Shown here: positions 1 through 64,000 of the stretch, in pieces
Numbering within the stretch: position 1 is the first letter of the stretch
Layout: each line of letters starts with the position of its first letter
DNA from: an uncultured Litoreibacter sp.
GTDB lineage: Bacteria; Pseudomonadota; Alphaproteobacteria; Rhodobacterales; Rhodobacteraceae
Length of the DNA: 64,000 nt
Assembly: GCF_947501785.1 (NCBI RefSeq)
Contig: NZ_CANMXB010000001.1
Coordinates: forward strand, 2,313,048-2,377,047
Reading direction: 5' to 3'
Notes under the pieces: model-generated
The model's input: the letters and a program-made list of their open reading frames with translations, nothing else
Database searches by the model: none
Told to the model about the DNA's origin: nothing
Position numbers and translations under genes: made by a program

Positions 1-327
1 CACGGGCAAACAATGCGCCGCCGGCGTGCTGACATATTCCGCGTACCCGCCACCCGGCAGCAGCGCGCAAACCTTGTCACCGACCGCGACACCAGACACT
101 CCGGCGCCGATAGCCGAGACCGTCCCGGCCCCTTCAAGCCCGGGCAAAGGCGAGGCCCCAACAGGCGGGTCGTATGCCCCCGCCCGCTGCAGCGCATCGG
201 GCCGGTTCACGCCCGCATAGTCCAATTTTATAACGACATCGCCCGCCCCCGGAACAGGTACCGGCACCTCAACAGGCGTCAACACATCCGGCCCGCCGGG
301 CTTTGAAATCTCAACAGCACGCATCAT
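1..327 (-). CDS. NADPH:quinone oxidoreductase / zinc-type alcohol dehydrogenase family, N-terminal part
   Basis: The N-terminal 109 residues of a medium-chain dehydrogenase/reductase lie here; the rest is beyond the left edge. The visible part is the GroES-like domain: an MRAVEISKPGGPDVL start, a VVIKLDYAGVNRPD segment and PLPGLEGAGTVSAIG, which are standard for QOR/PIG3-type quinone oxidoreductases. No structural-zinc cysteine cluster is visible, fitting the zinc-free QOR branch. Two adjacent ATG codons (325-327, 322-324) could both start it; the longer is given. The gene lies just downstream of the COQ9 gene on the same strand. Substrate cannot be told from this fragment. Confidence 0.85.
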   Translation of the reverse strand, partial: MMRAVEISKPGGPDVLTPVEVPVPVPGAGDVVIKLDYAGVNRPDALQRAGAYDPPVGASPLPGLEGAGTVSAIGAGVSGVAVGDKVCALLPGGGYAEYVSTPAAHCLPV

Positions 328-337
328 TATGTCAGTC

Positions 338-1033
338 CTACTTATGGGGGCGTGAGCTCATGAACCCCGGTAGATCAGGGTCCCGCATTTTGGAAGGTGC
401 CTTCACCTTGGACATCAGCCAATTCGGCCCCGCCATCAGCTTCGAGGCCAACGGATTGTCGTTCATCTGCGCTTTGAATTTTTCAAACTGCATGACGTTC
501 TCAATCCGACGGTCCAGAAATTCCCACGTCTTTTCATGGCCTTCGCTGTCGTCGCCCAGCCAGAACAAGACGGTGGAGCCGTAAACCCCCGACAAGATCG
601 TGCGTTTCGAATACCAGTTGAAATCGTCCGAGCTGTCGCCCAGCTCTGTCCAAATCGCGTCCGCCGTGCCCCAGACCAGCTTGGCCCCAAGCGCCGCGTT
701 CTGCGGTAAGGCAAACAAGGCCGATCCACGCCGCACCGCTTCCTTGTGGTCGCCGACAGCTTCCAGCCGGTAGCGCACGCCCGCCGCGACGCGTTCGCTA
801 TAGCGCATCCCCAACAGGTTCTCCCGCTTCATCCGAGCCGCCATCTGGGCGTCGCCACGCTCGTGAAAGGCAATTGCCATATCCAGCGCCGTACGCGGGA
901 AAATTGATTTGGCAACGGCCAGCTCAATGCCTGTATCTTGCACAGCACTTTGAAATGTCTCGTCGGACCAGCCGTCGAACATGACATGGTCCAATGCGGC
1001 ATCCAAAAGGCGGTTCTTTTCGGTATCAGACAT
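338..1033 (-). CDS. COQ9 family protein (ubiquinone biosynthesis accessory)
   Basis: This 231-residue protein matches the COQ9 family, whose eukaryotic members bind lipids and support the COQ7 hydroxylase in ubiquinone synthesis. Typical features are the TetR-like N-terminal helical part (residues about 1-70) and the C-terminal ubiquinone-biosynthesis domain with conserved RGSALFALPQNA and FNWYSKRTILSGVYGSTVLFWLGD-type text. The reading frame stays open to 1165, but the start at 1033 is chosen because a GAGGAG ribosome site sits just upstream and the extension has no family similarity. It is divergent from rpsU, and co-directional with the quinone oxidoreductase fragment. Confidence 0.9.
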   Translation of the reverse strand: MSDTEKNRLLDAALDHVMFDGWSDETFQSAVQDTGIELAVAKSIFPRTALDMAIAFHERGDAQMAARMKRENLLGMRYSERVAAGVRYRLEAVGDHKEAVRRGSALFALPQNAALGAKLVWGTADAIWTELGDSSDDFNWYSKRTILSGVYGSTVLFWLGDDSEGHEKTWEFLDRRIENVMQFEKFKAQMNDNPLASKLMAGPNWLMSKVKAPSKMRDPDLPGFMSSRPHK

Positions 1034-1139
1034 CTCAAACTCCTCAGGTTTCCCTAGTGGACAAGATAGGGCGACCTTGCTATAGCGCCACTTCCTGCAA
1101 ATTCTTGCAAACTCTAACTTAGGAAGGTGGTGACACCAC

Positions 1140-1346
1140 ATGCAGGTAAGCGTTCGCGACAACAATGTCGATCAGGCTCTCCGCGCTCTGAAGAAGAAAC
1201 TTCAGCGTGAAGGCGTTTTTCGGGAAATGAAGCTCAAGCAACATTTCGAAAAGCCGTCTGAGAAGAAAGCACGCGAGAAGGCCGAGGCCATCCGCCGCGC
1301 CCGCAAGCTGGCTCGTAAAAAGGCACAGCGCGAAGGCGGGATGTAA
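1140..1346 (+). CDS. rpsU: 30S ribosomal protein bS21
   Basis: A 68-residue, very basic protein with the bS21 pattern: [20 protein letters not shown], then a [11 protein letters not shown] stretch and a Lys/Arg-rich helical tail. bS21 binds the 30S platform near the anti-Shine-Dalgarno region and aids initiation. A strong AGGAAGG site precedes the ATG. It is a single-gene unit: divergent from COQ9 on the left and followed by an intrinsic terminator on the right. Confidence 0.98.
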
Positions 1347-1375
1347 ATCCCTCCCTCACTTGTGAGCAAAAAACG

Positions 1376-1409
1376 ACCCCCGCAGCAGCCGCTTCGGGGG
1401 TTTGTTTTT
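1376..1409 (+). terminator. Intrinsic terminator of rpsU
   Basis: A stem of ACCCCCG (1376-1382) pairs with CGGGGGT (1395-1401), followed by a T-rich run (TTGTTTTT). It lies 30 bases after the rpsU stop, between convergent rpsU and the HxlR regulator gene. The A-run upstream could make it work in both directions. Confidence 0.8.
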
Positions 1410-1468
1410 GTCTATCGTGGTGCAAGCACATGCAGTGTGAATGAAACGCTGGTTCGCCCACAACGCCG

Positions 1469-1816
1469 TCAGTCGCGCGTTTCTACCCACCAGTCATGCA
1501 TGGATGTAAACACAGGCCTCAGCCCCATGCCAGCAGGCGTTGCACTGTATTCCACCCTCGGTGGTACTTCGGCATAGACCTTACGCGAAACCAAGCCATC
1601 CGCCTCCAATGCGCGCAGCTGGTTGGTCAGCATGGTTTGGGTGATACCAGTTGCCAGCTTTCGCAATTCCCCGAAACGTTTGGTGCCTTGAAAAATCAGA
1701 ATTTGCAGAAGCATCAGCTTCCATTTTCCCCCGATCATCCCAATCACATCCTGCGCCGGACAGCGCGCTTCACCGACTTCTGGCGAAGGAGCCAAATTTT
1801 CTTCCCGGTCCAACAT
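1469..1816 (-). CDS. HxlR-family winged-helix transcriptional regulator
   Basis: This 115-residue protein carries the whole HxlR (MarR-like) winged helix: CPAQDVIGMIGGKWKLMLLQ, the FGELRK recognition-helix region, and the wing around YAEVPPRVEYSATPAG. The Cys at residue 19 sits where many HxlR/YodB sensors have a redox cysteine, so thiol or quinone sensing is possible but not shown. It is divergent from the glutathione S-transferase gene with about 116 bases between starts, which suggests that it controls that gene. Confidence 0.92.
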   Translation of the reverse strand: MLDREENLAPSPEVGEARCPAQDVIGMIGGKWKLMLLQILIFQGTKRFGELRKLATGITQTMLTNQLRALEADGLVSRKVYAEVPPRVEYSATPAGMGLRPVFTSMHDWWVETRD

Positions 1817-1832
1817 CCTTGTTTTCCTGCAA

Positions 1833-1851
1833 TAGTAAGTTTTTTAGTACT
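1833..1851. promoter_or_regulatory. Candidate HxlR operator in the divergent hxlR-gst gap
   Basis: The gap has two TAGTA boxes (1833-1837 and 1845-1849), the second merged into the palindrome AGTACT (1846-1851), next to TGTATACGAT, which could serve as a -10 region. HxlR/YodB-type regulators often bind TAGTA-like inverted sites. This is pattern reading only. Confidence 0.35.
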
Positions 1852-1932
1852 GTATACGATTTTTCTGCCTACTTTTGAAGGCCAAGCAAGCGGCGTATTT
1901 GACATTGGGTAATCGCAACCAGGAGACACCCG

Positions 1933-2601
1933 ATGACCATTGCTTTGTACTCTGTCAGCGGCGCCCCCAGCCCGTGGCGCGTTCAGATTGGGTTGACGTT
2001 CAAGGGCTTGGCCTTTGATCTGACCACATTGTCGGCCCAGAAACAGGAACACAAATCCCCCGAATTCTTGAAGCTCAACCCACGTGGCACCGTTCCGGTC
2101 TTGATCGACGGCGACACTCAATTGACCGACTCGATCGGCATTCTGGGATGGCTCGACCGCGCCTATCCCGACAGGCCGCTCTTTGGCGCAACACCAAGCC
2201 AATCAGCCGTGATCTGGCAGCGCGTGATGAGTATTGCAGAGTTTCTCCCGCCCGCCGTCAGCGGGGTTCTGAGGCCACTGTTCTTCGGTGGCGAAACCGA
2301 AGCCAACGACGCTTTGCGAGAAGCGGCGCAGGCCCTAACCGACGAATTGGCCATCCCGGAGACCTACCTTTCCGAAGGCGCTTTCTTAGCGGGGGCAAAC
2401 CCGACCGCAGCAGACGCTGTGATGTTCCCTCACATCCGTCTTCTGGTGCGCGCCACACAGACACATGCCGCGACGATGGAGGCACTTGGATTGGGCGACC
2501 TGCCCGCACTGTTCCCGAACCTCGCCGCTTGGGTCAATCGGGTCGAGGCATTGCCAAATGTCGCCGCAACTTTCCCGCCTCATTGGCAGGATGCAACTTA
2601 G
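1933..2601 (+). CDS. Glutathione S-transferase family protein
   Basis: This 222-residue protein has a thioredoxin-like N-terminal domain (residues 1-80: SVSGAPSPWRVQIGL, NPRGTVPVLIDGD, L-TDSIGILGWLD) with the conserved cis-proline of the TVPVL motif, and an all-helical C-terminal domain (about 90-215). Ser or Trp near residues 13-15 would be at the glutathione site. Conjugation of an electrophile, or maleylacetoacetate-isomerase-type chemistry, is possible. Its gene is divergent from the HxlR regulator and 23 bases ahead of a START-fold gene, so all three may form one stress-response unit. An AGGAGA site precedes the ATG. Confidence 0.9.
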   Translation: MTIALYSVSGAPSPWRVQIGLTFKGLAFDLTTLSAQKQEHKSPEFLKLNPRGTVPVLIDGDTQLTDSIGILGWLDRAYPDRPLFGATPSQSAVIWQRVMSIAEFLPPAVSGVLRPLFFGGETEANDALREAAQALTDELAIPETYLSEGAFLAGANPTAADAVMFPHIRLLVRATQTHAATMEALGLGDLPALFPNLAAWVNRVEALPNVAATFPPHWQDAT

Positions 2602-2624
2602 CCTAGACAGTCAGGACACATTGC

Positions 2625-3083
2625 ATGACCGACACACACTACACCGCCTCCATTCTGGTCAACGCCAGCCCAGCCGCATGCTTCAAGGCCGCGACCACCC
2701 AGTATGACAAATGGTGGACCAAGCCCGACGCGCCCATGCGCGACGTCGGCGATCGGTCCAAGTTCACTTTTCCACCCGGCAAGTCCTACTGGACCTTTGA
2801 GGCCACGTTACTCGTTCCCAATGAACGGGTCGACATGACCTGCGTCGATGCGCTGCACCTGCACGAAGGGCAGCCCGCAGAGATAGAACAAGAATGGCTT
2901 GATACGGTTGTTCGGTGGGAATTTACCACAGAGGGCAATCAGACCCGCGTCAAACTGGACCACATCGGTTTAAAGCCGGACCTGCTTTGCTTTGATATTT
3001 GTAAGGCCGGTTGGGATTTCTTCTTCCTCGACAGCCTCAAAGCCTATCTGGAGACTGGCGAGGGCAAACCGCATACGGGCTAG
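2625..3083 (+). CDS. SRPBCC (START-like) family protein
   Basis: This 152-residue protein fits the SRPBCC/AHSA1-like fold: an N-terminal strand with YTASILVNASPAACFKA, the central DKWWTK and W-FEAT segments, and a long C-terminal helix (WDFFFLDSLKAYLETG). Such proteins bind small hydrophobic ligands in a deep cavity. It follows the GST gene by 23 bases and is likely cotranscribed with it. The ligand is unknown. Confidence 0.8.
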   Translation: MTDTHYTASILVNASPAACFKAATTQYDKWWTKPDAPMRDVGDRSKFTFPPGKSYWTFEATLLVPNERVDMTCVDALHLHEGQPAEIEQEWLDTVVRWEFTTEGNQTRVKLDHIGLKPDLLCFDICKAGWDFFFLDSLKAYLETGEGKPHTG

Positions 3084-3085
3084 TG

Positions 3086-3685
3086 TCAGAGACCCTGCGC
3101 GGGCAGCTTTGCTGAATTGTCGTCCGGATCATCGTCGTAAACCTTGCGGGTGGTCACCCCGGGCAATTTGGCAAACGCATCCATGGTTTTGGTTGGGAAA
3201 TACCCCACCGGGATGCTTTCAAAACCTGGCAGCTGCGACAGGATTTTCGACGTCGACAGCGAGCATTGCGCCTTCGGCACCGCGCCGTAATTTGCGGCCA
3301 GCATCAGCGCCTTCTGCGCCACCTCGGGGGAGACGGTGATTTCCTGCACCACGGTGTGGAACGTCTCCCGCGTGTGGTAGTCGATGTAGACGCCGACCAT
3401 GCGGTCGGTCAGGCCGTAATGCAGGTCATTGCGCTCAGGGGCGTTGGGGTTCCACCAGGTCCCCGCCGGGTCCCACATCACGCGCTGCGAGCCGTTGATC
3501 AATAGCCCCGTATGCGCGCCCGAGCCTGAACGGTTGTTGATCACCGTGATCAACGTCAGCTTGGCTGGCCCCGGCGCGCGGAACGCGACGCGGTCAATTT
3601 CATGCTGTTCCGACCAGATCGGCTCCGCCCCGCAGGCGGCAAGGCTGACCAACATGGCCAGCGACAGGAACACACGACGCAACAC
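3086..3685 (-). CDS. Predicted lipoprotein of unknown function
   Basis: A 199-residue protein begins with a lipoprotein signal (MLRRVFLSLAMLVSLAACG; the lipobox LAAC puts Cys at residue 18). The mature part has a hydrophilic start, then TLITVINNRSGSGAHTGLLING, which resembles the start of conserved Rhodobacterales lipoproteins with a papain/amidase-like fold; a Cys (CSLSTSK) and several His are present, but I cannot assign a catalytic set. It converges with the START gene (stops 3 bases apart) and lies just downstream of the small CoxIV gene. Confidence 0.7.
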   Translation of the reverse strand: MLRRVFLSLAMLVSLAACGAEPIWSEQHEIDRVAFRAPGPAKLTLITVINNRSGSGAHTGLLINGSQRVMWDPAGTWWNPNAPERNDLHYGLTDRMVGVYIDYHTRETFHTVVQEITVSPEVAQKALMLAANYGAVPKAQCSLSTSKILSQLPGFESIPVGYFPTKTMDAFAKLPGVTTRKVYDDDPDDNSAKLPAQGL

Positions 3686-3699
3686 GGGGACTTGTCGGA

Positions 3700-3834
3700 T
3701 CAGCCGTTGATCATGGCCAGAAGGACCAGAAAGACAAGGATGATCACGATCGAATAGGTCGTGAATTTTACGAATCCGTCGAATGTTTTTTCTTGGTCTT
3801 TGGTGTCCATGGACCCGTGCTCGTGCTCAGCCAT
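3700..3834 (-). CDS. aa3-type cytochrome c oxidase subunit IV (44 residues)
   Basis: This small gene encodes MAEHEHGSMDTKDQEKTFDG followed by one membrane helix (TTYSIVIILVFLVLLAMING). A His/Glu-rich N-terminus, a K-T-F-x-G-F-V-K-F linker and one C-terminal helix are the signature of the bacterial aa3-type oxidase subunit IV, a small subunit found with SU I-III in Rhodobacter and Paracoccus. It is shorter than usual gene-finder cut-offs. It lies 14 bases upstream of the lipoprotein gene. The other oxidase genes are not in the window. Confidence 0.88.
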   Translation of the reverse strand: MAEHEHGSMDTKDQEKTFDGFVKFTTYSIVIILVFLVLLAMING

Positions 3835-3917
3835 TGTGGCCTCCGTCAGTGGTGTGTCTAAGTTGGTTGCCCGTGGCATAGCGGATTCTTAATGCAGTGT
3901 CACGCGGCAGCGCGCGG

Positions 3918-4382
3918 CTATTCGTCGCCTTCTTCCAACTGCTGCGCGAGGCGGAAACCAATGCGGTTTGGTTCCGGCTGATCCACCTCTTTGGGCAGCG
4001 CGCGCAGCATGACGTTCAGCTGGCTGACATGCTGGATCTGCTGGGTCTTGGTGCCGGACGGATCGGACCCGTAGAAAGTGATGATGTCAGGGGCGTAAAA
4101 GCCCATCCCCTCAATCCGCATCACGCCCGCGTCGCCGCCGGTAAAACCCATCGCGACCTCTTGGTTGGCATCAAGCTGCTGTTCAAAGTTCTGGATGTAA
4201 AGCACCAGCCGCTCATAGGCCCATTCGGCGGGCGACTTCTGTGACAGAGGCGTCTTTGCAACGCCTTCGGGCAACGGCTGCTGCTCGGCCGTGGGGGCGC
4301 AATCCTTCAAGTGCACAACACGAGCCTTGGGAAGCGCCGCGGCCTCCACCATTTCTGCCGTGGTCTTGATCTCGTCGTTCAT
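3918..4382 (-). CDS. Conserved hypothetical protein (DUF6173-like)
   Basis: A 154-residue soluble protein with a poorly conserved first 45 residues and a conserved core from SPAEWAYERLVLYIQNFEQQ through GFTGGDAGVMRIEGMGFYAPD and IQHVSQLNVMLRALPK. This arrangement looks like the DUF6173 family common in Rhodobacterales; function unknown. Stop and start of the neighbouring MBL gene are 3 bases apart, and three genes (acyl-CoA dehydrogenase, MBL hydrolase, this one) form one tight minus-strand operon, so it may assist acyl-CoA metabolism. There is no signal peptide or membrane segment. Confidence 0.65.
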   Translation of the reverse strand: MNDEIKTTAEMVEAAALPKARVVHLKDCAPTAEQQPLPEGVAKTPLSQKSPAEWAYERLVLYIQNFEQQLDANQEVAMGFTGGDAGVMRIEGMGFYAPDIITFYGSDPSGTKTQQIQHVSQLNVMLRALPKEVDQPEPNRIGFRLAQQLEEGDE

Positions 4383-4385
4383 CGG

Positions 4386-5417
4386 TTAGGCCTTCGTCTG
4401 GTAGAGATACGCCCCATCATCGCGCAAGGAGCGGGTCACTTGTCCAGACAAATACAGGTGATGGCAATGGGCCATGGCCTCCACCAGCGCCAAACCGTAT
4501 TCCCCGCCGCCAATCTCGCGCTTGAACAGCGTCAGGAAGGTCTCACCGGCCGTGTGCGGTTCCTGAAGGAAGGTCAGCAGCCGGTCCAACGCGCCGTGGT
4601 GGTTGTCGATTAGCTGCTTCAACCGCAATGGCAGGCCTTTGAACGGCAGTTTATGGCCCGGCAGAACCAGCTGACCCGGAGTTGCGAATTGCAACATCCT
4701 TTCGCAGGCCTCCAGCCAGTCAGACACCGGGTCCGCCTCCGGCTCGTTCGGATACAGCCCCAGATTGGGTGAAATGGACGGGATCAGCTGATCGCCGCCC
4801 AACACCACGTCATCATCCGACCAAAGCGTAGCATGTTCGGGCGCATGGCCGTTGCCGATACGAACCAGCCATTTGCGACCGCCGATAGTCAGCGTATCCC
4901 CTTCGCGGATACGTGTGTAGCCTTGCGGCAGCGCCGCCACGCAGTCGGAGAAGTTGAACGGGCGCTCCGCCTTGCGCTTTTCCAAGATATCCGCATCCAT
5001 CCCACCACGGGTGTAGAAGGTGATCGCCTCCGGCGTGGGCACGGGTTGGTCGTCAAAAGTCAGCATCCGCGCCATCAGCCATGCAGTCCGGGTGGTGATC
5101 AACTCCGCGCCATGTTCGGTCTGAAACCAGCCCGCCATACCGATATGATCGGGGTGGTGATGGGTAACGATCACCTTGCGCACGGGCTTGCCGCCCAGCG
5201 GCCCAGCCATCAACGCGTCCCAGATGGTCACCCCACGCTTGGAGTAAAACCCGGTATCCACAATCGCCCAGCCGTCGCCATCGGCAATGGCGTAGATATT
5301 GACATGATCCAGCTTCATCGGCAGCGGCAGGCGCATCCACAGGATGCCGCCTGCCACTTCAACAGCCTCGCCCTCGGCGGGGATGTCCTCAAACGGGTAG
5401 GTTAGCTTTTGGTTCAA
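4386..5417 (-). CDS. MBL-fold metallo-hydrolase
   Basis: This 343-residue protein has the metallo-beta-lactamase core with the metal motif THHHPDH (residues 85-91), the second-site His in GNGHAPEH and the Asp/His of VVLGGDQ and VLPGHKLPF. A C-terminal winged-helix extension (about residues 260-343) matches the LACTB2/BLACT-WH type of hydrolases. It begins within the acyl-CoA dehydrogenase stop codon (ATGA at 5414-5417), so translation is coupled. In roseobacters this pair is often seen; a thioester or lactone substrate is a guess. Confidence 0.9.
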   Translation of the reverse strand: MNQKLTYPFEDIPAEGEAVEVAGGILWMRLPLPMKLDHVNIYAIADGDGWAIVDTGFYSKRGVTIWDALMAGPLGGKPVRKVIVTHHHPDHIGMAGWFQTEHGAELITTRTAWLMARMLTFDDQPVPTPEAITFYTRGGMDADILEKRKAERPFNFSDCVAALPQGYTRIREGDTLTIGGRKWLVRIGNGHAPEHATLWSDDDVVLGGDQLIPSISPNLGLYPNEPEADPVSDWLEACERMLQFATPGQLVLPGHKLPFKGLPLRLKQLIDNHHGALDRLLTFLQEPHTAGETFLTLFKREIGGGEYGLALVEAMAHCHHLYLSGQVTRSLRDDGAYLYQTKA

Positions 5418-7120
5418 GCGACCAGATCTTCCACGCTCAGCGCGTACAGGTCAGCCGCCCCTTGGCGCACATGCTCCGCAAGGCCAACATGTTCGGGCAA
5501 AAGACGCTGAATATAGACCCGCGCCATACGACCGCGCACCCCATCCTCACCGGCGCGATGCGCCGCGCAGAGGTGGTAATAACCGCCAAGGCAGCGCGCG
5601 AAGAGCTTCAGATAAGCAACCGAGCCCGCGAAGCGGTCATTCATGTCCTGCTCTACAAGCCACTCAGTTGTTTCGCGCAGTGTTTCAAAGGCAGTGAACA
5701 CTTTCGCCGCCAGATCGGAGTTGCCCTCTTTGCAGCCCTCGATAGAGGCCTCAAGCTCGTCAATCAGCGCATAGGCGGCTTCTCCGCCATCTATCATCTT
5801 GCGCGCCACCAGATCCATCGCCTGAATGCCGTTGGTGCCCTCGTAAATCGCGGTCACCCGCACATCGCGCAAGTATTGCGCGGCGCCGGTTTCTTCGATG
5901 AAACCCATGCCGCCATGCACTTGAATACCCTTTTGGGCCACGTCGATACCCACATCCGTACCGAACGCCTTGGCAATCGGGGTCAGCAAAGCCGCACGCG
6001 CTTTCCAAGCGGCGTCATCCTGTGCGTTGCCCATGTCGATAGCCAATGCACAGGCGGCCGAAATCGCACGGGCCGTGAAAATATCGGCCTTCATTTCCGC
6101 CAACATCCGGCGCACATCGGCATGGCCGATGATCGTCTCGCCCTCATGCGCGCGGCCCTGCTTGCGATCCATGGCATAGGCCAATGCGTGTTGATACGCG
6201 GCCTCCGCCACGGCGATGCCCTGCCCGCCGACGCCGAGACGTGCGTTGTTCATCATGGTGAACATGGCGGCCATGCCGTTATGTTCCTCACCCACAAGCC
6301 AACCTTGAGCGCCGTCAAACTGCATCACCGCAGTCGGTGAACCGTGCAGCCCCATCTTGTGCTCAAGCGACACCACCTTCAGCGAGTTCGCCACGCCGGG
6401 CTTGCCATTCTCGTCCGGGATCAGCTTCGGCACCATGAACAGCGAGATACCCTTGGTCCCGGGCTTCGCATCCGGTAGGCGCGCCAACACAAGGTGACAG
6501 ACATTTTCGGTGAAATCATTATCGGCCCAGCTGATGTAAATCTTCTGTCCCGTCACCGCGTAGCTGCCATCACCGTTTGGCTCCGCCTTGGTGCGCAGCG
6601 CGCCCACGTCGGACCCGGCCTGCGGCTCCGTCAGGTTCATCGTGCCCGACCAAGCACCGGAAATCAGGTTCGGCAGATACAGCTCTTTGATCTCGTCAGA
6701 GGCGTGGTGTTCCAACGCCTCGATCTGGCCTTGGGTCATCAGCGGGTTAAGTTGCAGCGACAGGCAGGCACCGCCCATCATCTCGTTGACTGCGTTGACC
6801 AGCGACTGCGGCAGGCCCATGCCGCCATATTCCGGGTCGCCCGCCATACCGACCCAGCCGCCTTCGGCAATGGCCTTGTAGCCGTCTCCGAACCCCGGCG
6901 AGGTGCGCACAACGCCGTTCTCCAACACCGCCGGATGCATATCGCCATTGCGCTGCAGGGGTGCCAGCACCTCGTTGCACATCTTGGCCGCCTCTTCGAG
7001 GATGGCAGAGGTCACATCCGGCGTGGCTTCGGCAAATTTTTCGGTCTCTGCGACGCGGGAAAATCCCACGACCTTGTCAAAGAGGAACTGATATTCGCTG
7101 GCGGGCGCACGATATGGCAT
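5414..7120 (-). CDS. Acyl-CoA dehydrogenase, DmdC-like (3-methylmercaptopropionyl-CoA dehydrogenase family)
   Basis: This 568-residue flavoprotein is longer than normal acyl-CoA dehydrogenases (about 380) and carries the extra C-terminal domain of the DmdC/ACAD_C group. FAD-binding text MNLTEPQAGSDVG (161-173) and the catalytic base in IYEGTNGIQ (Glu427) are in place. The group includes DmdC, which oxidises methylmercaptopropionyl-CoA in DMSP demethylation, but roseobacters hold several paralogues with fatty acyl substrates, so I do not assign dmdC. It leads the minus-strand operon with the MBL hydrolase and the DUF6173-like gene. Confidence 0.92.
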   Translation of the reverse strand: MPYRAPASEYQFLFDKVVGFSRVAETEKFAEATPDVTSAILEEAAKMCNEVLAPLQRNGDMHPAVLENGVVRTSPGFGDGYKAIAEGGWVGMAGDPEYGGMGLPQSLVNAVNEMMGGACLSLQLNPLMTQGQIEALEHHASDEIKELYLPNLISGAWSGTMNLTEPQAGSDVGALRTKAEPNGDGSYAVTGQKIYISWADNDFTENVCHLVLARLPDAKPGTKGISLFMVPKLIPDENGKPGVANSLKVVSLEHKMGLHGSPTAVMQFDGAQGWLVGEEHNGMAAMFTMMNNARLGVGGQGIAVAEAAYQHALAYAMDRKQGRAHEGETIIGHADVRRMLAEMKADIFTARAISAACALAIDMGNAQDDAAWKARAALLTPIAKAFGTDVGIDVAQKGIQVHGGMGFIEETGAAQYLRDVRVTAIYEGTNGIQAMDLVARKMIDGGEAAYALIDELEASIEGCKEGNSDLAAKVFTAFETLRETTEWLVEQDMNDRFAGSVAYLKLFARCLGGYYHLCAAHRAGEDGVRGRMARVYIQRLLPEHVGLAEHVRQGAADLYALSVEDLVA

Positions 7121-7251
7121 TATGAACTCCGTTCGGTTGCGCGACTATGCAGGCACGCGGGGATCGGTTAAAGGGCGTCAAAGTTTGGACAAATGTGCAG
7201 CGCGCGGCCCTTCCCATCAAGGGGGACGCAGCGTCAGAACGGGAATTCCGC

Positions 7252-8187
7252 GTGACCAAGACATTAACGCAAAGCCAACTGCTTGATGCCGCACAATTAT
7301 TGCGTGACGGCAAGCTGGTCGCGTTCCCGACGGAAACCGTCTACGGCCTCGGGGCAGACGCCACCAACGACCGCGCCGTCGCCGCCATTTTCGAGGCCAA
7401 GAACCGCCCCAGCTTCAACCCGCTGATCGTGCATCTGCCCGATGTCGCCGCCGCCGAGGCTTTCGTGACCTTCTCGGATGAAGCCCGAACGCTGGCCGAC
7501 GCGTTCTGGCCAGGGCCTATGTCATTGGTCCTTCCATTGCGCGGTGATGTCGGCCTCTCTGACCTTGTGACCGCCGGTCTGGACACGGTCGCGATCCGCG
7601 TTCCTGCGCACCCATTGGCACAGGCGCTGTTGCGCGAGGTCGGGCTGCCCATCGCCGCCCCCTCCGCCAACCCCTCCGGCAAGATCAGCCCAACCACAGC
7701 CGCGCATGTGCTGGATGGGTTGTCGGGTCGAATTGCCGCCGTGGTCGACGGGGGGCAATGCGGCGTTGGATTGGAATCGTCAATCTTTGGCGGCGACCCA
7801 ATCACGCTGCTGCGCCCCGGGGGCATTTCCCGCGAGGCGGCAGAAGGCGCGCTGGGCCGCGCACTGGCTCAAGGCGGCGGCTTGGCAAAGCCAAACGCAC
7901 CGGGACAATTGGCGTCACACTACGCCCCCGATGCAGGCATTCGGCTGAACGTAGAAGCAAAGCAAGACGTTGCGCATCTGGGTTTTGGCACCGGCACGGC
8001 TGACCTGAATCTGTCCCCAACCGGCAACCTGACAGAGGCGGCAGCCAATCTGTTCTCAATGCTGCGAAAAATGGATGCTCTGACACAAGCGGCCGGGGCG
8101 GATCACTTCACCGTCGCGCCGATCCCGCAGCACGGGCTGGGGCTGGCCATCAACGACCGTCTCACCCGCGCCGCTGCGCCGCGCTAA
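7252..8187 (+). CDS. tsaC: L-threonylcarbamoyladenylate synthase, Sua5 type
   Basis: A 311-residue YrdC-plus-Sua5 protein that makes threonylcarbamoyl-AMP for the t6A37 modification of ANN-decoding tRNAs. The YrdC domain shows VAFPTETVYGLGADA and KNRPSFNPLIVHL, which bind ATP, threonine and bicarbonate; SANPSGKISPT follows, and the C-terminal Sua5 domain contains APGQLASHYAP. The frame is open from 7147, but the GTG at 7252 gives the length and first residues typical of the family. The gene end overlaps that of the YqgE gene on the other strand by 4 bases. Confidence 0.93.
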   Translation: MTKTLTQSQLLDAAQLLRDGKLVAFPTETVYGLGADATNDRAVAAIFEAKNRPSFNPLIVHLPDVAAAEAFVTFSDEARTLADAFWPGPMSLVLPLRGDVGLSDLVTAGLDTVAIRVPAHPLAQALLREVGLPIAAPSANPSGKISPTTAAHVLDGLSGRIAAVVDGGQCGVGLESSIFGGDPITLLRPGGISREAAEGALGRALAQGGGLAKPNAPGQLASHYAPDAGIRLNVEAKQDVAHLGFGTGTADLNLSPTGNLTEAAANLFSMLRKMDALTQAAGADHFTVAPIPQHGLGLAINDRLTRAAAPR

Positions 8188-8759
8188 GCGCGCCCGCCTT
8201 CGGCGGACAGCAACAACGGGTCAATGCCCATGGCCTTCAGCGCGCCCTGCCACTTGCCGCTGTCTTCCTTGCCGAACACCAGCGCCTCAGATGCGTCGCC
8301 AATCAGCCAGCCGTTGCGCACGATCTCGTCCTCAAGCTGCCCCGGCCCCCATCCCGCATAGCCCATCGCCAGCAAGGCAAGGTCCGGCCCGTCGCCCATG
8401 GCGATGTCTTCAAGAATGTCCAGCGTGGCCGTCATCCCGAAGCTGTTGCCAACCTTCAGTGTCGCCTCGCTTTGGTCGTAGTCGGACGAGTGCAGCACAA
8501 ACCCACGGCCAAACTCCACCGGCCCGCCAACATGGATGCGGATGGACCGGGCCGATGGCGGGGCCTCGATCTCCAATTGTTTCAGCAAATCCTTGAATTT
8601 CAGGTCTTCGGCGGGTTTGTTGACGATCAATCCCATAGCCCCTTTGTCGGAATGGGAGCAGATGAAGATCACACTTTGTTCAAACCGCTGATCCCCCATC
8701 GAGGGCATCGCAATCAGCAACCTGCCGTTCAAATCCATGGAATCGCTTGGTTTTGTCAT
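8184..8759 (-). CDS. YqgE/AlgH family protein
   Basis: This 191-residue protein matches DUF179 (YqgE/AlgH) along its whole length: LNGRLLIAMPSMGDQRFEQS, VIFICSHSDKGAMGLIVNKP, HVGGPVEFGRGFVLHS and LLAMGYAGWGPGQLEDEI. The molecular role of the family is unsettled. ATG at 8759 is chosen; ATG at residue 8 is the main alternative. The frame stays open to 9245 without similarity. It meets the tRNA-modification gene tail to tail with overlapping stops. Confidence 0.93.
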   Translation of the reverse strand: MTKPSDSMDLNGRLLIAMPSMGDQRFEQSVIFICSHSDKGAMGLIVNKPAEDLKFKDLLKQLEIEAPPSARSIRIHVGGPVEFGRGFVLHSSDYDQSEATLKVGNSFGMTATLDILEDIAMGDGPDLALLAMGYAGWGPGQLEDEIVRNGWLIGDASEALVFGKEDSGKWQGALKAMGIDPLLLSAEGGRA

Positions 8760-8891
8760 CTGCCTAGGGTGCGGCGTCACCGCTGCGGGATCAAGCGAAA
8801 GCCGCGCGCGGGGGCGACTTTCGCGCAACTGTAGCAAACTCTCGCTTAGACGTGATTTCCCGTGTGAGGGGGGCGTCCATATGTTGGCCGG

Positions 8892-9698
8892 GTGATAAAG
8901 CCGATCTCCCTTTGTGCCGTCACGGCCCTTTGCGTCGCCGCCAGCCCTGTGTTGCCGGTGCGGGCGCAGGTATTGGAAACCGTGGACAGCGTCGTGTCGG
9001 TGACCTTGCTGGAAGGGTGGCGCGAACCTGACGGGTCGCATTACGCGGGCATCCAGATTGACCTGGCGCCCGGGTGGAAAACCTATTGGCGCGCGCCGGG
9101 GGATGGCGGCATCCCGACCACCACAAATTGGGACGGCTCCGACAACCTGGCATTTGCCAAAGTGTTCTGGCCCCGCCCGGAGGTGTTCCGAACCTTTGGC
9201 ATGCGCTCGGTCGGCTACGCGGACCGCGTGGTTCTGCCTGTGCATCTCGAAGCCAAGGAAAGCGGCGACATTGATGCCGAACTGAATCTGCGCCTTGGCG
9301 TCTGCAACGAGATTTGCCTGCCGGTGGATGTCTCATTGAGCGGTGTGCTCAGCGATACCGACGTCATTGGTATGGTCCCGATCCAGGCGGCCCTGACCGA
9401 CCGGCCCGAAACCAGCGAGGCCAAGCTCAGCTGCACCCTCACCGATTTGGGCGAGGAGTACCGGCTCGACATCGCAACCAACATCGCCCCCCTGGACGGT
9501 GTCGCGGAAACCTCCGTCGTCGAGGTAGGTGACCAACGCGTTTGGGTCAGCGAGCCGCGTTTCATGCGCGACGACGATTGGGTCTTGTCCACAGTCCGCC
9601 TGATCCCACAGCACGACAAAGCCGACGTTGACCTGTCGACGGTGCGCATGACGCTCCTGACCACGACCTCGGCCACTGAACTGCGCGGCTGCGACTAG
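8892..9698 (+). CDS. Secreted DsbD-alpha/ScsB-N-terminal-like thiol-disulfide protein
   Basis: A 268-residue protein with a signal peptide (residues 1-25, VLPVRAQ) and one domain like the N-terminal periplasmic part of DsbD and ScsB: GWREPDGSHYAGIQIDLAPG, WKTYWRAPGDGGIP, and a Cys pair in LGVCNEICLP (C-x3-C) that can accept electrons. Unlike DsbD it has no membrane hub or thioredoxin domain, so it needs a separate partner. The start is a GTG; the only nearby ATG (8881) ends after four codons. Its stop overlaps the RND pump gene stop in CTAG. Confidence 0.88.
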   Translation: MIKPISLCAVTALCVAASPVLPVRAQVLETVDSVVSVTLLEGWREPDGSHYAGIQIDLAPGWKTYWRAPGDGGIPTTTNWDGSDNLAFAKVFWPRPEVFRTFGMRSVGYADRVVLPVHLEAKESGDIDAELNLRLGVCNEICLPVDVSLSGVLSDTDVIGMVPIQAALTDRPETSEAKLSCTLTDLGEEYRLDIATNIAPLDGVAETSVVEVGDQRVWVSEPRFMRDDDWVLSTVRLIPQHDKADVDLSTVRMTLLTTTSATELRGCD

Positions 9699-12600
9699 GC
9701 CTTTGCCTTGCGGCCAACCAATTGGGTGATGCTGGCGCCAATCCAGTTCACAACGAGCAGCGCCAATACCCCCGCCATGAACATCGCAAAGGCTGACGAC
9801 ATGGCCGAAGCAGGGACCAATCCGTGCAACGGGCCTGGCATCGCGCCGGTCCAGATCGTTGCGCCAAGCGTCACCGCGAACAGCACCGCCGCAACAAGCA
9901 CATTGGCCAACATGATGCCCCGAAAGATCGGGGCGGCTCTGCTTGCCGACATCGCCCGGCGCAACGCCTTGGTTTGACGCGCCACATCCGACTGCATCGC
10001 GATCAGCGAGGGGACGACCAACAGCACCAGCAACATCCCAAAGCCCAGCCCGTAGCACAGCGTGATCACCGTGGGTTTGAGGAACTGCGCGTGACGCGAA
10101 CTTTCAAACAGCAGTGGCGCGAGGCCCAAAACGGTGGTCAGCGTTGTCAGCAAAACGGGCCGCAACCGGTCCACCGCGCCATCTACAATGGCGGGGATCA
10201 ACCCGCGTTCCTCAGCATATTCGTCGATGGTCGACACCAGCACGATGGAGTCGTTGATGATGATCCCCGTCATCCCGATCAGCCCCACCACCGTAAACAT
10301 CGACAGCGGAACGTCCCACGCGTGGTGGCCGTAAATGGTGCCGATCAGCCCAAACGGGATGATCGCCATAATCACAATCGGGCGGGTGAAGCTGGCAAAG
10401 ACCCAGGCAAGCGCCAGATAGATGCCGATCAGGCACAAGATCATCCCCAGCATCGCATCGTTGAGGAACTCCTCCTCCTGCTCCGCCAACCCAGATTGTC
10501 GGGACGACACGCCATGATCCTGCTCGATCTGCGGTAATATCTCTTCGGCAATCAGCCCGGCAATCTCTGCCGCGCGTGCGGGGTCATCCTCGGATATGTC
10601 GCCTGTGACTGATACCAGCCTGATCCCGTTTTCCCGCCGCACCGTTGAAAACCCGGTCTGGCTTTGCACCGTCACGATGTCGGCCAATGGCACGTAGACG
10701 CCCGATGGCGCGCGCATGAAGGTTCGGTCCAGGAAGTCCGCCGTCAGCTCACCGGTCGGCAGTTCCACCCGAATGGTGGCGGAGCGTGGACCATCCGGGT
10801 AAGTCGCCGCCTCGATCCCGTTCAGCCGATTGCGCAGCACTCGACCCAGCGCGTCGATGGTAAACCCAAGCGCCTGGCCTTGCGCGGTCAGGTCCAGGAT
10901 CAGCTCCTCCTTGTCATAGGCGAGGCTGTCTTCCACGGCGGACACTTCCGGGAATTGCAGCATTGCGGTCTTGAATGCCTCGGCGGCGGATTTCAGCGTC
11001 TGCGCTTCGGCGCCAAACAGCTGCACATCCAACGAGTCGCCCCCCGGGCCAGATCGCCAGCCACGGAAGCTGATCTGTTCCACCATCGGGTGCCGACGCA
11101 CGGCATCCTGCAATTCGCCCACAAACTGGAAAGACGAATAGGGCCGCTGGTCCGCGTCGATCAACTCAATCGCGATTGCACCCAATTGGTCGGCATCCTT
11201 ACTTTCTTGCCCAGATAACCCGCGCCCCGTGGTGCCGCCCACTTCGGCCAGCACATAGTCCAGCGGGTTGGTGCCGTAGCGCTCTTGGTAGTCATCGGCC
11301 AGGGCATTGGTGGCGCGCTGCATCTCGCGCATCATCTCGATCGTGTCCTCGCGCGTGGCCCCCGGCAGCATCGAGAAGTTGCCGGACACCGACCCCCGCT
11401 CCGGCGCGTTGAAGAACCGCCAGGTGACGTCACCTTTGATGAACAGCGCGGCTTGGCTGGCCAGGACCACCAGCACCAAGGCGAGCACGGGGTAACGCGC
11501 CCAGATCACCAGATGCATCAGCGGGCGGAAGGCACGATGCCGGACCCATTCAAAGCCCACATTGACGGTGCTGGATACCGCGTCGACACCGTGGCGCGAC
11601 ATGGCCAAGACCAGCTCCGCCCGGCGGGGGCGGCTGAACATGTAGAACGAAAACCACAGCAGGAAGAACCCCAACCCGGCCAACGCCCCGATCCCATTGG
11701 CTGAGAACACGGCGGCATATAATCCGCCCTCCGCATCGACCCAGCCCAAAGCGGTCGCGCCCAGCAACAGTCCCAACCCAATCAGGGCGGTCAGCACCAT
11801 GGCCACAACGCTCAGCGCCAAGGCTGCGATGCTCAGTCGCGGGCGGCTGAACCCTTTCGTGGGCCGCTCCTTCAGCGCATGGCTCATGTGGTTGGGCAGG
11901 ATCAGGAAGCATTCCACCAGCGAGGCAATCAGCACCACAATCACGGTAAACGGGATGTCGGCAATCAGATCGCCGAACCGCCCCCCCACGGCCACCAATC
12001 CAAAGAAGGCAATGATGGTCGTCAGCGTCGCGGAAAATACTGGCGCTGACATGCGCCGCGCCGCGTTCTCGGATGCGGTGACAGGGTCCTCCCCCAATTG
12101 TCGCGCCCGGAAATCCGCGTGTTCGCCCACCACAATGGCGTCGTCCACCACGATGCCCAGCGTGATGATAAGCGCAAAAAGCGACACCATGTTGATGGTC
12201 AGCCCGGCCACATACATCAGCGCAATCGCGCCCAGCATTGCAACCGGAATGCCTGCGGCCACCCAGATGGCAGTCCGCACGTTGAGGAACAGAAAGAGCA
12301 GCAAGACCACAAGTCCCAGCCCAACCGCGCCGTTATCCACCAGAATGTCCAGCCGCCCCGTGATGGCCTCTGATCGGGTGCGGATCAGGTCGATGCTGGT
12401 GCCTGAGGGCAGGGTCAGCGCCAGTTCCTCCGCAACCTCGGTGACCTGCGCCTGCAGCTTGATGGCGTCCCCTTGGTTGGACCGGTCCACACGGATCGAA
12501 ATGGCGGGGTTGTCGCCCGCAAAATACGCCCGGTCGCGGTCGGTGCCTTCGACCACAATCGTGGCCACGTCGCCAATCGTCAGGTTGGACCCGTCCGCGT

Positions 12601-13348
12601 TCGACCGCAGTACAATCGCGGCAATCTGGCTGGGGTCACGCTTGGCAATCCCGGTGCGCACCCGCGCGTTGCCGCCAGACACGTCCCCCGCAGGGTCGGC
12701 TGACGCCTCGCCGCGAATGGCCTCTGCTATCTCGGCCATGGTGATGTCGTTCTTGATCAACGCGGTCGAGGCCACCTCGACAATCGTTTCAGGCGCGGCC
12801 ACCCCGCGTATGGAAGTTCTTGTAACGCCTGCCGCAAACAGGCGCGTGACAAATTCGTCGGCGAACCGTCCTAACTGCTCAACCGCCACGGGGCCGGTGA
12901 TCACCACATCCGTCACCCGGTCCCGCCATGCGCCACGCCGGACCACCGGGTCCTCGGCGTCGTCGGGTAAATCGTTCACCGCATCAACCGCCGCCTGCAC
13001 CTCGTCAGCGGCGCGGCTCATGTCCCAATTGGGCTCAAACTCCAGATTGATCGAGGCGCTGCCCTCGCGCGATTGAGAGGTCGAACTTGCAACCCCTTCC
13101 ACACCCAGCAGCGCAGGCTCCATCAACTGCACAATCGCGCGGTCCACGTCATCGGCGCCCGCGCCGTTCCACTGAATATTGACCGACACGCTGTCGAGGA
13201 TCACATCCGGGAAAAACTGCGTCCGCATGCGCGGCAACGCAGCGACGCCCACGGCGATCAGGATCACCAGCAGCAGGTTCGCCGCTGTCCGGTGCCGAGT
13301 AAAATAGGACAGGACGCCGCCGGTTGTGGATTTGATGGCGTCCCGCAC
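9695..13348 (-). CDS. RND efflux transporter permease subunit (AcrB/HAE1 family)
   Basis: This 1217-residue inner-membrane pump has the RND layout: TM1 (LLLVILIAVGVAALP), a large periplasmic loop, TM2-6 including GLVVLLLFLFLNVRTAIWVA and the proton-relay region LGIVVDDAIVV, a second large loop, and TM8-12 with GLIGMTGIIINDSIVLVSTI. It is longer than AcrB (about 1050) because of an inserted hydrophobic stretch around residues 500-570 and a C-terminal extension with two more hydrophobic segments (about 1135-1210). It is preceded by its adaptor gene on the same strand with 3 bases between. Substrates are unknown. Confidence 0.95.
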   Translation of the reverse strand: MRDAIKSTTGGVLSYFTRHRTAANLLLVILIAVGVAALPRMRTQFFPDVILDSVSVNIQWNGAGADDVDRAIVQLMEPALLGVEGVASSTSQSREGSASINLEFEPNWDMSRAADEVQAAVDAVNDLPDDAEDPVVRRGAWRDRVTDVVITGPVAVEQLGRFADEFVTRLFAAGVTRTSIRGVAAPETIVEVASTALIKNDITMAEIAEAIRGEASADPAGDVSGGNARVRTGIAKRDPSQIAAIVLRSNADGSNLTIGDVATIVVEGTDRDRAYFAGDNPAISIRVDRSNQGDAIKLQAQVTEVAEELALTLPSGTSIDLIRTRSEAITGRLDILVDNGAVGLGLVVLLLFLFLNVRTAIWVAAGIPVAMLGAIALMYVAGLTINMVSLFALIITLGIVVDDAIVVGEHADFRARQLGEDPVTASENAARRMSAPVFSATLTTIIAFFGLVAVGGRFGDLIADIPFTVIVVLIASLVECFLILPNHMSHALKERPTKGFSRPRLSIAALALSVVAMVLTALIGLGLLLGATALGWVDAEGGLYAAVFSANGIGALAGLGFFLLWFSFYMFSRPRRAELVLAMSRHGVDAVSSTVNVGFEWVRHRAFRPLMHLVIWARYPVLALVLVVLASQAALFIKGDVTWRFFNAPERGSVSGNFSMLPGATREDTIEMMREMQRATNALADDYQERYGTNPLDYVLAEVGGTTGRGLSGQESKDADQLGAIAIELIDADQRPYSSFQFVGELQDAVRRHPMVEQISFRGWRSGPGGDSLDVQLFGAEAQTLKSAAEAFKTAMLQFPEVSAVEDSLAYDKEELILDLTAQGQALGFTIDALGRVLRNRLNGIEAATYPDGPRSATIRVELPTGELTADFLDRTFMRAPSGVYVPLADIVTVQSQTGFSTVRRENGIRLVSVTGDISEDDPARAAEIAGLIAEEILPQIEQDHGVSSRQSGLAEQEEEFLNDAMLGMILCLIGIYLALAWVFASFTRPIVIMAIIPFGLIGTIYGHHAWDVPLSMFTVVGLIGMTGIIINDSIVLVSTIDEYAEERGLIPAIVDGAVDRLRPVLLTTLTTVLGLAPLLFESSRHAQFLKPTVITLCYGLGFGMLLVLLVVPSLIAMQSDVARQTKALRRAMSASRAAPIFRGIMLANVLVAAVLFAVTLGATIWTGAMPGPLHGLVPASAMSSAFAMFMAGVLALLVVNWIGASITQLVGRKAKA

Positions 13349-13351
13349 GGC

Positions 13352-14809
13352 TTAGCTGCCCATCCGCGATTCAATCCGGGCCACCATCTGCGCAGGCACC
13401 TTGGCCTCTTGCAGCTGACCCAGCATGCGGGTTTTGACTTCTGCCGGGATACGCTTGTTGGCTTCGACAAAGGCAATGATGCGCGCCCTGCGATCTGCGT
13501 CCAGCTCCACCAGTTCGGGCTCCTCTGGCACTCCGGCGCCATCTTCGCGCAATGGTTTCACTTTGATCCCCGCGCCCAGAACTTGGCTGCGTTCCGTCAC
13601 CACTTCACGCCCCCGCAACCCGCGCGCCCGCAGGATCACGTCGTCCCCCTGCCGCCGCAGCACGGTCACCTGCGCTTCTTCCAACCGGTCCTCATCGGCC
13701 AGCACCAGCACGGTGCCGTCCGGGGCCACGGCTGTGGCCGGCAGCTGCACCACCCGTTGCAACGCAGGCTCTTTCGAGATCACGGTCACGAAATCTCCCG
13801 GTCGCAATCCGCCGGTACTGTCGATCTCCGCAAACAACAGCCGCCCCGTCGATCCTTCCGCCACGGCGGCGCTTTCGCGGGTGATGCGGCCTGCAACCGT
13901 CAGGTCGGTGCCCAACACATCCAATCGCACTTCAACGGGCGCTTTGACCAACGCGCCGCTTTCATCAATCAGCCGGGAATATTGCGCCGTGGACACACGG
14001 AACGACACTTCCAGCGCCTTCGGGTCGACCAATTGCGCCAGCCGCTCGTTATTGGCGACCAACCCCCCTGCCGTGGCGCTGACGTCGGACAAACGTCCGT
14101 CAAACGCCGCATAAATCTCGGTATCTGCCAATTGCCGCTCGGCATCCGACACCGCAATCTTGCGGCGCGTGATCAGGGTAGAGACCTGCGCCAACCGCGC
14201 CTCGGCCTGCTGCACGGTCTGGCGGCGTGACAACACGGCCTGATTGGCGGATGACACCGCCAATTCTGCAGCTTCAACCGACGCGGACGTGCCCACATTG
14301 CGCGCCAGCAAGTCCTTCTGCCGGTCCAGCGCTTTTGCCTGCAAATCGGTCTGGTTCCGCGCCGCATCCAATTCGTCCTTGGCAAGCAGAATCGCGCGTT
14401 CTGCGTCCAGCAAATCGGCCTCCGCCTCCAACAGGTCGGTCTGTGCCACCTGCAGCGCCGCCTGCGCATCAGCCGGGTCGATCACCGCCAGCAACTCGCC
14501 CTTGGTGACGGTCCCGCCCTCTTGGAAATTCTCGGCCAGCTCCACCACAGCGCCGCCCACGGGCGCGCGCAAATCAAGGGTGCGCCGCGACCGTATTTCG
14601 CCAAAGCTTGTCAGCTCCGGTGTGATGTTTCCGGGCTCAATCGTGGCCACCCTGACCGAGAAGATCCGCTCCCGCGCGGGCCGCTGCGACGGCTCCTCCG
14701 CCCAGCGGGTTTCCAGCGCCGAATAGACGATGTTGCCGCCCACGGCCAACAGCCCGGCGGTCAATGCCAGCAGAAAGAGGCCAATCAGGCTACGACGAAA
14801 GAAACGCAT
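13352..14809 (-). CDS. RND efflux periplasmic adaptor (membrane fusion protein)
   Basis: This 485-residue HlyD-type protein has an N-terminal membrane anchor (RSLIGLFLLALTAGLLAVGG), a split lipoyl domain (GGAVVELAENFQEGGTVTKG), a coiled-coil hairpin (about residues 125-225, rich in Ala/Leu/Glu heptads), a beta-barrel domain and a C-terminal membrane-proximal domain. It links the RND pump to an outer-membrane channel. No TolC-type gene is nearby, so the pump probably shares one coded elsewhere. It forms a two-gene operon with the permease. Confidence 0.94.
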   Translation of the reverse strand: MRFFRRSLIGLFLLALTAGLLAVGGNIVYSALETRWAEEPSQRPARERIFSVRVATIEPGNITPELTSFGEIRSRRTLDLRAPVGGAVVELAENFQEGGTVTKGELLAVIDPADAQAALQVAQTDLLEAEADLLDAERAILLAKDELDAARNQTDLQAKALDRQKDLLARNVGTSASVEAAELAVSSANQAVLSRRQTVQQAEARLAQVSTLITRRKIAVSDAERQLADTEIYAAFDGRLSDVSATAGGLVANNERLAQLVDPKALEVSFRVSTAQYSRLIDESGALVKAPVEVRLDVLGTDLTVAGRITRESAAVAEGSTGRLLFAEIDSTGGLRPGDFVTVISKEPALQRVVQLPATAVAPDGTVLVLADEDRLEEAQVTVLRRQGDDVILRARGLRGREVVTERSQVLGAGIKVKPLREDGAGVPEEPELVELDADRRARIIAFVEANKRIPAEVKTRMLGQLQEAKVPAQMVARIESRMGS

Positions 14810-14896
14810 GCGGCGGCGACTCCGGTAAATCTACCTGTCTAATGTAGGGCTTAGCCCTCAAAACGTCCAACTTTAGGACGTTAACGCACGAAAACG

Positions 14897-15427
14897 CTAC
14901 TTCCGTCGCTGATGTTCGTCCAAACGGGGCATGATTTCCACGAAATTGCACGGTTTGTGCCGGTAATCGAGCTGTTTGACCAAAATTTCGTCCCAGGCGT
15001 CCTTACAAGCGCCGGGGCTGCCTGGCAGCGCAAACAGATAGGTCCCCTGCGCCACGCCTCCCGTGGCCCGGCTTTGCACCGCCGAGGTACCGATCTTGGC
15101 CATGGAAACATGGGTGAACACTGTCCCAAACGCGTCGATCTCTTTCTCATACACGTCGCGATGCGCCTCCACGGTCACGTCGCGCCCCGTCAGCCCCGTG
15201 CCGCCCGTCGACAGCACCACATCAACCCCGTCATCCGCGCACCATGCGCGCAGTTGATCCGCAATCTGGTCCCGCTCATCCGGCAAGATCATCCGCGCCG
15301 CCAAAATATGCCCGGCACCTTCCAGCCGGTCGACCAGAGTATTGCCGGACTTGTCATCCGCCTCCACCCGCGTGTCGGACACCGTCAGCACGGCAATGCG
15401 CACCGGGATAAACTCTCGTTCGCTCAT
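14897..15427 (-). CDS. moaB: Molybdenum cofactor biosynthesis protein B (MoaB)
   Basis: This 176-residue MogA/MoaB-type protein has the molybdopterin-binding signature STGGTGLTGRDVT, PVRIAVLTVSDTR at the start and FALPGSPGACKDAWDEI near the end. The family adenylylates molybdopterin or supports that step. The start at 15427 ([13 protein letters not shown]) overlaps the glycosylase stop in ATGA; the frame upstream is open but unrelated. It is the second gene of a udg-moaB pair. Confidence 0.93.
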   Translation of the reverse strand: MSEREFIPVRIAVLTVSDTRVEADDKSGNTLVDRLEGAGHILAARMILPDERDQIADQLRAWCADDGVDVVLSTGGTGLTGRDVTVEAHRDVYEKEIDAFGTVFTHVSMAKIGTSAVQSRATGGVAQGTYLFALPGSPGACKDAWDEILVKQLDYRHKPCNFVEIMPRLDEHQRRK

Positions 15428-16194
15428 CCCCGCAACCTCGCCTGCAAGGACAGCAAATCCGCCCACGCTTCCCGCTTGGCGCTGGGTTGGCGCAGCAAAT
15501 AGGCGGGGTGGAACATCGGCAATACGGGCAAGCCCCGCGCCTCCTTCCAGTTGCCGCGCAGTTTGGTGATGCCTTTCTGGCCCAGTATGGCGGAGCATGA
15601 AATATTGCCCATCAGCACCAGGAAATCAGGGTCCACCAGCTCGATATGCCGCTCCACGAAGGGCAGCATCATCGCGATCTCGTCAGGTTTCGGGTCGCGG
15701 TTCTGCGGCGGGCGCCATGGCAGGATGTTGGTGATGTAGACGGGGTTCGCGTCATGGTCGCGCCCATGGTCAATCGCGGCAAACATCGCGTCCAGCAATT
15801 GGCCGGCCGCCCCGACAAACGGTTTGCCCTGCCGGTCCTCTTCCACGCCCGGCGCTTCGCCGATGATCATCACGCGCGCCTCCGGCTTGCCGTCGGCAAA
15901 CACCAGGTTCCGCGCGCCCTTCTTCAGTTCACAATGCTCAAACCCAGCGATCGCGGCCTGCAATCCATCCAAATCCTGCGCGGCCCCAGCCGCCGCCCGA
16001 GACACTTCCGCGAAATCCACCTGAACGGGCTGCATTGCCACCGGCTGCTCCGGCGCGGGCTTGGCCTGAGGCTTCGGCTTCTTGGCCGGTTCCTCGTACC
16101 GGTTCACCGGCACTTCCCCAATCGCCTCCGTCGCGCCGAGGTCGATCTGCCATTCCAGCAGCGCTTTGGCTTGGTGGTAGTCCAATGATTCCAT
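15424..16194 (-). CDS. Uracil-DNA glycosylase, family 4-like, without the Fe-S cysteines
   Basis: This 256-residue protein has family 4 uracil-DNA glycosylase motifs: motif A GEAPG (112-116) with the following [11 protein letters not shown], the VYITN strand, and motif B FHPAYLLR (228-235). Family 4 enzymes remove uracil from DNA and normally carry a [4Fe-4S] cluster held by four Cys. Only Cys88 and Cys200 occur here; the usual Cys of TN-x-KCRPP-x-NR is replaced ([12 protein letters not shown]), and so is the one before the P-Y/F-L helix. The N-terminal 80 residues are a Pro/Lys/Ala-rich linker. It overlaps moaB in ATGA. Confidence 0.88.
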
Positions 16195-16290
16195 GGGCGC
16201 AGTCTACGGCCCCCCGCAACCCGCCACAATCGCGGCTTGTCCAAGACGCTCGCGCCTTGCTATACCGCCGTGAACGGCGAAAGGGCTCAT

Positions 16291-17241
16291 ATGACATTCC
16301 GGGCGCAACACCTGTTGGGGATCGAGCATCTCTCCCCCGTCGACATCGCCGCCATTCTCGATCTGGCGGACCAATATGTCACGCTGAACCGCTCTGACCG
16401 CAAGCATTCCGAAACGCTGGCGGGGCTGACCCAGATTAACATGTTTTTTGAGAATTCCACCCGCACGCAGGCCAGCTTTGAGATAGCGGGCAAGCGCCTT
16501 GGCGCGGATGTGATGAACATGGCGATGCAGGCGTCAAGCATCAAAAAGGGCGAAACCCTGATTGACACCGCGTTGACGCTGAACGCGATGCACCCTGACC
16601 TGTTGGTCGTGCGTCACCCGCATTCGGGCGCGGTGAATCTGCTGGCCGAGAAGGTGAATTGCGCTGTGCTGAACGCAGGCGACGGCAAGCATGAACACCC
16701 CACGCAGGCCTTGCTGGATGCGCTGACCATCCGCCGCGCCAAGGGGCGGTTGCACCGGCTCAACATCGCCATTTGCGGCGATATCGCCCATTCCCGCGTG
16801 GCGCGGTCCAACATCCTGCTCTTGGGAAAGATGGAAAATCGCGTGCGCCTTGTGGGTCCCCCAACCCTGATGCCGTCCGAGATCGACCAATTCGGCGTCG
16901 AGGTGTACGAGGACATGCGCGAGGGCTTGGCTGACGTCGACGTGGTGATGATGCTGCGGCTGCAGCGCGAACGGATGGACGGCGGTTTCATCCCGTCGGA
17001 ACGTGAATATTATCACCGCTATGGGCTGGATGCCGAAAAGCTGAGCCACGCCAAGCCGGACGCCATCGTCATGCACCCCGGGCCGATGAACCGCGGCGTG
17101 GAAATCGACGGCACCTTGGCCGACGACATCAACCGCTCCGTCATTCAGGAGCAGGTCGAAATGGGCGTCGCCGTCCGCATGGCCTGCATGGAGCTGCTGG
17201 CGAATGCGCGCAAGGCGCAGCCAACAGGCGTTATGGTTTGA
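16291..17241 (+). CDS. pyrB: Aspartate carbamoyltransferase catalytic subunit
   Basis: This 316-residue enzyme makes N-carbamoyl-aspartate in pyrimidine synthesis. The carbamoyl-phosphate loop [13 protein letters not shown] (STRT at 56-59), [11 protein letters not shown] and [11 protein letters not shown] are all intact. ATG at 16291 is chosen because GAAAGGG precedes it and the frame upstream starts only with a TTG at 16237. No pyrI regulatory gene is present; instead, three small genes and a dihydroorotase homologue follow, the arrangement expected of a class A ATCase (PyrB plus an inactive dihydroorotase partner). Confidence 0.97.
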
Positions 17242-17244
17242 GCG

Positions 17245-17775
17245 ATGACGGGTAATTCTGAATGGGCAGGCATATTGGATCAGGGCGAAGAGGTCGTCTG
17301 GCAAGGCAAGCCGGCCTCGGCGATCCGACTTGAGTTTCGCGGTCCTTTTGAGCCGGTATTCTTCCTGTTCTTCACCGGGTTCTCGGTGTTTTGGATGGTC
17401 ATGGCGTCGCAAGCCGGTGGCGTGTTTTGGATGTTTGGCCTGCTCTTCTTCTTTGTCGGATCCTTCCAGTTGGTAGGCCAGCATTTCTGGAAAGCGGCGA
17501 TCCGGCAACGTACGCATTACACTCTGACCTCCAAGCGCGCCTTTGTCGCGAAGAACCCTGTCTTCGGCAGCCGCAGTTTGGAAAGCTATCCGCTCACGCC
17601 CGAGACCACGCTGGCGTTGGAGGAAGGCAAATACACGTCGATTTACTTCGCCGAACGCACAGAAACGAGGAATGACTCCACCCATATCGTCAAAATCGGC
17701 TTCGAACTGCTTGAAGATGGCCGAGAGGTGTTTCGAAAAATGAGGGACATACAACAGAGCTTGGAGCAGCAGTGA
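17245..17775 (+). CDS. Membrane protein with a PH-like domain, unknown function
   Basis: This 176-residue protein has a short soluble start (GEEVVWQGKPASAIRLEFRG), two adjacent membrane helices (about residues 34-75, FFLFFTGFSVFWMVMAS and VFWMFGLLFFFVGSFQL) and a C-terminal domain opening with YTLTSKRAFVAKNP. That order (E-V-V-W-x-G-K-P, two helices, Y-x-L-T-x-x-R) resembles bacterial PH-like (YdbS/DUF304-type) membrane proteins. It starts 3 bases after pyrB and runs into the next microprotein gene (stop overlaps GTG), so it is in the pyr operon. Confidence 0.7.
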   Translation: MTGNSEWAGILDQGEEVVWQGKPASAIRLEFRGPFEPVFFLFFTGFSVFWMVMASQAGGVFWMFGLLFFFVGSFQLVGQHFWKAAIRQRTHYTLTSKRAFVAKNPVFGSRSLESYPLTPETTLALEEGKYTSIYFAERTETRNDSTHIVKIGFELLEDGREVFRKMRDIQQSLEQQ

Positions 17776-17876
17776 GCGAAGATCCTAAAGACCCACGCAT
17801 GTCGGGCAAAATCGCGATGTACGCCCTGTTGCTGCTGTTTGCGTTTACCGGGTTCCTGATCTGGTTCGGCGGCTGA
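17772..17876 (+). CDS. 34-residue single-helix membrane microprotein
   Basis: A GTG start (17772) overlaps the stop of the previous gene, and its TGA overlaps the ATG of the next one (TGATG, 17874-17878). The product has a charged start (MSEDPKDPRMSGK) and one membrane helix with LLLLFAFTGFLIWFGG. The overlap at both ends strongly suggests translation. Function is unknown; it may join the membrane proteins coded on either side. It is below the usual length cut-off and is likely unannotated in many genomes. Confidence 0.7.
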   Translation: MSEDPKDPRMSGKIAMYALLLLFAFTGFLIWFGG

Positions 17877-18418
17877 TGGCGCAGGCGACCCTTCATATCT
17901 TCGCCGTCAACGCCGAGATTGATGTGCGCCACACATTTCTCAGCCGCTCCAAAGGCGACGCGCCGATGCTGCCCGATCTGGCGGGATGGCTGTCGCTGCG
18001 CCAAGGCGGGCTGGACACCGACAATATCGAGCTCTTCCCGGTCGGAGATTTGGGCGACCTGAAACTTGCCGACTACGTGGCAACTGCCTTTGACACGTTG
18101 GAGGAGCCGTTGAAGAAAGCCGCCCCGAAACTGAACGCGCTGGACGGGCATGTGCTGTTGATCCCCGGCGCGGCCCTGGCCGGAGATTGGCAGGCGGGCA
18201 GCAATCTGACCCTGATCGACACGCTGCCACTGGCCGTCGCCGATCACACCGCCGAGGCGTTGGAGACAGCGGCCTCCAGCTACGGCCGGCCTGCGCAAGA
18301 CCACATCGGCTGGCACAGCAAAAAGAAGGGAAGCCTGAAATCCCGCCAGGGAATTGCATTGATCCTCATCGCGTTCCTCATCGTGATGATCTCGCTGTCG
18401 GTGATTGTGGCGACCTAA
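17876..18418 (+). CDS. Conserved hypothetical protein with C-terminal membrane anchor
   Basis: A 180-residue protein: a soluble, acidic N-terminal domain (about 1-150) without a signal peptide, a basic patch (HSKKKGSLKSRQG) and one C-terminal membrane helix (IALILIAFLIVMISLSVIV), i.e. a tail-anchored layout. No catalytic motif seen. It is translationally coupled to the microprotein upstream and sits 64 bases ahead of the dihydroorotase homologue, within the pyr block. I do not recognise the domain. Confidence 0.75.
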   Translation: MAQATLHIFAVNAEIDVRHTFLSRSKGDAPMLPDLAGWLSLRQGGLDTDNIELFPVGDLGDLKLADYVATAFDTLEEPLKKAAPKLNALDGHVLLIPGAALAGDWQAGSNLTLIDTLPLAVADHTAEALETAASSYGRPAQDHIGWHSKKKGSLKSRQGIALILIAFLIVMISLSVIVAT

Positions 18419-18482
18419 TCCCATTTGCCAAACACCGCTCGCCCGTGCGAAACGGGCAAAACGTTAAGAAAGGCCCGCCACT

Positions 18483-19772
18483 ATGTTGCTGCTGACCAAC
18501 GCCATATTGATCGACCCTGAGCGGGGAACCGAGGAACATGGCGCAGTTCTCATCAAGGATGGGCGGATTAACGAAATATTACCGCAAGATATTGATCTGA
18601 GTGACAAAAAAAGGTTCCCCGCGGGGAACCTTGTCGACTGCGGAGGCAAATATCTGGCCCCTGGCATCGTCGATATCGGCGTTAAGGTTTGCGAGCCAGG
18701 GGAGCGCCACAAAGAAAGCTTCCGCACCGCAGGCCAAGCCGCTGCCGCAGGTGGCGTGACCACCATGGTGACACGCCCCGACACGATCCCGACCGTCGAT
18801 ACGCCCGAGACTTTGGAATTCGCCAAACGGCGCGGCGCCGAGATGACGGATGTGCGGATCGCGCCCATGGCCTCGCTCACTAAAGCGCGCGAAGGGCGCG
18901 AGATGGTCGAAATGGGGTTCCTGCGTGATGCGGGTGCCGTGGCGTTTTCCGACGGCGACAACGTGGTGACCGACACAAAGGTGCTGAGCCGCGCGATGGT
19001 GTATGCGCGGTCCTTGGGCGCGTTGGTGATGGGGCACCCGCAGGAGCCGGTGCTCAGCGACGGGGCGGCTGTGACCTCAGGCAAGTTTGCGTCCCTGCGG
19101 GGACTGCCCTCGGTCTCGCCTTTGGCAGAACGGATGGGGCTTGAACGCGATCTGGCTTTGGTGGAGGCAACGAAGGTGCGCTACCACGCCGACCAAATTT
19201 CCTCTGCTGCCGCCCTGCCCGCTCTGAGCCGCGCGAAAGAAGCGGGTCACGATGTGACAGCGGGCGTGTCCATTCACCACCTGACGCTCAACGAGCTGGA
19301 TGTGGGCGATTACCGCACCTTCTTCAAAGTGAAGCCTCCTTTGCGCAGCGAGGACGACCGCGTCGCGATGGTCGAAGCCGTCGCCAGCGGATTGATCGAC
19401 ATCATTTGCTCGATGCACACGCCGCAGGATGAAGAAAGCAAGCGCCTGCCCTACGAGCAAGCCGCATCGGGTGCCGTGGGTCTGGAGACATTGCTGCCTG
19501 CGGTCCTGCGTTTGTACCATTCTGGCCAGTTGGACTTGCCCACGCTGTTCCGCGCCATGTCGCTGAACCCAGCCAAGCGACTAGGGCTAGACGGTGGCCG
19601 GATGGAAGCGGGCGCGCCGGCGGATCTGGTGCTGTTTGACGCGGGCGCACCGTTTGTGATGGACCGTGAGACCCTGAAATCCAAATCCAAGAACACTCCG
19701 TTTGACGGGCAACGCATGCAAGGCCGCGTGCTGCGCACCTATGTGGCGGGCCATGAGGTATACGCCCGCTGA
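18483..19772 (+). CDS. pyrC: Dihydroorotase homologue, probably non-catalytic (PyrC-prime type)
   Basis: This 429-residue amidohydrolase-fold protein aligns with class I dihydroorotases from end to end, but metal ligands are changed: the D-x-H-x-H motif reads DIGVK (64-68) and the Asp of the DHAPH motif is Ser310 (CSMHTP). The same replacements mark PyrC-prime of Pseudomonas, which does no catalysis and instead holds PyrB in an active dodecamer. The position after pyrB fits that role. A true dihydroorotase should be elsewhere in the genome. The stop overlaps the plsY start (TGATG). An AAGAAAGG site precedes the ATG. Confidence 0.9.
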   Translation: MLLLTNAILIDPERGTEEHGAVLIKDGRINEILPQDIDLSDKKRFPAGNLVDCGGKYLAPGIVDIGVKVCEPGERHKESFRTAGQAAAAGGVTTMVTRPDTIPTVDTPETLEFAKRRGAEMTDVRIAPMASLTKAREGREMVEMGFLRDAGAVAFSDGDNVVTDTKVLSRAMVYARSLGALVMGHPQEPVLSDGAAVTSGKFASLRGLPSVSPLAERMGLERDLALVEATKVRYHADQISSAAALPALSRAKEAGHDVTAGVSIHHLTLNELDVGDYRTFFKVKPPLRSEDDRVAMVEAVASGLIDIICSMHTPQDEESKRLPYEQAASGAVGLETLLPAVLRLYHSGQLDLPTLFRAMSLNPAKRLGLDGGRMEAGAPADLVLFDAGAPFVMDRETLKSKSKNTPFDGQRMQGRVLRTYVAGHEVYAR

Positions 19773-20383
19773 TGCCCGAGATTGTAACTTCCGTGCCGTT
19801 GCTGCTGATAACTGGCGTGCTGGCCTACTTGCTGGGGTCGATCCCATTCGGGTTGGTGATCACCAAGGCGTTCGGTTTGGGCAACCTGCGCGAGATCGGG
19901 TCGGGCAACATAGGCGCCACGAATGTGCTGCGCACCGGGTCGAAGCCCGCCGCTTTGGCGACGTTGTTGCTGGACTCGGGCAAAGGCGCGATTGCCGTGC
20001 TGGTGGCGCGGTACATGGTCGGGGAGGATGCCGCGCAGCTTGCCGGGTTGATGGCCTTCCTTGGCCACTTGTTTCCGGTATGGCTGGGCTTCAAAGGCGG
20101 CAAGGGCGTGGCGACCTATCTGGGTACCTTGCTGGCGCTGTCGTTCCCCGCAGGGACCGTGGCCTGCCTGACATGGCTGGTGGCCGCCGCGCTCTTTCGC
20201 ATTTCTTCCTTGTCGGCGTTGGTCGCCGCTGTGTCCATGCCTGTGGCGCTAGTCTGGTTGGGCAGGCCCGACATGGTGGTGTTGGCCATTGCGCTGGGCG
20301 CCTTGATCTGGGTGCGCCACGCGGGCAATATCCGCCGCATTATGAATGGGACCGAGGCGAAGATCGGGAAGAAGGACAAGTAG
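19772..20383 (+). CDS. plsY: Glycerol-3-phosphate acyltransferase PlsY
   Basis: This 203-residue membrane enzyme transfers acyl groups from acyl phosphate to glycerol-3-phosphate, the first step of phospholipid synthesis. PlsY motifs are visible: LGSIPFGLVITK, the GSGNIGATNVLRTG loop, and GHLFPVWLGFKGGKGVAT. About five to six helices are predicted. It is translationally coupled to the dihydroorotase homologue by a one-base overlap, a junction common in Rhodobacterales. Confidence 0.96.
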   Translation: MPEIVTSVPLLLITGVLAYLLGSIPFGLVITKAFGLGNLREIGSGNIGATNVLRTGSKPAALATLLLDSGKGAIAVLVARYMVGEDAAQLAGLMAFLGHLFPVWLGFKGGKGVATYLGTLLALSFPAGTVACLTWLVAAALFRISSLSALVAAVSMPVALVWLGRPDMVVLAIALGALIWVRHAGNIRRIMNGTEAKIGKKDK

Positions 20384-20384
20384 C

Positions 20385-20810
20385 ATGAGCTTCGGCACCG
20401 CTGTTAAGATTTGCTTAAGCAAATTTGTCACCGTCTCCGGTCGGGCATCGCGATCGGAGTTTTGGTGGTTCTTCCTGTTCTACAATCTGGTCTCTCTGGC
20501 GGGCTTCATCATTGTCATTGTCACCCTTGACGAGAACGGCGAAGGCGGCACGGTCTGGCCCTTTTTTGTGGCAATGTTGATATTGCTGCCGCCTATGCTT
20601 GCGGTGACCGCGCGCAGGTTGCATGACAAAGGCATCACGGCTTGGGCGGTCTTGATTAGCTTTGTCCCATTCGGATCGTTCGCGCTGCTTATTCTCTGTG
20701 CCTTGGCCGGAGACGAGGAAGAGAACATCTACGGCCCGCCGCCAATTCGCGACGGCGACACCGTGGTTTACACAAAGTCAAACATTCCAAACGTTCGCGA
20801 TAACGATTGA
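20385..20810 (+). CDS. DUF805 membrane protein (copy 1 of 3)
   Basis: A 141-residue protein with the DUF805 pattern: an N-terminal CLSKFVTVSGRASRSEFWWF box, three to four helices, then ARRLHDKGITAWAVL and a C-terminal tail. The ATG at 20385 follows the plsY stop by one base; the frame is open further upstream but inside plsY. Family function is unknown; some members are linked to cell-envelope stress. It is the first of three consecutive DUF805 genes. Confidence 0.9.
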   Translation: MSFGTAVKICLSKFVTVSGRASRSEFWWFFLFYNLVSLAGFIIVIVTLDENGEGGTVWPFFVAMLILLPPMLAVTARRLHDKGITAWAVLISFVPFGSFALLILCALAGDEEENIYGPPPIRDGDTVVYTKSNIPNVRDND

Positions 20811-20913
20811 TTAACCCTAACGTCAATTTCCGGAAAATGACCCGATTGACGCACAGTTCTGCCTGATTTGCCCACGACATTGCACGTGAGACAAACGCTA
20901 CAGGACAACGACC

Positions 20914-21546
20914 ATGGGCCCTCTTGCCGCGACACAATCAGTGCTACGAAACTACGCAACCATGTCAGGCCGCGCGACGCGGTCGGAATATTGGTGGTGG
21001 GGGCTGGTGCAGGGCCTGATCCTGCTGTCGCTGTGCACAATCGCGGCCGCCGCGGTCGAACCTACCGGTCCAACCACATTGGCAATGGTCGCGGGCGGCG
21101 CGGCATTTGTCTTCATGCTCGCAACCCTTGTGCCCAACATCTGCGTCATGGTGCGCCGGCTGCATGACACCGGCCGGTCCGGCGCATGGTATTTCATCAC
21201 GTTTGTCCCTGTTATCGGCGGGATCTGGTTTCTGGTCCTGATGTTGCTTGGGTCTGAAGACCGCCCCAACATTTATGGCGGTCCACCGAATTCGGACGGC
21301 TCGACGCCGTCAGGTCCGATCAGCACCCGCGCGCCGTCAGACGATATTTACAGCCGGGAGGACGTGTCCAACGCCTATGTCGCGGCCTACACCACCGACC
21401 CGCGCGCTGCCGCCATGCGCAAAGCCGTTGCGAATGGTGAGGAAGTGGGCGCGGATTTTGCCGCGCAACGCAAGGCCGAGATCAGCGACTACTACAAACG
21501 CAATGTTCTGGGCGGCGCAAAATCAGGAGCACCGGAGCACAGCTAA
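20914..21546 (+). CDS. DUF805 membrane protein (copy 2 of 3, with C-terminal extension)
   Basis: This 210-residue protein repeats the DUF805 layout: RNYATMSGRATRSEYWWWGL, helices, VRRLHDTGRSGAWYFI, and a terminal GSEDRPNIYGGPP. Beyond it an 80-residue hydrophilic tail (Ser/Thr-Pro-rich, then Ala/Glu-rich) is absent from the other two copies and could be a cytoplasmic interaction region. It has its own 103-base upstream gap and so perhaps its own promoter. Confidence 0.9.
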   Translation: MGPLAATQSVLRNYATMSGRATRSEYWWWGLVQGLILLSLCTIAAAAVEPTGPTTLAMVAGGAAFVFMLATLVPNICVMVRRLHDTGRSGAWYFITFVPVIGGIWFLVLMLLGSEDRPNIYGGPPNSDGSTPSGPISTRAPSDDIYSREDVSNAYVAAYTTDPRAAAMRKAVANGEEVGADFAAQRKAEISDYYKRNVLGGAKSGAPEHS

Positions 21547-21580
21547 CCCTGCCACCAGTTAACCAGTTACGGAGTTATCC

Positions 21581-21970
21581 ATGGACATGTTGTCCCATCT
21601 ATCGACCGCCTATTCCAAACTATTCATGCCGAGCGGGCGCGCCTGCCGCGCCGAATTTTGGACGATCTATGCCGCAAATCTTGTGATCCTGCTGATCTGT
21701 TTGCAATTGGCCATGCAGGCGTCAGGTACGGCCAGCATTGTGTTTTCGGTCATCGGCATTGCCGCTGTGACCCTTGGCAACCTGACCGCAGCGGCACGGC
21801 GGCTGCACGACACCAACCGCACCGGCTGGTGGATCGCCTCGACGATCCTGCCTTTCATGGCATTTGTGGTGATCTTCTTTCTGATGCAGCGCGGGGTGAG
21901 CGGCCCCACCCGCTTTGACGCGCACGCAGACCCGTACACCCACCCGCCGCAGGACCTGCGCCCAGCCTAG
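21581..21970 (+). CDS. DUF805 membrane protein (copy 3 of 3)
   Basis: A 129-residue DUF805 protein: AYSKLFMPSGRACRAEFWTI box, helices, and ARRLHDTNRTGWWIASTIL. It is the most diverged copy in the middle helices. It starts 34 bases after copy 2. Its TAG stop lies in CTAG shared with the stop of gshA on the other strand. Confidence 0.88.
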   Translation: MDMLSHLSTAYSKLFMPSGRACRAEFWTIYAANLVILLICLQLAMQASGTASIVFSVIGIAAVTLGNLTAAARRLHDTNRTGWWIASTILPFMAFVVIFFLMQRGVSGPTRFDAHADPYTHPPQDLRPA

Positions 21971-23337
21971 TATTTGTAGGCGTCGTAGATATTGGAGATG
22001 TCGCCATCCCAATCCGTGTTGTAGCGGCGCAATAGCTCGTCAGCTGGGGTTTCGCCTGATGCGATACTGTCTTTCAGGGCGTTCAGGAAATGCGTTTCGT
22101 CCGGGACCAGTCCGCCTGCACCGGGCCTGGCGCGGTTTTTGAGGCCGGCCTCGGCGATGTCGACCACCTCGCTCGCGAGGTGGTGCATTTTTATGCCGTT
22201 CACTTCGGCTTGCAGGCCTTGCTCGGATGACGCGACCAACAGGGCCTGACGCGTCTCGGCGTCCCAGCCTTTGACGAGGTCCCAAGCGGCGTCGAGCGCG
22301 GTTTGGTCATAGGTCAGCCCGACCCAGAATGCAGGCAGCGCGCAGAGCCTGCGCCACGGGCCACCATCGGCCCCGCGCATTTCGATGAATTTCTTGACCC
22401 GCGCCTCGGGGAAGACGGTGGTCAGGTGATCGGCCCAATCCGACAAGGTCGGCGTCTCGCCAGGCAGCGCGGGCAGCTCCCCTTTGAGGAAGTCGCGGAA
22501 GGACTGGCCCAACGCGTCGATATATTTGCCGTCGCGGTAGACAAAATACATTGGCACATCCAGCACCCATTGGGTCCACGCCTCGAACCCGAAGCCTTCG
22601 TCAAAGATGAACGGGATCATGCCGGTGCGCGCATCATCCAAGCCGCGCCAGACGCGGGAGCGCCATGACTTGTGGCCATTCACCTTGCCTTCAAAGAAGG
22701 GCGAGTTAGCGAAAAGCGCGGTCGCAACGGGCTGCAGGGCCACGGCGACGCGCATCTTTTTGACCATGTCGGCCTCGGAACTGAAGTCGAGGTTCACCTG
22801 CACCGTACAAGTCCGCCGCATCATCTGCGTGCCATGCGTGCCGACGGTGCCCATATAGGCGTCCATCAGCTTGTAGCGGCCTTTGGGCATCAGCGGCATT
22901 TGCTCATGGGTCCATTCAGGGGCCGCACCCAGACCAATGAATTTCGCGCCGATGCGGTCGGCCACGGTTTGCACCTCGACCAGGTGAGTGTTCACCTCGT
23001 CGCAGGTCTCGTGGATGGTTTCCAGCGGCGCGCCGGACAGTTCCAGCTGCCCGCCAGGTTCGAGCGACACGTTTGCCCCGTCTTTGACGAGGCCCACGAT
23101 CTTGTCGCCTTCGTTGACGGGCTGCCAGCCAAATTCGTCGCGCAGTCCTTCGAGGATGGCCTTGATTGACCGTTCGCCGTCATAGGGCAGCGGCAGCAGG
23201 CTATCCTGACAGAAGCCGAATTTCTCGTGCTCCGTGCCGATGCGCCAGTCTTCCTTGGGCTTGCAGCCGTCCGCCAGATAGCCCGCCAGTTGGGAATGGT
23301 CTGTGATCGGGCCGCCGCCGGATTGAGGGATGGACAT
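21967..23337 (-). CDS. gshA: Glutamate-cysteine ligase (GCS2/plant-like type)
   Basis: This 456-residue enzyme catalyses the first step of glutathione synthesis, ATP-dependent joining of Glu and Cys. Typical text of the alphaproteobacterial/plant group includes GTEHEKFGFC near residues 38-47, EPGGQLELSGAP, YMGTVGTHGTQMMRRTCTVQ and LPAFWVGLTYDQTALDAAWD. Length matches the family. It converges with the DUF805 gene by overlapping TAG stops in CTAG, and lies downstream of the rsmE pair with a 421-base separation of starts that includes the membrane protein gene. Confidence 0.94.
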   Translation of the reverse strand: MSIPQSGGGPITDHSQLAGYLADGCKPKEDWRIGTEHEKFGFCQDSLLPLPYDGERSIKAILEGLRDEFGWQPVNEGDKIVGLVKDGANVSLEPGGQLELSGAPLETIHETCDEVNTHLVEVQTVADRIGAKFIGLGAAPEWTHEQMPLMPKGRYKLMDAYMGTVGTHGTQMMRRTCTVQVNLDFSSEADMVKKMRVAVALQPVATALFANSPFFEGKVNGHKSWRSRVWRGLDDARTGMIPFIFDEGFGFEAWTQWVLDVPMYFVYRDGKYIDALGQSFRDFLKGELPALPGETPTLSDWADHLTTVFPEARVKKFIEMRGADGGPWRRLCALPAFWVGLTYDQTALDAAWDLVKGWDAETRQALLVASSEQGLQAEVNGIKMHHLASEVVDIAEAGLKNRARPGAGGLVPDETHFLNALKDSIASGETPADELLRRYNTDWDGDISNIYDAYKY

Positions 23338-23394
23338 ATTCGGGCTCCGATCAAATGTTTCGAGCGCTAGGGATGAAAGACCCGCGCGGTGAAG

Positions 23395-23916
23395 TCAATG
23401 CAGCGCTGCGCGGGGTTTGGACCAGATCACGAATCTGTCATGGTTGGTGGTGCCCATTGCCTTGGTGGCCATGGAATAGTCCACACCATCGAGGGCGGCG
23501 AAGGCGTCGAAAAGCTGCTCCGCCCCGGCGGCGGAATTGGGGATGGTCAGCGTGGCGCCGCCATCCTCTTCAAGCACCCAGTGCAGGTCATCTGACCATG
23601 GGCCTTCGTCAGTGGTTATGGCGGTGATGCGTGCGAGGGACTCGATTGACACTGAGCCGCCCTCATAGGCGGAGAAGTAGGAGATTTGGCGCTCGTCCAC
23701 CTCCACCACGCCGGGGCCGATCTGGTCTGTTTTGAAGATCAGGCGGCGGAAGGCGGTGAAGGCGAGGCCCAGCCCCATAAAAGCGATGATCACGCCGATG
23801 GCGGTCCAGAACCAGCCGATGCGGGTGGCCAGCCACAGTCCGATAAGCGCGATGATGAGGCCCGCGAATATTTCGGAGTATTTCTTGAAGAACGCGGCGG
23901 CTTCGGGGCGGATCAT
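23395..23916 (-). CDS. Conserved hypothetical membrane protein, PH-like
   Basis: This 173-residue protein has two neighbouring membrane helices (FAGLIIALIGLWLATRIGWF and WTAIGVIIAFMGLGLAFTAF, residues 16-56) followed by a soluble domain of about 110 residues with GVVEVDERQISYFSAYEGG and DDLHWVLEEDGGATLTIP. The first Met overlaps the rsmE stop (ATGA at 23913-23916), so the two are coupled. Function unknown; the soluble part may be a PH-like fold. Confidence 0.8.
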   Translation of the reverse strand: MIRPEAAAFFKKYSEIFAGLIIALIGLWLATRIGWFWTAIGVIIAFMGLGLAFTAFRRLIFKTDQIGPGVVEVDERQISYFSAYEGGSVSIESLARITAITTDEGPWSDDLHWVLEEDGGATLTIPNSAAGAEQLFDAFAALDGVDYSMATKAMGTTNHDRFVIWSKPRAALH

Positions 23917-24638
23917 TGCCAATCCCCTAACGCTTGTTGCCAGACGGTGAGCGCGGCGACCGCAGCGGTGTCGGCGCGCAGGATGCGGGGGCCGAGGCTG
24001 ATGGGAGTCGTTTGGGGCATGGCGTGCAGGCGCTCGCGTTCTTCGTCGGAAAAGCCGCCTTCGGGGCCAATTAGGATGGCCCATTTCCCTTTGGTGGCAG
24101 TGGCGAGGGTCTCAGCCGCACCCACGCGGGCCTCGTCGCAGAACATCATTTGGCGGTCGGCAGGCCACGTGTCGAGCACCGCGCCCAGCTTGGCGATTTC
24201 AGCCACTTCCGGCACATAAGTGCCGCCGCATTGCTCGGCCGCTTCCATGGCGTGGGCCTGCAGCTTGTCGCGACGCACACGGTCGGAATTGGTGTAGCGG
24301 GTGGTGACGGGCAGGATGCGGGCAGCCCCCATCTCGGCAGCTTTCTCGACGATGAAGTCGGTGCGGGCCTTTTTGATGGGCGCAAAGAGCAGCCAGAGGT
24401 CGGGGGGCATTTGCAGCGGCTTGGTCTGGTCTTTGACGGCGAGAATGCCGCGACGTTTCCCCGCATCGGCGACCTCGGCCAGGAACTCTCCATCCACGCC
24501 GTTGAACAGCAAAATATGGGCTCCGACGCCCAAACGCATGACGTTGAACAGGTAGTTGGCTTGATCACGATCGACGGGAACCGAATTGCCGGTCGCCAAT
24601 GGGTGTTCTACAAACAATCTGATCTTCGCATCCGCCAT
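23913..24638 (-). CDS. rsmE: 16S rRNA (uracil(1498)-N(3))-methyltransferase
   Basis: This 241-residue SPOUT enzyme methylates U1498 of 16S rRNA. The PUA-like N-terminal domain (residues 1-70) and the SPOUT knot with AILIGPEGGFSDEE and ISLGPRILRADTAAVAAL are typical. It leads a two-gene unit with the PH-like membrane gene and is divergent from ubiA with just 11 bases between the two start codons. Confidence 0.96.
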   Translation of the reverse strand: MADAKIRLFVEHPLATGNSVPVDRDQANYLFNVMRLGVGAHILLFNGVDGEFLAEVADAGKRRGILAVKDQTKPLQMPPDLWLLFAPIKKARTDFIVEKAAEMGAARILPVTTRYTNSDRVRRDKLQAHAMEAAEQCGGTYVPEVAEIAKLGAVLDTWPADRQMMFCDEARVGAAETLATATKGKWAILIGPEGGFSDEERERLHAMPQTTPISLGPRILRADTAAVAALTVWQQALGDWQ

Positions 24639-24649
24639 GAGGCCAACCT

Positions 24650-25627
24650 ATGACCGAGACTGCTGAAACGCCAGAGGCCCCGGATGTCGATGGTCGGGTT
24701 GCCGATGCAGTTCCCGAAAACTGGGTGGACACGCTTGCCCCGGCCTGGACCCGACCCTATCTGCGGCTGAGCCGCGCGGATCGCCCGATTGGCACGTGGT
24801 TGCTGTTGCTGCCGTGCTGGTGGGGCGTGTTGCTGGCAGCGGCGTCAACTTCGTTCAAACTGTTTGATCTGTGGATCATTTTGGGCTGCGCGCTTGGCGC
24901 ATTCCTGATGCGTGGCGCGGGGTGTACGTGGAACGACATCACCGACCGGGATTTTGACGCGCAGGTGGCGCGCACCAAGTCGCGGCCTATTCCGTCGGGG
25001 CAGGTGAGCACCAAACAGGCCTTGGTCTGGCTGGGCATCCAAACGGGCATAGCCGCCTGCATCCTGTTTACCTTTAACTGGGCCACGGTGGGACTTGGCA
25101 TATTGGCGCTGCTGCCGGTCGCGGTTTACCCGTTTGCCAAGCGGTTCACGTGGTGGCCGCAGGTGTTTTTGGGGCTAGCCTTCAACTGGGGCGCGTTGCT
25201 GGCCTGGACCGCGCATACCGGGTCTTTGGGATGGCCGCCGGTGATTTTGTACGTGGCGGGGATCAGCTGGACGCTGTTTTACGACACCATCTACGCCCAT
25301 CAGGACAAGGAAGACGACGCGTTGATCGGGGTGAAGTCCACGGCGCGCCTGTTTGGCGAGAACACGCAGCCTTGGCTGCGGGGCTTCCTGATTGCCGCCG
25401 TCCTGCTGCTTGGCGTAGCGGTCATTGCCGCGATGGTGCCTGCTCAAGCGAATGTGTTGGCGCTGGTGCTGGCCCTTGCTGGCGCGTGGGGGTTCGGCTG
25501 GCATATGCTGTGGCAGCTGCGCCAACTGGACACCGAGGACGCGGACAATTGCCTGCAATTGTTTCGCTCCAACCGCGACGCTGGGCTGATTCCCGCCGTG
25601 TTTCTTGCCGCAGCGGCGCTGCTTTGA
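24650..25627 (+). CDS. ubiA: 4-hydroxybenzoate polyprenyltransferase
   Basis: A 325-residue membrane prenyltransferase of ubiquinone synthesis. Both Asp-rich motifs are intact: NDITDRDFDAQVARTKSRP and DTIYAHQDKEDDALIGVKS. About eight helices. The N-terminal 40 residues are acidic and variable; later starts are possible. Its start lies 11 bases from that of rsmE, so its promoter must lie inside rsmE. Confidence 0.96.
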   Translation: MTETAETPEAPDVDGRVADAVPENWVDTLAPAWTRPYLRLSRADRPIGTWLLLLPCWWGVLLAAASTSFKLFDLWIILGCALGAFLMRGAGCTWNDITDRDFDAQVARTKSRPIPSGQVSTKQALVWLGIQTGIAACILFTFNWATVGLGILALLPVAVYPFAKRFTWWPQVFLGLAFNWGALLAWTAHTGSLGWPPVILYVAGISWTLFYDTIYAHQDKEDDALIGVKSTARLFGENTQPWLRGFLIAAVLLLGVAVIAAMVPAQANVLALVLALAGAWGFGWHMLWQLRQLDTEDADNCLQLFRSNRDAGLIPAVFLAAAALL

Positions 25628-25689
25628 TTGAAACCGCCGCGATCAGCCGTTAGGACGTCTTGGGGGCCAACAGACATGACTCGGAAACC

Positions 25690-27588
25690 ATGAAACTCAA
25701 GACCATAGCTGCCTTTCTTATGGGTATCCTGATGTCAATCGGCGGCGCCTATTTGGCTGTTGGTTGGATCGAGTCGCGATCCGAGGACGTGGTCCGCGCC
25801 ACATTGATTGATGGCGGTCATGAATGGGCCGAGGTCAACGTTGACGGCTTGCAGGTGCTGCTAAACGGCACCGCCCCGGACGAGGCCACACGGTTTCGCA
25901 TCGTCAGCGCGGTTGGCCGTGTGGTGGACCCCGACCGGATCGTGGACGACATGGGGGTGCGCGCCTCCGAGCAAATCACCCCGCCAACCTTCACCGTCGA
26001 GATGTTGCGCAACGGTGACGGCGTGTCCCTAATCGGGTTGATCCCCGCCGAAGCGGGCCGCGACGCCTTTACCCGCACCATCGAAGGCCTGCCGGGCATG
26101 ACATCGGTGACGGACATGTTGGAAACTGCGGCGTTCCCCACCCCGCGCGGCTGGGAAGCGGCAATCGATTTTGCCACGCAGGCGCTGGACGACCTGCCGC
26201 GCTCCAAAATTTCTGTGTCTGCCAACCGGGTCATGGTCACGGCAATCAGCAACAGCCCCGAAGACAAGCGCCGTATCGAGGCGGATCTGGCCCGCAAAGC
26301 GCCATCATCCGTGCAGCTGGTGATGAACATCACCGCCCCTCGCCCAGTGATCAGCCCTTTCACCCTGCGCTTCCAGCTTGATGGTGACCAAGCGTCCTTC
26401 GACGCCTGCTCTGCCGATACGCGCGAAAGTCGCAACGCAATCCTGACCTCCGCCGCATCTGTTGGCACTTTGCCAGAGCGCCCAACCTGCGCCATTGGGC
26501 TTGGCGTGCCGTCGCCCAACTGGGCCAAGGCCGTCGATATTGCGATGAAAGGCCTCAAGGAAATGGGCGGCGGGTCGCTGACCTTCTCGGATGCCGATAT
26601 TTCGCTGGTCGCGCTGGACAGCACGTCACAGGCGACGTTTGACCGTGTCGTGGGCGATCTGGACGCCACGCTGCCGGATGTGTTTTCCCTTCACGCAGTC
26701 CTGCCGGAAAAAGTCGTGGTGGACGAAACCACGCCGGAATTTGTGGCAACGCATAGCCCCGAAGGGTCGTTGCAGCTGCGCGGACGACTGCCCAATGACG
26801 GGGTGGAAACGATCGTGAATTCCTTCGCGCGGGCCCAATTTGGCAGCAACAACGTCTACCTTGCAACCCGTGACGACCCAAGCCTGCCGGCGAACTGGCC
26901 CGTGCGAGTTCTGGCAGCGCTGGAGGCGCTCGCAATTTTGGAAAGCGGCGCGGTTGTGGTACAAGAGGACTTTCTTGAGATCCGCGGTGTCAGCGGCAAA
27001 AAGAACGCCTCGGATTTGGTGTCCCGGCTGCTGGCGGAAAAGTTGCAGGACGCCTCCAACTTCGAGATCAGCATACGTTATGACGAGCTGCTTGACCGCA
27101 CGCTGGATATCCCGACGCCCGAAGAATGCGTGGAGCGGATCAATTCCATTCTGGCGGCTGGCAAGATTGCTTTTGATCCTTCCTCTGCAGATATCTCCGA
27201 CAGCGCGTCACCCACGGTTGACGCCATTGCCGAGATCGCCAAGCAATGTGACCGCGTCCAGATGGAGATCGGCGGCCATACCGACAGCCAGGGCCGTGAG
27301 ATCATGAACGAGGAACTCAGCCAGCAACGCGCCGACGCGGTTTTGATTGCCTTGCAATCGCGCCGCGTGCGCACCGGCAACTTTTCTGCCAAAGGCTATG
27401 GAGAGGCAATCCCAATCGCCTCCAACGACACTGAAGCGGGGCGCGAAGCCAACCGCCGGATTGAGTTCAAGCTGTTGACAGACGCGCGGGCTGCCGCCAC
27501 AGACAACGCAGCGGACGAGGCTGACGAAGAGACCGCCGCCGAGGACACGCCCGCAGAAGAGACAGAGGCCACAAGTGAACAGAACTGA
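25690..27588 (+). CDS. OmpA-family protein with BON-like repeats
   Basis: A 632-residue exported protein: an N-terminal signal/anchor (LKTIAAFLMGILMSIGGAYLA), several BON-like repeats through the middle (e.g. LLNGTAPDEATRFRIVSAVG and similar text), and a C-terminal OmpA peptidoglycan-binding domain with FDPSSADISDSASPTVDAIA, IGGHTDSQG and an R-x-x-x-V-x-x-x-L helix. The tail (residues 600-632) is Glu/Ala/Thr-rich. It likely links peptidoglycan with an envelope partner. ATG at 25690 is preferred to an upstream TTG. It overlaps the next gene by 14 bases. Confidence 0.9.
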   Translation: MKLKTIAAFLMGILMSIGGAYLAVGWIESRSEDVVRATLIDGGHEWAEVNVDGLQVLLNGTAPDEATRFRIVSAVGRVVDPDRIVDDMGVRASEQITPPTFTVEMLRNGDGVSLIGLIPAEAGRDAFTRTIEGLPGMTSVTDMLETAAFPTPRGWEAAIDFATQALDDLPRSKISVSANRVMVTAISNSPEDKRRIEADLARKAPSSVQLVMNITAPRPVISPFTLRFQLDGDQASFDACSADTRESRNAILTSAASVGTLPERPTCAIGLGVPSPNWAKAVDIAMKGLKEMGGGSLTFSDADISLVALDSTSQATFDRVVGDLDATLPDVFSLHAVLPEKVVVDETTPEFVATHSPEGSLQLRGRLPNDGVETIVNSFARAQFGSNNVYLATRDDPSLPANWPVRVLAALEALAILESGAVVVQEDFLEIRGVSGKKNASDLVSRLLAEKLQDASNFEISIRYDELLDRTLDIPTPEECVERINSILAAGKIAFDPSSADISDSASPTVDAIAEIAKQCDRVQMEIGGHTDSQGREIMNEELSQQRADAVLIALQSRRVRTGNFSAKGYGEAIPIASNDTEAGREANRRIEFKLLTDARAAATDNAADEADEETAAEDTPAEETEATSEQN

Positions 27589-27901
27589 GTTTGTTATCGC
27601 CACTGCCATCATCTTGCTGGTGGCCTTCACGGTCGGCTATTTCACCTGCTGGCTGGTCCAACGGTTCAGCCGCGTGTCTACCGCGGATGTGGCCGAGCTG
27701 GACCAGATGTCCAAAGCGCTGCATGACGCGGAAGAAACCCGCGACCAGGCGATTACCTACCTGCAGCAGCGCGAGGCGGAACTGACCAACCAATTGTCCC
27801 AGACCGAGGCGGAGCTGCGCGCCGCCATGGACGGGTTGCGCGACGCGCGGCACGAGGCAGAAGAGCTGCGCGGCTATATCGAGCGGGTCAATCAGGCCTG
27901 A
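27575..27901 (+). CDS. Small membrane protein with coiled coil, unknown function
   Basis: A 108-residue protein with one N-terminal membrane helix (ATAIILLVAFTVGYFTCWLV) and a long Glu/Ala/Leu coiled coil from residue 40 on (VAELDQMSKALHDAEETRDQ and onward). The GTG start lies 14 bases inside the OmpA-like gene, so the two are cotranslated; a joint envelope role is likely. Its end overlaps the end of the BLUF gene on the other strand by 14 bases. Confidence 0.8.
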   Translation: MNRTEFVIATAIILLVAFTVGYFTCWLVQRFSRVSTADVAELDQMSKALHDAEETRDQAITYLQQREAELTNQLSQTEAELRAAMDGLRDARHEAEELRGYIERVNQA

Positions 27902-28223
27902 TCGCCAACCCCTCTAGCATGGTCTGAAATTCGGGCTCCTCGACCCGCAGCATGGCCCAACTGGGAAACCTTCGGTCCGCGACCTCCATCTGCGCCATCA
28001 CTTTGATGTCGCCATGGCGCGCATCCTTCATGATGTCGTCAAACATGCTTGTGACGGCATCATCGTTCCCCTCCAGCAACTGGCAGAATCTGCGCCCGTC
28101 ATAGACCAAAGCACCCGTGATCCCGGTTTTGGCGTTGTGGACCTCGGCCCGGGTGAGGATCTTTTGCACGTCCTCCTCATCGACAAAATCGCTGGCGACG
28201 CTGGAATAAACCACGCAAATCAT
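27888..28223 (-). CDS. BLUF-domain blue-light sensor, single-domain
   Basis: This 111-residue protein is nearly all BLUF domain, a flavin-binding blue-light sensor fold. The photoactive residues are present with the spacing of AppA: Tyr6, Asn30 and Gln48 (FCQLLEG), plus Trp89 in FPSWAML. ITGALVYDGRRF is the family core. There is no attached output domain, so it must act by binding another protein. ATG at 28223 fits the family start; the frame upstream is unrelated. It is divergent from the DMT transporter gene. Confidence 0.94.
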   Translation of the reverse strand: MICVVYSSVASDFVDEEDVQKILTRAEVHNAKTGITGALVYDGRRFCQLLEGNDDAVTSMFDDIMKDARHGDIKVMAQMEVADRRFPSWAMLRVEEPEFQTMLEGLAIRPD

Positions 28224-28351
28224 TTTTATCCCTTCCCCGAGACCTTGGCATTCCCGACTGTATCGCGCCGCCATTTCCGTTCAAGTTTTTCGTGGCCAAC
28301 CCGCAAACCCGGGCGTACTGCTTGGGTATTCGAACAATCCGAGCCAGCCCG

Positions 28352-29308
28352 ATGCCTCGCCTAAGCGCCGCCACCCTTGCCCCCCTGACCGCGCTGATCG
28401 CGGTCACCTTGTTTTCAATGAACGATGTGCTGATGAAGTTATTCAGCGACGGCTATGCGCTGCATCAGATTGTGTTGGTCCGCTCGATCATGGGGTTCGT
28501 GTTGACCGTGCTGGTCATGGCCCCTTTGGCCGGCGGATTTCACTTGCTGCGCACCAAACGGCTGGGTGTGCACATGGCGCGCGCGGCCTGCGTGTTTTTC
28601 GCCAACATGATGTTCTTCTTGGGCCTGGCCGGATTGCCCTTGGCAGACGCCGTGGCCCTGTTCTTCGTCAGCCCGTTCATCATCACCATATTCTCGGTCA
28701 TCTTTCTGGGGGAAACGGTGGGGCCGCGCCGCTGGATCGCCGTGGCGCTGGGGATGCTGGGCGTGTTGATCGTGCTGCGCCCGGGCACGTCAGCGTTTCA
28801 GGTCGCGTCACTGTTTCCCATCGCCGCGGCCTTCGGCTACGCCGGGCTACACATCCTTACCCGCTACATGCGCGACACCGAAAACGCAGTGTCGATGACC
28901 TTCTATATCCAGGTCATGTTTCTGGGGATGAGTGGCGTGCTGGGGTTGTGGATGGGAGACGGGAGATTTGAGACCGACACCCCGGAAGCGTTGGTTTTCC
29001 TTGTCCGGCCTTGGGTGATGCCGGAGGTTTCCCATATTCTCATGATGCTGGTGCTGGGCGTTTTCGCGTCGGTCGGCGGCTATTGCATTTCGCAGGCTTA
29101 CCGGCTGGGAGAGGCTGCACTGGTCGCCCCATTTGAATATCTTGCGCTGCCACTGGGGGTTTTGTGGGGCATCCTGGTCTTCGGCGAGTGGCCTGACGTC
29201 ATGGCATGGCTCGGTATCGGCCTGATCCTGGCATCGGGGCTGTACACGGTATGGCGGGAGAACAAGGTGCTGAAAGACGAGATGGAGGCCAAAAACCTGC
29301 GGACTTAG
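28352..29308 (+). CDS. DMT-family transporter (EamA)
   Basis: A 318-residue membrane protein with two EamA repeats and about ten helices: first repeat around GLAGLPLADAVALFFVSPFI and FLGETVGPRRWIAVALGMLG; second around YCISQAYRLGEAALVAPFEY and VFGEWPDVMAWLGIGLILAS. Such proteins export or import small metabolites. ATG at 28352 is preferred to a GTG at 28292. Substrate unknown. Confidence 0.92.
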   Translation: MPRLSAATLAPLTALIAVTLFSMNDVLMKLFSDGYALHQIVLVRSIMGFVLTVLVMAPLAGGFHLLRTKRLGVHMARAACVFFANMMFFLGLAGLPLADAVALFFVSPFIITIFSVIFLGETVGPRRWIAVALGMLGVLIVLRPGTSAFQVASLFPIAAAFGYAGLHILTRYMRDTENAVSMTFYIQVMFLGMSGVLGLWMGDGRFETDTPEALVFLVRPWVMPEVSHILMMLVLGVFASVGGYCISQAYRLGEAALVAPFEYLALPLGVLWGILVFGEWPDVMAWLGIGLILASGLYTVWRENKVLKDEMEAKNLRT

Positions 29309-29312
29309 GCTG

Positions 29313-29753
29313 TTACCAGCGCTTCAACGCATCCTCGTCCTCGTCCTTTCCCGCAACCCAAGACGCGCCCTCTCCGGTGGTTTCCTTCTTCCAGAACGGG
29401 GCGCGTGACTTGAGGTAGTCCATCAGGAAGTCCGCCGCCGCGAAGGCATCGGCGCGATGCTTGGACGCCGTGGCGACCATCATGATCGTGTCCCCTGCCT
29501 GCAATTTTCCGTGGCGATGAATGACCAAACTATCGGCGAGCGCCCAGCGGCTTTCAGCCTCGGCCACGATGCGTTCAATCGCGGATTGGGTCATGGCGGG
29601 GTAATGCTCGATCTCCATGGTTTGCAGACCGCCCGGGACGTCACGCACCAGCCCGGTAAAACTGACCACCGCGCCGACATCGGTGCTGGTCTTGGAAAAC
29701 GCGTTCAGCTCTGCGCCGGCATCGAACGGGTCGGATTGCACGCGCACCGTCAT
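29313..29753 (-). CDS. moaE: Molybdopterin synthase catalytic subunit
   Basis: This 146-residue subunit forms molybdopterin from precursor Z with MoaD. Family text: GAVVSFTGLVRD, LEIEHYP-like MEIEHYPAMTQ, VIHRHGKLQAGDTIMMVA, and the catalytic lysine region RAPFWKKETT. The C-terminal tail is Asp/Glu-rich. It follows moaD by 3 bases. Confidence 0.96.
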   Translation of the reverse strand: MTVRVQSDPFDAGAELNAFSKTSTDVGAVVSFTGLVRDVPGGLQTMEIEHYPAMTQSAIERIVAEAESRWALADSLVIHRHGKLQAGDTIMMVATASKHRADAFAAADFLMDYLKSRAPFWKKETTGEGASWVAGKDEDEDALKRW

Positions 29754-29756
29754 GGC

Positions 29757-30005
29757 CTACCCGCCCGTCATGGGCGGAAAGAACGCCACCTCGCGAACAC
29801 CTTCAAGCGGCGCGTTGAAATCGGCCAGCTCTTGGTCCAGCGCCACCTTCAGGGCGGAAATATCGGAGAAGGCGACCGCGTAGCGTTCTTCGCGGGCGCG
29901 CAGCTCTTCGACCAGATCCATCACTGTGGCGGCAGTGGTGTCGAGCCGTTCCTTTGGAAGCCCGATGCGTTCCCGAACCCAAGCGAAGTAGAGCACCTCA
30001 ACCAT
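29757..30005 (-). CDS. moaD: Molybdopterin synthase sulfur carrier subunit
   Basis: An 82-residue ubiquitin-like protein ending in the Gly-Gly tail (FFPPMTGG) that carries the thiocarboxylate. The start VEVLYFAWVRERIGLPKE is standard. ATG at 30005 is used; it lies within the end of pgsA (8-base overlap), so pgsA, moaD and moaE form one coupled operon. Confidence 0.95.
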   Translation of the reverse strand: MVEVLYFAWVRERIGLPKERLDTTAATVMDLVEELRAREERYAVAFSDISALKVALDQELADFNAPLEGVREVAFFPPMTGG

Positions 30006-30669
30006 TGCCGTCCTCCCGAAGGAACGGCATCGCCTTGCGCAGGTAGTCAAAGCCGGTCAGCAAGGTCAGCACCGCAGCAATGGTCAAAAGGATCGTCCCA
30101 ATCAGGAAGGTCAGATTGGCCGCTTCGGAATACCAAATCAGGCCCAGCGGGTCGTCCGCCGCACCGGTCATGATGGCCGTCAGCGTAGCGTCATCCATGC
30201 CCGAGGTGCGGTCCAGAAACTCGTGCTCAAAGAGGCCGGTGGCAAACAAAACCGCAATCGCAACCATCTGCGCGGTGGTTTTCCATTTGGCCAGATTGGT
30301 GACCTTCAACAACCCCGCGGTGTCCCCCAAGAACTCCCGCAGCCCGGAGACGAATGTCTCACGGAAAATGATGACAGTGGCCGGCAGCAATATCCACGGG
30401 TTCATGCCCGAAAACCCGGTGATGACCAGCAAGGCGATGATGACCATCGCCTTATCCGCAATCGGGTCTAGCATCGCGCCAAATTTGCTTTCTTGTTTCC
30501 AAGCCCGCGCGAGGTAGCCGTCCACATAATCCGTCAGCGCAGCCAACACGAAGAGGACCAACGCGAACCAGTCAGCCCAAGGCCGGGTAAAGTACAGAAA
30601 CATGATCGCCACGCCGGGCGCTGCTAACAGGCGCAGCAAGGTCAGGATGTTGGGAATGTTCCAGTTCAT
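29998..30669 (-). CDS. pgsA: CDP-diacylglycerol-glycerol-3-phosphate 3-phosphatidyltransferase
   Basis: This 223-residue membrane enzyme makes phosphatidylglycerol phosphate. The CDP-alcohol phosphotransferase motif is complete: DYVDGYLARAWKQESKFG then AMLDPIADK. The N-terminus MNWNIPNILTLLRLLAAPG is typical. It overlaps moaD by 8 bases. In related genomes uvrC usually lies directly ahead of it; here a copper-type cassette separates them. Confidence 0.96.
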   Translation of the reverse strand: MNWNIPNILTLLRLLAAPGVAIMFLYFTRPWADWFALVLFVLAALTDYVDGYLARAWKQESKFGAMLDPIADKAMVIIALLVITGFSGMNPWILLPATVIIFRETFVSGLREFLGDTAGLLKVTNLAKWKTTAQMVAIAVLFATGLFEHEFLDRTSGMDDATLTAIMTGAADDPLGLIWYSEAANLTFLIGTILLTIAAVLTLLTGFDYLRKAMPFLREDGNG

Positions 30670-30794
30670 GACAAATGTTTAACCCGATGGAGGCATGGGG
30701 GGAAGCCGGATAAATGGCGGACAAGTTGTCGCTCCCCCGGTTGATTGGCCGTTTGCGCTTGCCGCGCCCCAGGCAAATTTCTACCCATCGTGGC

Positions 30795-31157
30795 ATGACG
30801 CGTCTGTGGATCAGAACCATCCTCAACCTGGCCCTGGTCGCCGCCTTGTTGGTGGCCACCGTGCTCAGCAGCGCGGCGCATCGCCTGCCGTTGGAACTCA
30901 CTGACCCGGAGGCGGCCGCGATTTTGCAGATGGGCGGCAGCATCGCCGACATATGCGGCGACGGCCCAACGGAACGCAGCAAGACAGGCTGCGAAATCTG
31001 CAACCTGTTGGGCGCGGCAATGGCGCCGGACCTGCCTTGCACGGTGATCACGCTGGATTTCCCCAGATCCGCCCCCTTTGTCACCCATCCAAGGCCCTAC
31101 ATTTTCGCATCCCTGCGCCACAGGGCCGACGCGATCCGTGCTCCGCCTGCGGTTTGA
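30795..31157 (+). CDS. DUF2946-like small secreted/membrane protein
   Basis: A 120-residue protein with an N-terminal helix (RTILNLALVAALLVATVLSS) and a short domain with Cys residues (ADICGDG, KTGCEICNLLGA with a C-x-x-C, LPCTV). This resembles DUF2946-type proteins seen next to YcnI and copper genes; a C-E-I-C pair could bind a metal. The frame opens at 30714, and a GGGGGGAAG stretch lies before that ATG, so an N-terminal extension of 27 basic residues is possible; 30795 gives a normal signal peptide. Confidence 0.65.
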   Translation: MTRLWIRTILNLALVAALLVATVLSSAAHRLPLELTDPEAAAILQMGGSIADICGDGPTERSKTGCEICNLLGAAMAPDLPCTVITLDFPRSAPFVTHPRPYIFASLRHRADAIRAPPAV

Positions 31158-31230
31158 GCCCTAGACAAATCTCAAACCAAACATTCGGCGCACAAGATCG
31201 TGACGCCATACCCACACAGGAGCTTTCTTC

Positions 31231-31752
31231 ATGAAGCGTATTCTTTTCGCTGCCGCGGCAGCCCTTTCGACGACTTTGCCCGCCTTTTCGCATGCCACAT
31301 TGGAGGTCAAACAAGCGGAGCTGAATTCCACCTACAAAGCGGTCATGCGCATTGGCCATGGTTGCAACGGCCAAGCCACCCTGAAGGTGCGCATCACGAT
31401 CCCGGAGGGCGTGATTTCGGTGAAACCTATGCCCAAGGCCGGGTGGGAGCTGACGACAATACGTGGCGATTACGCCAAAACCTATGACTATTACGGCCCC
31501 AAATCCGAGGGTGTGAAGGAGATCATCTGGACCGGCTCACTTGAGGACCAGCACTACGACGAATTCGTGTTTCGGGGGCGCATCACCGACGCCTTTGAAG
31601 ACGGGCAGACGATCCATTTCCCCACTGTGCAGGAATGCGCTGATGGCTCGAATGACTGGGTGGAAATCCCCGCCGAGGGGCAAGATCCGCATGATCTGGA
31701 CGGGCCGGCCCCGGCCTTGCTGCTGAACGCTGGCGGCCATGCGCATCACTAG
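31231..31752 (+). CDS. YcnI/DUF1775 family copper-binding protein
   Basis: This 173-residue exported protein matches the YcnI family. Cleavage after residue 20 (LPAFS / HATLE) would leave His21 as the first residue, which is the copper-holding residue of the YcnI fold. GCNGQATLKVRITIPEG and AGWELTTI are conserved; a HAHH tail could bind extra metal. With the preceding DUF2946-like gene it forms a cassette on the plus strand between pgsA and uvrC, which read the other way. It ends at a strong hairpin. Confidence 0.9.
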   Translation: MKRILFAAAAALSTTLPAFSHATLEVKQAELNSTYKAVMRIGHGCNGQATLKVRITIPEGVISVKPMPKAGWELTTIRGDYAKTYDYYGPKSEGVKEIIWTGSLEDQHYDEFVFRGRITDAFEDGQTIHFPTVQECADGSNDWVEIPAEGQDPHDLDGPAPALLLNAGGHAHH

Positions 31753-31763
31753 GCGATGAGCCG

Positions 31764-31789
31764 GGACGCCCCGCTTTGGTGGGGCGTCC
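31764..31789. terminator. Hairpin between convergent ycnI-like gene and uvrC
   Basis: A perfect 9-bp stem, GGACGCCCC (31764-31772) and GGGGCGTCC (31781-31789), with an 8-base loop, lies between the ycnI-like stop and the last base of uvrC. The following sequence TACCCCTTTTC gives a weak T tract. It likely ends transcription in at least one direction. Confidence 0.65.
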
Positions 31790-33687
31790 TACCCCTTTTC
31801 GTGGAAATAGTCGTAGATGGATTGGGCCATGGCCTCGGACACGCCGTCAACGGCGGTCAGGTCGGACAGGTTCGCACGCCCTACCGCCTTGGCAGACCCG
31901 AAATGCTGCAGCAACGCCTTCTTGCGTTTGGGGCCGATGCCGCCGATGTCATCCAGCGGGCTTTTGATCTGGCTCTTGGCGCGTTTCGCCCGGTGTGTGC
32001 CGATGGCAAACCGGTGCGCCTCGTCCCGCAGCCGCTGGACAAAGTAGAGAACAGGATCGTTGTGGCGTAGCGCGAATGGGCGTTTGCCGGTTCGGTGGAA
32101 TTCTTCTTTGCCGGCGTCGCGGTCAACGCCTTTGGCCACACCGACCATGGCGATGTCTTCGACCCCCATCTCGCGCATGATTTCGCGCACCGCGGATACC
32201 TGACCCGCACCACCATCAATCAGCAACAGGTCGGGCCACATTTCCTTGCTGCGGTCGGGGTCCTCTTTCAGCAGCCGTTTGAAGCGGCGCTGCAGGACCT
32301 CTTTCATCATGCCGAAATCATCCCCCGGAACCAGTTCTTCGCCGCGGATGTTGAACTTGCGGTACTGGTTGCGCATGAACCCGTCCGGCCCTGCAACGAT
32401 CATCCCGCCGACGGCGTTGGTGCCTTGTATGTGCGAGTTGTCGTAAACCTCGATCCGGGTTGGCGGCGCGGGCAAATCAAACGCGTCGGCAAGGCCCTTT
32501 AGCAGCTTTCCTTGCGTCGCGGTTTCGCTCATCTTGCGGGCGAGGCTTTCGCGGGCGTTACGGGTTGCCCCGGCAATCAATTCCATCTTCTCGCCGCGTT
32601 GGGGGACCAGCAATTCCACCTTGCGGCCCGCCTTGTCGGAGAGCGCATTCGCCATCAGGTCATCGTTCTGGATGTCGTGGCTTAGCAGGATCTGGCGGGG
32701 CGGCTCCTTGTCACCGTAGAACTGGCCCATGAAGGCCTCCATCACCTCGGCGGGGGACGCGTCATTTGGCAGCTTTGGGTAGTAATCCTTGTTGCCCCAG
32801 TTCTGATTGGCGCGGATGAAGAAGACCTGCACGCAGGCTTGCCCGTGCTCAAGGTGCAGCGCGATAATGTCGGCTTCAGCCACGCCTTTGGGGTTGATCC
32901 CCTGCGCTGTCTGAACCTGGGTCAGCGCGCGGATACGGTCGCGCAACGCAGCGGCGCGCTCAAATTCCATATTCTCGGACGCGTCCTGCATCTCTTTGGC
33001 CAGCACCTCCTGCACATTGGTGGATCGGCCGGACAAGAAACGTTCGGCGTCCTTGACCAAAGCGCCGTAATCCTCGGGGCTGATATGGCCGACGCACGGC
33101 GCAGAACACCTTTTGATCTGGTATTGCAGGCAGGGTCGTGTGCGGCTTTCGAAATTGCTGTCGGTACAGTCGCGCAACAGGAAGGCCCGCTGCAATTGGT
33201 TGAGCGTGCGGTTGACCGCGCCCGCAGAGGCGAACGGTCCATAATAGTCGCCCTTCTCCTTCTTGGCGCCGCGATGCTTCTTGATCTGCGGGAAGTCGTG
33301 GTTTTTGGCGACCAGAATATTGGGGAAGGATTTGTCGTCGCGCAGCAGCACATTGTATTTGGGCTTCAGCTGCTTGATCAGGTTCTGCTCCAGCAGCAGC
33401 GCCTCGGTCTCTGTTTTGGTGGTTAGAAACATCATCGACGCGGTGCGCGAGATCATCGTCGCGATGCGTGGCGAGTGCCCGGACGGCTTGGCGTAGTTGG
33501 ACACCCGTTTCTTGAGACTGCGCGCCTTGCCGACGTAGAGAACCCGCTGCTGCTCATCAAGCATCCGGTACACGCCGGGCGAATTGTCCAGCGTCTTGAG
33601 ATAAGATTGGACGCAGTCATGCCCCCGCAATTCCGAGGCGGGCTGGCTGAGGTCACTTTCCGTCACGTCACTCATGTTGGGCTGCAT
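31789..33687 (-). CDS. uvrC: Excinuclease ABC subunit C
   Basis: This 632-residue UvrC makes both cuts in nucleotide excision repair. Order: GIY-YIG nuclease domain ([20 protein letters not shown]), a Cys-containing linker, UVR motif (about 220), RNase-H-like nuclease domain (VEVYDNSH-type, [14 protein letters not shown]) and C-terminal helix-hairpin-helix pair ([29 protein letters not shown]). ATG at 33687 is chosen from the AAAGGGAATC ribosome site; 33675 is another option. Confidence 0.96.
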
Positions 33688-33994
33688 GATTCCCTTGCTT
33701 TGCTGCAATGTGATGCAAGTTCGTTCAAGAAGAAAGAAGTCCACGCATCTTGTGGATAACCTTGTGGGGAAACTTTCCCAACCCCGAAATTATCGTTATT
33801 TTTCTACAGGCGCATCTGTTTGCCCAATTTTTAGGCACTTCTTAAGTATCTGTTTTCAAACAGTATTTTTCTCCGTTTTTACAAGGCATTGATAACATTA
33901 GGATTTTGGTAACAGATTCGTGACGGTTTTGCGTTGGGTGGACAAGTCAACCGCTCAATGCCGAAAAATACCTAATAAATCGGCGGGTACGAGG
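33688..33994. other. 307-base A/T-rich gap upstream of uvrC
   Basis: The gap holds no convincing gene. It is A/T-rich compared with its surroundings and should contain the uvrC promoter. A short dyad CTGTTTTCAAACAG (33850-33863) is followed on the plus strand by TATTTTT, as in a small terminator, but no plus-strand gene precedes it. Confidence 0.5.
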
Positions 33995-34780
33995 CTATTC
34001 GACCCCCTGAACATCCGGGGTCTTCCACCCCAGATGCTGCCCGCCATCGACACATAGCAACTGCCCCGTCAGCGCAGGCGCGCCCAGAATATACTGCATC
34101 GCGCCAACGATATCCTCCGGGTTGGACCCCCGCCCGGAAACAGTGGCTGCGCGCTGCGCCGCGAAGTGTTCTTCGCTTTGCCGCCCGCCAATCAATGTCG
34201 GGCCTGGTCCGATTCCATTGACCCTGACATGCGGCGCCAGCCCGCGCGCCGCGGTCTGCGTAAATGCCCATAGCCCCATTTTGGCGATGGAATAGCTCAT
34301 GAATTCCGGCGTCAGTTTGCGCACCCGTTGATCCAGCATGTTGATCACGCAGGACTGCGCCTTCGGCTCGCCCCGTTCGTCCATCCCGGCGCGTGGGGCC
34401 TGTTTGGCAAATTCCTGCGTCAGAATGAACGGCGCCTGCAGGTTTGACCCGATGGCGCGGTCCCAGGAGGTGCGGGTCGCGGTTTCGATCGTGTCATGTT
34501 CAAAGATCGACGCATTGTTGATCAGCACATTCAGTGGACCGCCCAGCGCGTCGCTGGCCCGGGCGACCAATTTTTCCGCCTGATCCATGTCCAACAGATC
34601 CGCTTGCAGCGCGACGGCTTTGCCGCCCGCAGCTTCAATCAACGCGACGGTTTCCTCAGCGCCTTGTGCGGAGCTTGCATAATGTACCGCCACATGGTGC
34701 CCCATCTCGCCCAAGCGGACGGCCATGGCGCGGCCAAGGCGGTCTCCGGCACCGGTCACGAGGGCGGCTGGTTGGGTCAT
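33995..34780 (-). CDS. SDR-family oxidoreductase, pteridine-reductase-like
   Basis: This 261-residue short-chain dehydrogenase has the nucleotide loop TGAGDRLGRAM (residues 10-20), NNAS, and the catalytic YSIAK (Tyr-x-x-x-Lys). At the position of the usual Ser there is INMLDQRV; an Asp there is a mark of pteridine reductases/FolM-type dihydromonapterin reductases, and the HYASSAQGA segment after the second strand fits NADPH use. It is preceded by the antiporter gene, 3 bases apart. Function by family only. Confidence 0.88.
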   Translation of the reverse strand: MTQPAALVTGAGDRLGRAMAVRLGEMGHHVAVHYASSAQGAEETVALIEAAGGKAVALQADLLDMDQAEKLVARASDALGGPLNVLINNASIFEHDTIETATRTSWDRAIGSNLQAPFILTQEFAKQAPRAGMDERGEPKAQSCVINMLDQRVRKLTPEFMSYSIAKMGLWAFTQTAARGLAPHVRVNGIGPGPTLIGGRQSEEHFAAQRAATVSGRGSNPEDIVGAMQYILGAPALTGQLLCVDGGQHLGWKTPDVQGVE

Positions 34781-34783
34781 GGG

Positions 34784-35746
34784 TCAGGCTCCGTTTGTCA
34801 GCACCATGTAGAGATAGGCTAGATACGCGAGGGTCAAGCCGAAGCCCCACCCATACCCCATCCGCTGTCTGCGGAACACCACCGGCGCGATCAACAACGA
34901 GGCACCCAGCATCACCCACAGATCCAATTTCAAAAACGCGTCGGGGACTGGCATCGGCCCCACCAGAGACGCAATACCGATGATGGCCAGCAGGTTGAAC
35001 ACGTTGGACCCGATCACGTTGCCAATCGCCACATCCGCCTTCTTGCGGAACGCCGCCATCACCGTGGTCGCCAGTTCCGGCATGGACGTCCCGATGGCCA
35101 CAAGGGTCAGGCCAATAACGGTCGGTGACACGCCAAAATCTGTGGCAATGATCACCGCGTTGTCGACCAGCAGCTTCGCGCCCAGCGGCAGACCTATGAT
35201 GCCCGCGATCAGAAACGCGGTGATTTTCCAGCCCCGCATCGTTAGGTCCGCGCCTTCGGGTTCTTCCTCCGGCACGCCGGACCGCATATGCAGCCGCGCA
35301 TCGCGGAAACTGTCGAGCAACATGAGCGCAAGCGCCGCCAACAAAACCAACCCATGCCACCAGGTGATCGGCCCATAGAAGGCCAAACCAATGAACAGCA
35401 GCGTCCCCAAAATCATGATGACATAGCTCTTGCGCGTGTCTGATTGCGACGCGGACAGCCCAGCCAGCAGGGCCGGTATCCCCAACACCAGCAATACATT
35501 GGCCGTGTTCGAGCCGACCACGTTACCGATGGCCAGGCCCGGCTCTCCGTCAAGAATGGATTGCACCGAGATAAGCAATTCAGGCGCAGAGGTCCCAAAC
35601 GCCACAATGGTCAGGCTGACAATCAACGCCGGCACGCCCAGACGCAGCGACAGATTCACAGCGCCTTTCACCAGGGCATCTCCGGCAAACAGCAACAAAG
35701 TAAGGCCGACCGCGGCCAGCGTGAACTCGTTAATCAGCCAATTCAT
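34784..35746 (-). CDS. Calcium/sodium antiporter (CaCA family, YrbG-like)
   Basis: This 320-residue protein has two inverted repeats with the exchange motifs: GTSAPELLISVQSILDG with AIGNVVGSNTANVLLVLG, and GTSMPELATTVMAA with AIGNVIGSNVFNLLAIIG. About ten helices. It is translationally coupled to the zinc-ribbon microprotein gene upstream by a one-base overlap (TGATG). Confidence 0.95.
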   Translation of the reverse strand: MNWLINEFTLAAVGLTLLLFAGDALVKGAVNLSLRLGVPALIVSLTIVAFGTSAPELLISVQSILDGEPGLAIGNVVGSNTANVLLVLGIPALLAGLSASQSDTRKSYVIMILGTLLFIGLAFYGPITWWHGLVLLAALALMLLDSFRDARLHMRSGVPEEEPEGADLTMRGWKITAFLIAGIIGLPLGAKLLVDNAVIIATDFGVSPTVIGLTLVAIGTSMPELATTVMAAFRKKADVAIGNVIGSNVFNLLAIIGIASLVGPMPVPDAFLKLDLWVMLGASLLIAPVVFRRQRMGYGWGFGLTLAYLAYLYMVLTNGA

Positions 35747-35913
35747 CAGGTTTTGGGTCTTTCACACATGCAAGAGGACTTGCCGATCCTGAAGGACCCG
35801 CATTTCGCGCATTTGCGCTTTTCATACGCCTTAATCTTAGGGATGCGCAGCTTACCGAACATCGCCAGCACCGCCATGCCAATCAGGAAAAACGTGATGA
35901 TTTTGAAGAGCAT
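35746..35913 (-). CDS. 55-residue membrane protein with a zinc-ribbon-like Cys cluster
   Basis: This short gene encodes one N-terminal helix (LFKIITFFLIGMAVLAMFG) and a basic tail with a C-x-x-C (KCAKCGS) and a later C-x-C (SSCMCE), a likely zinc knuckle on the cytoplasmic side. It starts directly after the sppA stop and its TGA overlaps the antiporter ATG. It is below common length cut-offs. Function is unknown; context ties it to SppA and the antiporter. Confidence 0.78.
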   Translation of the reverse strand: MLFKIITFFLIGMAVLAMFGKLRIPKIKAYEKRKCAKCGSFRIGKSSCMCERPKT

Positions 35914-36723
35914 CTACAGCCCGAACCGCGCCCACAGCGCTTTGTCGTCGATCTGCGCCATGGCGTCCCCCAACAGCTGCGATCCGAACCGCTGAAAGAT
36001 CGAGCGTTTGGGGCCGTAAACCTGGAAACGCACCTTGTCGCCATACAGCTCTTTCATCTTGGGAACCACATGGCCAACACCGTCCACGAGGCCCACCTCG
36101 ATGGCGTGACCGCCAACCCAAATCTCGCCAGTGAACAGGTCCTTGTCATCCGACAAACGGTCGCCCCTGCCCTTTTGAACATGGGCTATGAAGTTGTTAT
36201 GGATCTGCTGCTGCAAAGCCTTCAGCCGTTTCACGTCAGCGGGCTTTTCGGGGCGGAACGGGTCGAGCATCGACTTGTCTTTTCCGGCCGTGTGAACGCG
36301 GCGCTCAATACCTTGGCGTTCCATCAATTCGTTGAAGCCGAAGCTGGCGGAGATCACCCCGATCGAGCCAACGATGGAGCTGTCATCCACCCAAATCTCA
36401 TCTGCGCTTGCGGCGAGCCAATACCCGCCTGAGGCCGCCACATCCTCAACAAATGCGAAGGTTTTAACCTCATGTTCCTCGGCAAGACGTTTGATGCGCG
36501 CGCCGATCAGCGAGGATTGCACCGGGCTGCCGCCGGGCGAGTTGATGACCAATGCAACGGCTTCGGGTTTGCCCTTGCGAAAGGCCTTCTCCAACAGGGG
36601 CGCAAGCCCCGCGTCGTTCAGCGTTTGGCCACGCCCGCCGCTTGCGATCACGCCGTTCATGCGAATGACGGCGACGGTTGGCTCTGATTTCATGAATGGG
36701 ATAAAGCGTTTCATCAGGGTCAT
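35914..36723 (-). CDS. sppA: S49 family signal-peptide-peptidase-type protease (SppA)
   Basis: This 269-residue protein is a short-form S49 protease. The nucleophile Ser98 lies in DVAASGGYWLA, and the general base is probably Lys150 (TAGKDKS), 52 residues on as in the Bacillus enzyme. LVINSPGGSPVQSS is the oxyanion/substrate strand. There is no clear N-terminal membrane helix, so it may be peripheral. It heads a minus-strand unit with the microprotein and antiporter genes. Confidence 0.92.
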   Translation of the reverse strand: MTLMKRFIPFMKSEPTVAVIRMNGVIASGGRGQTLNDAGLAPLLEKAFRKGKPEAVALVINSPGGSPVQSSLIGARIKRLAEEHEVKTFAFVEDVAASGGYWLAASADEIWVDDSSIVGSIGVISASFGFNELMERQGIERRVHTAGKDKSMLDPFRPEKPADVKRLKALQQQIHNNFIAHVQKGRGDRLSDDKDLFTGEIWVGGHAIEVGLVDGVGHVVPKMKELYGDKVRFQVYGPKRSIFQRFGSQLLGDAMAQIDDKALWARFGL

Positions 36724-36834
36724 GTAGAGGCCTTGGGCCTTGCAAACAAGGGGTGCGGCGGAATGTCGGTTTCAGGCTTGCGGCATTAGCCGACTTAGGG
36801 GACGGTTGGGCTGAAATTGAGAAAGGGTGCGGCC

Positions 36835-38196
36835 ATGAAAGACGACAATTTTCTGAAAGAAAACAACGCCCGCCACATGTGGCATCCGATGGCGCATCCT
36901 GGTGCCATGCAGGACCATCCGCCGCGCATCATATCAAAGGCCGAAGGGTCTACGATCACCGACCATGACGGCAACACCGTCGTCGATGGCGTGGGCGGAT
37001 TGTGGTGCGTGAATGTGGGCTATTCCTGTGACCCGATCAAAAAGGCGATTGCCGATCAAGTGGTTGAACTGCCTTACTATTCTGCCTTTGGCGGCACCAC
37101 CAACGAACCCGCGATTGAGCTGTCTTATGAGCTGCGCGAGATGTTCGCGCCCGACGGGATGGCCCGGGCGTTCTTCACCTCTGGCGGGTCTGACGCGGTC
37201 GAGACGGCGCTGCGCCTGGCGCGGCAATACCACAAGGTCAAAGGACAGCCGCAACGGACGAAGTTCTTGTCCTTGAAGAAGGGCTATCACGGCACCCATT
37301 TTGGCGGCGCTTCGGTCAATGGAAACAACCGCTTCCGCATCAATTACGAGCCGCTGATGCCGGGCTGTTTCCACCTGCCGACGCCCTATGCGTATCGCAA
37401 TCCGTTTGATGAGACCGACCCCAAAAAGCTGGGCGATCTCTGCGTGAAAGCGGCGATTGACGAGATCGAATTTCAGGGCCCCGACACGATTGCGTGCTTC
37501 ATTATGGAGCCGATCCAAGGCGCAGGCGGGGTGATTGTACCGCCTGAGCATTACATGCCCGAGATGCGCCAAGTCACTGAAAAATATGGAATTTTGATGA
37601 TCGCGGATGAGGTGATTACGGGCTTCGGGCGCTCTGGCGATTGGTCGGGGTCGCGGCATTGGGGGGTGAAGCCGGATATGATGACGATGGCGAAGGGCAT
37701 CACGTCGGGGTACTTCCCGTTCGGGGCCTGCATGGTCAGCGAGGCCGTGGCCGAGGTGTTTGAAAACGGCGATCCCGACATGGCCAGCATCTTCCACGGC
37801 TACACCTATTCCGCCCACCCCGTCGGCGCAGCGGCGGCGCTTGCGTGCATCCGGGAAAGTCAGCGGTTGAAGATCAACGAAAATGCGGCGCCGCGCGGGA
37901 CGCAGTTATTCGAAGGGCTATTGAAATTAAAGGAAAAATACGACGTCATCGGGGATGTCAGGGGCGGGCACGGGTTGATGACCGGGCTGGAATTCGTGAC
38001 CGACAAAGCGTCAAAAACACCTGCGCCGATGGCGATGTTGAAGACGGCTTTTGAAACGACTTACGAGGCCGGGGCGATGGTGCGGATTGGCGGGAACAAC
38101 CTGCTGATGTCGCCTCCGTTGGTGATCACCGAGGCCGAAATTAGCACGATATTAACCGCTCTGGAGGCGGGGGTTCAGGCGGCCAGTTCTGCCTAG
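36835..38196 (+). CDS. Class III PLP-dependent aminotransferase
   Basis: A 453-residue omega-transaminase-type enzyme. PLP-binding features: TSGGSDAVETALR, the Asp of ADEVITGFGRSG, and the Schiff-base Lys in MAKGITSGYFPFG. HMWHPMAHPGAM at the start and the YHKVKGQPQRTK segment are found in roseobacter transaminases that act on putrescine, taurine or aromatic amines with pyruvate; the donor cannot be set here. ATG at 36835 follows a GAAAGGG site; the frame opens at a TTG 18 bases earlier. It is divergent from sppA. Confidence 0.92.
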   Translation: MKDDNFLKENNARHMWHPMAHPGAMQDHPPRIISKAEGSTITDHDGNTVVDGVGGLWCVNVGYSCDPIKKAIADQVVELPYYSAFGGTTNEPAIELSYELREMFAPDGMARAFFTSGGSDAVETALRLARQYHKVKGQPQRTKFLSLKKGYHGTHFGGASVNGNNRFRINYEPLMPGCFHLPTPYAYRNPFDETDPKKLGDLCVKAAIDEIEFQGPDTIACFIMEPIQGAGGVIVPPEHYMPEMRQVTEKYGILMIADEVITGFGRSGDWSGSRHWGVKPDMMTMAKGITSGYFPFGACMVSEAVAEVFENGDPDMASIFHGYTYSAHPVGAAAALACIRESQRLKINENAAPRGTQLFEGLLKLKEKYDVIGDVRGGHGLMTGLEFVTDKASKTPAPMAMLKTAFETTYEAGAMVRIGGNNLLMSPPLVITEAEISTILTALEAGVQAASSA

Positions 38197-38249
38197 TTTG
38201 GGACAATTTGGGACAAAACATTTCGGGCCAAAACCCAAAATGTCCCAAA
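38197..38249 (+). repeat. Tandem box and inverted repeat after the aminotransferase gene
   Basis: Immediately after the stop, TTTGGGACA occurs twice in direct order (38197-38205, 38207-38215) and once inverted as TGTCCCAAA (38241-38249). The second and third copies can form a 9-bp stem with a smaller inner TTT-GGG/CCC-AAA stem. It may be a terminator-like hairpin, although a T tract is lacking, or a protein-binding site. Confidence 0.5.
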
Positions 38250-38409
38250 ACTCTGACGCGCAAAACCGCTGAAAAAATCCGCGGCTTCGCGCATTTGCGC
38301 ACGGATGCAGCAGGGGATTGGGCCGTTTACCAAGCCTTCATAGTTCGGGCCAGGCCGAGCTATGGGCGTCAGGCTTGCGCGTGGTTCCGGTCTCCGTCAC
38401 GCTGGGTCC

Positions 38410-38826
38410 ATGAAACTCAAATTGCACCACATCAATCTTTGCTCCTCAGACGTGCAGGAGATGGACCGCTTTTACCGGGACGTGCTGACATTGGGCGACG
38501 AAGACCCCGCCGAGCTGCCGCCCCTGAACACCGAAAAAGGGCTGGTGGGCGACGTGTCCTTCGTGACCGATGGCGACATTCAAATGCACCTGACCCCGCG
38601 GGACGTGTTGAATTCATTTCGCTCAGGGCAAGTGGTGAACCCGCTTGAGCGTGGCCACATCGCGTACCGGACGGATGATATCGAGGCGTTCATGAAGCAT
38701 CTGGACGCGCAGGGCGTGCCCTATTCTGACTGGGGCAGCAGCGCGGTGAAAGGGTGGCATCAGGTGTTCTTCTACGACCCCGACGGGAATGTTATCGAAG
38801 TGCATCAGATTGTGGATGTGGGGTGA
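38410..38826 (+). CDS. VOC-family (glyoxalase/dioxygenase-fold) protein
   Basis: A 138-residue single VOC domain protein. Metal-ligand candidates are His7 (LKLHHINLCSSD), the Glu/His of ERGHIAYRTDD, and the terminal Glu in GNVIEVHQI. DRFYRDVLTLGDEDP is a typical first helix. ATG at 38410 is used; the frame opens earlier without similarity. Substrate unknown. Confidence 0.88.
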   Translation: MKLKLHHINLCSSDVQEMDRFYRDVLTLGDEDPAELPPLNTEKGLVGDVSFVTDGDIQMHLTPRDVLNSFRSGQVVNPLERGHIAYRTDDIEAFMKHLDAQGVPYSDWGSSAVKGWHQVFFYDPDGNVIEVHQIVDVG

Positions 38827-39069
38827 ACCCCGGCCTTACGAGCCACATTTGGCCAATATAAGCTAAAACCGAATGTCTCTTATGCGAGACTTTTCTGCCA
38901 TTCGCTGCGCGTGTGCGATTTACGTAACGATCATTAGTCGCCCCACGGGGAGGGCGGAAAGCGGAAGTTCGCTGCATGAGCGAAGCCGCGAGTTGAAGAG
39001 CCAAGTTTCATCAAAGCCCTACTGCGTCTTTTAATAAACGCCTAAACCTGAACCGGGCGCCACATGCCC

Positions 39070-39750
39070 TTATTGGTTTTGATTGGTACAGCTGCAATTC
39101 TGTTGGCTGCCTTTTATCGTTGTTGGCAGCCTATAAAATCTGAACCCGCCGATACGGTAGTTTTCATCCAAAAAGCTGTTCTTGACGCCGTCGCCGTCCA
39201 CTGTTTCCACCGGTGTTCTTACGAGCTCGACCGGCGCGCGATAGGGATCGCCGTTATTAAGCCAGTCACCACTCAGAACCATGTCTGTGCCATCAAGTTC
39301 CCATGTCCCAAGATAGGGACGCTGAGCATAAGTCAGTTTAAATGACCCATCCTTACGAATCGACATATAGCCTTCGGCGTCAAGCACCAGCCCTTGTTCA
39401 TCGTCGGGTCTAAAAAGCCTGCTCCACAGAATGACGTAATTTTCTTCGGCGCTGCACAACTCATAACGTTGAATGGGTTCACCCGTGCTAAGGTTCCATT
39501 TCTCCTCAAACAGCGCATTCATAATTTGCTCTGAGGAGATAAGCCGTTCTGACGTCTCGAGGTCGTACCGGTGCGTCTTCGCTAGCTCTTCGTCGTCGCC
39601 GTCCTCTTGATCAAGATCATTGCGCCCTTCCGACAGAAGCGGATCGCAAAATGCAACCGGCGCGCTGGTCAGTGAACGGTTTTCGGCAAAGAGCATTGTC
39701 GGTGAAACAAGGCCGACGAAGACAATGGCGACAGGAACAGTGAACTTCAT
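39070..39750 (-). CDS. Secreted protein of unknown function
   Basis: A 226-residue protein with a signal peptide (KFTVPVAIVFVGLVSPTMLFAE). The mature part is acidic at the start (DLDQEDGDDEELAKTHRYDL) and then carries a beta-rich segment with YMSIRKDGSFKLTYAQRPYL and GTWELDGTDMVLSGDW, a pattern of lipocalin-like or META-like small-barrel domains. Two Cys pairs may form disulfides. It marks the left edge of the accessory, lower-GC region. I do not recognise the family. Confidence 0.65.
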   Translation of the reverse strand: MKFTVPVAIVFVGLVSPTMLFAENRSLTSAPVAFCDPLLSEGRNDLDQEDGDDEELAKTHRYDLETSERLISSEQIMNALFEEKWNLSTGEPIQRYELCSAEENYVILWSRLFRPDDEQGLVLDAEGYMSIRKDGSFKLTYAQRPYLGTWELDGTDMVLSGDWLNNGDPYRAPVELVRTPVETVDGDGVKNSFLDENYRIGGFRFYRLPTTIKGSQQNCSCTNQNQ

Positions 39751-39984
39751 CAACTTAACTTTCTAACGGCATCAAGACACCTAGGCTGCGTCCGTATTTG
39801 AATTTAGTCAACCGCGTCGTAATTGACCCTGACCATTCGACATTGCCCATGCTGCATGCGGGTTGGGCATAATGGAATCGCAGATTCCCTTCACATTTGT
39901 GCCTCAGAATTGGCGTTTTGGGGCGCTAGCACCGTCGTTCAACAGGCCTCCCAACATGGCAGGCGAAAACGTTGAGGGGTGCAG

Positions 39985-40854
39985 ATGTATAAGTTTTTAA
40001 AACTGGTTATAGCGTCTGCGCTCTTCGCCTGTTTGTCCACCGTTGCACATGCGCAAAAGGCGGGTGTTGGCGCATGGGAGAACCCAGACTTCACCATGCT
40101 CGGTTGGATCGAAGAAACGCCCGCTTTGGGCTGGTACTACAATTGGCGCCCCGACCAGATTTATTCCAAGACGAGCCACCGGCGGACGGTCGAATTTGTG
40201 CCGATGATCCACAGCGCTAAAGACATTAACAAACGGATCCGGTCAAACGTAACGGTACGCAATTTGCTGGCATTCAACGAGCCTGATGGCCACGGCAACA
40301 TGAGTGTAGGACAGGCCATCAAGCTTTGGCCCAAATTAGAACGGCGTGGATTGCGTTTGAGCAGCCCTGCAACCAAGCGCGGCAATACGTTGGGCAAAAA
40401 TTCCTGGCAATACCAGTTCATGAAAGAAGCGGAGGCACGTGGATTGCGCGTCGACTTTATGGCGGTCCACTACTACTCGACTAATGGCAGCATACCGGAG
40501 TTTCGCAATTGGCTGCGCGCTGTTCACGCAGCATACAAACGACCAATCTGGGTTACAGAATTTGCGCTCATAGACTGGCACCGACCATCACGTACAACAC
40601 ATCAGCAGAATGCAAAGTTTGCCACCGATGCTATTCGGATGATGGAAAGCCTCCCTTTTGTTGAGCGCCACGCCTGGTTTGCCGCCAACCCCTACAAATG
40701 GAACGGACAAACGCCCCGATTGAATCTTGTTAACAACGATCTGACCCTTACGGCGACCGGGCGGGCTTTTGATAGGGTTTTGGGGCAGATCGGATCGCGT
40801 CATGTCTCTGCCAACGACAGAACACCGCTCGGACCTCGAGCGCTGCGCAACTAA
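39985..40854 (+). CDS. GH128-like secreted glycoside hydrolase
   Basis: A 289-residue exported protein (signal peptide to about residue 23, VAHAQ). It resembles the Asl1-like/GH128 TIM barrel of beta-1,3-glucanases: GWYYNWRP near residue 49, LLAFNEPDG with the proposed acid/base Glu99, MAVHYYSTNG, and WVTEFALIDW with the nucleophile Glu192. A GAGGGG site lies ahead of ATG 39985. It stands alone, 408 bases before the glycan operon, and could trim or recycle the glycan made there. Exact bond cleaved is unknown. Confidence 0.85.
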   Translation: MYKFLKLVIASALFACLSTVAHAQKAGVGAWENPDFTMLGWIEETPALGWYYNWRPDQIYSKTSHRRTVEFVPMIHSAKDINKRIRSNVTVRNLLAFNEPDGHGNMSVGQAIKLWPKLERRGLRLSSPATKRGNTLGKNSWQYQFMKEAEARGLRVDFMAVHYYSTNGSIPEFRNWLRAVHAAYKRPIWVTEFALIDWHRPSRTTHQQNAKFATDAIRMMESLPFVERHAWFAANPYKWNGQTPRLNLVNNDLTLTATGRAFDRVLGQIGSRHVSANDRTPLGPRALRN

Positions 40855-41262
40855 GTGATGACGCAGTGGGCGGTACGTTTAATTTAGCAAAAACTAGGGC
40901 CTTGTAGATTGCTTTTTCCGGGTGTTCTGAGCAGGCGGCCCAAATGAGGGATGAAGAATCGCTTTGGCGCGGTTGCAATATCAGTCCTTTTACAGGAATA
41001 CCTATTTTTTGGCTCGAAGGCCCAATATCTTGTGTGCACGTCACCACAGTTAGCTGAAAACCATGAATAAATTTGACTTTTTTCTCAAGGGAGTGATCAT
41101 AGCGTATTATTGCATCTTTCCTATGGTTCTGCTGAAGCCTGAAGATGTGTTCGCTTTTGATTTACGAGTTGTAGTTTGTTGATAAGCATCTGGAACCATA
41201 TATCTATCGGTACTTAGGCTTACACAGAGCAGCTCGTTGTCTTTACTAGGGGGTAAGGATCG
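40855..41262. other. 408-base gap upstream of the glycan operon
   Basis: A/T-rich stretch probably holding the operon promoter and leader. One small frame at 41063-41182 could encode a 39-residue peptide with a hydrophobic centre (GVIIAYYCIFPMVLL), but no ribosome site is seen, so it is not called. Nothing else is recognisable. Confidence 0.5.
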
Positions 41263-42270
41263 GTGGGTAAGGGTAGTCCGCGCATAGTTGCGCGACGCGA
41301 GAAGGTCATTCTCGTTGCGGGAGGAGCAGGCTTTGTTGGCTCCCATCTGTGCAAAAAATTTCTGGGCCAAGGCCACAAAGTGACCTGTGTCGATAACTTC
41401 CTGACCGGAGACATTTCCAATGTCCGCGCGTTGCTGGACGATCCGAACTTTCAGCTGCTGCGCCACGACATTTGCGACCCACTTAAATGGCCCGGCCCAA
41501 TCGACGAAATATACAACATGGCCTGCGCCGCGTCGCCTAGCCGGTATCAGTCCGACCCCATTCACACGGCCAAAACATGTTTTCAGGGCACGTTGAACCT
41601 GCTTGATTTGGCCGAAGAGAAAAACGCGCGTATTCTTCAATCATCCACGTCGGAGGTGTACGGCGACCCTGAGGTCTCGTTGCAGTCGGAAGACTATCTC
41701 GGAAACGTCAATATCTGCGGCCCGCGGGCGTGCTACGATGAGGGGAAGCGCATATCCGAGACACTGATGTGGGAATATGGAACGCATAGGGGCGTCGAAA
41801 CCCGTATTGCCCGTATCTTCAACACCTACGGCCCATATATGCATCCCGAAGATGGCCGTGTCGTTTCAAACTTTGTAGTGCAAGCGCTACAGGGGGATGA
41901 CATCACGATCTATGGAACCGGGCAGCAAACCCGTTCGTTCTGCTTTATCAGCGATCTTGTCGAAGGACTAACCCGTTTGATGGCCTCTGGCGAAAAGATG
42001 CCAGTGAACCTAGGCAACCCCGTTGAATTCACCATGCTTGAGCTTGCTGAACAAGTCATTGCTAAGACCGGTTCGCGTGGTAGTAAACTTGCATATCAGC
42101 CGTTGCCCCAAGATGATCCACAACAGCGCCGCCCAGACATCACCCGTGCAAAGATGATCTTGGACTGGGCTCCTCGGGTCTCTTTATCTGATGGGCTAGA
42201 CATGACAGTCAGCTGGTACCGCGACCGGTTGATCGCGGACAGAGATGCGGCAGCTATCGCAGGGCAATGA
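41263..42270 (+). CDS. UDP-glucuronate decarboxylase (UDP-xylose synthase) family
   Basis: This 335-residue extended SDR shows the UXS pattern: GGAGFVGSHLCKKFL (NAD loop), DNFLTGD, MACAASPSRYQSDPI, STSEVYGDP, and the catalytic Y-x-x-x-K in CYDEGKR followed by RIFNTYGPYMHPEDGRV. UXS converts UDP-glucuronate to UDP-xylose. A GTG start follows an AGGGGGTAAGG site. Its stop overlaps galE (ATGA). It opens the operon uxs-galE-GT2-GH26 and should supply the donor sugar. A UDP-glucuronate supply (UGDH) must be elsewhere. Confidence 0.88.
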   Translation: MGKGSPRIVARREKVILVAGGAGFVGSHLCKKFLGQGHKVTCVDNFLTGDISNVRALLDDPNFQLLRHDICDPLKWPGPIDEIYNMACAASPSRYQSDPIHTAKTCFQGTLNLLDLAEEKNARILQSSTSEVYGDPEVSLQSEDYLGNVNICGPRACYDEGKRISETLMWEYGTHRGVETRIARIFNTYGPYMHPEDGRVVSNFVVQALQGDDITIYGTGQQTRSFCFISDLVEGLTRLMASGEKMPVNLGNPVEFTMLELAEQVIAKTGSRGSKLAYQPLPQDDPQQRRPDITRAKMILDWAPRVSLSDGLDMTVSWYRDRLIADRDAAAIAGQ

Positions 42271-43262
42271 CCACAGATAGCTCCATTCTGGTAACGGGGG
42301 GCGCAGGCTTCATCGGATCGCATGCCTGTAAGGCTCTTTCCGCTGCGGGCTACAAACCGGTGGTGTTTGACAATCTCTCAACGGGGCATGCCGACGCGGC
42401 TTGTTTTGGCCCGCTGATCGTCGGAGACATACGGGATCAGGAGGCTGTCGAAACCGCTTTGAAGGCGCATGGCATTCAAGCCGTCTTGCACTTCGCGGCC
42501 TATGCCTATGTGGGCGAAAGCGTGCACGAGCCGCTTGCGTACTACGACAACAATTTGCGGGGGTTGATGTCCGTGCTCGCTGCAACCTCGGCCTGCGGTG
42601 TTGACCGCATCGTGTTTTCGTCCAGCTGCGCGACATATGGCAGCCCGGATGGGATGCCGATCGTCGAAACAACGCCACAAAACCCCATAAACCCCTACGG
42701 GCGCACCAAGCTTATTGGCGAGCAGATGCTTTCGGATGTTGCGGCGACGTCCAGCCTCAGATTTGCAGCCCTTCGGTATTTTAATGCGGCAGGAGCCGAT
42801 CCTGACGGCCAACTGGGCGAGCGGCATAAGCCGGAAACCCACCTAATTCCGCTAGCCCTGATGGCTGCCGGGTCGCGTCGCCCGGCCTTGTCCGTCTTTG
42901 GCGATGACTACCCGACACCGGATGGTACCTGCATCCGCGACTACATCCATGTTTGCGATCTGGCCCGCGCACATGTCTTGGCTCTGGATTATTTGATGAC
43001 CGGAAAGCCCACAATCAAAGTCAACCTTGGGAGTGGGCAGGGCCATTCCATTCTTGAAATCATCCGCGAAATCGAAGCGTTCACTGGCAAGCCGCTCCCC
43101 GTCCGGTTTGAGCCCCGCCGCCCCGGTGACCCGCCGATCCTGACCGCAGATTCATCACTTGCCGCCGAGGTTCTCAGTTTTCGCACGGAAATGTCCTCCT
43201 TACGGCAGATTATCACAGATGCTGCGCCGTGGTTCGGAGTGGAGCAATATGCAGTCGCCTGA
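42267..43262 (+). CDS. galE: UDP-glucose 4-epimerase
   Basis: This 331-residue enzyme interconverts UDP-glucose and UDP-galactose (in some homologues UDP-xylose/UDP-arabinose). Motifs: GGAGFIGSHACKAL, FDNLSTGH, SSSCATYG, and catalytic YGRTK; DGTCIRDYIHVCDLA and RRPGDPPIL follow as in GalE. It overlaps uxs by 4 bases and the glycosyltransferase gene by 14, so all are co-translated. Confidence 0.93.
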   Translation: MTTDSSILVTGGAGFIGSHACKALSAAGYKPVVFDNLSTGHADAACFGPLIVGDIRDQEAVETALKAHGIQAVLHFAAYAYVGESVHEPLAYYDNNLRGLMSVLAATSACGVDRIVFSSSCATYGSPDGMPIVETTPQNPINPYGRTKLIGEQMLSDVAATSSLRFAALRYFNAAGADPDGQLGERHKPETHLIPLALMAAGSRRPALSVFGDDYPTPDGTCIRDYIHVCDLARAHVLALDYLMTGKPTIKVNLGSGQGHSILEIIREIEAFTGKPLPVRFEPRRPGDPPILTADSSLAAEVLSFRTEMSSLRQIITDAAPWFGVEQYAVA

Positions 43263-45078
43263 GGCCACTCAACCGTTCCTGACTCCAATTGTTGAGGGCC
43301 CAAAACGGCTATTTCTTTGGGCTTCGATCAGTGTCTGGTTGGCCGCGACAGCATGGTTCTGGGTCTGGTGGTTTGATCCTGCTCATATCGATTCTACCTG
43401 GAGATTTGTCTTACTATCCGGCTTGCTAGGGTGGTTGACCTTCCTGCAATGCTATTTCGTCTATTTCGCTATGAGAGGGGTCAGGGCCAGCGCCCCCGAT
43501 CCCGTAGCTGGGCGCTTCCGTGTCGCAATGATTGTGACCAAGACCCCATCGGAACCATTTGCGTTGATCCAGAACACGTTGGAGGCAATGCTGAAGCAAA
43601 ATTTCCCACATGACACCTGGCTCGCTGATGAGGACCCTAACGACGCGACCAAAACCTGGTGCGCGCAGCATGGTGTGCAAATATCGTCGCGCAAGGGCGT
43701 GGAAGCCTATCATCAGGCAACTTGGCCTCGGCGGACGCGATGCAAAGAGGGGAACCTTGCCTATTTTTACGACCATTGGGGGTATGAAGATTACGATATC
43801 GTCAGTCAACTGGACTCAGATCATGTGCCACAACCCGGCTACCTGAAAGAAATTCTCCGGCCTTTTGCAGACGATAAGATTGGCTACGTAAGTGCCCCGT
43901 CAATCTGTTCATCCAACTCCGTACGGAATTGGGCAGTGCGCACCCGGCTACATACCGAGGGAGCGTTTCACGGTATCTTGCAGGCGGGATACAGCAACGG
44001 TTGTGCGCCTATGTGTATCGGGTCGCATTATGCGGTTCGGACCAAGGCCCTGCGTGAGGCCGGAGGTCTGGGCCCCGAATTGGCAGAAGATCACTCGACA
44101 ACGATGTTGATGAACGCGGCCGGCTGGCGCGGCGTGCACGCCGTTGATGCCATCGCGATAGGAGACGGCCCCGCCACAGTTGCAGACCTGGCAATTCAAG
44201 AATTTCAGTGGTCGCGCAGTCTGGTCACGCTTCTACTTGTTCACACGCCGCACTACCTGAAAAAGCTACCATTTTGGCTAAAAGCCCAGTTCTTATTTTG
44301 CCAAGTCCTGTACCCGATTTTCGGCATCACATTCCTCATGATGTATCTTTTACCCATCGCAGCCGTGCTATTGGACATCCGATATGCGGAGGTGACCTTT
44401 CCCCAATATCTTGCCCATGCGGCGCCGCAGATACTTGCGCTGCTGGTGTTCGCCACAACTTTACAGCGCTTAGGGTTGTTCAGACCAACAGACGCCCCGG
44501 TGATCAGCTGGGAGCGCACCTTGTTCTTGCTGCTGCAATGGCCGTGGGTCCTTTGGGGTTGTATCTCAGCGGCACGCGACAGCCTTACCGGACGCTTTGT
44601 TGATTTTCGGATCACTCCGAAGGGGGAAACCGGCCCCGTCCAGCTGCCATACAAGGTTTGGGTCGTGTATCTGGTCCTTGCAATGGGGTGCATCATCCCC
44701 GTGTTGGCTGTCGACGATCTCGAAAATGCGCAGGGGTTCTATCTGCTGACTCTGGTGTCGGGCCTGCTGTACACCTTGACCGTAACGATTATTGTCGTCC
44801 GGCATATGCACGAAAACGGATGGCCCTTTGTGCTCCAGATGCGGGATGTTGCCGTGCAGTTTACCGCGGTTGCCGTCACGATCGCGCTGCTTGTGGGCGC
44901 GTTTACCTCTCGCTCGATCGAGAGCATCTATGCGCTAACTATCGGGTTGGAACCAGTGAGTGTAGTCACGCTGCAAACCAATGTTGCTGGCGCCGGTAGT
45001 GCCAGCCGTGAACCTTTCACATATGAATTCAACTTGGACTGGGGCTTTTTGCCCCCACTTACTCCAACCTCAAACTAG
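43249..45078 (+). CDS. Membrane GT2 glycosyltransferase (processive-synthase type)
   Basis: This 609-residue protein has two N-terminal helices (residues 20-75), a cytoplasmic GT-A domain, and about five C-terminal helices, the layout of cellulose, curdlan and hyaluronan synthases. Catalytic marks: LADEDPNDA (Asp127/129), QLDSDH (Asp189/191), AEDHS (Glu280-Asp281) and QEFQWSRS (317-324) at the Q-x-x-R-W site, where Arg is replaced by Gln. No PilZ domain is evident. ATG at 43249 is inside galE; the longer open frame is not credible. It is the probable polymerase of the locus. Confidence 0.9.
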   Translation: MQSPEATQPFLTPIVEGPKRLFLWASISVWLAATAWFWVWWFDPAHIDSTWRFVLLSGLLGWLTFLQCYFVYFAMRGVRASAPDPVAGRFRVAMIVTKTPSEPFALIQNTLEAMLKQNFPHDTWLADEDPNDATKTWCAQHGVQISSRKGVEAYHQATWPRRTRCKEGNLAYFYDHWGYEDYDIVSQLDSDHVPQPGYLKEILRPFADDKIGYVSAPSICSSNSVRNWAVRTRLHTEGAFHGILQAGYSNGCAPMCIGSHYAVRTKALREAGGLGPELAEDHSTTMLMNAAGWRGVHAVDAIAIGDGPATVADLAIQEFQWSRSLVTLLLVHTPHYLKKLPFWLKAQFLFCQVLYPIFGITFLMMYLLPIAAVLLDIRYAEVTFPQYLAHAAPQILALLVFATTLQRLGLFRPTDAPVISWERTLFLLLQWPWVLWGCISAARDSLTGRFVDFRITPKGETGPVQLPYKVWVVYLVLAMGCIIPVLAVDDLENAQGFYLLTLVSGLLYTLTVTIIVVRHMHENGWPFVLQMRDVAVQFTAVAVTIALLVGAFTSRSIESIYALTIGLEPVSVVTLQTNVAGAGSASREPFTYEFNLDWGFLPPLTPTSN

Positions 45079-45091
45079 GGAGACGTCTATT

Positions 45092-45985
45092 ATGGCATAT
45101 TTCAAGGACAGCTTGCCCTGGAAAGTGGCCGTCAGTTTCGCCATGGCCCCTTATATTGTTTCTGCGGCGGCTCTACCGCCAGGTGACATGCCATACGGCG
45201 CGTTTGATCCGGCCGGGGACTATAGCGACGAGAGCGAGGTTTTGATCGAGCACGTGTTTTTGCCTTGGGAAGACGTCTCGCTCATCTCATTGTTGGATGC
45301 AGATGAATACACCTTGGAGCGCAGCCGCGCCCTGATGGTAACCATCGAACCTTGGACCTGGACCGTCGACGAACGCAACACGCCCGAATTCCTTAAGAAC
45401 GGTATCTTGTCGGGTTACTATGACGCCAACATGCGAGGCATCTGCAAGATTTTGAATGATCTCCAAAGCCCTATTTCGGTGCGGTGGGGGCATGAAATGG
45501 AGCGCACAACGGGCCAATTCATTTGGTCAGACTGGGAACCAGAAGATTATATAACCGCCTACAAGCGTATGATTGATATCTGCCGCGCAGAGGCACCAGA
45601 TATTAACATCGTCTGGTCACCGGCTGGGGATCAGGGGCTTGAGCGCTACTACCCCGGCGACGATTACGTTGATGTTGTGGGGCTGTCTATCTTTGGCCTG
45701 GAAAGTTGGGAGACGGAGATTTTGGGCGGGCCGCGCACCTATGACCAATGGCTCTCTGAAACCTATGCCCGCGCATCTACCTTTGGCAAGCCAGTCATCG
45801 TAGCAGAGCTGGGCTTCGTTGGCAGTGCAGACTACGTCCAAAGCTGGCGCAACGCGGTCAGGCAACCTCAGCCTGACAAGCCACTTTTGTCGGGTGTCGT
45901 CTACTTCAATCAAAAGGAAGTCTATCCATGGCCGGACGGCTACGGGCTGCCTGATTGGCGACTAGAAAGCCAAATTCTTAACTGA
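45092..45985 (+). CDS. GH26-like secreted glycoside hydrolase
   Basis: This 297-residue TIM-barrel protein with an N-terminal hydrophobic signal resembles GH26 (beta-mannanase, and in marine bacteria beta-1,3-xylanase). Acid/base Glu135 is in RWGHEMERTTG, and the nucleophile Glu239 in VIVAELGF; NIVWSPAGD and YYPGDDYVDVVGLSIFG are conserved. AGGGAGAC precedes ATG 45092, 13 bases after the synthase gene, so it belongs to the operon. In synthase-dependent systems such enzymes edit the nascent chain in the periplasm. The substrate is not fixed. Confidence 0.88.
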   Translation: MAYFKDSLPWKVAVSFAMAPYIVSAAALPPGDMPYGAFDPAGDYSDESEVLIEHVFLPWEDVSLISLLDADEYTLERSRALMVTIEPWTWTVDERNTPEFLKNGILSGYYDANMRGICKILNDLQSPISVRWGHEMERTTGQFIWSDWEPEDYITAYKRMIDICRAEAPDINIVWSPAGDQGLERYYPGDDYVDVVGLSIFGLESWETEILGGPRTYDQWLSETYARASTFGKPVIVAELGFVGSADYVQSWRNAVRQPQPDKPLLSGVVYFNQKEVYPWPDGYGLPDWRLESQILN

Positions 45986-46099
45986 GCAAAGTTACACCAG
46001 TTCTTAGATTTCCATTAATTTGCCTTTGAGCTGCGTTAAGATTGCCATAATCAAGTTCTAATAAGACGGGGTAAACCGTCATAGAAGTACGAGGTAGGC

Positions 46100-46393
46100 A
46101 TGTCGAAGCAGTCCCTTTCCGGAGGATGGCGCGCTGTCGCGTTTTTCGGCTTTGCTGGGCTAATAGCAGCCATTGACCCAGCATCGGCTGAGTCTCAGTC
46201 TGACACCAAATCGAAGCTGAAGCCCGTGGCCACCAGTTTTAATTGGATGGCCAATGGAAATTCTCTCGACCGGCGTGAGGCGCGGGCGCGTCAAAACGCA
46301 TTGCGAGCTTCTATCATCAACAGCCGTGGACGCGCTACTTGGATTTGCTCGCCCGCTGGGTTTGGTCAAAAATCCCGCTGCCGCAGAGGTTGA
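46100..46393 (+). CDS. Small secreted protein with a conserved-looking C-terminal motif
   Basis: A 97-residue protein with a signal peptide (VAFFGFAGLIAAIDPASAES), a polar middle and an Arg-rich end including SRGRATWICSPAGFGQKSRC (C-x9-C possible disulfide). A GAGGTAGG site precedes the ATG. It lies in the glycan region between the GH26 gene and the minus-strand membrane enzyme. Function unknown. Confidence 0.6.
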   Translation: MSKQSLSGGWRAVAFFGFAGLIAAIDPASAESQSDTKSKLKPVATSFNWMANGNSLDRREARARQNALRASIINSRGRATWICSPAGFGQKSRCRRG

Positions 46394-46455
46394 TTTGCCC
46401 TCCCATTAACCAAGCAGCTGAACCACGCGACTACTGAATTAGGATGATCGGCTGT

Positions 46456-48906
46456 TCACTGGTCCGCTTGGATAAGGACGTCTGAAATGCAGTCCGATGG
46501 CGGGGACAGCTTGACCTTGAAACCACCATTGCGCCAAAGCTTATAGACCCCATTCCAATATCCGCCCGCGTCGCCACTACTTGAACTAAATTGCTCTGCC
46601 AGATAGTAGATGCCATCAAACTCCACCCATTTCACAGACAGATTTGTGTCACCCGTCAGGCCCTCCCCGGCCCAAGAGTCGTTGAGAAACTGAATACTTA
46701 GAACAGCGCCACACCGATCCGCGTCATTATCCAAAAAATATTGGCGAAGAGCGCTTTGCTCTGTTTCAGTGTCGACCTCTTCCTGTGCGTTGCTGATCGC
46801 GCCGGATACCTCCACAACACCCAACTCCACGCCATCGACGCTAATTCTGGCCTTTGGGAAGTCACGAAAATAGGTGCCCGTGGCGTGAATAGAAAAGCTG
46901 CGGGGCGGCGCTTTTGCATTTGGAGCAAGCTCCGCATCTGAATTGACGAAACGGCTTGAATGGGCTGCCTGCCATGTTAGCCATTGAGAAAGCTTCTCTT
47001 TGTAGGTCAACACAAGGTTGGGGCTCTCGGGTGCGAGGTTTCGCGTTTCGTTCGGGTCGGCCTTCAGGTCGAACAATTCGATCTCTTTGGTGGATGCGTT
47101 GTAGATAACCTTGGTATGTCCCTCTACGAAGCCTACCAAAAAGCCATTCCACGGCGAAAAGAAGATCGTGCCGTTGGGACGCTCAACATCAAATAGGCTA
47201 CGACCTTGCCAAAGCTCTGGTCGGTCAATGTCAAGAAGGTCAAGAATGGTGGCGGCGACGTCAGTCGTCGCGGCAAGACCATCCACCACGTCGCCTTCGA
47301 ACAGGTTCGGATTGATGAAGTAGAGCGGCACGCGTAGATTCTCTTCGTAGACTGCGGATGCATGGCCGTAGGTGCCATGCTCGCCGAAGGCCTCACCGTG
47401 ATCCCCGACAACGACGACCAATGTGTCGTCCATTAGGCCGCGCTCTTCCAATCCTTCCATCAGACTGCCAAACGCCCGGTCCGCAGCCGACACCGCGGCC
47501 ATAAAACGATCAAGGTCAGCATTGCCGGATTGTTCTTCTATCTCACCTTCGACGAAGTAGGGGAAATGCGGCTGCCCGGTCCAGAACGTGGCAAAAAAGG
47601 GCTGATCCGGGTCAGAATCGACCCAATCCAACACTGGTGGCACCGTGCAGCGGTCCGGGCCCGTGTTGTGGTAGCCCGGCCCGCTTGTACCGAAGAATCC
47701 GCCTTCACAGGTCCAGTCGCGGTAGTCTTTGACGATGTCATAGCCGGCATAGGGCAGGTAGTCGGCGCGTCTGTCGAAGCGGTTGTCTGTCGAGGCAAAG
47801 AAGCCGGTGCGAAGGCCTTGTGCTTTCAAAACATCGCCGAGAGCAAGGTAGTCTCGATCAGGAAATTCTTGCTGCGGTGAGACCGCTCGCATCTCTGGCA
47901 CCACGGATGTTGTCAATGCAAAAAGCGCGTAGTTGGACGCAGGCGTTGGCGAATAGACCCTCTCCACCCTCAAGGCGTCCTTGCCGTATTTTGTGAGGTT
48001 CGGGGTAACCGGATACGGGCTGCCATATTCTTCCACAAACCGCGCGGGCACTGATTCGAGCACAAACAGAACGACGTTTTGAATTGGAGTCTGATCACTT
48101 TTCGGGCGTTCAACGGGGGTCGCAAACGCAACATTCGGCGGAACAAGCGGGTTAGAGCCGGAGTCCGCCGCGACGAATTCCCGCAGGCCTTCGTCAGCAG
48201 GTATTACGAAAGACTGGACCATTGCGACGGCCGGGTTCAGCGTTTCGCCCCGCGATAGTTGCTTTGGAGCCGTGGTGTACTCGTTCAACCATCCAGCTGC
48301 GAACATTGGCAAAAAGATCAATACCAATGCGAAACTCGCCTTGGCTTGGGACCGGGTAAGCAGCCGACGGATCAGATAGCGAAGCAGAAGGTAGCCAACC
48401 AACGCCGCGACTATCATCCCCGCCAGTTTAGCATCGAAAAGATGAATGATAGCGTCGCTGGCGTAGCTGCTGTTCAAAATGTCCGCATAGGTGATCCATG
48501 CCCAGGACACCGGCTCGGCCAACATGTTCATTGCGACTATATTCAGGGCCCCCCAGAGCACCAGCACAATGGCGACAAGATTGAAGCCCCAGACCACCAG
48601 CCTTGGCAGGAACAGTTGGCTAACAGCGAATGCTATTGCACCCGCGATGCTGAGCACGAGCATATCCTGAAGGCCACCCTGCGCAGTCAGGCTGACTTGC
48701 TCCAACAAGGGTCGACCAGCGAGACTGGGCCTCAAAATTACGTACCGAAATATCGCGTAGCAAACTGCAGCTGCTAGAACACTGGCGGCAAGAGAGACGG
48801 CGGGAATCGGACAAGTACCGGCCTGCAAACCAAGCGTTGCCTCTTTTGTACGCTCGGATTCAGGGAGCTGAAAATGGATTCGTCTAGGAAAACGATCATT
48901 ATCCAT
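46456..48906 (-). CDS. Membrane phosphoglycerol-transferase/sulfatase-fold enzyme with C-terminal carbohydrate-binding-like domain
   Basis: This 816-residue protein has about five N-terminal helices (residues 35-215), then an alkaline-phosphatase-superfamily domain (about 255-600) like LtaS/OpgB: VVLFVLESVPARFVEEY (metal Glu), TPASNYALFALTTSV with Ser as likely nucleophile instead of the Cys-x-P-x-Arg of sulfatases, and VVVGDHGEAFGEHGTYGH (metal site). The last 190 residues form an extra beta-rich domain (RSFSIHATGTYFRDFPKARI, ISVDGVELGVVEVSG) resembling xylan-binding calcium modules. It probably adds phosphoglycerol or a like group to a surface glycan. ATG 48906 is used instead of an upstream TTG. 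Confidence 0.82.
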   Translation of the reverse strand: MDNDRFPRRIHFQLPESERTKEATLGLQAGTCPIPAVSLAASVLAAAVCYAIFRYVILRPSLAGRPLLEQVSLTAQGGLQDMLVLSIAGAIAFAVSQLFLPRLVVWGFNLVAIVLVLWGALNIVAMNMLAEPVSWAWITYADILNSSYASDAIIHLFDAKLAGMIVAALVGYLLLRYLIRRLLTRSQAKASFALVLIFLPMFAAGWLNEYTTAPKQLSRGETLNPAVAMVQSFVIPADEGLREFVAADSGSNPLVPPNVAFATPVERPKSDQTPIQNVVLFVLESVPARFVEEYGSPYPVTPNLTKYGKDALRVERVYSPTPASNYALFALTTSVVPEMRAVSPQQEFPDRDYLALGDVLKAQGLRTGFFASTDNRFDRRADYLPYAGYDIVKDYRDWTCEGGFFGTSGPGYHNTGPDRCTVPPVLDWVDSDPDQPFFATFWTGQPHFPYFVEGEIEEQSGNADLDRFMAAVSAADRAFGSLMEGLEERGLMDDTLVVVVGDHGEAFGEHGTYGHASAVYEENLRVPLYFINPNLFEGDVVDGLAATTDVAATILDLLDIDRPELWQGRSLFDVERPNGTIFFSPWNGFLVGFVEGHTKVIYNASTKEIELFDLKADPNETRNLAPESPNLVLTYKEKLSQWLTWQAAHSSRFVNSDAELAPNAKAPPRSFSIHATGTYFRDFPKARISVDGVELGVVEVSGAISNAQEEVDTETEQSALRQYFLDNDADRCGAVLSIQFLNDSWAGEGLTGDTNLSVKWVEFDGIYYLAEQFSSSSGDAGGYWNGVYKLWRNGGFKVKLSPPSDCISDVLIQADQ

Positions 48907-48957
48907 GCGCAAGCCTGCCCGGTGGAGAAAGACAATGGTCTTCAGATCGCATTTCGA

Positions 48958-50178
48958 TTACTCGGCAATCAGGCGCGCAATGACGCTTGGGTGCATCACT
49001 GTGTCTTCGCATTTTGAGTTGTCGGGCAGACCATTGCAGGCTCTCCAAAGGGCGCGTATCGTCCCCCTGCCAGCGAAGCCGTCCAATGGTCCGAGGTAAA
49101 TTCCATCCTGCCTGAGTTTCCTTTGCAAAATGTAGATAGCAAAATTTTCGTTCGTTGCGAGAACGTCCCTTGCATGCGCGACTGACTTCAGCTCGGGGCG
49201 ACTGTCGTAGACCTCGGCCAATTCTGCGAAATCTCTGGGTTTCTGAGCTTTTGACGCTTGGATGGTGAAACTCAGCCGGTCTCGAACACGCTCGCTGAGG
49301 GTGTCAGAAAATTCGGACAGATACGTCTCTGCTAGGTCTGGTGAGCTGGACACGTTCAATTGGTTCCCGTCCCGCACCAATTGAATGAGAAATGCCGCTG
49401 CATCTGCGTTTCCCTCACGGGCGGCCGCTTCCAACCCTTCGACGGCCAAGGGCCCGCTTGCACGCATGCTTATCCCATAAAGCCGCCGTTGCGCCTCAAG
49501 CACTGCAATCTTGGTCTCACCAAGGGCCAACGCGCGCTCTGCATAGCCATCAAACTTTCGGCGTTGCGTTTGCCCCAGATAACCATACATGGCGCCTTCA
49601 GCCAAAGATGTCCAAGCGGCACCAACACCCATATTCCCACTTTGCACCAACATGGCTTCAGCCGTCTCGGGATCGGTCCCGCGCCACATCAATGTAGCGC
49701 CAAATGACTGAAGCCCGTTGCCATTTCCGGCCTCAGCTGCAGCCTCAAAAAGCAAGCGCGCCCGCGGCTCGTCTTTTGGCAACTGCTCACCGTAAAGGAA
49801 GAACTTCCCGAGCGCGACCATGGCCTTGTCGTCTCCCGCTTCAACGGCATATTCCAGCAAAGCCTGACCGCCAATCACATCTTGTTCCAGAAACCAGCCA
49901 CCGACCAAATTCTCGCCCAATAGCCTCATGGCGTTCAGGTTGTCGTTATTGGCCGCCGTCCGAAGCAGAGTTTTCGCTTTTTCCAAATCTACAGGGGTGC
50001 CGCTACCCCAAAGATATATCTCTCCCAGCTGAAATTGGGCCTCAGCGTCGCCAGCTGCAGCTACGTCACGGAGTTTGGATAGGTCGGTTTGCTCTGCCTG
50101 CGCGAAAGCGCCAATTGGCGTCGTGACAAAAATCACGGCAGCAACAGCAAGAGCTCCAAAAATACGCACGCTAATCAT
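48958..50178 (-). CDS. Sel1-repeat envelope protein with a C-terminal peptidoglycan-binding-like domain
   Basis: A 406-residue exported protein (signal ending about GAFAQAEQ) with at least five Sel1/TPR-type repeats (AEAQFQLGEIYLWGSGTPVD, MVALGKFFLYGEQLPKDE and others) and a C-terminal stretch LQRKLRQDGIYLGPLDGFAG, which looks like a peptidoglycan-binding domain 1 (L-x-x-x-G-Y-x-x-G-x-x-D-G). AlgK-like Sel1 scaffolds serve in synthase-dependent exopolysaccharide secretion. It precedes the membrane enzyme gene by 51 bases, so both are likely one unit. ATG 50178 is chosen over 50199 for its AAGGGAAAG site. Confidence 0.82.
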   Translation of the reverse strand: MISVRIFGALAVAAVIFVTTPIGAFAQAEQTDLSKLRDVAAAGDAEAQFQLGEIYLWGSGTPVDLEKAKTLLRTAANNDNLNAMRLLGENLVGGWFLEQDVIGGQALLEYAVEAGDDKAMVALGKFFLYGEQLPKDEPRARLLFEAAAEAGNGNGLQSFGATLMWRGTDPETAEAMLVQSGNMGVGAAWTSLAEGAMYGYLGQTQRRKFDGYAERALALGETKIAVLEAQRRLYGISMRASGPLAVEGLEAAAREGNADAAAFLIQLVRDGNQLNVSSSPDLAETYLSEFSDTLSERVRDRLSFTIQASKAQKPRDFAELAEVYDSRPELKSVAHARDVLATNENFAIYILQRKLRQDGIYLGPLDGFAGRGTIRALWRACNGLPDNSKCEDTVMHPSVIARLIAE

Positions 50179-50677
50179 ACCACTTTCCCTTGGATTCATT
50201 TAACGGGATGAAGGTCACTGGAGTCAAATATTCCACGAGCTTGCGGGCGCGACCACAGCATGGGTTTTGACAGAACTCCGTTGCTGAACCAAACCTAAGC
50301 GGTTTTTCCACTGACGCAGCGTATACTTAAGATATTTAATTCGCCGCATGCAAATCAGTCAGGTTTTTGTGCAAGTTGTTGGGGACGTTCCCGACGAGCC
50401 ATGCGGTAGAGTTGGCGGGTTCTAAACAAATTCTGAGGCTGGATAAGCAAAGAAAACGGCTGCTATTTCGCATCGCGCTTCTTGAAGATACGAGGACGCA
50501 ATGGAGCGTTTCAGTGCTGTGTTGGCAGATTCATACTTCTTTGGAGTAAGCGATGATCGGTTTGACGTGCCGCGCCGCAGCATCAAATCTTCGTTGTGAG
50601 CGACTGCTAATGGGATGTACCGGCTGCTTCACCCAGCAGGTTAGGCTTTGCCTATTTCTGCAAACTGGAGAAGTAGC
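50179..50677. other. 499-base gap between the glycan region and the IS110 remnant
   Basis: No credible gene is seen. The right part, from about 50560, probably is the left end of the insertion element whose transposase remnant follows. The left part should hold the promoter for the Sel1 gene. Confidence 0.45.
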
Positions 50678-51397
50678 ATGGCGAAGAATGACTTTGACGA
50701 GCTGATGTCGATCGGCGTCGATATAGACAAGGACACCTTCCACATTGTGGGTTTTGACCCGTCCGGACAACGCGTTTTGCGCAAACAGATTGAGCGACTG
50801 GCGTTGGCCGCGACATTTGAGAAGCTGCCGCGCTGTATCTTGGGCATGGAGCCATGCCTGAGCGCACACTTTGTCAGCCGGACATTGCGTGAGATGGGCT
50901 TCGAGCCCCGGATCAACCCGGCGATCTATGTGAAGCCATTCAATAAGGGTCAAAAGAACAACTACAACGACGCGGAGGCAATCGCCAAGGCGGCACTTCG
51001 CCCCAACCTGCAAACCGTGTCCGAGAAGAGCCAGGATCAGCTGGACCTGCAGGCACTGCATCGGGTCAGGTCAAGGTTGGTGTCTCGTCGGACGGCGACT
51101 ATCAATCAGATCCGCGCATTCCTGATTGAGCAGGGCATCACGGTACGGAAGGGGCTTCGGGCTTTGAAGAACTCGTTTGAGGCGATCCTCGAAGAGCGCA
51201 AGGATGAGATATCGAGCCCAAAGCGGTCATTGACTACCGGTAATCCAACTTGTAGGGTTTGCCCCTTGGAAAGATCGAACAACTGGCCGCAATACGAACT
51301 GGCCTGTAAAAAATGCTTGATGGTCATTCAGAGTGCTAGCCAGATACCCTGCTGGGAAGTTTTGACTATTTCGCGCCTTAACCTAGAAGTCTGCTGA
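50678..51397 (+). pseudogene. IS110-family transposase, C-terminally truncated
   Basis: The first 180 residues match the DEDD transposase domain of the IS110 family: SIGVDIDKDTFHIVG (Asp), LGMEPC (Glu), and YNDAEAIAKAA (acidic pair), followed by the basic RVRSRLVSRRTATINQIRAF helix. From about 51215 on (after EERKDEISSP), the frame reads into sequence without family similarity, and the C-terminal Transposase_20 domain with its Ser is missing. Full members have about 340 residues. It is a remnant and marks a past insertion at the edge of the accessory region. Confidence 0.85.
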
Positions 51398-52049
51398 CGA
51401 ACGATCCGGTGGGTTTCGTGCGTTGTTCGATCGGTATGGTCCAGTCGACGATTTTGCGCATACGTTGTTTTTCCGCGTCAACGCGGAGACGGAAGTGGAG
51501 TTCCCACCAGTGCGAGGACAGATGGATCATCACTGCGCTGCAAAGCAGTATGAACGCGATTTGATAGAACATTATTTCGCCCCGTTTCGGAGTACGTCAC
51601 TTGTTACAGAATGTAGATTCGCCGCTTTTCTGAGCAGTTAACCTTATTTAATCGTCAAATATGGCTGGATCCGATCAAAATTACGGCGGAACAGTGGCGG
51701 AACAGACGGTTTTTGCCGCAAAGTCGCCAGATTTGACGAAGATGTGCTGAGAAGTCAAAATTGTATCGCTAATCGAAACAATCTGACTTTTGACCTAGTT
51801 TTCTAAAAGAGCTCAGACCAGCCTAAATTGGAATGTCAGCTTCGTGCCGCAATCCGTGAGTTCGCCTAACATCTGATTTTGCGGTTGCGGCGAATATCGG
51901 TAATCCGGGCTGCGATCGCAGCATTGCCGAGGATTGGTCAATGTCGGCTATGGGCCGTCCGTATCGGTTCGAGCCTCCATTGTCGAACAGATGCTGCGAT
52001 TGCTCCGATGGCGGCAGAGAGTCCGTTTCAACTTCGTTCTGCAATGCAG
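51398..52049. other. 652-base region with decayed sequence, no supported gene
   Basis: The region lies between the IS110 remnant and the LysR gene. A minus-strand frame (51378-51572, 64 residues, FYQIAFILLCSAVMIHL) is open but has no ribosome site and no recognisable family. A/T-rich in the centre. The whole looks like degraded mobile DNA. Confidence 0.5.
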
Positions 52050-52943
52050 CTAAGGACCGCTTTGCCGTTTGACCTGCTGAGCAATGGAGCCTCCGAGGAC
52101 ATCCATGAGGGCGCGGACCCGTGCCGTCTTTCTCAAGTCGGAATGTGTCACCATCCATAACTCAGTTTCGATTTCCGGAAGATCGTCACTGACACAGATC
52201 AACGCTGCAGCGGGATCGCCGAGGTATCGCGGCAAGACGCAAAGGCCTTGCCCGGCCTGTGCCGCGGCAAACATGCCTAGTACGCTATCGACTCTGTGCT
52301 TGCAGTGTGCATCTAGACCACGTTTTGTCATCCAGCTCGTCAGTTCCGGGTAAATCATTGCTCCATCTGGGCCGATCCAGGGGAAGTCCTCAAAGCGCAG
52401 CCCGCTCACGTCATCGGGCAGGATACTTTTGGCTCCGTAAACGGCAAAGTTCAGGGTCGCGACCTTTCGACCGAACAGAGCTTCCGACGGTTTTGACGTC
52501 GGCCGAATGGCCACGTCGGCCTCACGCCGGGAAAGGTCATAGAGGTGGTTTGAGACCGACACCTCCAGCAAAACCTCAGGGTAACTCCTTTGAAACGACG
52601 CTAAAAGCGGTGACAACAGGCCGACCAACAATGAATCCAACGTCGTCAACCTGACGGTACCGCTTGGCCTCAGGTCCTGACCGATGATGCTCCGTTCAAC
52701 CTCATTCACTTGTGCGGCTATTTTGCGACCGGCGGCGGCAACCTCTTCTCCTGCCAACGTAGGCGTGTATCCTGTCCTGCCACGCTGAAACAAGCTCACG
52801 CCCAGTTTCTGCTCGATGGCATTCAACCGGCGGAACACCGTTGCATGGCTGGATCCCAGAATGCGCCCGGCACCAGACAAAGAGCCAGCGTCGAAAATGG
52901 CCAGGACCAGACGCAAATCATCCCAAGAGGTTGTGCTGTTCAT
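52050..52943 (-). CDS. LysR-family transcriptional regulator
   Basis: This 297-residue protein has a winged helix-turn-helix (residues 5-65: LRLVLAIFDAGSLSGAGRIL, SHATVFRRLNAIEQKLG, LFQRGRTGYTPT) and a LysR effector-binding domain. It belongs to the DsdC/GcvA-type branch by look (AIRPTSKPSE, GLCVLPRYLGDP). ATG at 52943 is the family-typical start; the frame opens far upstream without similarity. It is divergent from the three-gene operon and is its likely regulator. Confidence 0.93.
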   Translation of the reverse strand: MNSTTSWDDLRLVLAIFDAGSLSGAGRILGSSHATVFRRLNAIEQKLGVSLFQRGRTGYTPTLAGEEVAAAGRKIAAQVNEVERSIIGQDLRPSGTVRLTTLDSLLVGLLSPLLASFQRSYPEVLLEVSVSNHLYDLSRREADVAIRPTSKPSEALFGRKVATLNFAVYGAKSILPDDVSGLRFEDFPWIGPDGAMIYPELTSWMTKRGLDAHCKHRVDSVLGMFAAAQAGQGLCVLPRYLGDPAAALICVSDDLPEIETELWMVTHSDLRKTARVRALMDVLGGSIAQQVKRQSGP

Positions 52944-53039
52944 TTTTGCAAAGCCGGTTCTCAAAGTCATCGAATTGATTGGCCAAAGTGAACATGTTGA
53001 TCTGCCGAGGAACAAGCCTTTTCTTACGGACAAAATCCC

Positions 53040-53768
53040 ATGCACGCACATATCGTATTCTGCCACCCCGAGTCCGGATCTTTCACCGGGGCGCTGAAAG
53101 ACGTCGCCATCCAAAAACTGCAGGCGCTTGGGCACAGTGTTTCGGTCTCTGATCTTCACGCGGAGGGCTTTGACCCCGTCGAAAGGGCCGAACACTATGC
53201 CTTGCGCAAGGAACCAGACTGGTTCTCAGCAATGATCGAGCAGCGGCATGCAAGCAATACGGATACGCTGCCCGGAGATGTTCTTCGCGAGATTGAGCGG
53301 CTGGAAAAGGCCGATCTAGTGATCCTGCAGTTCCCTCTTTGGTGGCACAGCCAGCCTGCTATGCTGAAAGGCTGGTTCGATCGAGTGTTCGTCAGTGGCA
53401 AGACCTATACCAGCGGAATGCGATATGACCGCGGCTACTTCAAAGGCCGGAACGTGATCTGCTGTGTTCCCGTCGGCGCGCCAGAGGCTGCGTTTGGCGG
53501 TGGTGGACGCGGCGGCGATGTCGAAGCGATGTTCTGGCCAATCCACTACTCGCTTTACTACATGGGTTTCACGGTTCTGCCGCCCTTTCTAGCCTACGGG
53601 ATACAAAACTATGCGGGTGTGACGCTGTTGGATGACGAAGCTTTCAGGAAGCATCTGGAAGACTACAAGGCCAAATGGGCCGACCAATTGGAGCATCTTG
53701 GCGACCTCAAACCGATTAAATTCCCCGGCTGGAATGACTGGGATGAACTCGGACATCAAAAGACATGA
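53040..53768 (+). CDS. NAD(P)H oxidoreductase, flavodoxin-2 fold (MdaB/KefF-like)
   Basis: A 242-residue flavoprotein: HIVFCHPESGSFTGALKDVA (FMN/FAD loop), LVILQFPLWWHSQPAMLKGW, FDRVFVSGKTYTS, and a C-terminal YGIQNYAG. Such enzymes do two-electron reduction of quinones or nitro/azo groups. It is the first gene of an operon and overlaps the triple-RidA gene in ATGA. What it reduces is unknown; an intermediate of the same pathway is likely. Confidence 0.9.
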   Translation: MHAHIVFCHPESGSFTGALKDVAIQKLQALGHSVSVSDLHAEGFDPVERAEHYALRKEPDWFSAMIEQRHASNTDTLPGDVLREIERLEKADLVILQFPLWWHSQPAMLKGWFDRVFVSGKTYTSGMRYDRGYFKGRNVICCVPVGAPEAAFGGGGRGGDVEAMFWPIHYSLYYMGFTVLPPFLAYGIQNYAGVTLLDDEAFRKHLEDYKAKWADQLEHLGDLKPIKFPGWNDWDELGHQKT

Positions 53769-54958
53769 CGCTGCCTGACACTGGCAGCCAAGCTTTGCGC
53801 TGTCGCGAGATGATCTGGGTCGGAGGGCAGGCAGATCGCGATGACTTCGGCAGCATTCGCACCCCAGGAGACATGCCCGAACAGATGAAAGGGGCAATCG
53901 GACGGATCGAGCGGGAATTGACCCTAAACGGGGCGGCGCTGGAAGACCTTGTCTTTCTGCTTTGTTTTTATGCGGAGGATGGCAGTGGCGATGAACACAC
54001 TGTTTGTGCCCAACTTGCAGACTGCCTGCCTGACGGTGTGAAAACAGCTGTCAATCTGGTGCCTGTGCCACGTCTTATGGATGTGCAGCAGCTGGTTGAG
54101 ATAGAGGGCTATGCCATGCGCCACCCGAACGGTGATTTGATGCCGCGCAGCTATGCGGTCAGCAAACCGGTACAAGACGCCAGCGAAAAGTTCTGTCCTG
54201 CCATCCGGTGTGGCAAGATGATCTTCGTGTCAGGCCAAGCTCCGATACACACAGACGGCGCCGTTCATGCGCCCGGCGACATCGTCGAGCAGACCCTGTT
54301 TGAGATGGTACAAATTGAAAGGATACTTGCCCAATTCGGCGCGGGCTTCGCTGATGTGGTTAAAAGCAACCGCTGGTATTCCGGCAGTGCTGTTGTCGAA
54401 GACTTTGAACCTGCGGCCCTGGCCTGCGCACGTTTCTATCCAGAGCCTGGTCCGGCGGCCACCGGAATTCTCGTTCCCCGATTTTCGGACCCAGACGTGA
54501 CAATCAAACTCTCTTGCGTTGCGATGCTTGGGGAAGACGGGCGACATCTGACACGCCAGCATGTTTGGCCCGAAGGGCATTGGGACTGGACGATCAAACT
54601 GCCTTACAAACACGGCATAAAATGCGACAAGATGATTTTTGTCGGTGGTCAGGTCGCGCTCGACACGTCCGGCCAAGCAATTGAGGTCGGCGACCTCCCA
54701 GCACAGGTCGAGCGTTCCTTGCGCCATATTCAAACTGTTTTGGATAGGTTCGAAGAACCTGCGGCCCAGCTGTGCAAGCTGACAACCCTGTTTCGGCAAG
54801 AAACTTCGAGCGATATTGCATCGCCCGTTCAGGATATCGGGTTGGTTTTGAAGGCTGCGCCCATAAACACGCAAATCCCGCTACCTGCACTCGCCTATCC
54901 GGGGTTGGAGGTGGAGATCGAAGCCTTTGCCATGCTGGATCGGAGTAAACCGTCATGA
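53765..54958 (+). CDS. Protein with three fused RidA/YjgF domains
   Basis: A 397-residue chain holds three RidA-like domains (about 8-118, 140-254, 280-391). Each repeats MIWVGGQAD / MIFVSGQAP / MIFVGGQVA and a terminal VEIEGYA / IKLSCVA / VEIEAFA strand. RidA normally is a 130-residue homotrimer deaminating reactive imines; here the trimer seems to be one chain. The Arg that anchors the substrate is Thr in all (Thr94, Thr233, Thr369), so classic imine deamination is unlikely. It is coupled in ATGA to the genes on both sides. Confidence 0.88.
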   Translation: MTLPDTGSQALRCREMIWVGGQADRDDFGSIRTPGDMPEQMKGAIGRIERELTLNGAALEDLVFLLCFYAEDGSGDEHTVCAQLADCLPDGVKTAVNLVPVPRLMDVQQLVEIEGYAMRHPNGDLMPRSYAVSKPVQDASEKFCPAIRCGKMIFVSGQAPIHTDGAVHAPGDIVEQTLFEMVQIERILAQFGAGFADVVKSNRWYSGSAVVEDFEPAALACARFYPEPGPAATGILVPRFSDPDVTIKLSCVAMLGEDGRHLTRQHVWPEGHWDWTIKLPYKHGIKCDKMIFVGGQVALDTSGQAIEVGDLPAQVERSLRHIQTVLDRFEEPAAQLCKLTTLFRQETSSDIASPVQDIGLVLKAAPINTQIPLPALAYPGLEVEIEAFAMLDRSKPS

Positions 54959-56085
54959 AAACCGAGGATATGAAGGTGATTGCGGTCAGTGGTACGCCAC
55001 ATCACCGTGGAAAACAGATCGGCGCGTCGCTGTGCGATGACATCCACATGATCATTAAGAAGCGTGATCGCGCCATCGCGGCTCGTGGCTATGCTCCGAG
55101 CGATTATTGGGCGGCCTTCGAACAATGCTGTGATTTCGTGCCAAACATTGAGCGATGGACACCGCGTCTTGCGCGCGAGGTCGAGGGGCTTGCTGAGGGG
55201 GCACAGCTTGATCTGAACGAAGCGTACCGACTGCAAATGCTGGACGAAGACTGGTTCTTTGACGCCTATCATTATGCCTCGATTCCGCAATCAGCGCATA
55301 AATGCACGACGTTCGCCGTGACTGGAGGCGCAGGCACGCCAACCTTTGCGGGTCAAAATATGGATATCCATCATTTCGTCGATGGCCATCAGGTCTTGGT
55401 ACGGATTGCCAATGAACTCGGCTCGGGCGCATGTTTGATCTTTACGTATGCCGGTCTCATGGGCCTGATGGGTCTCAACAACGCACCACTTGGCATCAAT
55501 TGCAACACACTGATGCAGCTTGGTTTCAACCCCACAGGTGTGCCGGTATCCTTCATTGTCCGCCATGTTCTGTCTTTGCAAACACTGAAGGAGGCAGAGG
55601 ATTTCCTGCGTAATGTGCCGCACGCATGCGGTCAGACCTATACGCTGTCTTCGGAGGACGCAGGGCTGTGCCTTGAATGTGGACCCAGCTCTGTCGTTGC
55701 GCACAGGCCGCAATCCGATAGGCGCCTTTGTCATACCAACCACCCTTTGTCGAACGGGGATACCAACCAGTTTGAGCTGCGCAATGCATCAGCTGGATGT
55801 GCCATGCCACTAGTTTCCCACAATTCCAAAGCCAGGCTGACGTCAATTCAAGATCGAATTTCCGATCCCCAATCGCCCGTTACACTGGACAAGCTGATGC
55901 AGGCACTTCGTGCAAAGGACGATCCAAAGAATCCGGTGAGCCGGGAGCAAGGCTCGGCACTTGATACCAACAACATAGGGTTCACGGCTGGATCGGTGAT
56001 CTATGAAATTTCCGGTCAGCCGATTTTATATTACGCTGCGGGTCCCCCTAGCATCTCAGAGTTCCGACGGGTTTCTTTTGAGTGA
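54955..56085 (+). CDS. C45-family autoproteolytic acyltransferase/hydrolase
   Basis: This 376-residue Ntn-hydrolase-type protein matches acyl-CoA:6-aminopenicillanate acyltransferase-like (C45) enzymes. Self-cleavage before Cys117 (SAHKCTTFAV) would expose the nucleophile; FAGQNMDIH, GLMGLMGLNNAPLGINCNTL and the late DTNNIGFTAGSVIYEI are family-like. It may hydrolyse or transfer an acyl group on an amine. The ATG overlaps the triple-RidA stop, giving a three-gene co-translated set. Confidence 0.88.
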   Translation: MKTEDMKVIAVSGTPHHRGKQIGASLCDDIHMIIKKRDRAIAARGYAPSDYWAAFEQCCDFVPNIERWTPRLAREVEGLAEGAQLDLNEAYRLQMLDEDWFFDAYHYASIPQSAHKCTTFAVTGGAGTPTFAGQNMDIHHFVDGHQVLVRIANELGSGACLIFTYAGLMGLMGLNNAPLGINCNTLMQLGFNPTGVPVSFIVRHVLSLQTLKEAEDFLRNVPHACGQTYTLSSEDAGLCLECGPSSVVAHRPQSDRRLCHTNHPLSNGDTNQFELRNASAGCAMPLVSHNSKARLTSIQDRISDPQSPVTLDKLMQALRAKDDPKNPVSREQGSALDTNNIGFTAGSVIYEISGQPILYYAAGPPSISEFRRVSFE

Positions 56086-56582
56086 ATGCTACGCGTATGG
56101 AGTGAAGCGGACATAGGGTTTGATAGTTGGAACGGCGGCAAAGTTTCGCATTTTACCAGTTCACGCTCGCCGCAACGAACAGCAATGCTTCCCGGACCCG
56201 CCCTTCGTGACTTGCGCGGCGAAAGTGCTGGAAGAGCCCAATCTACCGAATTTCTGTATCGCAGCGAAAGTTTGGTTTCGGGAAACAAACACAATTGAAC
56301 TCGTGATCACGACCCATTGCAAACGTTGAACTGACCCGTCTTCGATACGTGCAATTTCCATACAGCAGACGTTGGTCGAAGTTCCCGCGTCGTTGTCGTT
56401 TAGCCTCTTTGACGGATTCTCCGTACAAGTTGACCGAACACGGTTTTCGTCAATCAGTTTCGCATATCAGCATCTGCTCAGGATGATCGTAAGCATTGTT
56501 GCAATGAGTGTAGAAGGCGAACCAATGCGATCTTCTTAGCCCGGTCGTCGCCATCGAAAACGTATCGATGCGCGAAATACAG
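56086..56582. other. 497-base gap, no supported gene
   Basis: Small frames exist on both strands but none has a ribosome site or a recognisable family. The sequence looks like decayed DNA; it separates the C45 gene from convergent minus-strand genes. Nothing else identified. Confidence 0.5.
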
Positions 56583-57614
56583 CTATGTCGAAGCTTGGAA
56601 GCAGCCGGTCACGGGGTGGTGATCCGTGTCTGCGAACCCAAGATCCGCCGTTGAAACGCTTTTCACCACAACATTTGGCGAACAGACGAACCCGTCAATA
56701 ATTGCGGTGGCGTTTTTTCCGGCGACGTAGGGGGCGTTCAAGGACCGAACGGTTGGGGTTTTTGTGTCCAACGCAAATGACCACCCCTCGTTCAAGGAGT
56801 TTTCAGGGAAGTTGATGACCTGCAGCTTTTCTGGTACGCCAGTGTGCTGGCCAGGATCTGTCGCGGTCAGGCGCATGTTCCAGTCGCCTGCAATCACAAC
56901 GCAATGTCCTTGATCATATTCATGCTGGGCAAGCTGCAACAGCTTCTCGAGTTGCCCCATTCGGGTGCGGATGTCTGGGTCGAATGCTGACAGATGGATG
57001 TTGAACACGACCCAGTCGCGCCCGGTCTCACCTATGCTGATGCGGTTTATCAAACTTCCGTAGTGTTTTGTCAGCCCGCCGAAGAAATAGGTGCTGTCTT
57101 TTGGGAACAAGACAGCTTCACAGGACTTGATGTTGACGCGCGCATGGACGGACATGCCATGCTCGATCTTTAAGTACTGCGGCACGAGAACGGACTTCAT
57201 GTCAGCCCAAAACAGGTTTTGTCGATTGCTCAAGGCAGCTTCGATCGTGTCACGAAGCCCAACGCCCCGGGTCAAAAAACCTGCATTGGCACTTTCTTGT
57301 AGGCAAATCAAATCGGCCGATTGGCCCGCCAAACGCTGTGCGATGCGTTGCGCGGCCAAGGTGATGTCCATGGACGAAAGAGCGCGCATGGATCGCCCCT
57401 TATCAACAATACTGTCCGCATCCTTGCCCAATGCCCCATACCCAATATTCCATGTCAAAACTGTCAGCGTTTCGCTTGCCGCATGGAGGTTGGTCGGGGG
57501 TGTCGGGGAATGGATCGGCCCGACATACGGTGATGTGCGACGATTGGCGACGAAGACCGCCCGGCAATAGATCGCGGCACCAATCAAGATGACCGAGAGG
57601 AGGGTCAATATCAT
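56583..57614 (-). CDS. Endonuclease/exonuclease/phosphatase family protein
   Basis: A 343-residue protein with an N-terminal membrane helix (ILTLLSVILIGAAIYCRAVF) and the EEP fold: TWNIGYG (Asn), CLQES (metal Glu), the HLSAFDPD strand, VIAGDWNM (Asp, Asn) and TDHHPVTG (catalytic Asp-His). Members cleave DNA or dephosphorylate lipids/inositides; the anchor and the patatin partner one base away hint at a lipid phosphodiester. Confidence 0.88.
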   Translation of the reverse strand: MILTLLSVILIGAAIYCRAVFVANRRTSPYVGPIHSPTPPTNLHAASETLTVLTWNIGYGALGKDADSIVDKGRSMRALSSMDITLAAQRIAQRLAGQSADLICLQESANAGFLTRGVGLRDTIEAALSNRQNLFWADMKSVLVPQYLKIEHGMSVHARVNIKSCEAVLFPKDSTYFFGGLTKHYGSLINRISIGETGRDWVVFNIHLSAFDPDIRTRMGQLEKLLQLAQHEYDQGHCVVIAGDWNMRLTATDPGQHTGVPEKLQVINFPENSLNEGWSFALDTKTPTVRSLNAPYVAGKNATAIIDGFVCSPNVVVKSVSTADLGFADTDHHPVTGCFQAST

Positions 57615-57615
57615 A

Positions 57616-58935
57616 TTACGTGCCCGATGCCGCCGCGGGGAAATGTAGCTCTACAAGGTCTTCTGCGGCAGCCGCAATCAATTCGCGGTTGCTGCGCGAA
57701 ATCTTGAACGCGGTGGGTATCTTGGCCAGATGCTCTGCGGGCGTGGCGCTTTGAGCACGGTCGGCTGGCGTTGCAAATTTCCAGGTATCCCAGCTAAGCC
57801 ATCGTGGGTGCGGCGGGGTGCCGGATTGTGTCAGCCGCGCGATATCCATGTAGTTGAAATCGACAAAGTTGATGTTCATGCCGTGCTTTTCACCAAGCAC
57901 ATCAAACATCGTTTCGCGATGCGATGTTGCGTAAACGGTCAGCACGTCCACCAGACGTGTGACATCGCGGCTCCAAATGCTGATATCAAGTGTGTTTTTG
58001 GACAGGGTGCTGTCCAGCTGCATACCTGCGTTGAACCCATAAATGGTCGCTGTCTGCCCCGGACCTCGCGCGTAGATCGCCTCTCGCAATGTCTCAACGC
58101 CCGGGTTCTCAAAGACACCACCATCGCCCAGATGCCAGTACTGCGGAGGCTTTCCATCGGCCTGTGTCAGCTCAATCGTGGTTGGCCCAAGATATGGTGG
58201 AAAGGCCGCTGACGTGGCAACGGCAAGGGTTACGGGAAAGTCATCTGGTGTCGGGCGAAGATGACCTATTTCGGAAAATGACATGGACCGCAGGCGGGGC
58301 GGCAGCGCGCTTGGTGCTTCGGCATCATCAGGCGACGGCAGAACCCCGTTGCCAAGGGTGACACGCTGTCCAGTATCATAGCTAACCGTGTTAAAGAAAA
58401 AGCTGCGGTTGGCAGGTAGATCGCCGACTGTTGCTGACCCGATGAAATCGGGCCGTGCAAGGGCCTCTTGCAAGGACGTCAACCGCCGCGACGGGCTGAA
58501 AGCCCGAAGCGGCTTGCGCAGTTGCCCCATCTGCACATCCCAAAAATAATCATGTGCGACAACGTCCTGCATCTGGTCAAAGTAATCGTTTGCCGGGTCC
58601 GTGTCCGGCACCGGATGAAGTGCGAGGTAGGACGCAGGAAAACCGCCGCCACTGACGCTGGACACGTGTGTCACCGCCGACAACAAACCGCGTTCATGCA
58701 AGGCCTTCATGCCCGCGGCACCAAAGACGGCCGCACGCGCACCGCCGCCCGACAAAGCAAGACCGACAAATGGTTGATCTGTTTGATCGACGACATGCGC
58801 GCCAAACTGTGCTCTAACGCGGGTTCTAAAATGTACTTTGAGCGGTGCGATGAAGCCATTCAATACGGCCAAAACAATGACGCAAACCGCGACGATCAAC
58901 AGACCCCAGAAAACCCAACCCATTCGCCGTTCCAA
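57616..58935 (-). CDS. Patatin-like phospholipase
   Basis: A 439-residue protein with an N-terminal membrane helix (VFWGLLIVAVCVIVLAVLNG), the oxyanion loop LALSGGGARAAVFG, the nucleophile Ser95 in SVSGGGF (Ser replaces the first Gly of G-x-S-x-G, as in some cPLA2-like enzymes), and the catalytic Asp in LGDGGVFENPG. It probably cleaves acyl chains from phospholipids at the membrane. It is one base upstream of the EEP gene. Confidence 0.9.
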   Translation of the reverse strand: MERRMGWVFWGLLIVAVCVIVLAVLNGFIAPLKVHFRTRVRAQFGAHVVDQTDQPFVGLALSGGGARAAVFGAAGMKALHERGLLSAVTHVSSVSGGGFPASYLALHPVPDTDPANDYFDQMQDVVAHDYFWDVQMGQLRKPLRAFSPSRRLTSLQEALARPDFIGSATVGDLPANRSFFFNTVSYDTGQRVTLGNGVLPSPDDAEAPSALPPRLRSMSFSEIGHLRPTPDDFPVTLAVATSAAFPPYLGPTTIELTQADGKPPQYWHLGDGGVFENPGVETLREAIYARGPGQTATIYGFNAGMQLDSTLSKNTLDISIWSRDVTRLVDVLTVYATSHRETMFDVLGEKHGMNINFVDFNYMDIARLTQSGTPPHPRWLSWDTWKFATPADRAQSATPAEHLAKIPTAFKISRSNRELIAAAAEDLVELHFPAAASGT

Positions 58936-59131
58936 TCATAATTGCTAAAAAAATTCGCCCGATTGGATTTAGCGTGACGTGGCTTCGACGAACACGCAAT
59001 CGCAATTTGCCCGCTTGGGGATGGAAACTCTTACCTAACGTCAGCTTTTGCTACCGCACCTCCCAAATGGGAGATGCCGCCCCGTCCGACGCTCTCTAGG
59101 TCTTTGGTCATCACATCGAAGAGAGAGAATT

Positions 59132-59455
59132 ATGTCAGACTTCATTCAATACCTAACCAGCCTCGGGACTTACGAAAGCATCGGGGTTCTTGGGTTCTTT
59201 GCCTACATCACAGCGTTCGGTGCCGTGCAGCTTGGTTGGCTGGATGGCAACAGCAGCGCCTACACGCTTCTCAATGTGCTGGCCGCATCCCTTGTCGCCG
59301 TTAGCCTTCTGCGGGACTTCAACCTTGCTTCAGCGCTGATCCAATGCAGCTGGATCGTCATCGGTCTGGTCGGGTTGTCGTTGCGGGTCTGGAAGTCTTG
59401 GCCCAGCACGCGCCGGGTTTTGACTGCCACTCTTGAAACAGAGGTGCAGTCATGA
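59132..59455 (+). CDS. Small membrane protein (CBU_0592-like family)
   Basis: A 107-residue protein with three helices in the pattern GVLGFFAYITAFGAVQLGW, AYTLLNVLAASLVAVSLL and LIQCSWIVIGLVGLSLRV, as in the CBU_0592-like family of unknown function. GAGAGAGAAT lies before ATG 59132; the frame opens at 59048 without a site. It overlaps the LysE gene in ATGA and may be an accessory to it. Confidence 0.78.
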   Translation: MSDFIQYLTSLGTYESIGVLGFFAYITAFGAVQLGWLDGNSSAYTLLNVLAASLVAVSLLRDFNLASALIQCSWIVIGLVGLSLRVWKSWPSTRRVLTATLETEVQS

Positions 59456-60063
59456 CCTTTGCAGATACATTTTCCTATTTCGTCACTCTAATCGCAATCG
59501 CGATTGCGCCGGGACCGCTTCTTTTGCTGTTGATGACCCGTGCCGCCAGTAACGATGTCAAAGGCGCGTTCGGGTTCGCATTTGGAACGGCCTTGGGCAG
59601 CTTGACGATCATGACCGCTGTTTGTTTTGGCATGAGCGTGTGGCTGAGCAATACACCAGAGGTACTGTCTTACAGCAAATACATCATGCTGGCCTACATC
59701 CTCTGGATTGCGCGAGATATCTGGAAGGGCGGGTTCGATTTTGACACAACTGTCAAACCGCGCCGTTCTGGCCTGTGGCTGGCAGTTACGGCGGGTTTTG
59801 TGACCTGCATCTTGTCTCCCTATATGCTGGTCTTGTTTCCGCTGGTTCTGCCAGAAGTCCTGGACATCACGGAGATTCAGATGCCGGGCTACCTGATCAT
59901 TGCATTTGCGACCTTCGCGGCTGAGGCCACAGCGGCCGTGCTGGTGATCTGTTTGGCAAAACAGGTGACCCGATTGGTGCGCTCTCAGCAATCCATGATG
60001 ATCATGAACCGGTCTCTCGCAACTCTTTTGGTTGCTGGCGGTGGATGGATGGCCTTGGCCTGA
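59452..60063 (+). CDS. LysE/RhtB-family exporter
   Basis: A 203-residue protein with about six helices: IAIAPGPLLLLLMTRAASND (the conserved P-G-P), GAFGFAFGTALGSL, ILWIARDIWKGG and CILSPYMLVLFPLVLP. LysE/RhtB proteins export amino acids or homoserine derivatives. It is coupled to the CBU_0592-like gene and lies ahead of the LuxR-hydrolase fusion by 180 bases. Confidence 0.9.
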   Translation: MTFADTFSYFVTLIAIAIAPGPLLLLLMTRAASNDVKGAFGFAFGTALGSLTIMTAVCFGMSVWLSNTPEVLSYSKYIMLAYILWIARDIWKGGFDFDTTVKPRRSGLWLAVTAGFVTCILSPYMLVLFPLVLPEVLDITEIQMPGYLIIAFATFAAEATAAVLVICLAKQVTRLVRSQQSMMIMNRSLATLLVAGGGWMALA

Positions 60064-60243
60064 CACCGAACGGTTTCGCGTTGCCGAAGGGCGTACTTCC
60101 TGATGGCCCTTTCGGACTACTGGTGTGTTTGTGATCGATGATGTGATCTTAGCGAACACAGACACACCACATTTTTCTGTTAACTATTGCTTGTGCTGTT
60201 CCTGCCGTAGAGAGTTGGCCGGTTGCATATTGGAATTTTCGTT

Positions 60244-62016
60244 ATGACAAATGACTTAGAAAAGAAGATCAACCCCGATGGGATCGTTGATCAGCTTTAT
60301 GATATCGCACTCGATCCGGATTCCTTAGGCACATTCGTAGATGCGTGGAACGATGCGGGGCTGGATGCACAGGCCGCGCGCCAAACCATTGAATCGATTG
60401 ATCGTTTTGACACCGCATACCGCGCGCATCTTGATCGGGCCGAAACGTTCTTACAGCGAGGGGCCGCCGCCGAGAGCGGTGCTGACCTAACGGCCACGCT
60501 GACCCCATTCGACACGCTGGCAGCCTTCATCGTCGATCGTGCCCTACACATCGTCGCGGCCAACGCTGGTGCAGAACAGGCCTTTGGCATCGAAGAAGGG
60601 GCTGCACTGAGCGCGTTGAACCTGCCCGCTGACGCCTTGGATATTGTGCAAGCCAGTTTGAAGGACGTGTTTCGCAACTCCGACAGCCCGGATCGGCTTT
60701 TGAAAATTGAACTGTCCGGCACATCGGCGCCGGCCTTGTTTCAAGTCCGCAAGTTAGAAGGGTCCACCCAAGACGACAGTGAACATGCGTTGGTTGTGAC
60801 CACGCGTTACCATTGGCAGGCCGCGCTCGGGCAAACGTTGAAAGAGGTATTTGACCTTACAGGAGCGGAACAAGGTGTCGTGCGTGCCTTGGTCGAAGGG
60901 TTGGACGCAAAATCCATTTCCGCAGAACGTGGCACCAGTGAAGGCACGGTGCGCGGGCAGATCAAATCCATCCTCGCCAAGATGAACGCACGCACCCAGT
61001 CCGAGGTTATTCGCCTCGTCATATCCTTGCGTGATGTGTCCCAAGGGGTCGAGCAATCTTCGGACAAATCGGATGAAAGCCCTGTTCTGGTGCCAGCGGA
61101 TTGGCTGCACGCAGAGGTCTGGAAACCGTTCAAGACGCTGATTTTGCCGGACGGGCGGCGCATGGATTACCATGACATGGGGCCAATCACAGGGGCACCG
61201 GTGCTTTATTCGCACATGGGCTACGGCTTGGCGCGTTGGCACGAACCGATGATAAAGCTGGCCTTCACGCAAGGGCTGCGCATCATTTGCCCGATCCGCG
61301 CAGGCTATGGCCTCAGTGAGAACATCGACCCGAAAGCCGATGTGCTTGAATCGACCCGAGACGACACATTGCACTTGCTGGACCATCTCGGCATCGACAG
61401 GCTTCCCTACCTGACCCAAGGCAACGATCTGATATTCGCGGCGGATTTTACGGTTCACCACCCCGAGAAGGTGAGCGAGATCATTGGTTTGTGCGCGCGG
61501 CCCTGCTTAGCTGGTGATCTGCACTACGCGAACATGGGCAAGTGGCACCGCTTCTTTTTGTCCACGGCCAAGCACGCACCGCACCTGCTGAAGTTCACAA
61601 CTCGCGCGGCCGTTGTGATGGCGCGCCGCCTCGGCGCTAAAGAAATGTTTCGGCAGCTGAACAGCAGCTCACCCGCCGATACAGCATTGCTCGAGGATGA
61701 TGCGCTTTTGCCGGTCTTGATGGCGAATGCCCAATTGATTGTGGGTAAGTCCACGAATGTCGCGCAGGCCTACACTCATGAAATCCTCGCGACAGAGGCT
61801 GACTGGACGGATCTCATGCAGAACTGTGCACAAACCAAAGTCTGGTTCGTCAACGGGGGCCAAGATCCAGCGACAGACATTGCAACCATCGCGGAATACC
61901 GCGATTCCTATCCATGGATCGACATTGAAGTGATCCCAGATGCAGGCCAGATGCTGATCTATCAGCACTACGAATACCTGATCCCAAAAATCGCCACGGC
62001 CTCCAGAGAAGCTTGA
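60244..62016 (+). CDS. LuxR-type HTH protein fused to an inactive-looking alpha/beta-hydrolase domain
   Basis: A 590-residue protein with three parts: a PAS-like domain (about 90-190), a GerE/LuxR HTH (about 200-262: DLTGAEQGVVRALVEGLDAK, GTSEGTVRGQIKSILAKMNA) and an alpha/beta-hydrolase domain (about 300-585). The nucleophile elbow reads Gly393-Asn-Asp395 instead of G-x-S-x-G, and the His of G-H-M is Gln569 (DAGQMLIY), so catalysis is doubtful and ligand sensing likely. The HTH in the middle of a protein is unusual. ATG 60244 is chosen; a TTG at 60223 follows GAGAG and is an alternative. Confidence 0.88.
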   Translation: MTNDLEKKINPDGIVDQLYDIALDPDSLGTFVDAWNDAGLDAQAARQTIESIDRFDTAYRAHLDRAETFLQRGAAAESGADLTATLTPFDTLAAFIVDRALHIVAANAGAEQAFGIEEGAALSALNLPADALDIVQASLKDVFRNSDSPDRLLKIELSGTSAPALFQVRKLEGSTQDDSEHALVVTTRYHWQAALGQTLKEVFDLTGAEQGVVRALVEGLDAKSISAERGTSEGTVRGQIKSILAKMNARTQSEVIRLVISLRDVSQGVEQSSDKSDESPVLVPADWLHAEVWKPFKTLILPDGRRMDYHDMGPITGAPVLYSHMGYGLARWHEPMIKLAFTQGLRIICPIRAGYGLSENIDPKADVLESTRDDTLHLLDHLGIDRLPYLTQGNDLIFAADFTVHHPEKVSEIIGLCARPCLAGDLHYANMGKWHRFFLSTAKHAPHLLKFTTRAAVVMARRLGAKEMFRQLNSSSPADTALLEDDALLPVLMANAQLIVGKSTNVAQAYTHEILATEADWTDLMQNCAQTKVWFVNGGQDPATDIATIAEYRDSYPWIDIEVIPDAGQMLIYQHYEYLIPKIATASREA

Positions 62017-62485
62017 AGGCATACGGCGGAAAGTACGGAAAACGATACGTCGCCTCTCTCTTGTTGACGGGACGTTGTTGGAGAACGGCAAACGTTCTCG
62101 CATAATTGGAAAGCAGTCCAAACGTATGGGCGTCACTTCTAGCGCAAAGCCAAGGTAGGCTTAGAAGAAATGCGCCCTTTCCGAGAAACCGCAGCAAATC
62201 TCCACATTCCGCCCGCAGTGCATTTTGCCACCAGTGCGGTTCTTGAAGAGCGGCCATTGGCGATGAAGCTGGCAAATGTAACTATGTCCGCCAAGCCGAC
62301 CTTGTTGGACCTTAGGCAGTCGTAAGCGCCTGACTGAAACGATCAGATGTCCGATTTGAGCCCAATTTGTCAAAATGCTGCACTCCGCCCCAACGGCTGC
62401 TTTCCAGTATTCTCCAAAGTTCCAATCGTCTGAAGTGCCGAATAATTGCATTGACTCATAGCTCTCTAACTATGTAATTTGAGCT
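62017..62485. other. 469-base gap ahead of the arsR gene
   Basis: No supported gene. Minus-strand frames at 62161-62451 and nearby lack ribosome sites and known families. The right end holds the arsR promoter and the inverted repeat at 62457. Confidence 0.5.
62457..62474. promoter_or_regulatory. Candidate ArsR operator
   Basis: The dyad CATAG-CTCTCTAA-CTATG lies 11 bases before the ATG of the ArsR gene and overlaps a TTGACT-N-TATG-like promoter. Its place and A/T-rich arms suit self-repression by ArsR. Confidence 0.5.
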
Positions 62486-62791
62486 ATGACCGATCGACTC
62501 GAACAATCCAAGGCACTCGCAAGCGATGTCCGGCTCTCCATCCTAAGCTGGCTGGCAGAACCTGATACTCATTTTTCGCATCAGATCACGGGCAAGCCGT
62601 CTGAAATCGGAGTTTGCGTCACGCTGCTGACCGAAAAGCTCGACATGGCGCAGCCGACCGTGAGCCGTCATCTGGAGCTGCTGCGTCGTGCCGGATTTTT
62701 GACTGTCAGCAAGATTGGGCGTTGGTCGTTTTTCCAGCGCGATGAGGCTGCCGTCGCGGATTTTAAGGCGTGGATCAATGACAATCTTTGA
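62486..62791 (+). CDS. ArsR-family winged-helix regulator
   Basis: A 101-residue protein: LASDVRLSILSWLAEPD, VCVTLLTEKLDMAQPTVSRH (recognition helix), and the wing LTVSKIGRWSFFQRD. The metal Cys pair E-L-C-V-C-D of ArsR proteins is not present (only one Cys, in GVCVTLL), so it likely senses an organic effector. It overlaps the hydrolase gene by 14 bases. Confidence 0.9.
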   Translation: MTDRLEQSKALASDVRLSILSWLAEPDTHFSHQITGKPSEIGVCVTLLTEKLDMAQPTVSRHLELLRRAGFLTVSKIGRWSFFQRDEAAVADFKAWINDNL

Positions 62792-63695
62792 AGAGGCCGA
62801 TGCAAGACTACTGCCGGGTTTTGAGCGGCGCTGGATAGGGACGGCTCACGGCAAAGTGCTTGCCGTGGTCGGCGGGACCGGGCCTGCGCTACTTATGCTG
62901 CATGGCGATCCGCAGACGCATCTGTGCTGGCACCAGATTGCTCCAAAGCTGACTGACCGCTTCACGGTGGTCCTGACCGATATCCGGGGGCGCGGCGAAA
63001 CACATAAGCCTGGTCACGATCCCGAACAGAGTGCTTACACGAAGCGCGCTATGGCAGCCGAACAACTGGAGGTCATGTACAACCTCGGCCACAACAAGTT
63101 TGCCCTCGTTGCTCATGACCGGGGAGCCCGGGTGGCCCGACGTTTGGCGCTAGATCACCCCAAGGCCGTTACCCAACTGGCCGTGATGGACATCATTCCA
63201 GCCCTCGACTTTTACGAATGCTCCAACGCGCAGATCGCCCAAGATTATTTCTACTTCTCGTTCTTGACGCAGGATCACCCGGTACCGGAGACCCTTATTG
63301 CCGGAGACCCCGAGGCGTTTCTAAAGCTTATCTTGATGGGGTTGTCCGATAACGCAGTGAACTACGACGCGCTCGCCTTGCAGGCCTACTTACAAGCAAA
63401 TACGACACCGGAAGCTATCACCGCGATGTGCGAGTGCTTCCGTGCAGGCTTTCACATTGATCGGCGTCATGATCAGACAGACCGGGAGGCCGGAAAAAAG
63501 ATCGCCTGCCCGACCCTCGTGATGTGGGGGGAGTATGGCGTCGTCGGAAAACACTTCGATGTTGAGCGTATCTGGCGCGGGTGGTGCGAGCTGCCTGAAT
63601 TTGCGCCTATGCCTTCCGGGCATTTCATCCCCGAAGAAGCTCCCGAAAACGCGCTCGCGGCGTTGAACGGGTTCCTTTCCGCTAAAGCATTATGA
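62778..63695 (+). CDS. Alpha/beta hydrolase, haloacetate-dehalogenase-like
   Basis: A 305-residue protein with an Asp nucleophile, Asp114 in [12 protein letters not shown], and the two Arg (115, 118) that bind carboxylate in fluoroacetate dehalogenase; [17 protein letters not shown] forms the oxyanion loop and PSGHFIPEE holds the His. The halide-pocket pair His-Trp (in YFHWFFL-like text) reads Tyr-Phe here (YFYFSFL), so halide removal may be impaired and another ester/acid may be the substrate. It is coupled to the ArsR gene and 7 bases from the BKACE gene. Confidence 0.88.
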
Positions 63696-63702
63696 GGCCC
63701 GT

Positions 63703-64000
63703 GTGTCAAAAACCTTTATCACCTGCGCGATCACGGGGGCCGGAGACGGGCCTAAGCGAAGCCCGCTGGTACCGGTCACACCCGAAGAGATCGCGGACTC
63801 TGCGCTTGCGGCCGCCATAGCAGGGGCCGCGATTGTCCACCTGCATGTTCGCGACCCTGACACCGGTGAAGGCTCACGCGACAATGACCTGTATCGACAG
63901 GTTGTGGAAAGGATCAGGGATCGAAACCGTGATGTAATCATCAATCTCACGGCCGGGATGGGAGGCGATGCCGTGTTCGGAGGCGATGACCCGCTGCCAT
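63703..64000 (+). CDS. 3-keto-5-aminohexanoate cleavage family (BKACE) protein, N-terminal part
   Basis: The first 99 residues of a BKACE/DUF849 enzyme; the gene runs off the window. [20 protein letters not shown], the zinc-binding [19 protein letters not shown] (His46, His48) and [12 protein letters not shown] are clear. BKACE enzymes condense a beta-keto acid with acetyl-CoA and split it; close forms act on dehydrocarnitine. A GTG start at 63703 follows TGAGG. It is the third gene after arsR and the dehalogenase-like gene. Confidence 0.9.

Follow-up and report, generated by a model that had tools for sequence, protein, structure and literature searches.

Within synthase-dependent exopolysaccharide systems, the region analysed here probably belongs to the ApsS (arabinose-containing polysaccharide) family as a Rhodobacterales representative, and we propose a mechanism for it. 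It lies in a stretch of 64,000 nucleotides from an uncultured Litoreibacter sp. (the window, with position 1 as its first letter). Judged by gene order and protein identity, its core, uxs-galE-GT2-GH26, is of the APS operon type of the root-nodule bacterium Sinorhizobium meliloti and not a new kind of system; the view of the original prediction that the gene set matched none known is not supported. The genes named in that prediction all exist as long open frames, backed by profile hits or by matches to solved structures, and the region is laid out as follows.

39979-40854, + strand: GH128-like secreted glycoside hydrolase, accessory (PF11790, 155 bits)
41263-42270, + strand: uxs, UDP-glucuronate decarboxylase / UDP-xylose synthase (59% identity to uxs of S. 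meliloti pSymB)
42267-43262, + strand: galE-like gene, probably uxe, UDP-xylose/UDP-arabinose 4-epimerase (TIGR01179, 400 bits, cut-off 262)
43249-45078, + strand: ApsS-family GT2 membrane synthase with the motif QEFQW (PF13632, 54 bits; identity to apsS; tree)
45092-45985, + strand: GH26 hydrolase, apsE counterpart, with a signal peptide by reading (PF02156, 29.4 bits, cut-off 20.2)
46100-46393, + strand: small secreted protein ending in a conserved tail with two cysteines (co-occurrence; no Pfam match)
46456-48912, - strand: membrane LtaS/sulfatase-fold enzyme with a C-terminal CBM60 (PF00884, 128 bits; PF16841)
48958-50199, - strand: secreted Sel1-repeat protein, candidate AlgK-like scaffold (PF08238, 59 bits)

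An operon of overlapping genes had been described, and this holds for uxs and galE (4 nt) and for galE and the GT2 gene (14 nt), but not for GH26, whose likeliest start on reading the sequence is the ATG at 45092, 13 nt past the GT2 stop. A promoter scan of the region returned 2 hits against 7.2 expected in shuffles, and terminators numbered 14 against 12.5 expected. Among the neighbouring open reading frames, which were judged by eye, no outer-membrane exporter was recognised near the operon. A search for recurring neighbours yielded no lead: the 11 further families present in at least 5 of the 84 loci lay at scattered offsets. They include ABC transporters, two kinds of regulator (GntR-type and response regulator), a histidine kinase, UDP-glucose dehydrogenase, found in 5 loci, and frames apparently on the wrong strand. 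We rejected a degradation locus because the operon is built on sugar-nucleotide and synthase genes.

The four core genes stand in the same relative order as uxs, galE/uxe, GT2 and GH26 of the S. meliloti APS operon and share 47-59% identity with them: 59% for uxs and 57% for the galE-like gene in the place of uxe (both against pSymB), 48% over 605 residues for the GT2 against apsS, and 47% over 257 residues for the GH26 against ApsE. Both operons are also flanked by a gene for a protein with a two-cysteine tail. They differ in that the S. meliloti system has DUF995 proteins (ApsH1/ApsH2) and an AraC-type neighbour, both missing from the window, an absence that tells against the APS reading; in the window the best DUF995 match among the frames had an E-value of 0.21 and no match to an AraC-type regulator (CuxR) was found. 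Across loci, some DUF995-like frame was nearby in 7 of the 80 named loci, and an AraC-type regulator at E up to 1e-10 in only 1 of 84, that of S. meliloti pSymB itself (L032). Conversely, the window holds LtaS-CBM60, Sel1 and GH128 genes that were not found in the seven rhizobial stretches read. In S. meliloti the APS product contains arabinose and is made under high c-di-GMP. Since the core matches the APS operon, a Uxe-like epimerase acting on UDP-xylose and UDP-arabinose is the better reading of the window galE, and arabinose replaces the galactose that had been guessed as a constituent, as it is Uxe that corresponds to this gene in S. meliloti. A pentose-containing glycan is therefore the product that we would predict from the sequence. 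Searches of the open-licence literature found no paper on the cluster in Rhodobacterales, and passages of PMC13420450 and PMC9025767 contain nothing on it.

The synthase is, by motif and phylogeny, of the ApsS family and far from cellulose synthase. In a tree of 59 rows, the ApsS rows of Rhizobiales and Rhodobacterales grouped together and apart from 12 other GT2 frames, with a far outgroup whose join is weakly placed (support 65). QxxRW holds UDP in cellulose synthase; its place is taken by QEFQW, aligned over QRGRW of BcsA, in 83 of 84 loci. Among solved chains the nearest is BcsA, which likewise combines membrane helices with a GT2 fold, and this distant homology is what a known glucan system (a cellulose, curdlan or mixed-linkage glucan synthase) has to recommend it. 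We consider such a system very improbable, given a BcsA match of only 74 bits, a CelA score of 69.1 bits against a cut-off of 699.1, the substituted motif and the pentose sugar-nucleotide genes in the operon. Cellulose synthase was rejected as the identity of the GT2 on the CelA score, the BcsA match and the tree placement. A position inside a cellulose synthase clade, which the original prediction had itself named as evidence against a new system, was not observed; this comparison is with cellulose synthase, and the curdlan and mixed-linkage synthases CrdS and BgsA are not among the 59 rows of the tree.

Co-occurrence supports a synthase-dependent glycan system made up of genes that belong together. 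The same 14 of 149 Rhodobacteraceae-family genomes had strong matches to GT2, GH26 and small secreted protein alike, and the remaining 135 had no strong match to any of them, with thresholds for a strong match chosen after the score gaps had been seen, counts that ignore shared ancestry and, for the small protein, 33 first-look candidates scored per genome with a profile (A3) holding at least three proteins also present in the 149 genomes (those of the window genome, L043 and L083). At the named loci with room for the gene in question, uxs preceded the GT2 gene in 76 of 77, GH26 was present in all 77 and the small secreted protein in 69 of 76. The operon has a constant companion in the small two-cysteine-tail protein, whose tail also adjoins the operon in all seven rhizobial loci read. 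This protein has no Pfam match and is absent from the published S. meliloti APS gene list that was consulted, and may be an overlooked part of the system. A DNA-pattern search for it in the window genome gave 1 match, as against 1 and 1 in the controls, and carries no weight as evidence.

Both glycoside hydrolases have conserved glutamates. In the GH26 (334-residue frame), the catalytic glutamate pair E172 and E276, which aligns with HE and AE in endoglucanase H, is kept by 95% or more of the 82 rows. Its Pfam match is short and modest. The best solved matches of the GH128-like enzyme, at 124 bits, are to proteins named Glyco_hydro_cc, which we take to be GH128, and 95% or more of the 19 rows retain its Glu101 (in NEP) and Glu194. 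Of the 149 genomes, 7 had strong GH128 copies, and the synthase was present in 6 of these; matches below 300 bits (L042) were excluded from the named-locus counts.

The LtaS-like enzyme shares with the LtaS/LtaP/PbgA-YejM/VP1736 membrane alkaline-phosphatase superfamily, which is among its top fold matches, a sulfatase-type domain (PF00884) behind several hydrophobic stretches; its structure model contains helices. It scores below the cut-offs of the curated models for LtaS (44.5 bits, cut-off 970) and the OpgB type (38.7 bits, cut-off 572), and its family has an invariant Ser where LtaS carries Thr. Unlike the superfamily, it adds a CBM60, named as xylan-binding, at the C-terminal end (31.1 bits, cut-off 28.2), which is the extra C-terminal domain noticed earlier; CBM60 was found in 12 of the 12 LtaS-like members scanned, at E up to 0.01. 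The Sel1 protein (model pLDDT 88.8) shares a secreted Sel1-type solenoid with AlgK of the alginate system, although in Foldseek other Sel1 proteins matched best and the AlgKX complex ranked lower (E 1.9e-4). Its Sel1 repeats are borne out by Pfam and fold, whereas the peptidoglycan-binding-like tail that had been proposed, and that would set it apart from AlgK, gets only Pfam matches below threshold (E 0.16 for the window protein, 0.0023 for the best relative, none for 3 of the 7 ends scanned).

It could be that the LtaS-like and Sel1 proteins are mere neighbours with another task, such as lipid or algal-sulfate chemistry, and lie outside the glycan system: both are encoded on the opposite strand in the window, both are missing from most named loci with room, and the LtaS-like fold also matches many sulfatases. 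We find this unlikely, as full-length LtaS-like copies occurred in 5 of the 149 genomes, all with the synthase, and strong Sel1 copies in 6, of which 5 had the synthase and the sixth (G070) carries a fragmented sel1 some 2.4 kb away from a GT2 remnant riddled with stops. Moreover, in five loci (L073, L074, L091, L102 and L106) sel1 and ltaS immediately precede uxs and share its strand. With both genes nearly confined to synthase genomes, and the GT2 and GH26 in the same 14, the scatter of homologues without co-occurrence that would have told against the original prediction was not seen. We thus favour the two proteins as parts of the glycan system, in which the LtaS-like enzyme may decorate the glycan in the periplasm, a role made more likely because it carries CBM60. 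Such decoration would not be general, since an LtaS-like gene was near only 7, and a Sel1 gene near only 13, of the 52 well-covered loci.

How far the polymer resembles that of S. meliloti is a separate matter. An ApsS-related synthase could make a different polymer, either a xylan or a glycan of mixed pentoses and hexoses; galE would then have its classic UDP-galactose role or be dispensable. We regard this as a credible competitor, if short of an even chance. Pointing this way are the 8 of 77 named loci with room in which no separate galE was found, including the Thioclava loci L092, L095 and L097; the naming of CBM60 as xylan-binding; the nearest solved chains of the GH26, endoglucanase H and a beta-1,3-xylanase; and the identity between ApsS rows of the two orders, only about 50%. 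Against it, galE is beside the GT2 in the other 69 of 77 loci, and the window genome already has two further GalE proteins, away from which the operon galE groups with the S. meliloti epimerase, at a weak support of 71. An arabinose-containing polymer like APS remains our preferred reading.

In the mechanism that we propose, Uxs would convert UDP-glucuronate to UDP-xylose, the GalE-like Uxe would equilibrate UDP-xylose with UDP-arabinose, the membrane GT2 would polymerise a pentose-containing glycan and thread the chain across the inner membrane, and the secreted GH26 would trim or release chains, all by homology to S. meliloti. From domains and co-occurrence, the Sel1 protein would scaffold the periplasmic path in the Rhodobacterales branch, and the LtaS-like enzyme would hold the chain by its CBM60 and add glycerol-phosphate or a similar group. 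The small two-cysteine-tail protein perhaps binds or anchors the polymer. Taken to its most specific form, which we put forward as speculative and more likely wrong than right, the product would be a bacterial hemicellulose-like pentosan: ApsS with Q for R in QxxRW would make a xylose/arabinose chain, the LtaS-type enzyme would grip it through CBM60 and decorate it with glycerol-phosphate in teichoic-acid style, and the small protein, overlooked in S. meliloti, would be an obligate part of the matrix or exporter in both orders.

These findings would extend to a large aquatic lineage a polysaccharide that has been known from one plant symbiont. The QEFQW synthases are a natural variant of the QxxRW motif of cellulose synthase, and the proposed periplasmic decorating enzyme would bring its own xylan-binding module. 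The gene of the small protein is a candidate for an obligate partner, open to direct testing in laboratory S. meliloti.

The cluster in the window, originally predicted to be a new exopolysaccharide system, is real, strongly linked, and a variant within a known kind, that of the arabinose-containing polysaccharide (APS) of S. meliloti. Its most useful new points are a constant small protein, a CBM60-bearing LtaS-like partner, and a QEFQW motif in the synthase. In the host genome (3.89 Mb, 3 contigs), the gene order is:

39979-40854, plus strand, GH128-like secreted hydrolase
41263-42270, plus strand, uxs
42267-43262, plus strand, galE
43249-45078, plus strand, membrane GT2
45092 (likely start) to 45985, plus strand, GH26
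46100-46393, plus strand, small secreted protein
46456-48912, minus strand, membrane LtaS/sulfatase-fold protein
48958-50199, minus strand, Sel1-repeat protein

A putative secreted protein without a Pfam match (39070-39753, minus strand) adjoins the GH128-like gene, and its counterpart in the closest relative (locus L036) also lies beside a GH128-like gene.

Searches with the window GT2 (tblastn) matched 448 plasmid records, 117 of them with query coverage of 80% or more. The 40 matches listed, with 47.6-56% identity, belong to Loktanella, Sulfitobacter, Sinorhizobium, Rhizobium, and other Rhizobiales. The operon of S. meliloti SM11 reads uxs-galE-GT2-DUF995-GH26-DUF995, and protein identities between the window and pSymB of S. 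meliloti B401 are 59% for uxs, 57% for uxe (the UDP-xylose/UDP-arabinose 4-epimerase), 48% for the GT2 synthase apsS, and 47% for GH26, with S. meliloti names assigned from gene order and replicon, without locus tags. By analogy with S. meliloti, the first two enzymes would supply UDP-xylose and UDP-arabinose, the GT2 would polymerise them, and the pentose glycan would end up extracellular. A DUF995-like frame was found nearby in 7 of 80 named loci, and an AraC-type regulator match in the pSymB locus alone of 84 loci. One Rhizobium APS operon (L125) contains a UDP-glucose dehydrogenase gene (10921-12339), which would provide UDP-glucuronate.

Among the best 80 named loci of at least 538 relatives, scored where flanking sequence sufficed, uxs was present in 76/77, a separate galE in 69/77, GH26 in 77/77, and the small protein in 69/76. 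Sel1, LtaS-like, and GH128 genes lay near the GT2 in 13, 7, and 10, respectively, of the 52 loci that offer 9 kb or more upstream and 8.5 kb or more downstream; all seven loci with an LtaS-like gene nearby also have Sel1. No exporter or regulator occupied a constant position among the recurring neighbours of the GT2 loci.

Co-occurrence was evaluated in one set of 149 genomes, each with a separate genus code and including the host, which was searched five times. A strong GT2 (E below 1e-200; next best 2e-20) occurs in 14 genomes, and strong GH26 matches occur in exactly these 14 (weaker GH26 relatives appear as an additional match in G003, 1e-15, and as a single one in G095, 5e-8). The small protein was recovered in the same 14 (E 5e-25 to 3e-5), of which at least three are contained in its search profile, and no match at E up to 0.01 came from the remaining 135, with 33 candidates scored per genome. 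A split of 14/14 vs. 0/135 has a one-sided Fisher value of 6e-20. Full-length LtaS-like proteins (E below 1e-100; next best 8e-18) are encoded in five genomes, all within the GT2 set (3.5e-6), a count that leaves out weak sulfatase matches, with which it becomes 135/149. Strong Sel1 matches occur in six genomes, five within the GT2 set (2.0e-5), with weak matches in 60, and GH128 in seven, six within the set (1.5e-6). The exception for both is G070, which carries a decaying copy (C1:1091864-1096049) in which the fragmented sel1 and a GT2 remnant interrupted by four stops are about 2.4 kb apart; its GH128 lies elsewhere.

The small protein begins with a hydrophobic stretch, varies in its middle, and ends in a conserved tail containing two cysteines. 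In seven rhizobial loci (L032, L033, L125-L129), hand-picked out of the 40 listed GT2 matches, it adjoins the operon on the opposite strand in 7/7 as read from the tail motif, and phmmer at E up to 0.01 recovered it in six; in L033 the sequence ahead of the tail reads differently. The window and S. meliloti proteins share 67% over 18 tail residues (E 3e-5) and no other similarity. The gene list of PMC7902896 does not include it. Locus L071 encodes a tandem pair of small two-cysteine-tail proteins (13009-13317 and 13376-13726).

The CelA model scored 69 bits on the GT2 against a cut-off of 699. Among solved chains, BcsA comes closest (74 bits, four-sequence profile), and its QRGRW aligns with QEFQW of the GT2. 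This motif is present in 83/84 loci, 81 by a first scan and two further ones with Ala following; in the remaining locus, L077, the chosen frame is broken. In a tree of 59 rows (7 rhizobial, 40 labelled Rhodobacterales, including a few differently titled records, L075 Maritalea, L100, and L112, and 12 outgroup frames), QEFQW is found in 47/47 ApsS rows, and a simple QxxRW pattern in 3/12 outgroup frames. The rhizobial rows form a single clade (SH-aLRT 100) branching among the Rhodobacterales-labelled rows, and true nesting is unsure because outgroup branches are very long and their join support is 65.

Sulfatase and CBM60 domains were detected at E up to 0.01 in all 12 LtaS-like proteins scanned (window plus 11 named loci). 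For the LtaS-like protein, the invariant residues are DHGE and a single Ser (S325 in A2). The predicted model (pLDDT 74.6) matches 3lxq, PbgA/YejM structures, sulfatases, LtaP, and LtaS, and curated LtaS and OpgB-type models scored far under their cut-offs. Gene order, homology, co-occurrence, and conserved residues are observations; the domains suggest that the LtaS-CBM60 protein may decorate the glycan, putatively by glycerol-phosphate transfer. The Sel1 model (pLDDT 88.8) most closely resembles other Sel1 proteins, with AlgK among the matches at E 1.9e-4 and weaker, and the protein may act as a scaffold. GH26 retains both catalytic Glu residues and is predicted to trim the glycan; among solved chains it comes closest to endoglucanase H (49 bits) and a beta-1,3-xylanase (44 bits).

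Within the host genus, the GT2 occurs in 2/13 genomes, own included, the other copy being just 54% identical; among the matches listed, that of Pseudophaeobacter flagellatus shares 74% identity. Such a patchy distribution favours transfer or repeated loss. Just past the Sel1 gene lies an IS110-type transposase frame (50648-51397; PF01548, 60 bits), and G+C is about 50-58% in the cluster vs. 57-62% to its left. The host also carries a second uxs-galE pair (L123, G000:C1:3337500-3356500, at 7700-9699), with a galE 54% identical to that of the window and, by eye, apparent capsule export, kdsA, and glycosyltransferase genes as neighbours.

Three Thioclava loci (L092, L095, and L097) have no separate galE between uxs and GT2; with such operons, nature provides a test of whether UDP-arabinose is required for the polymer.
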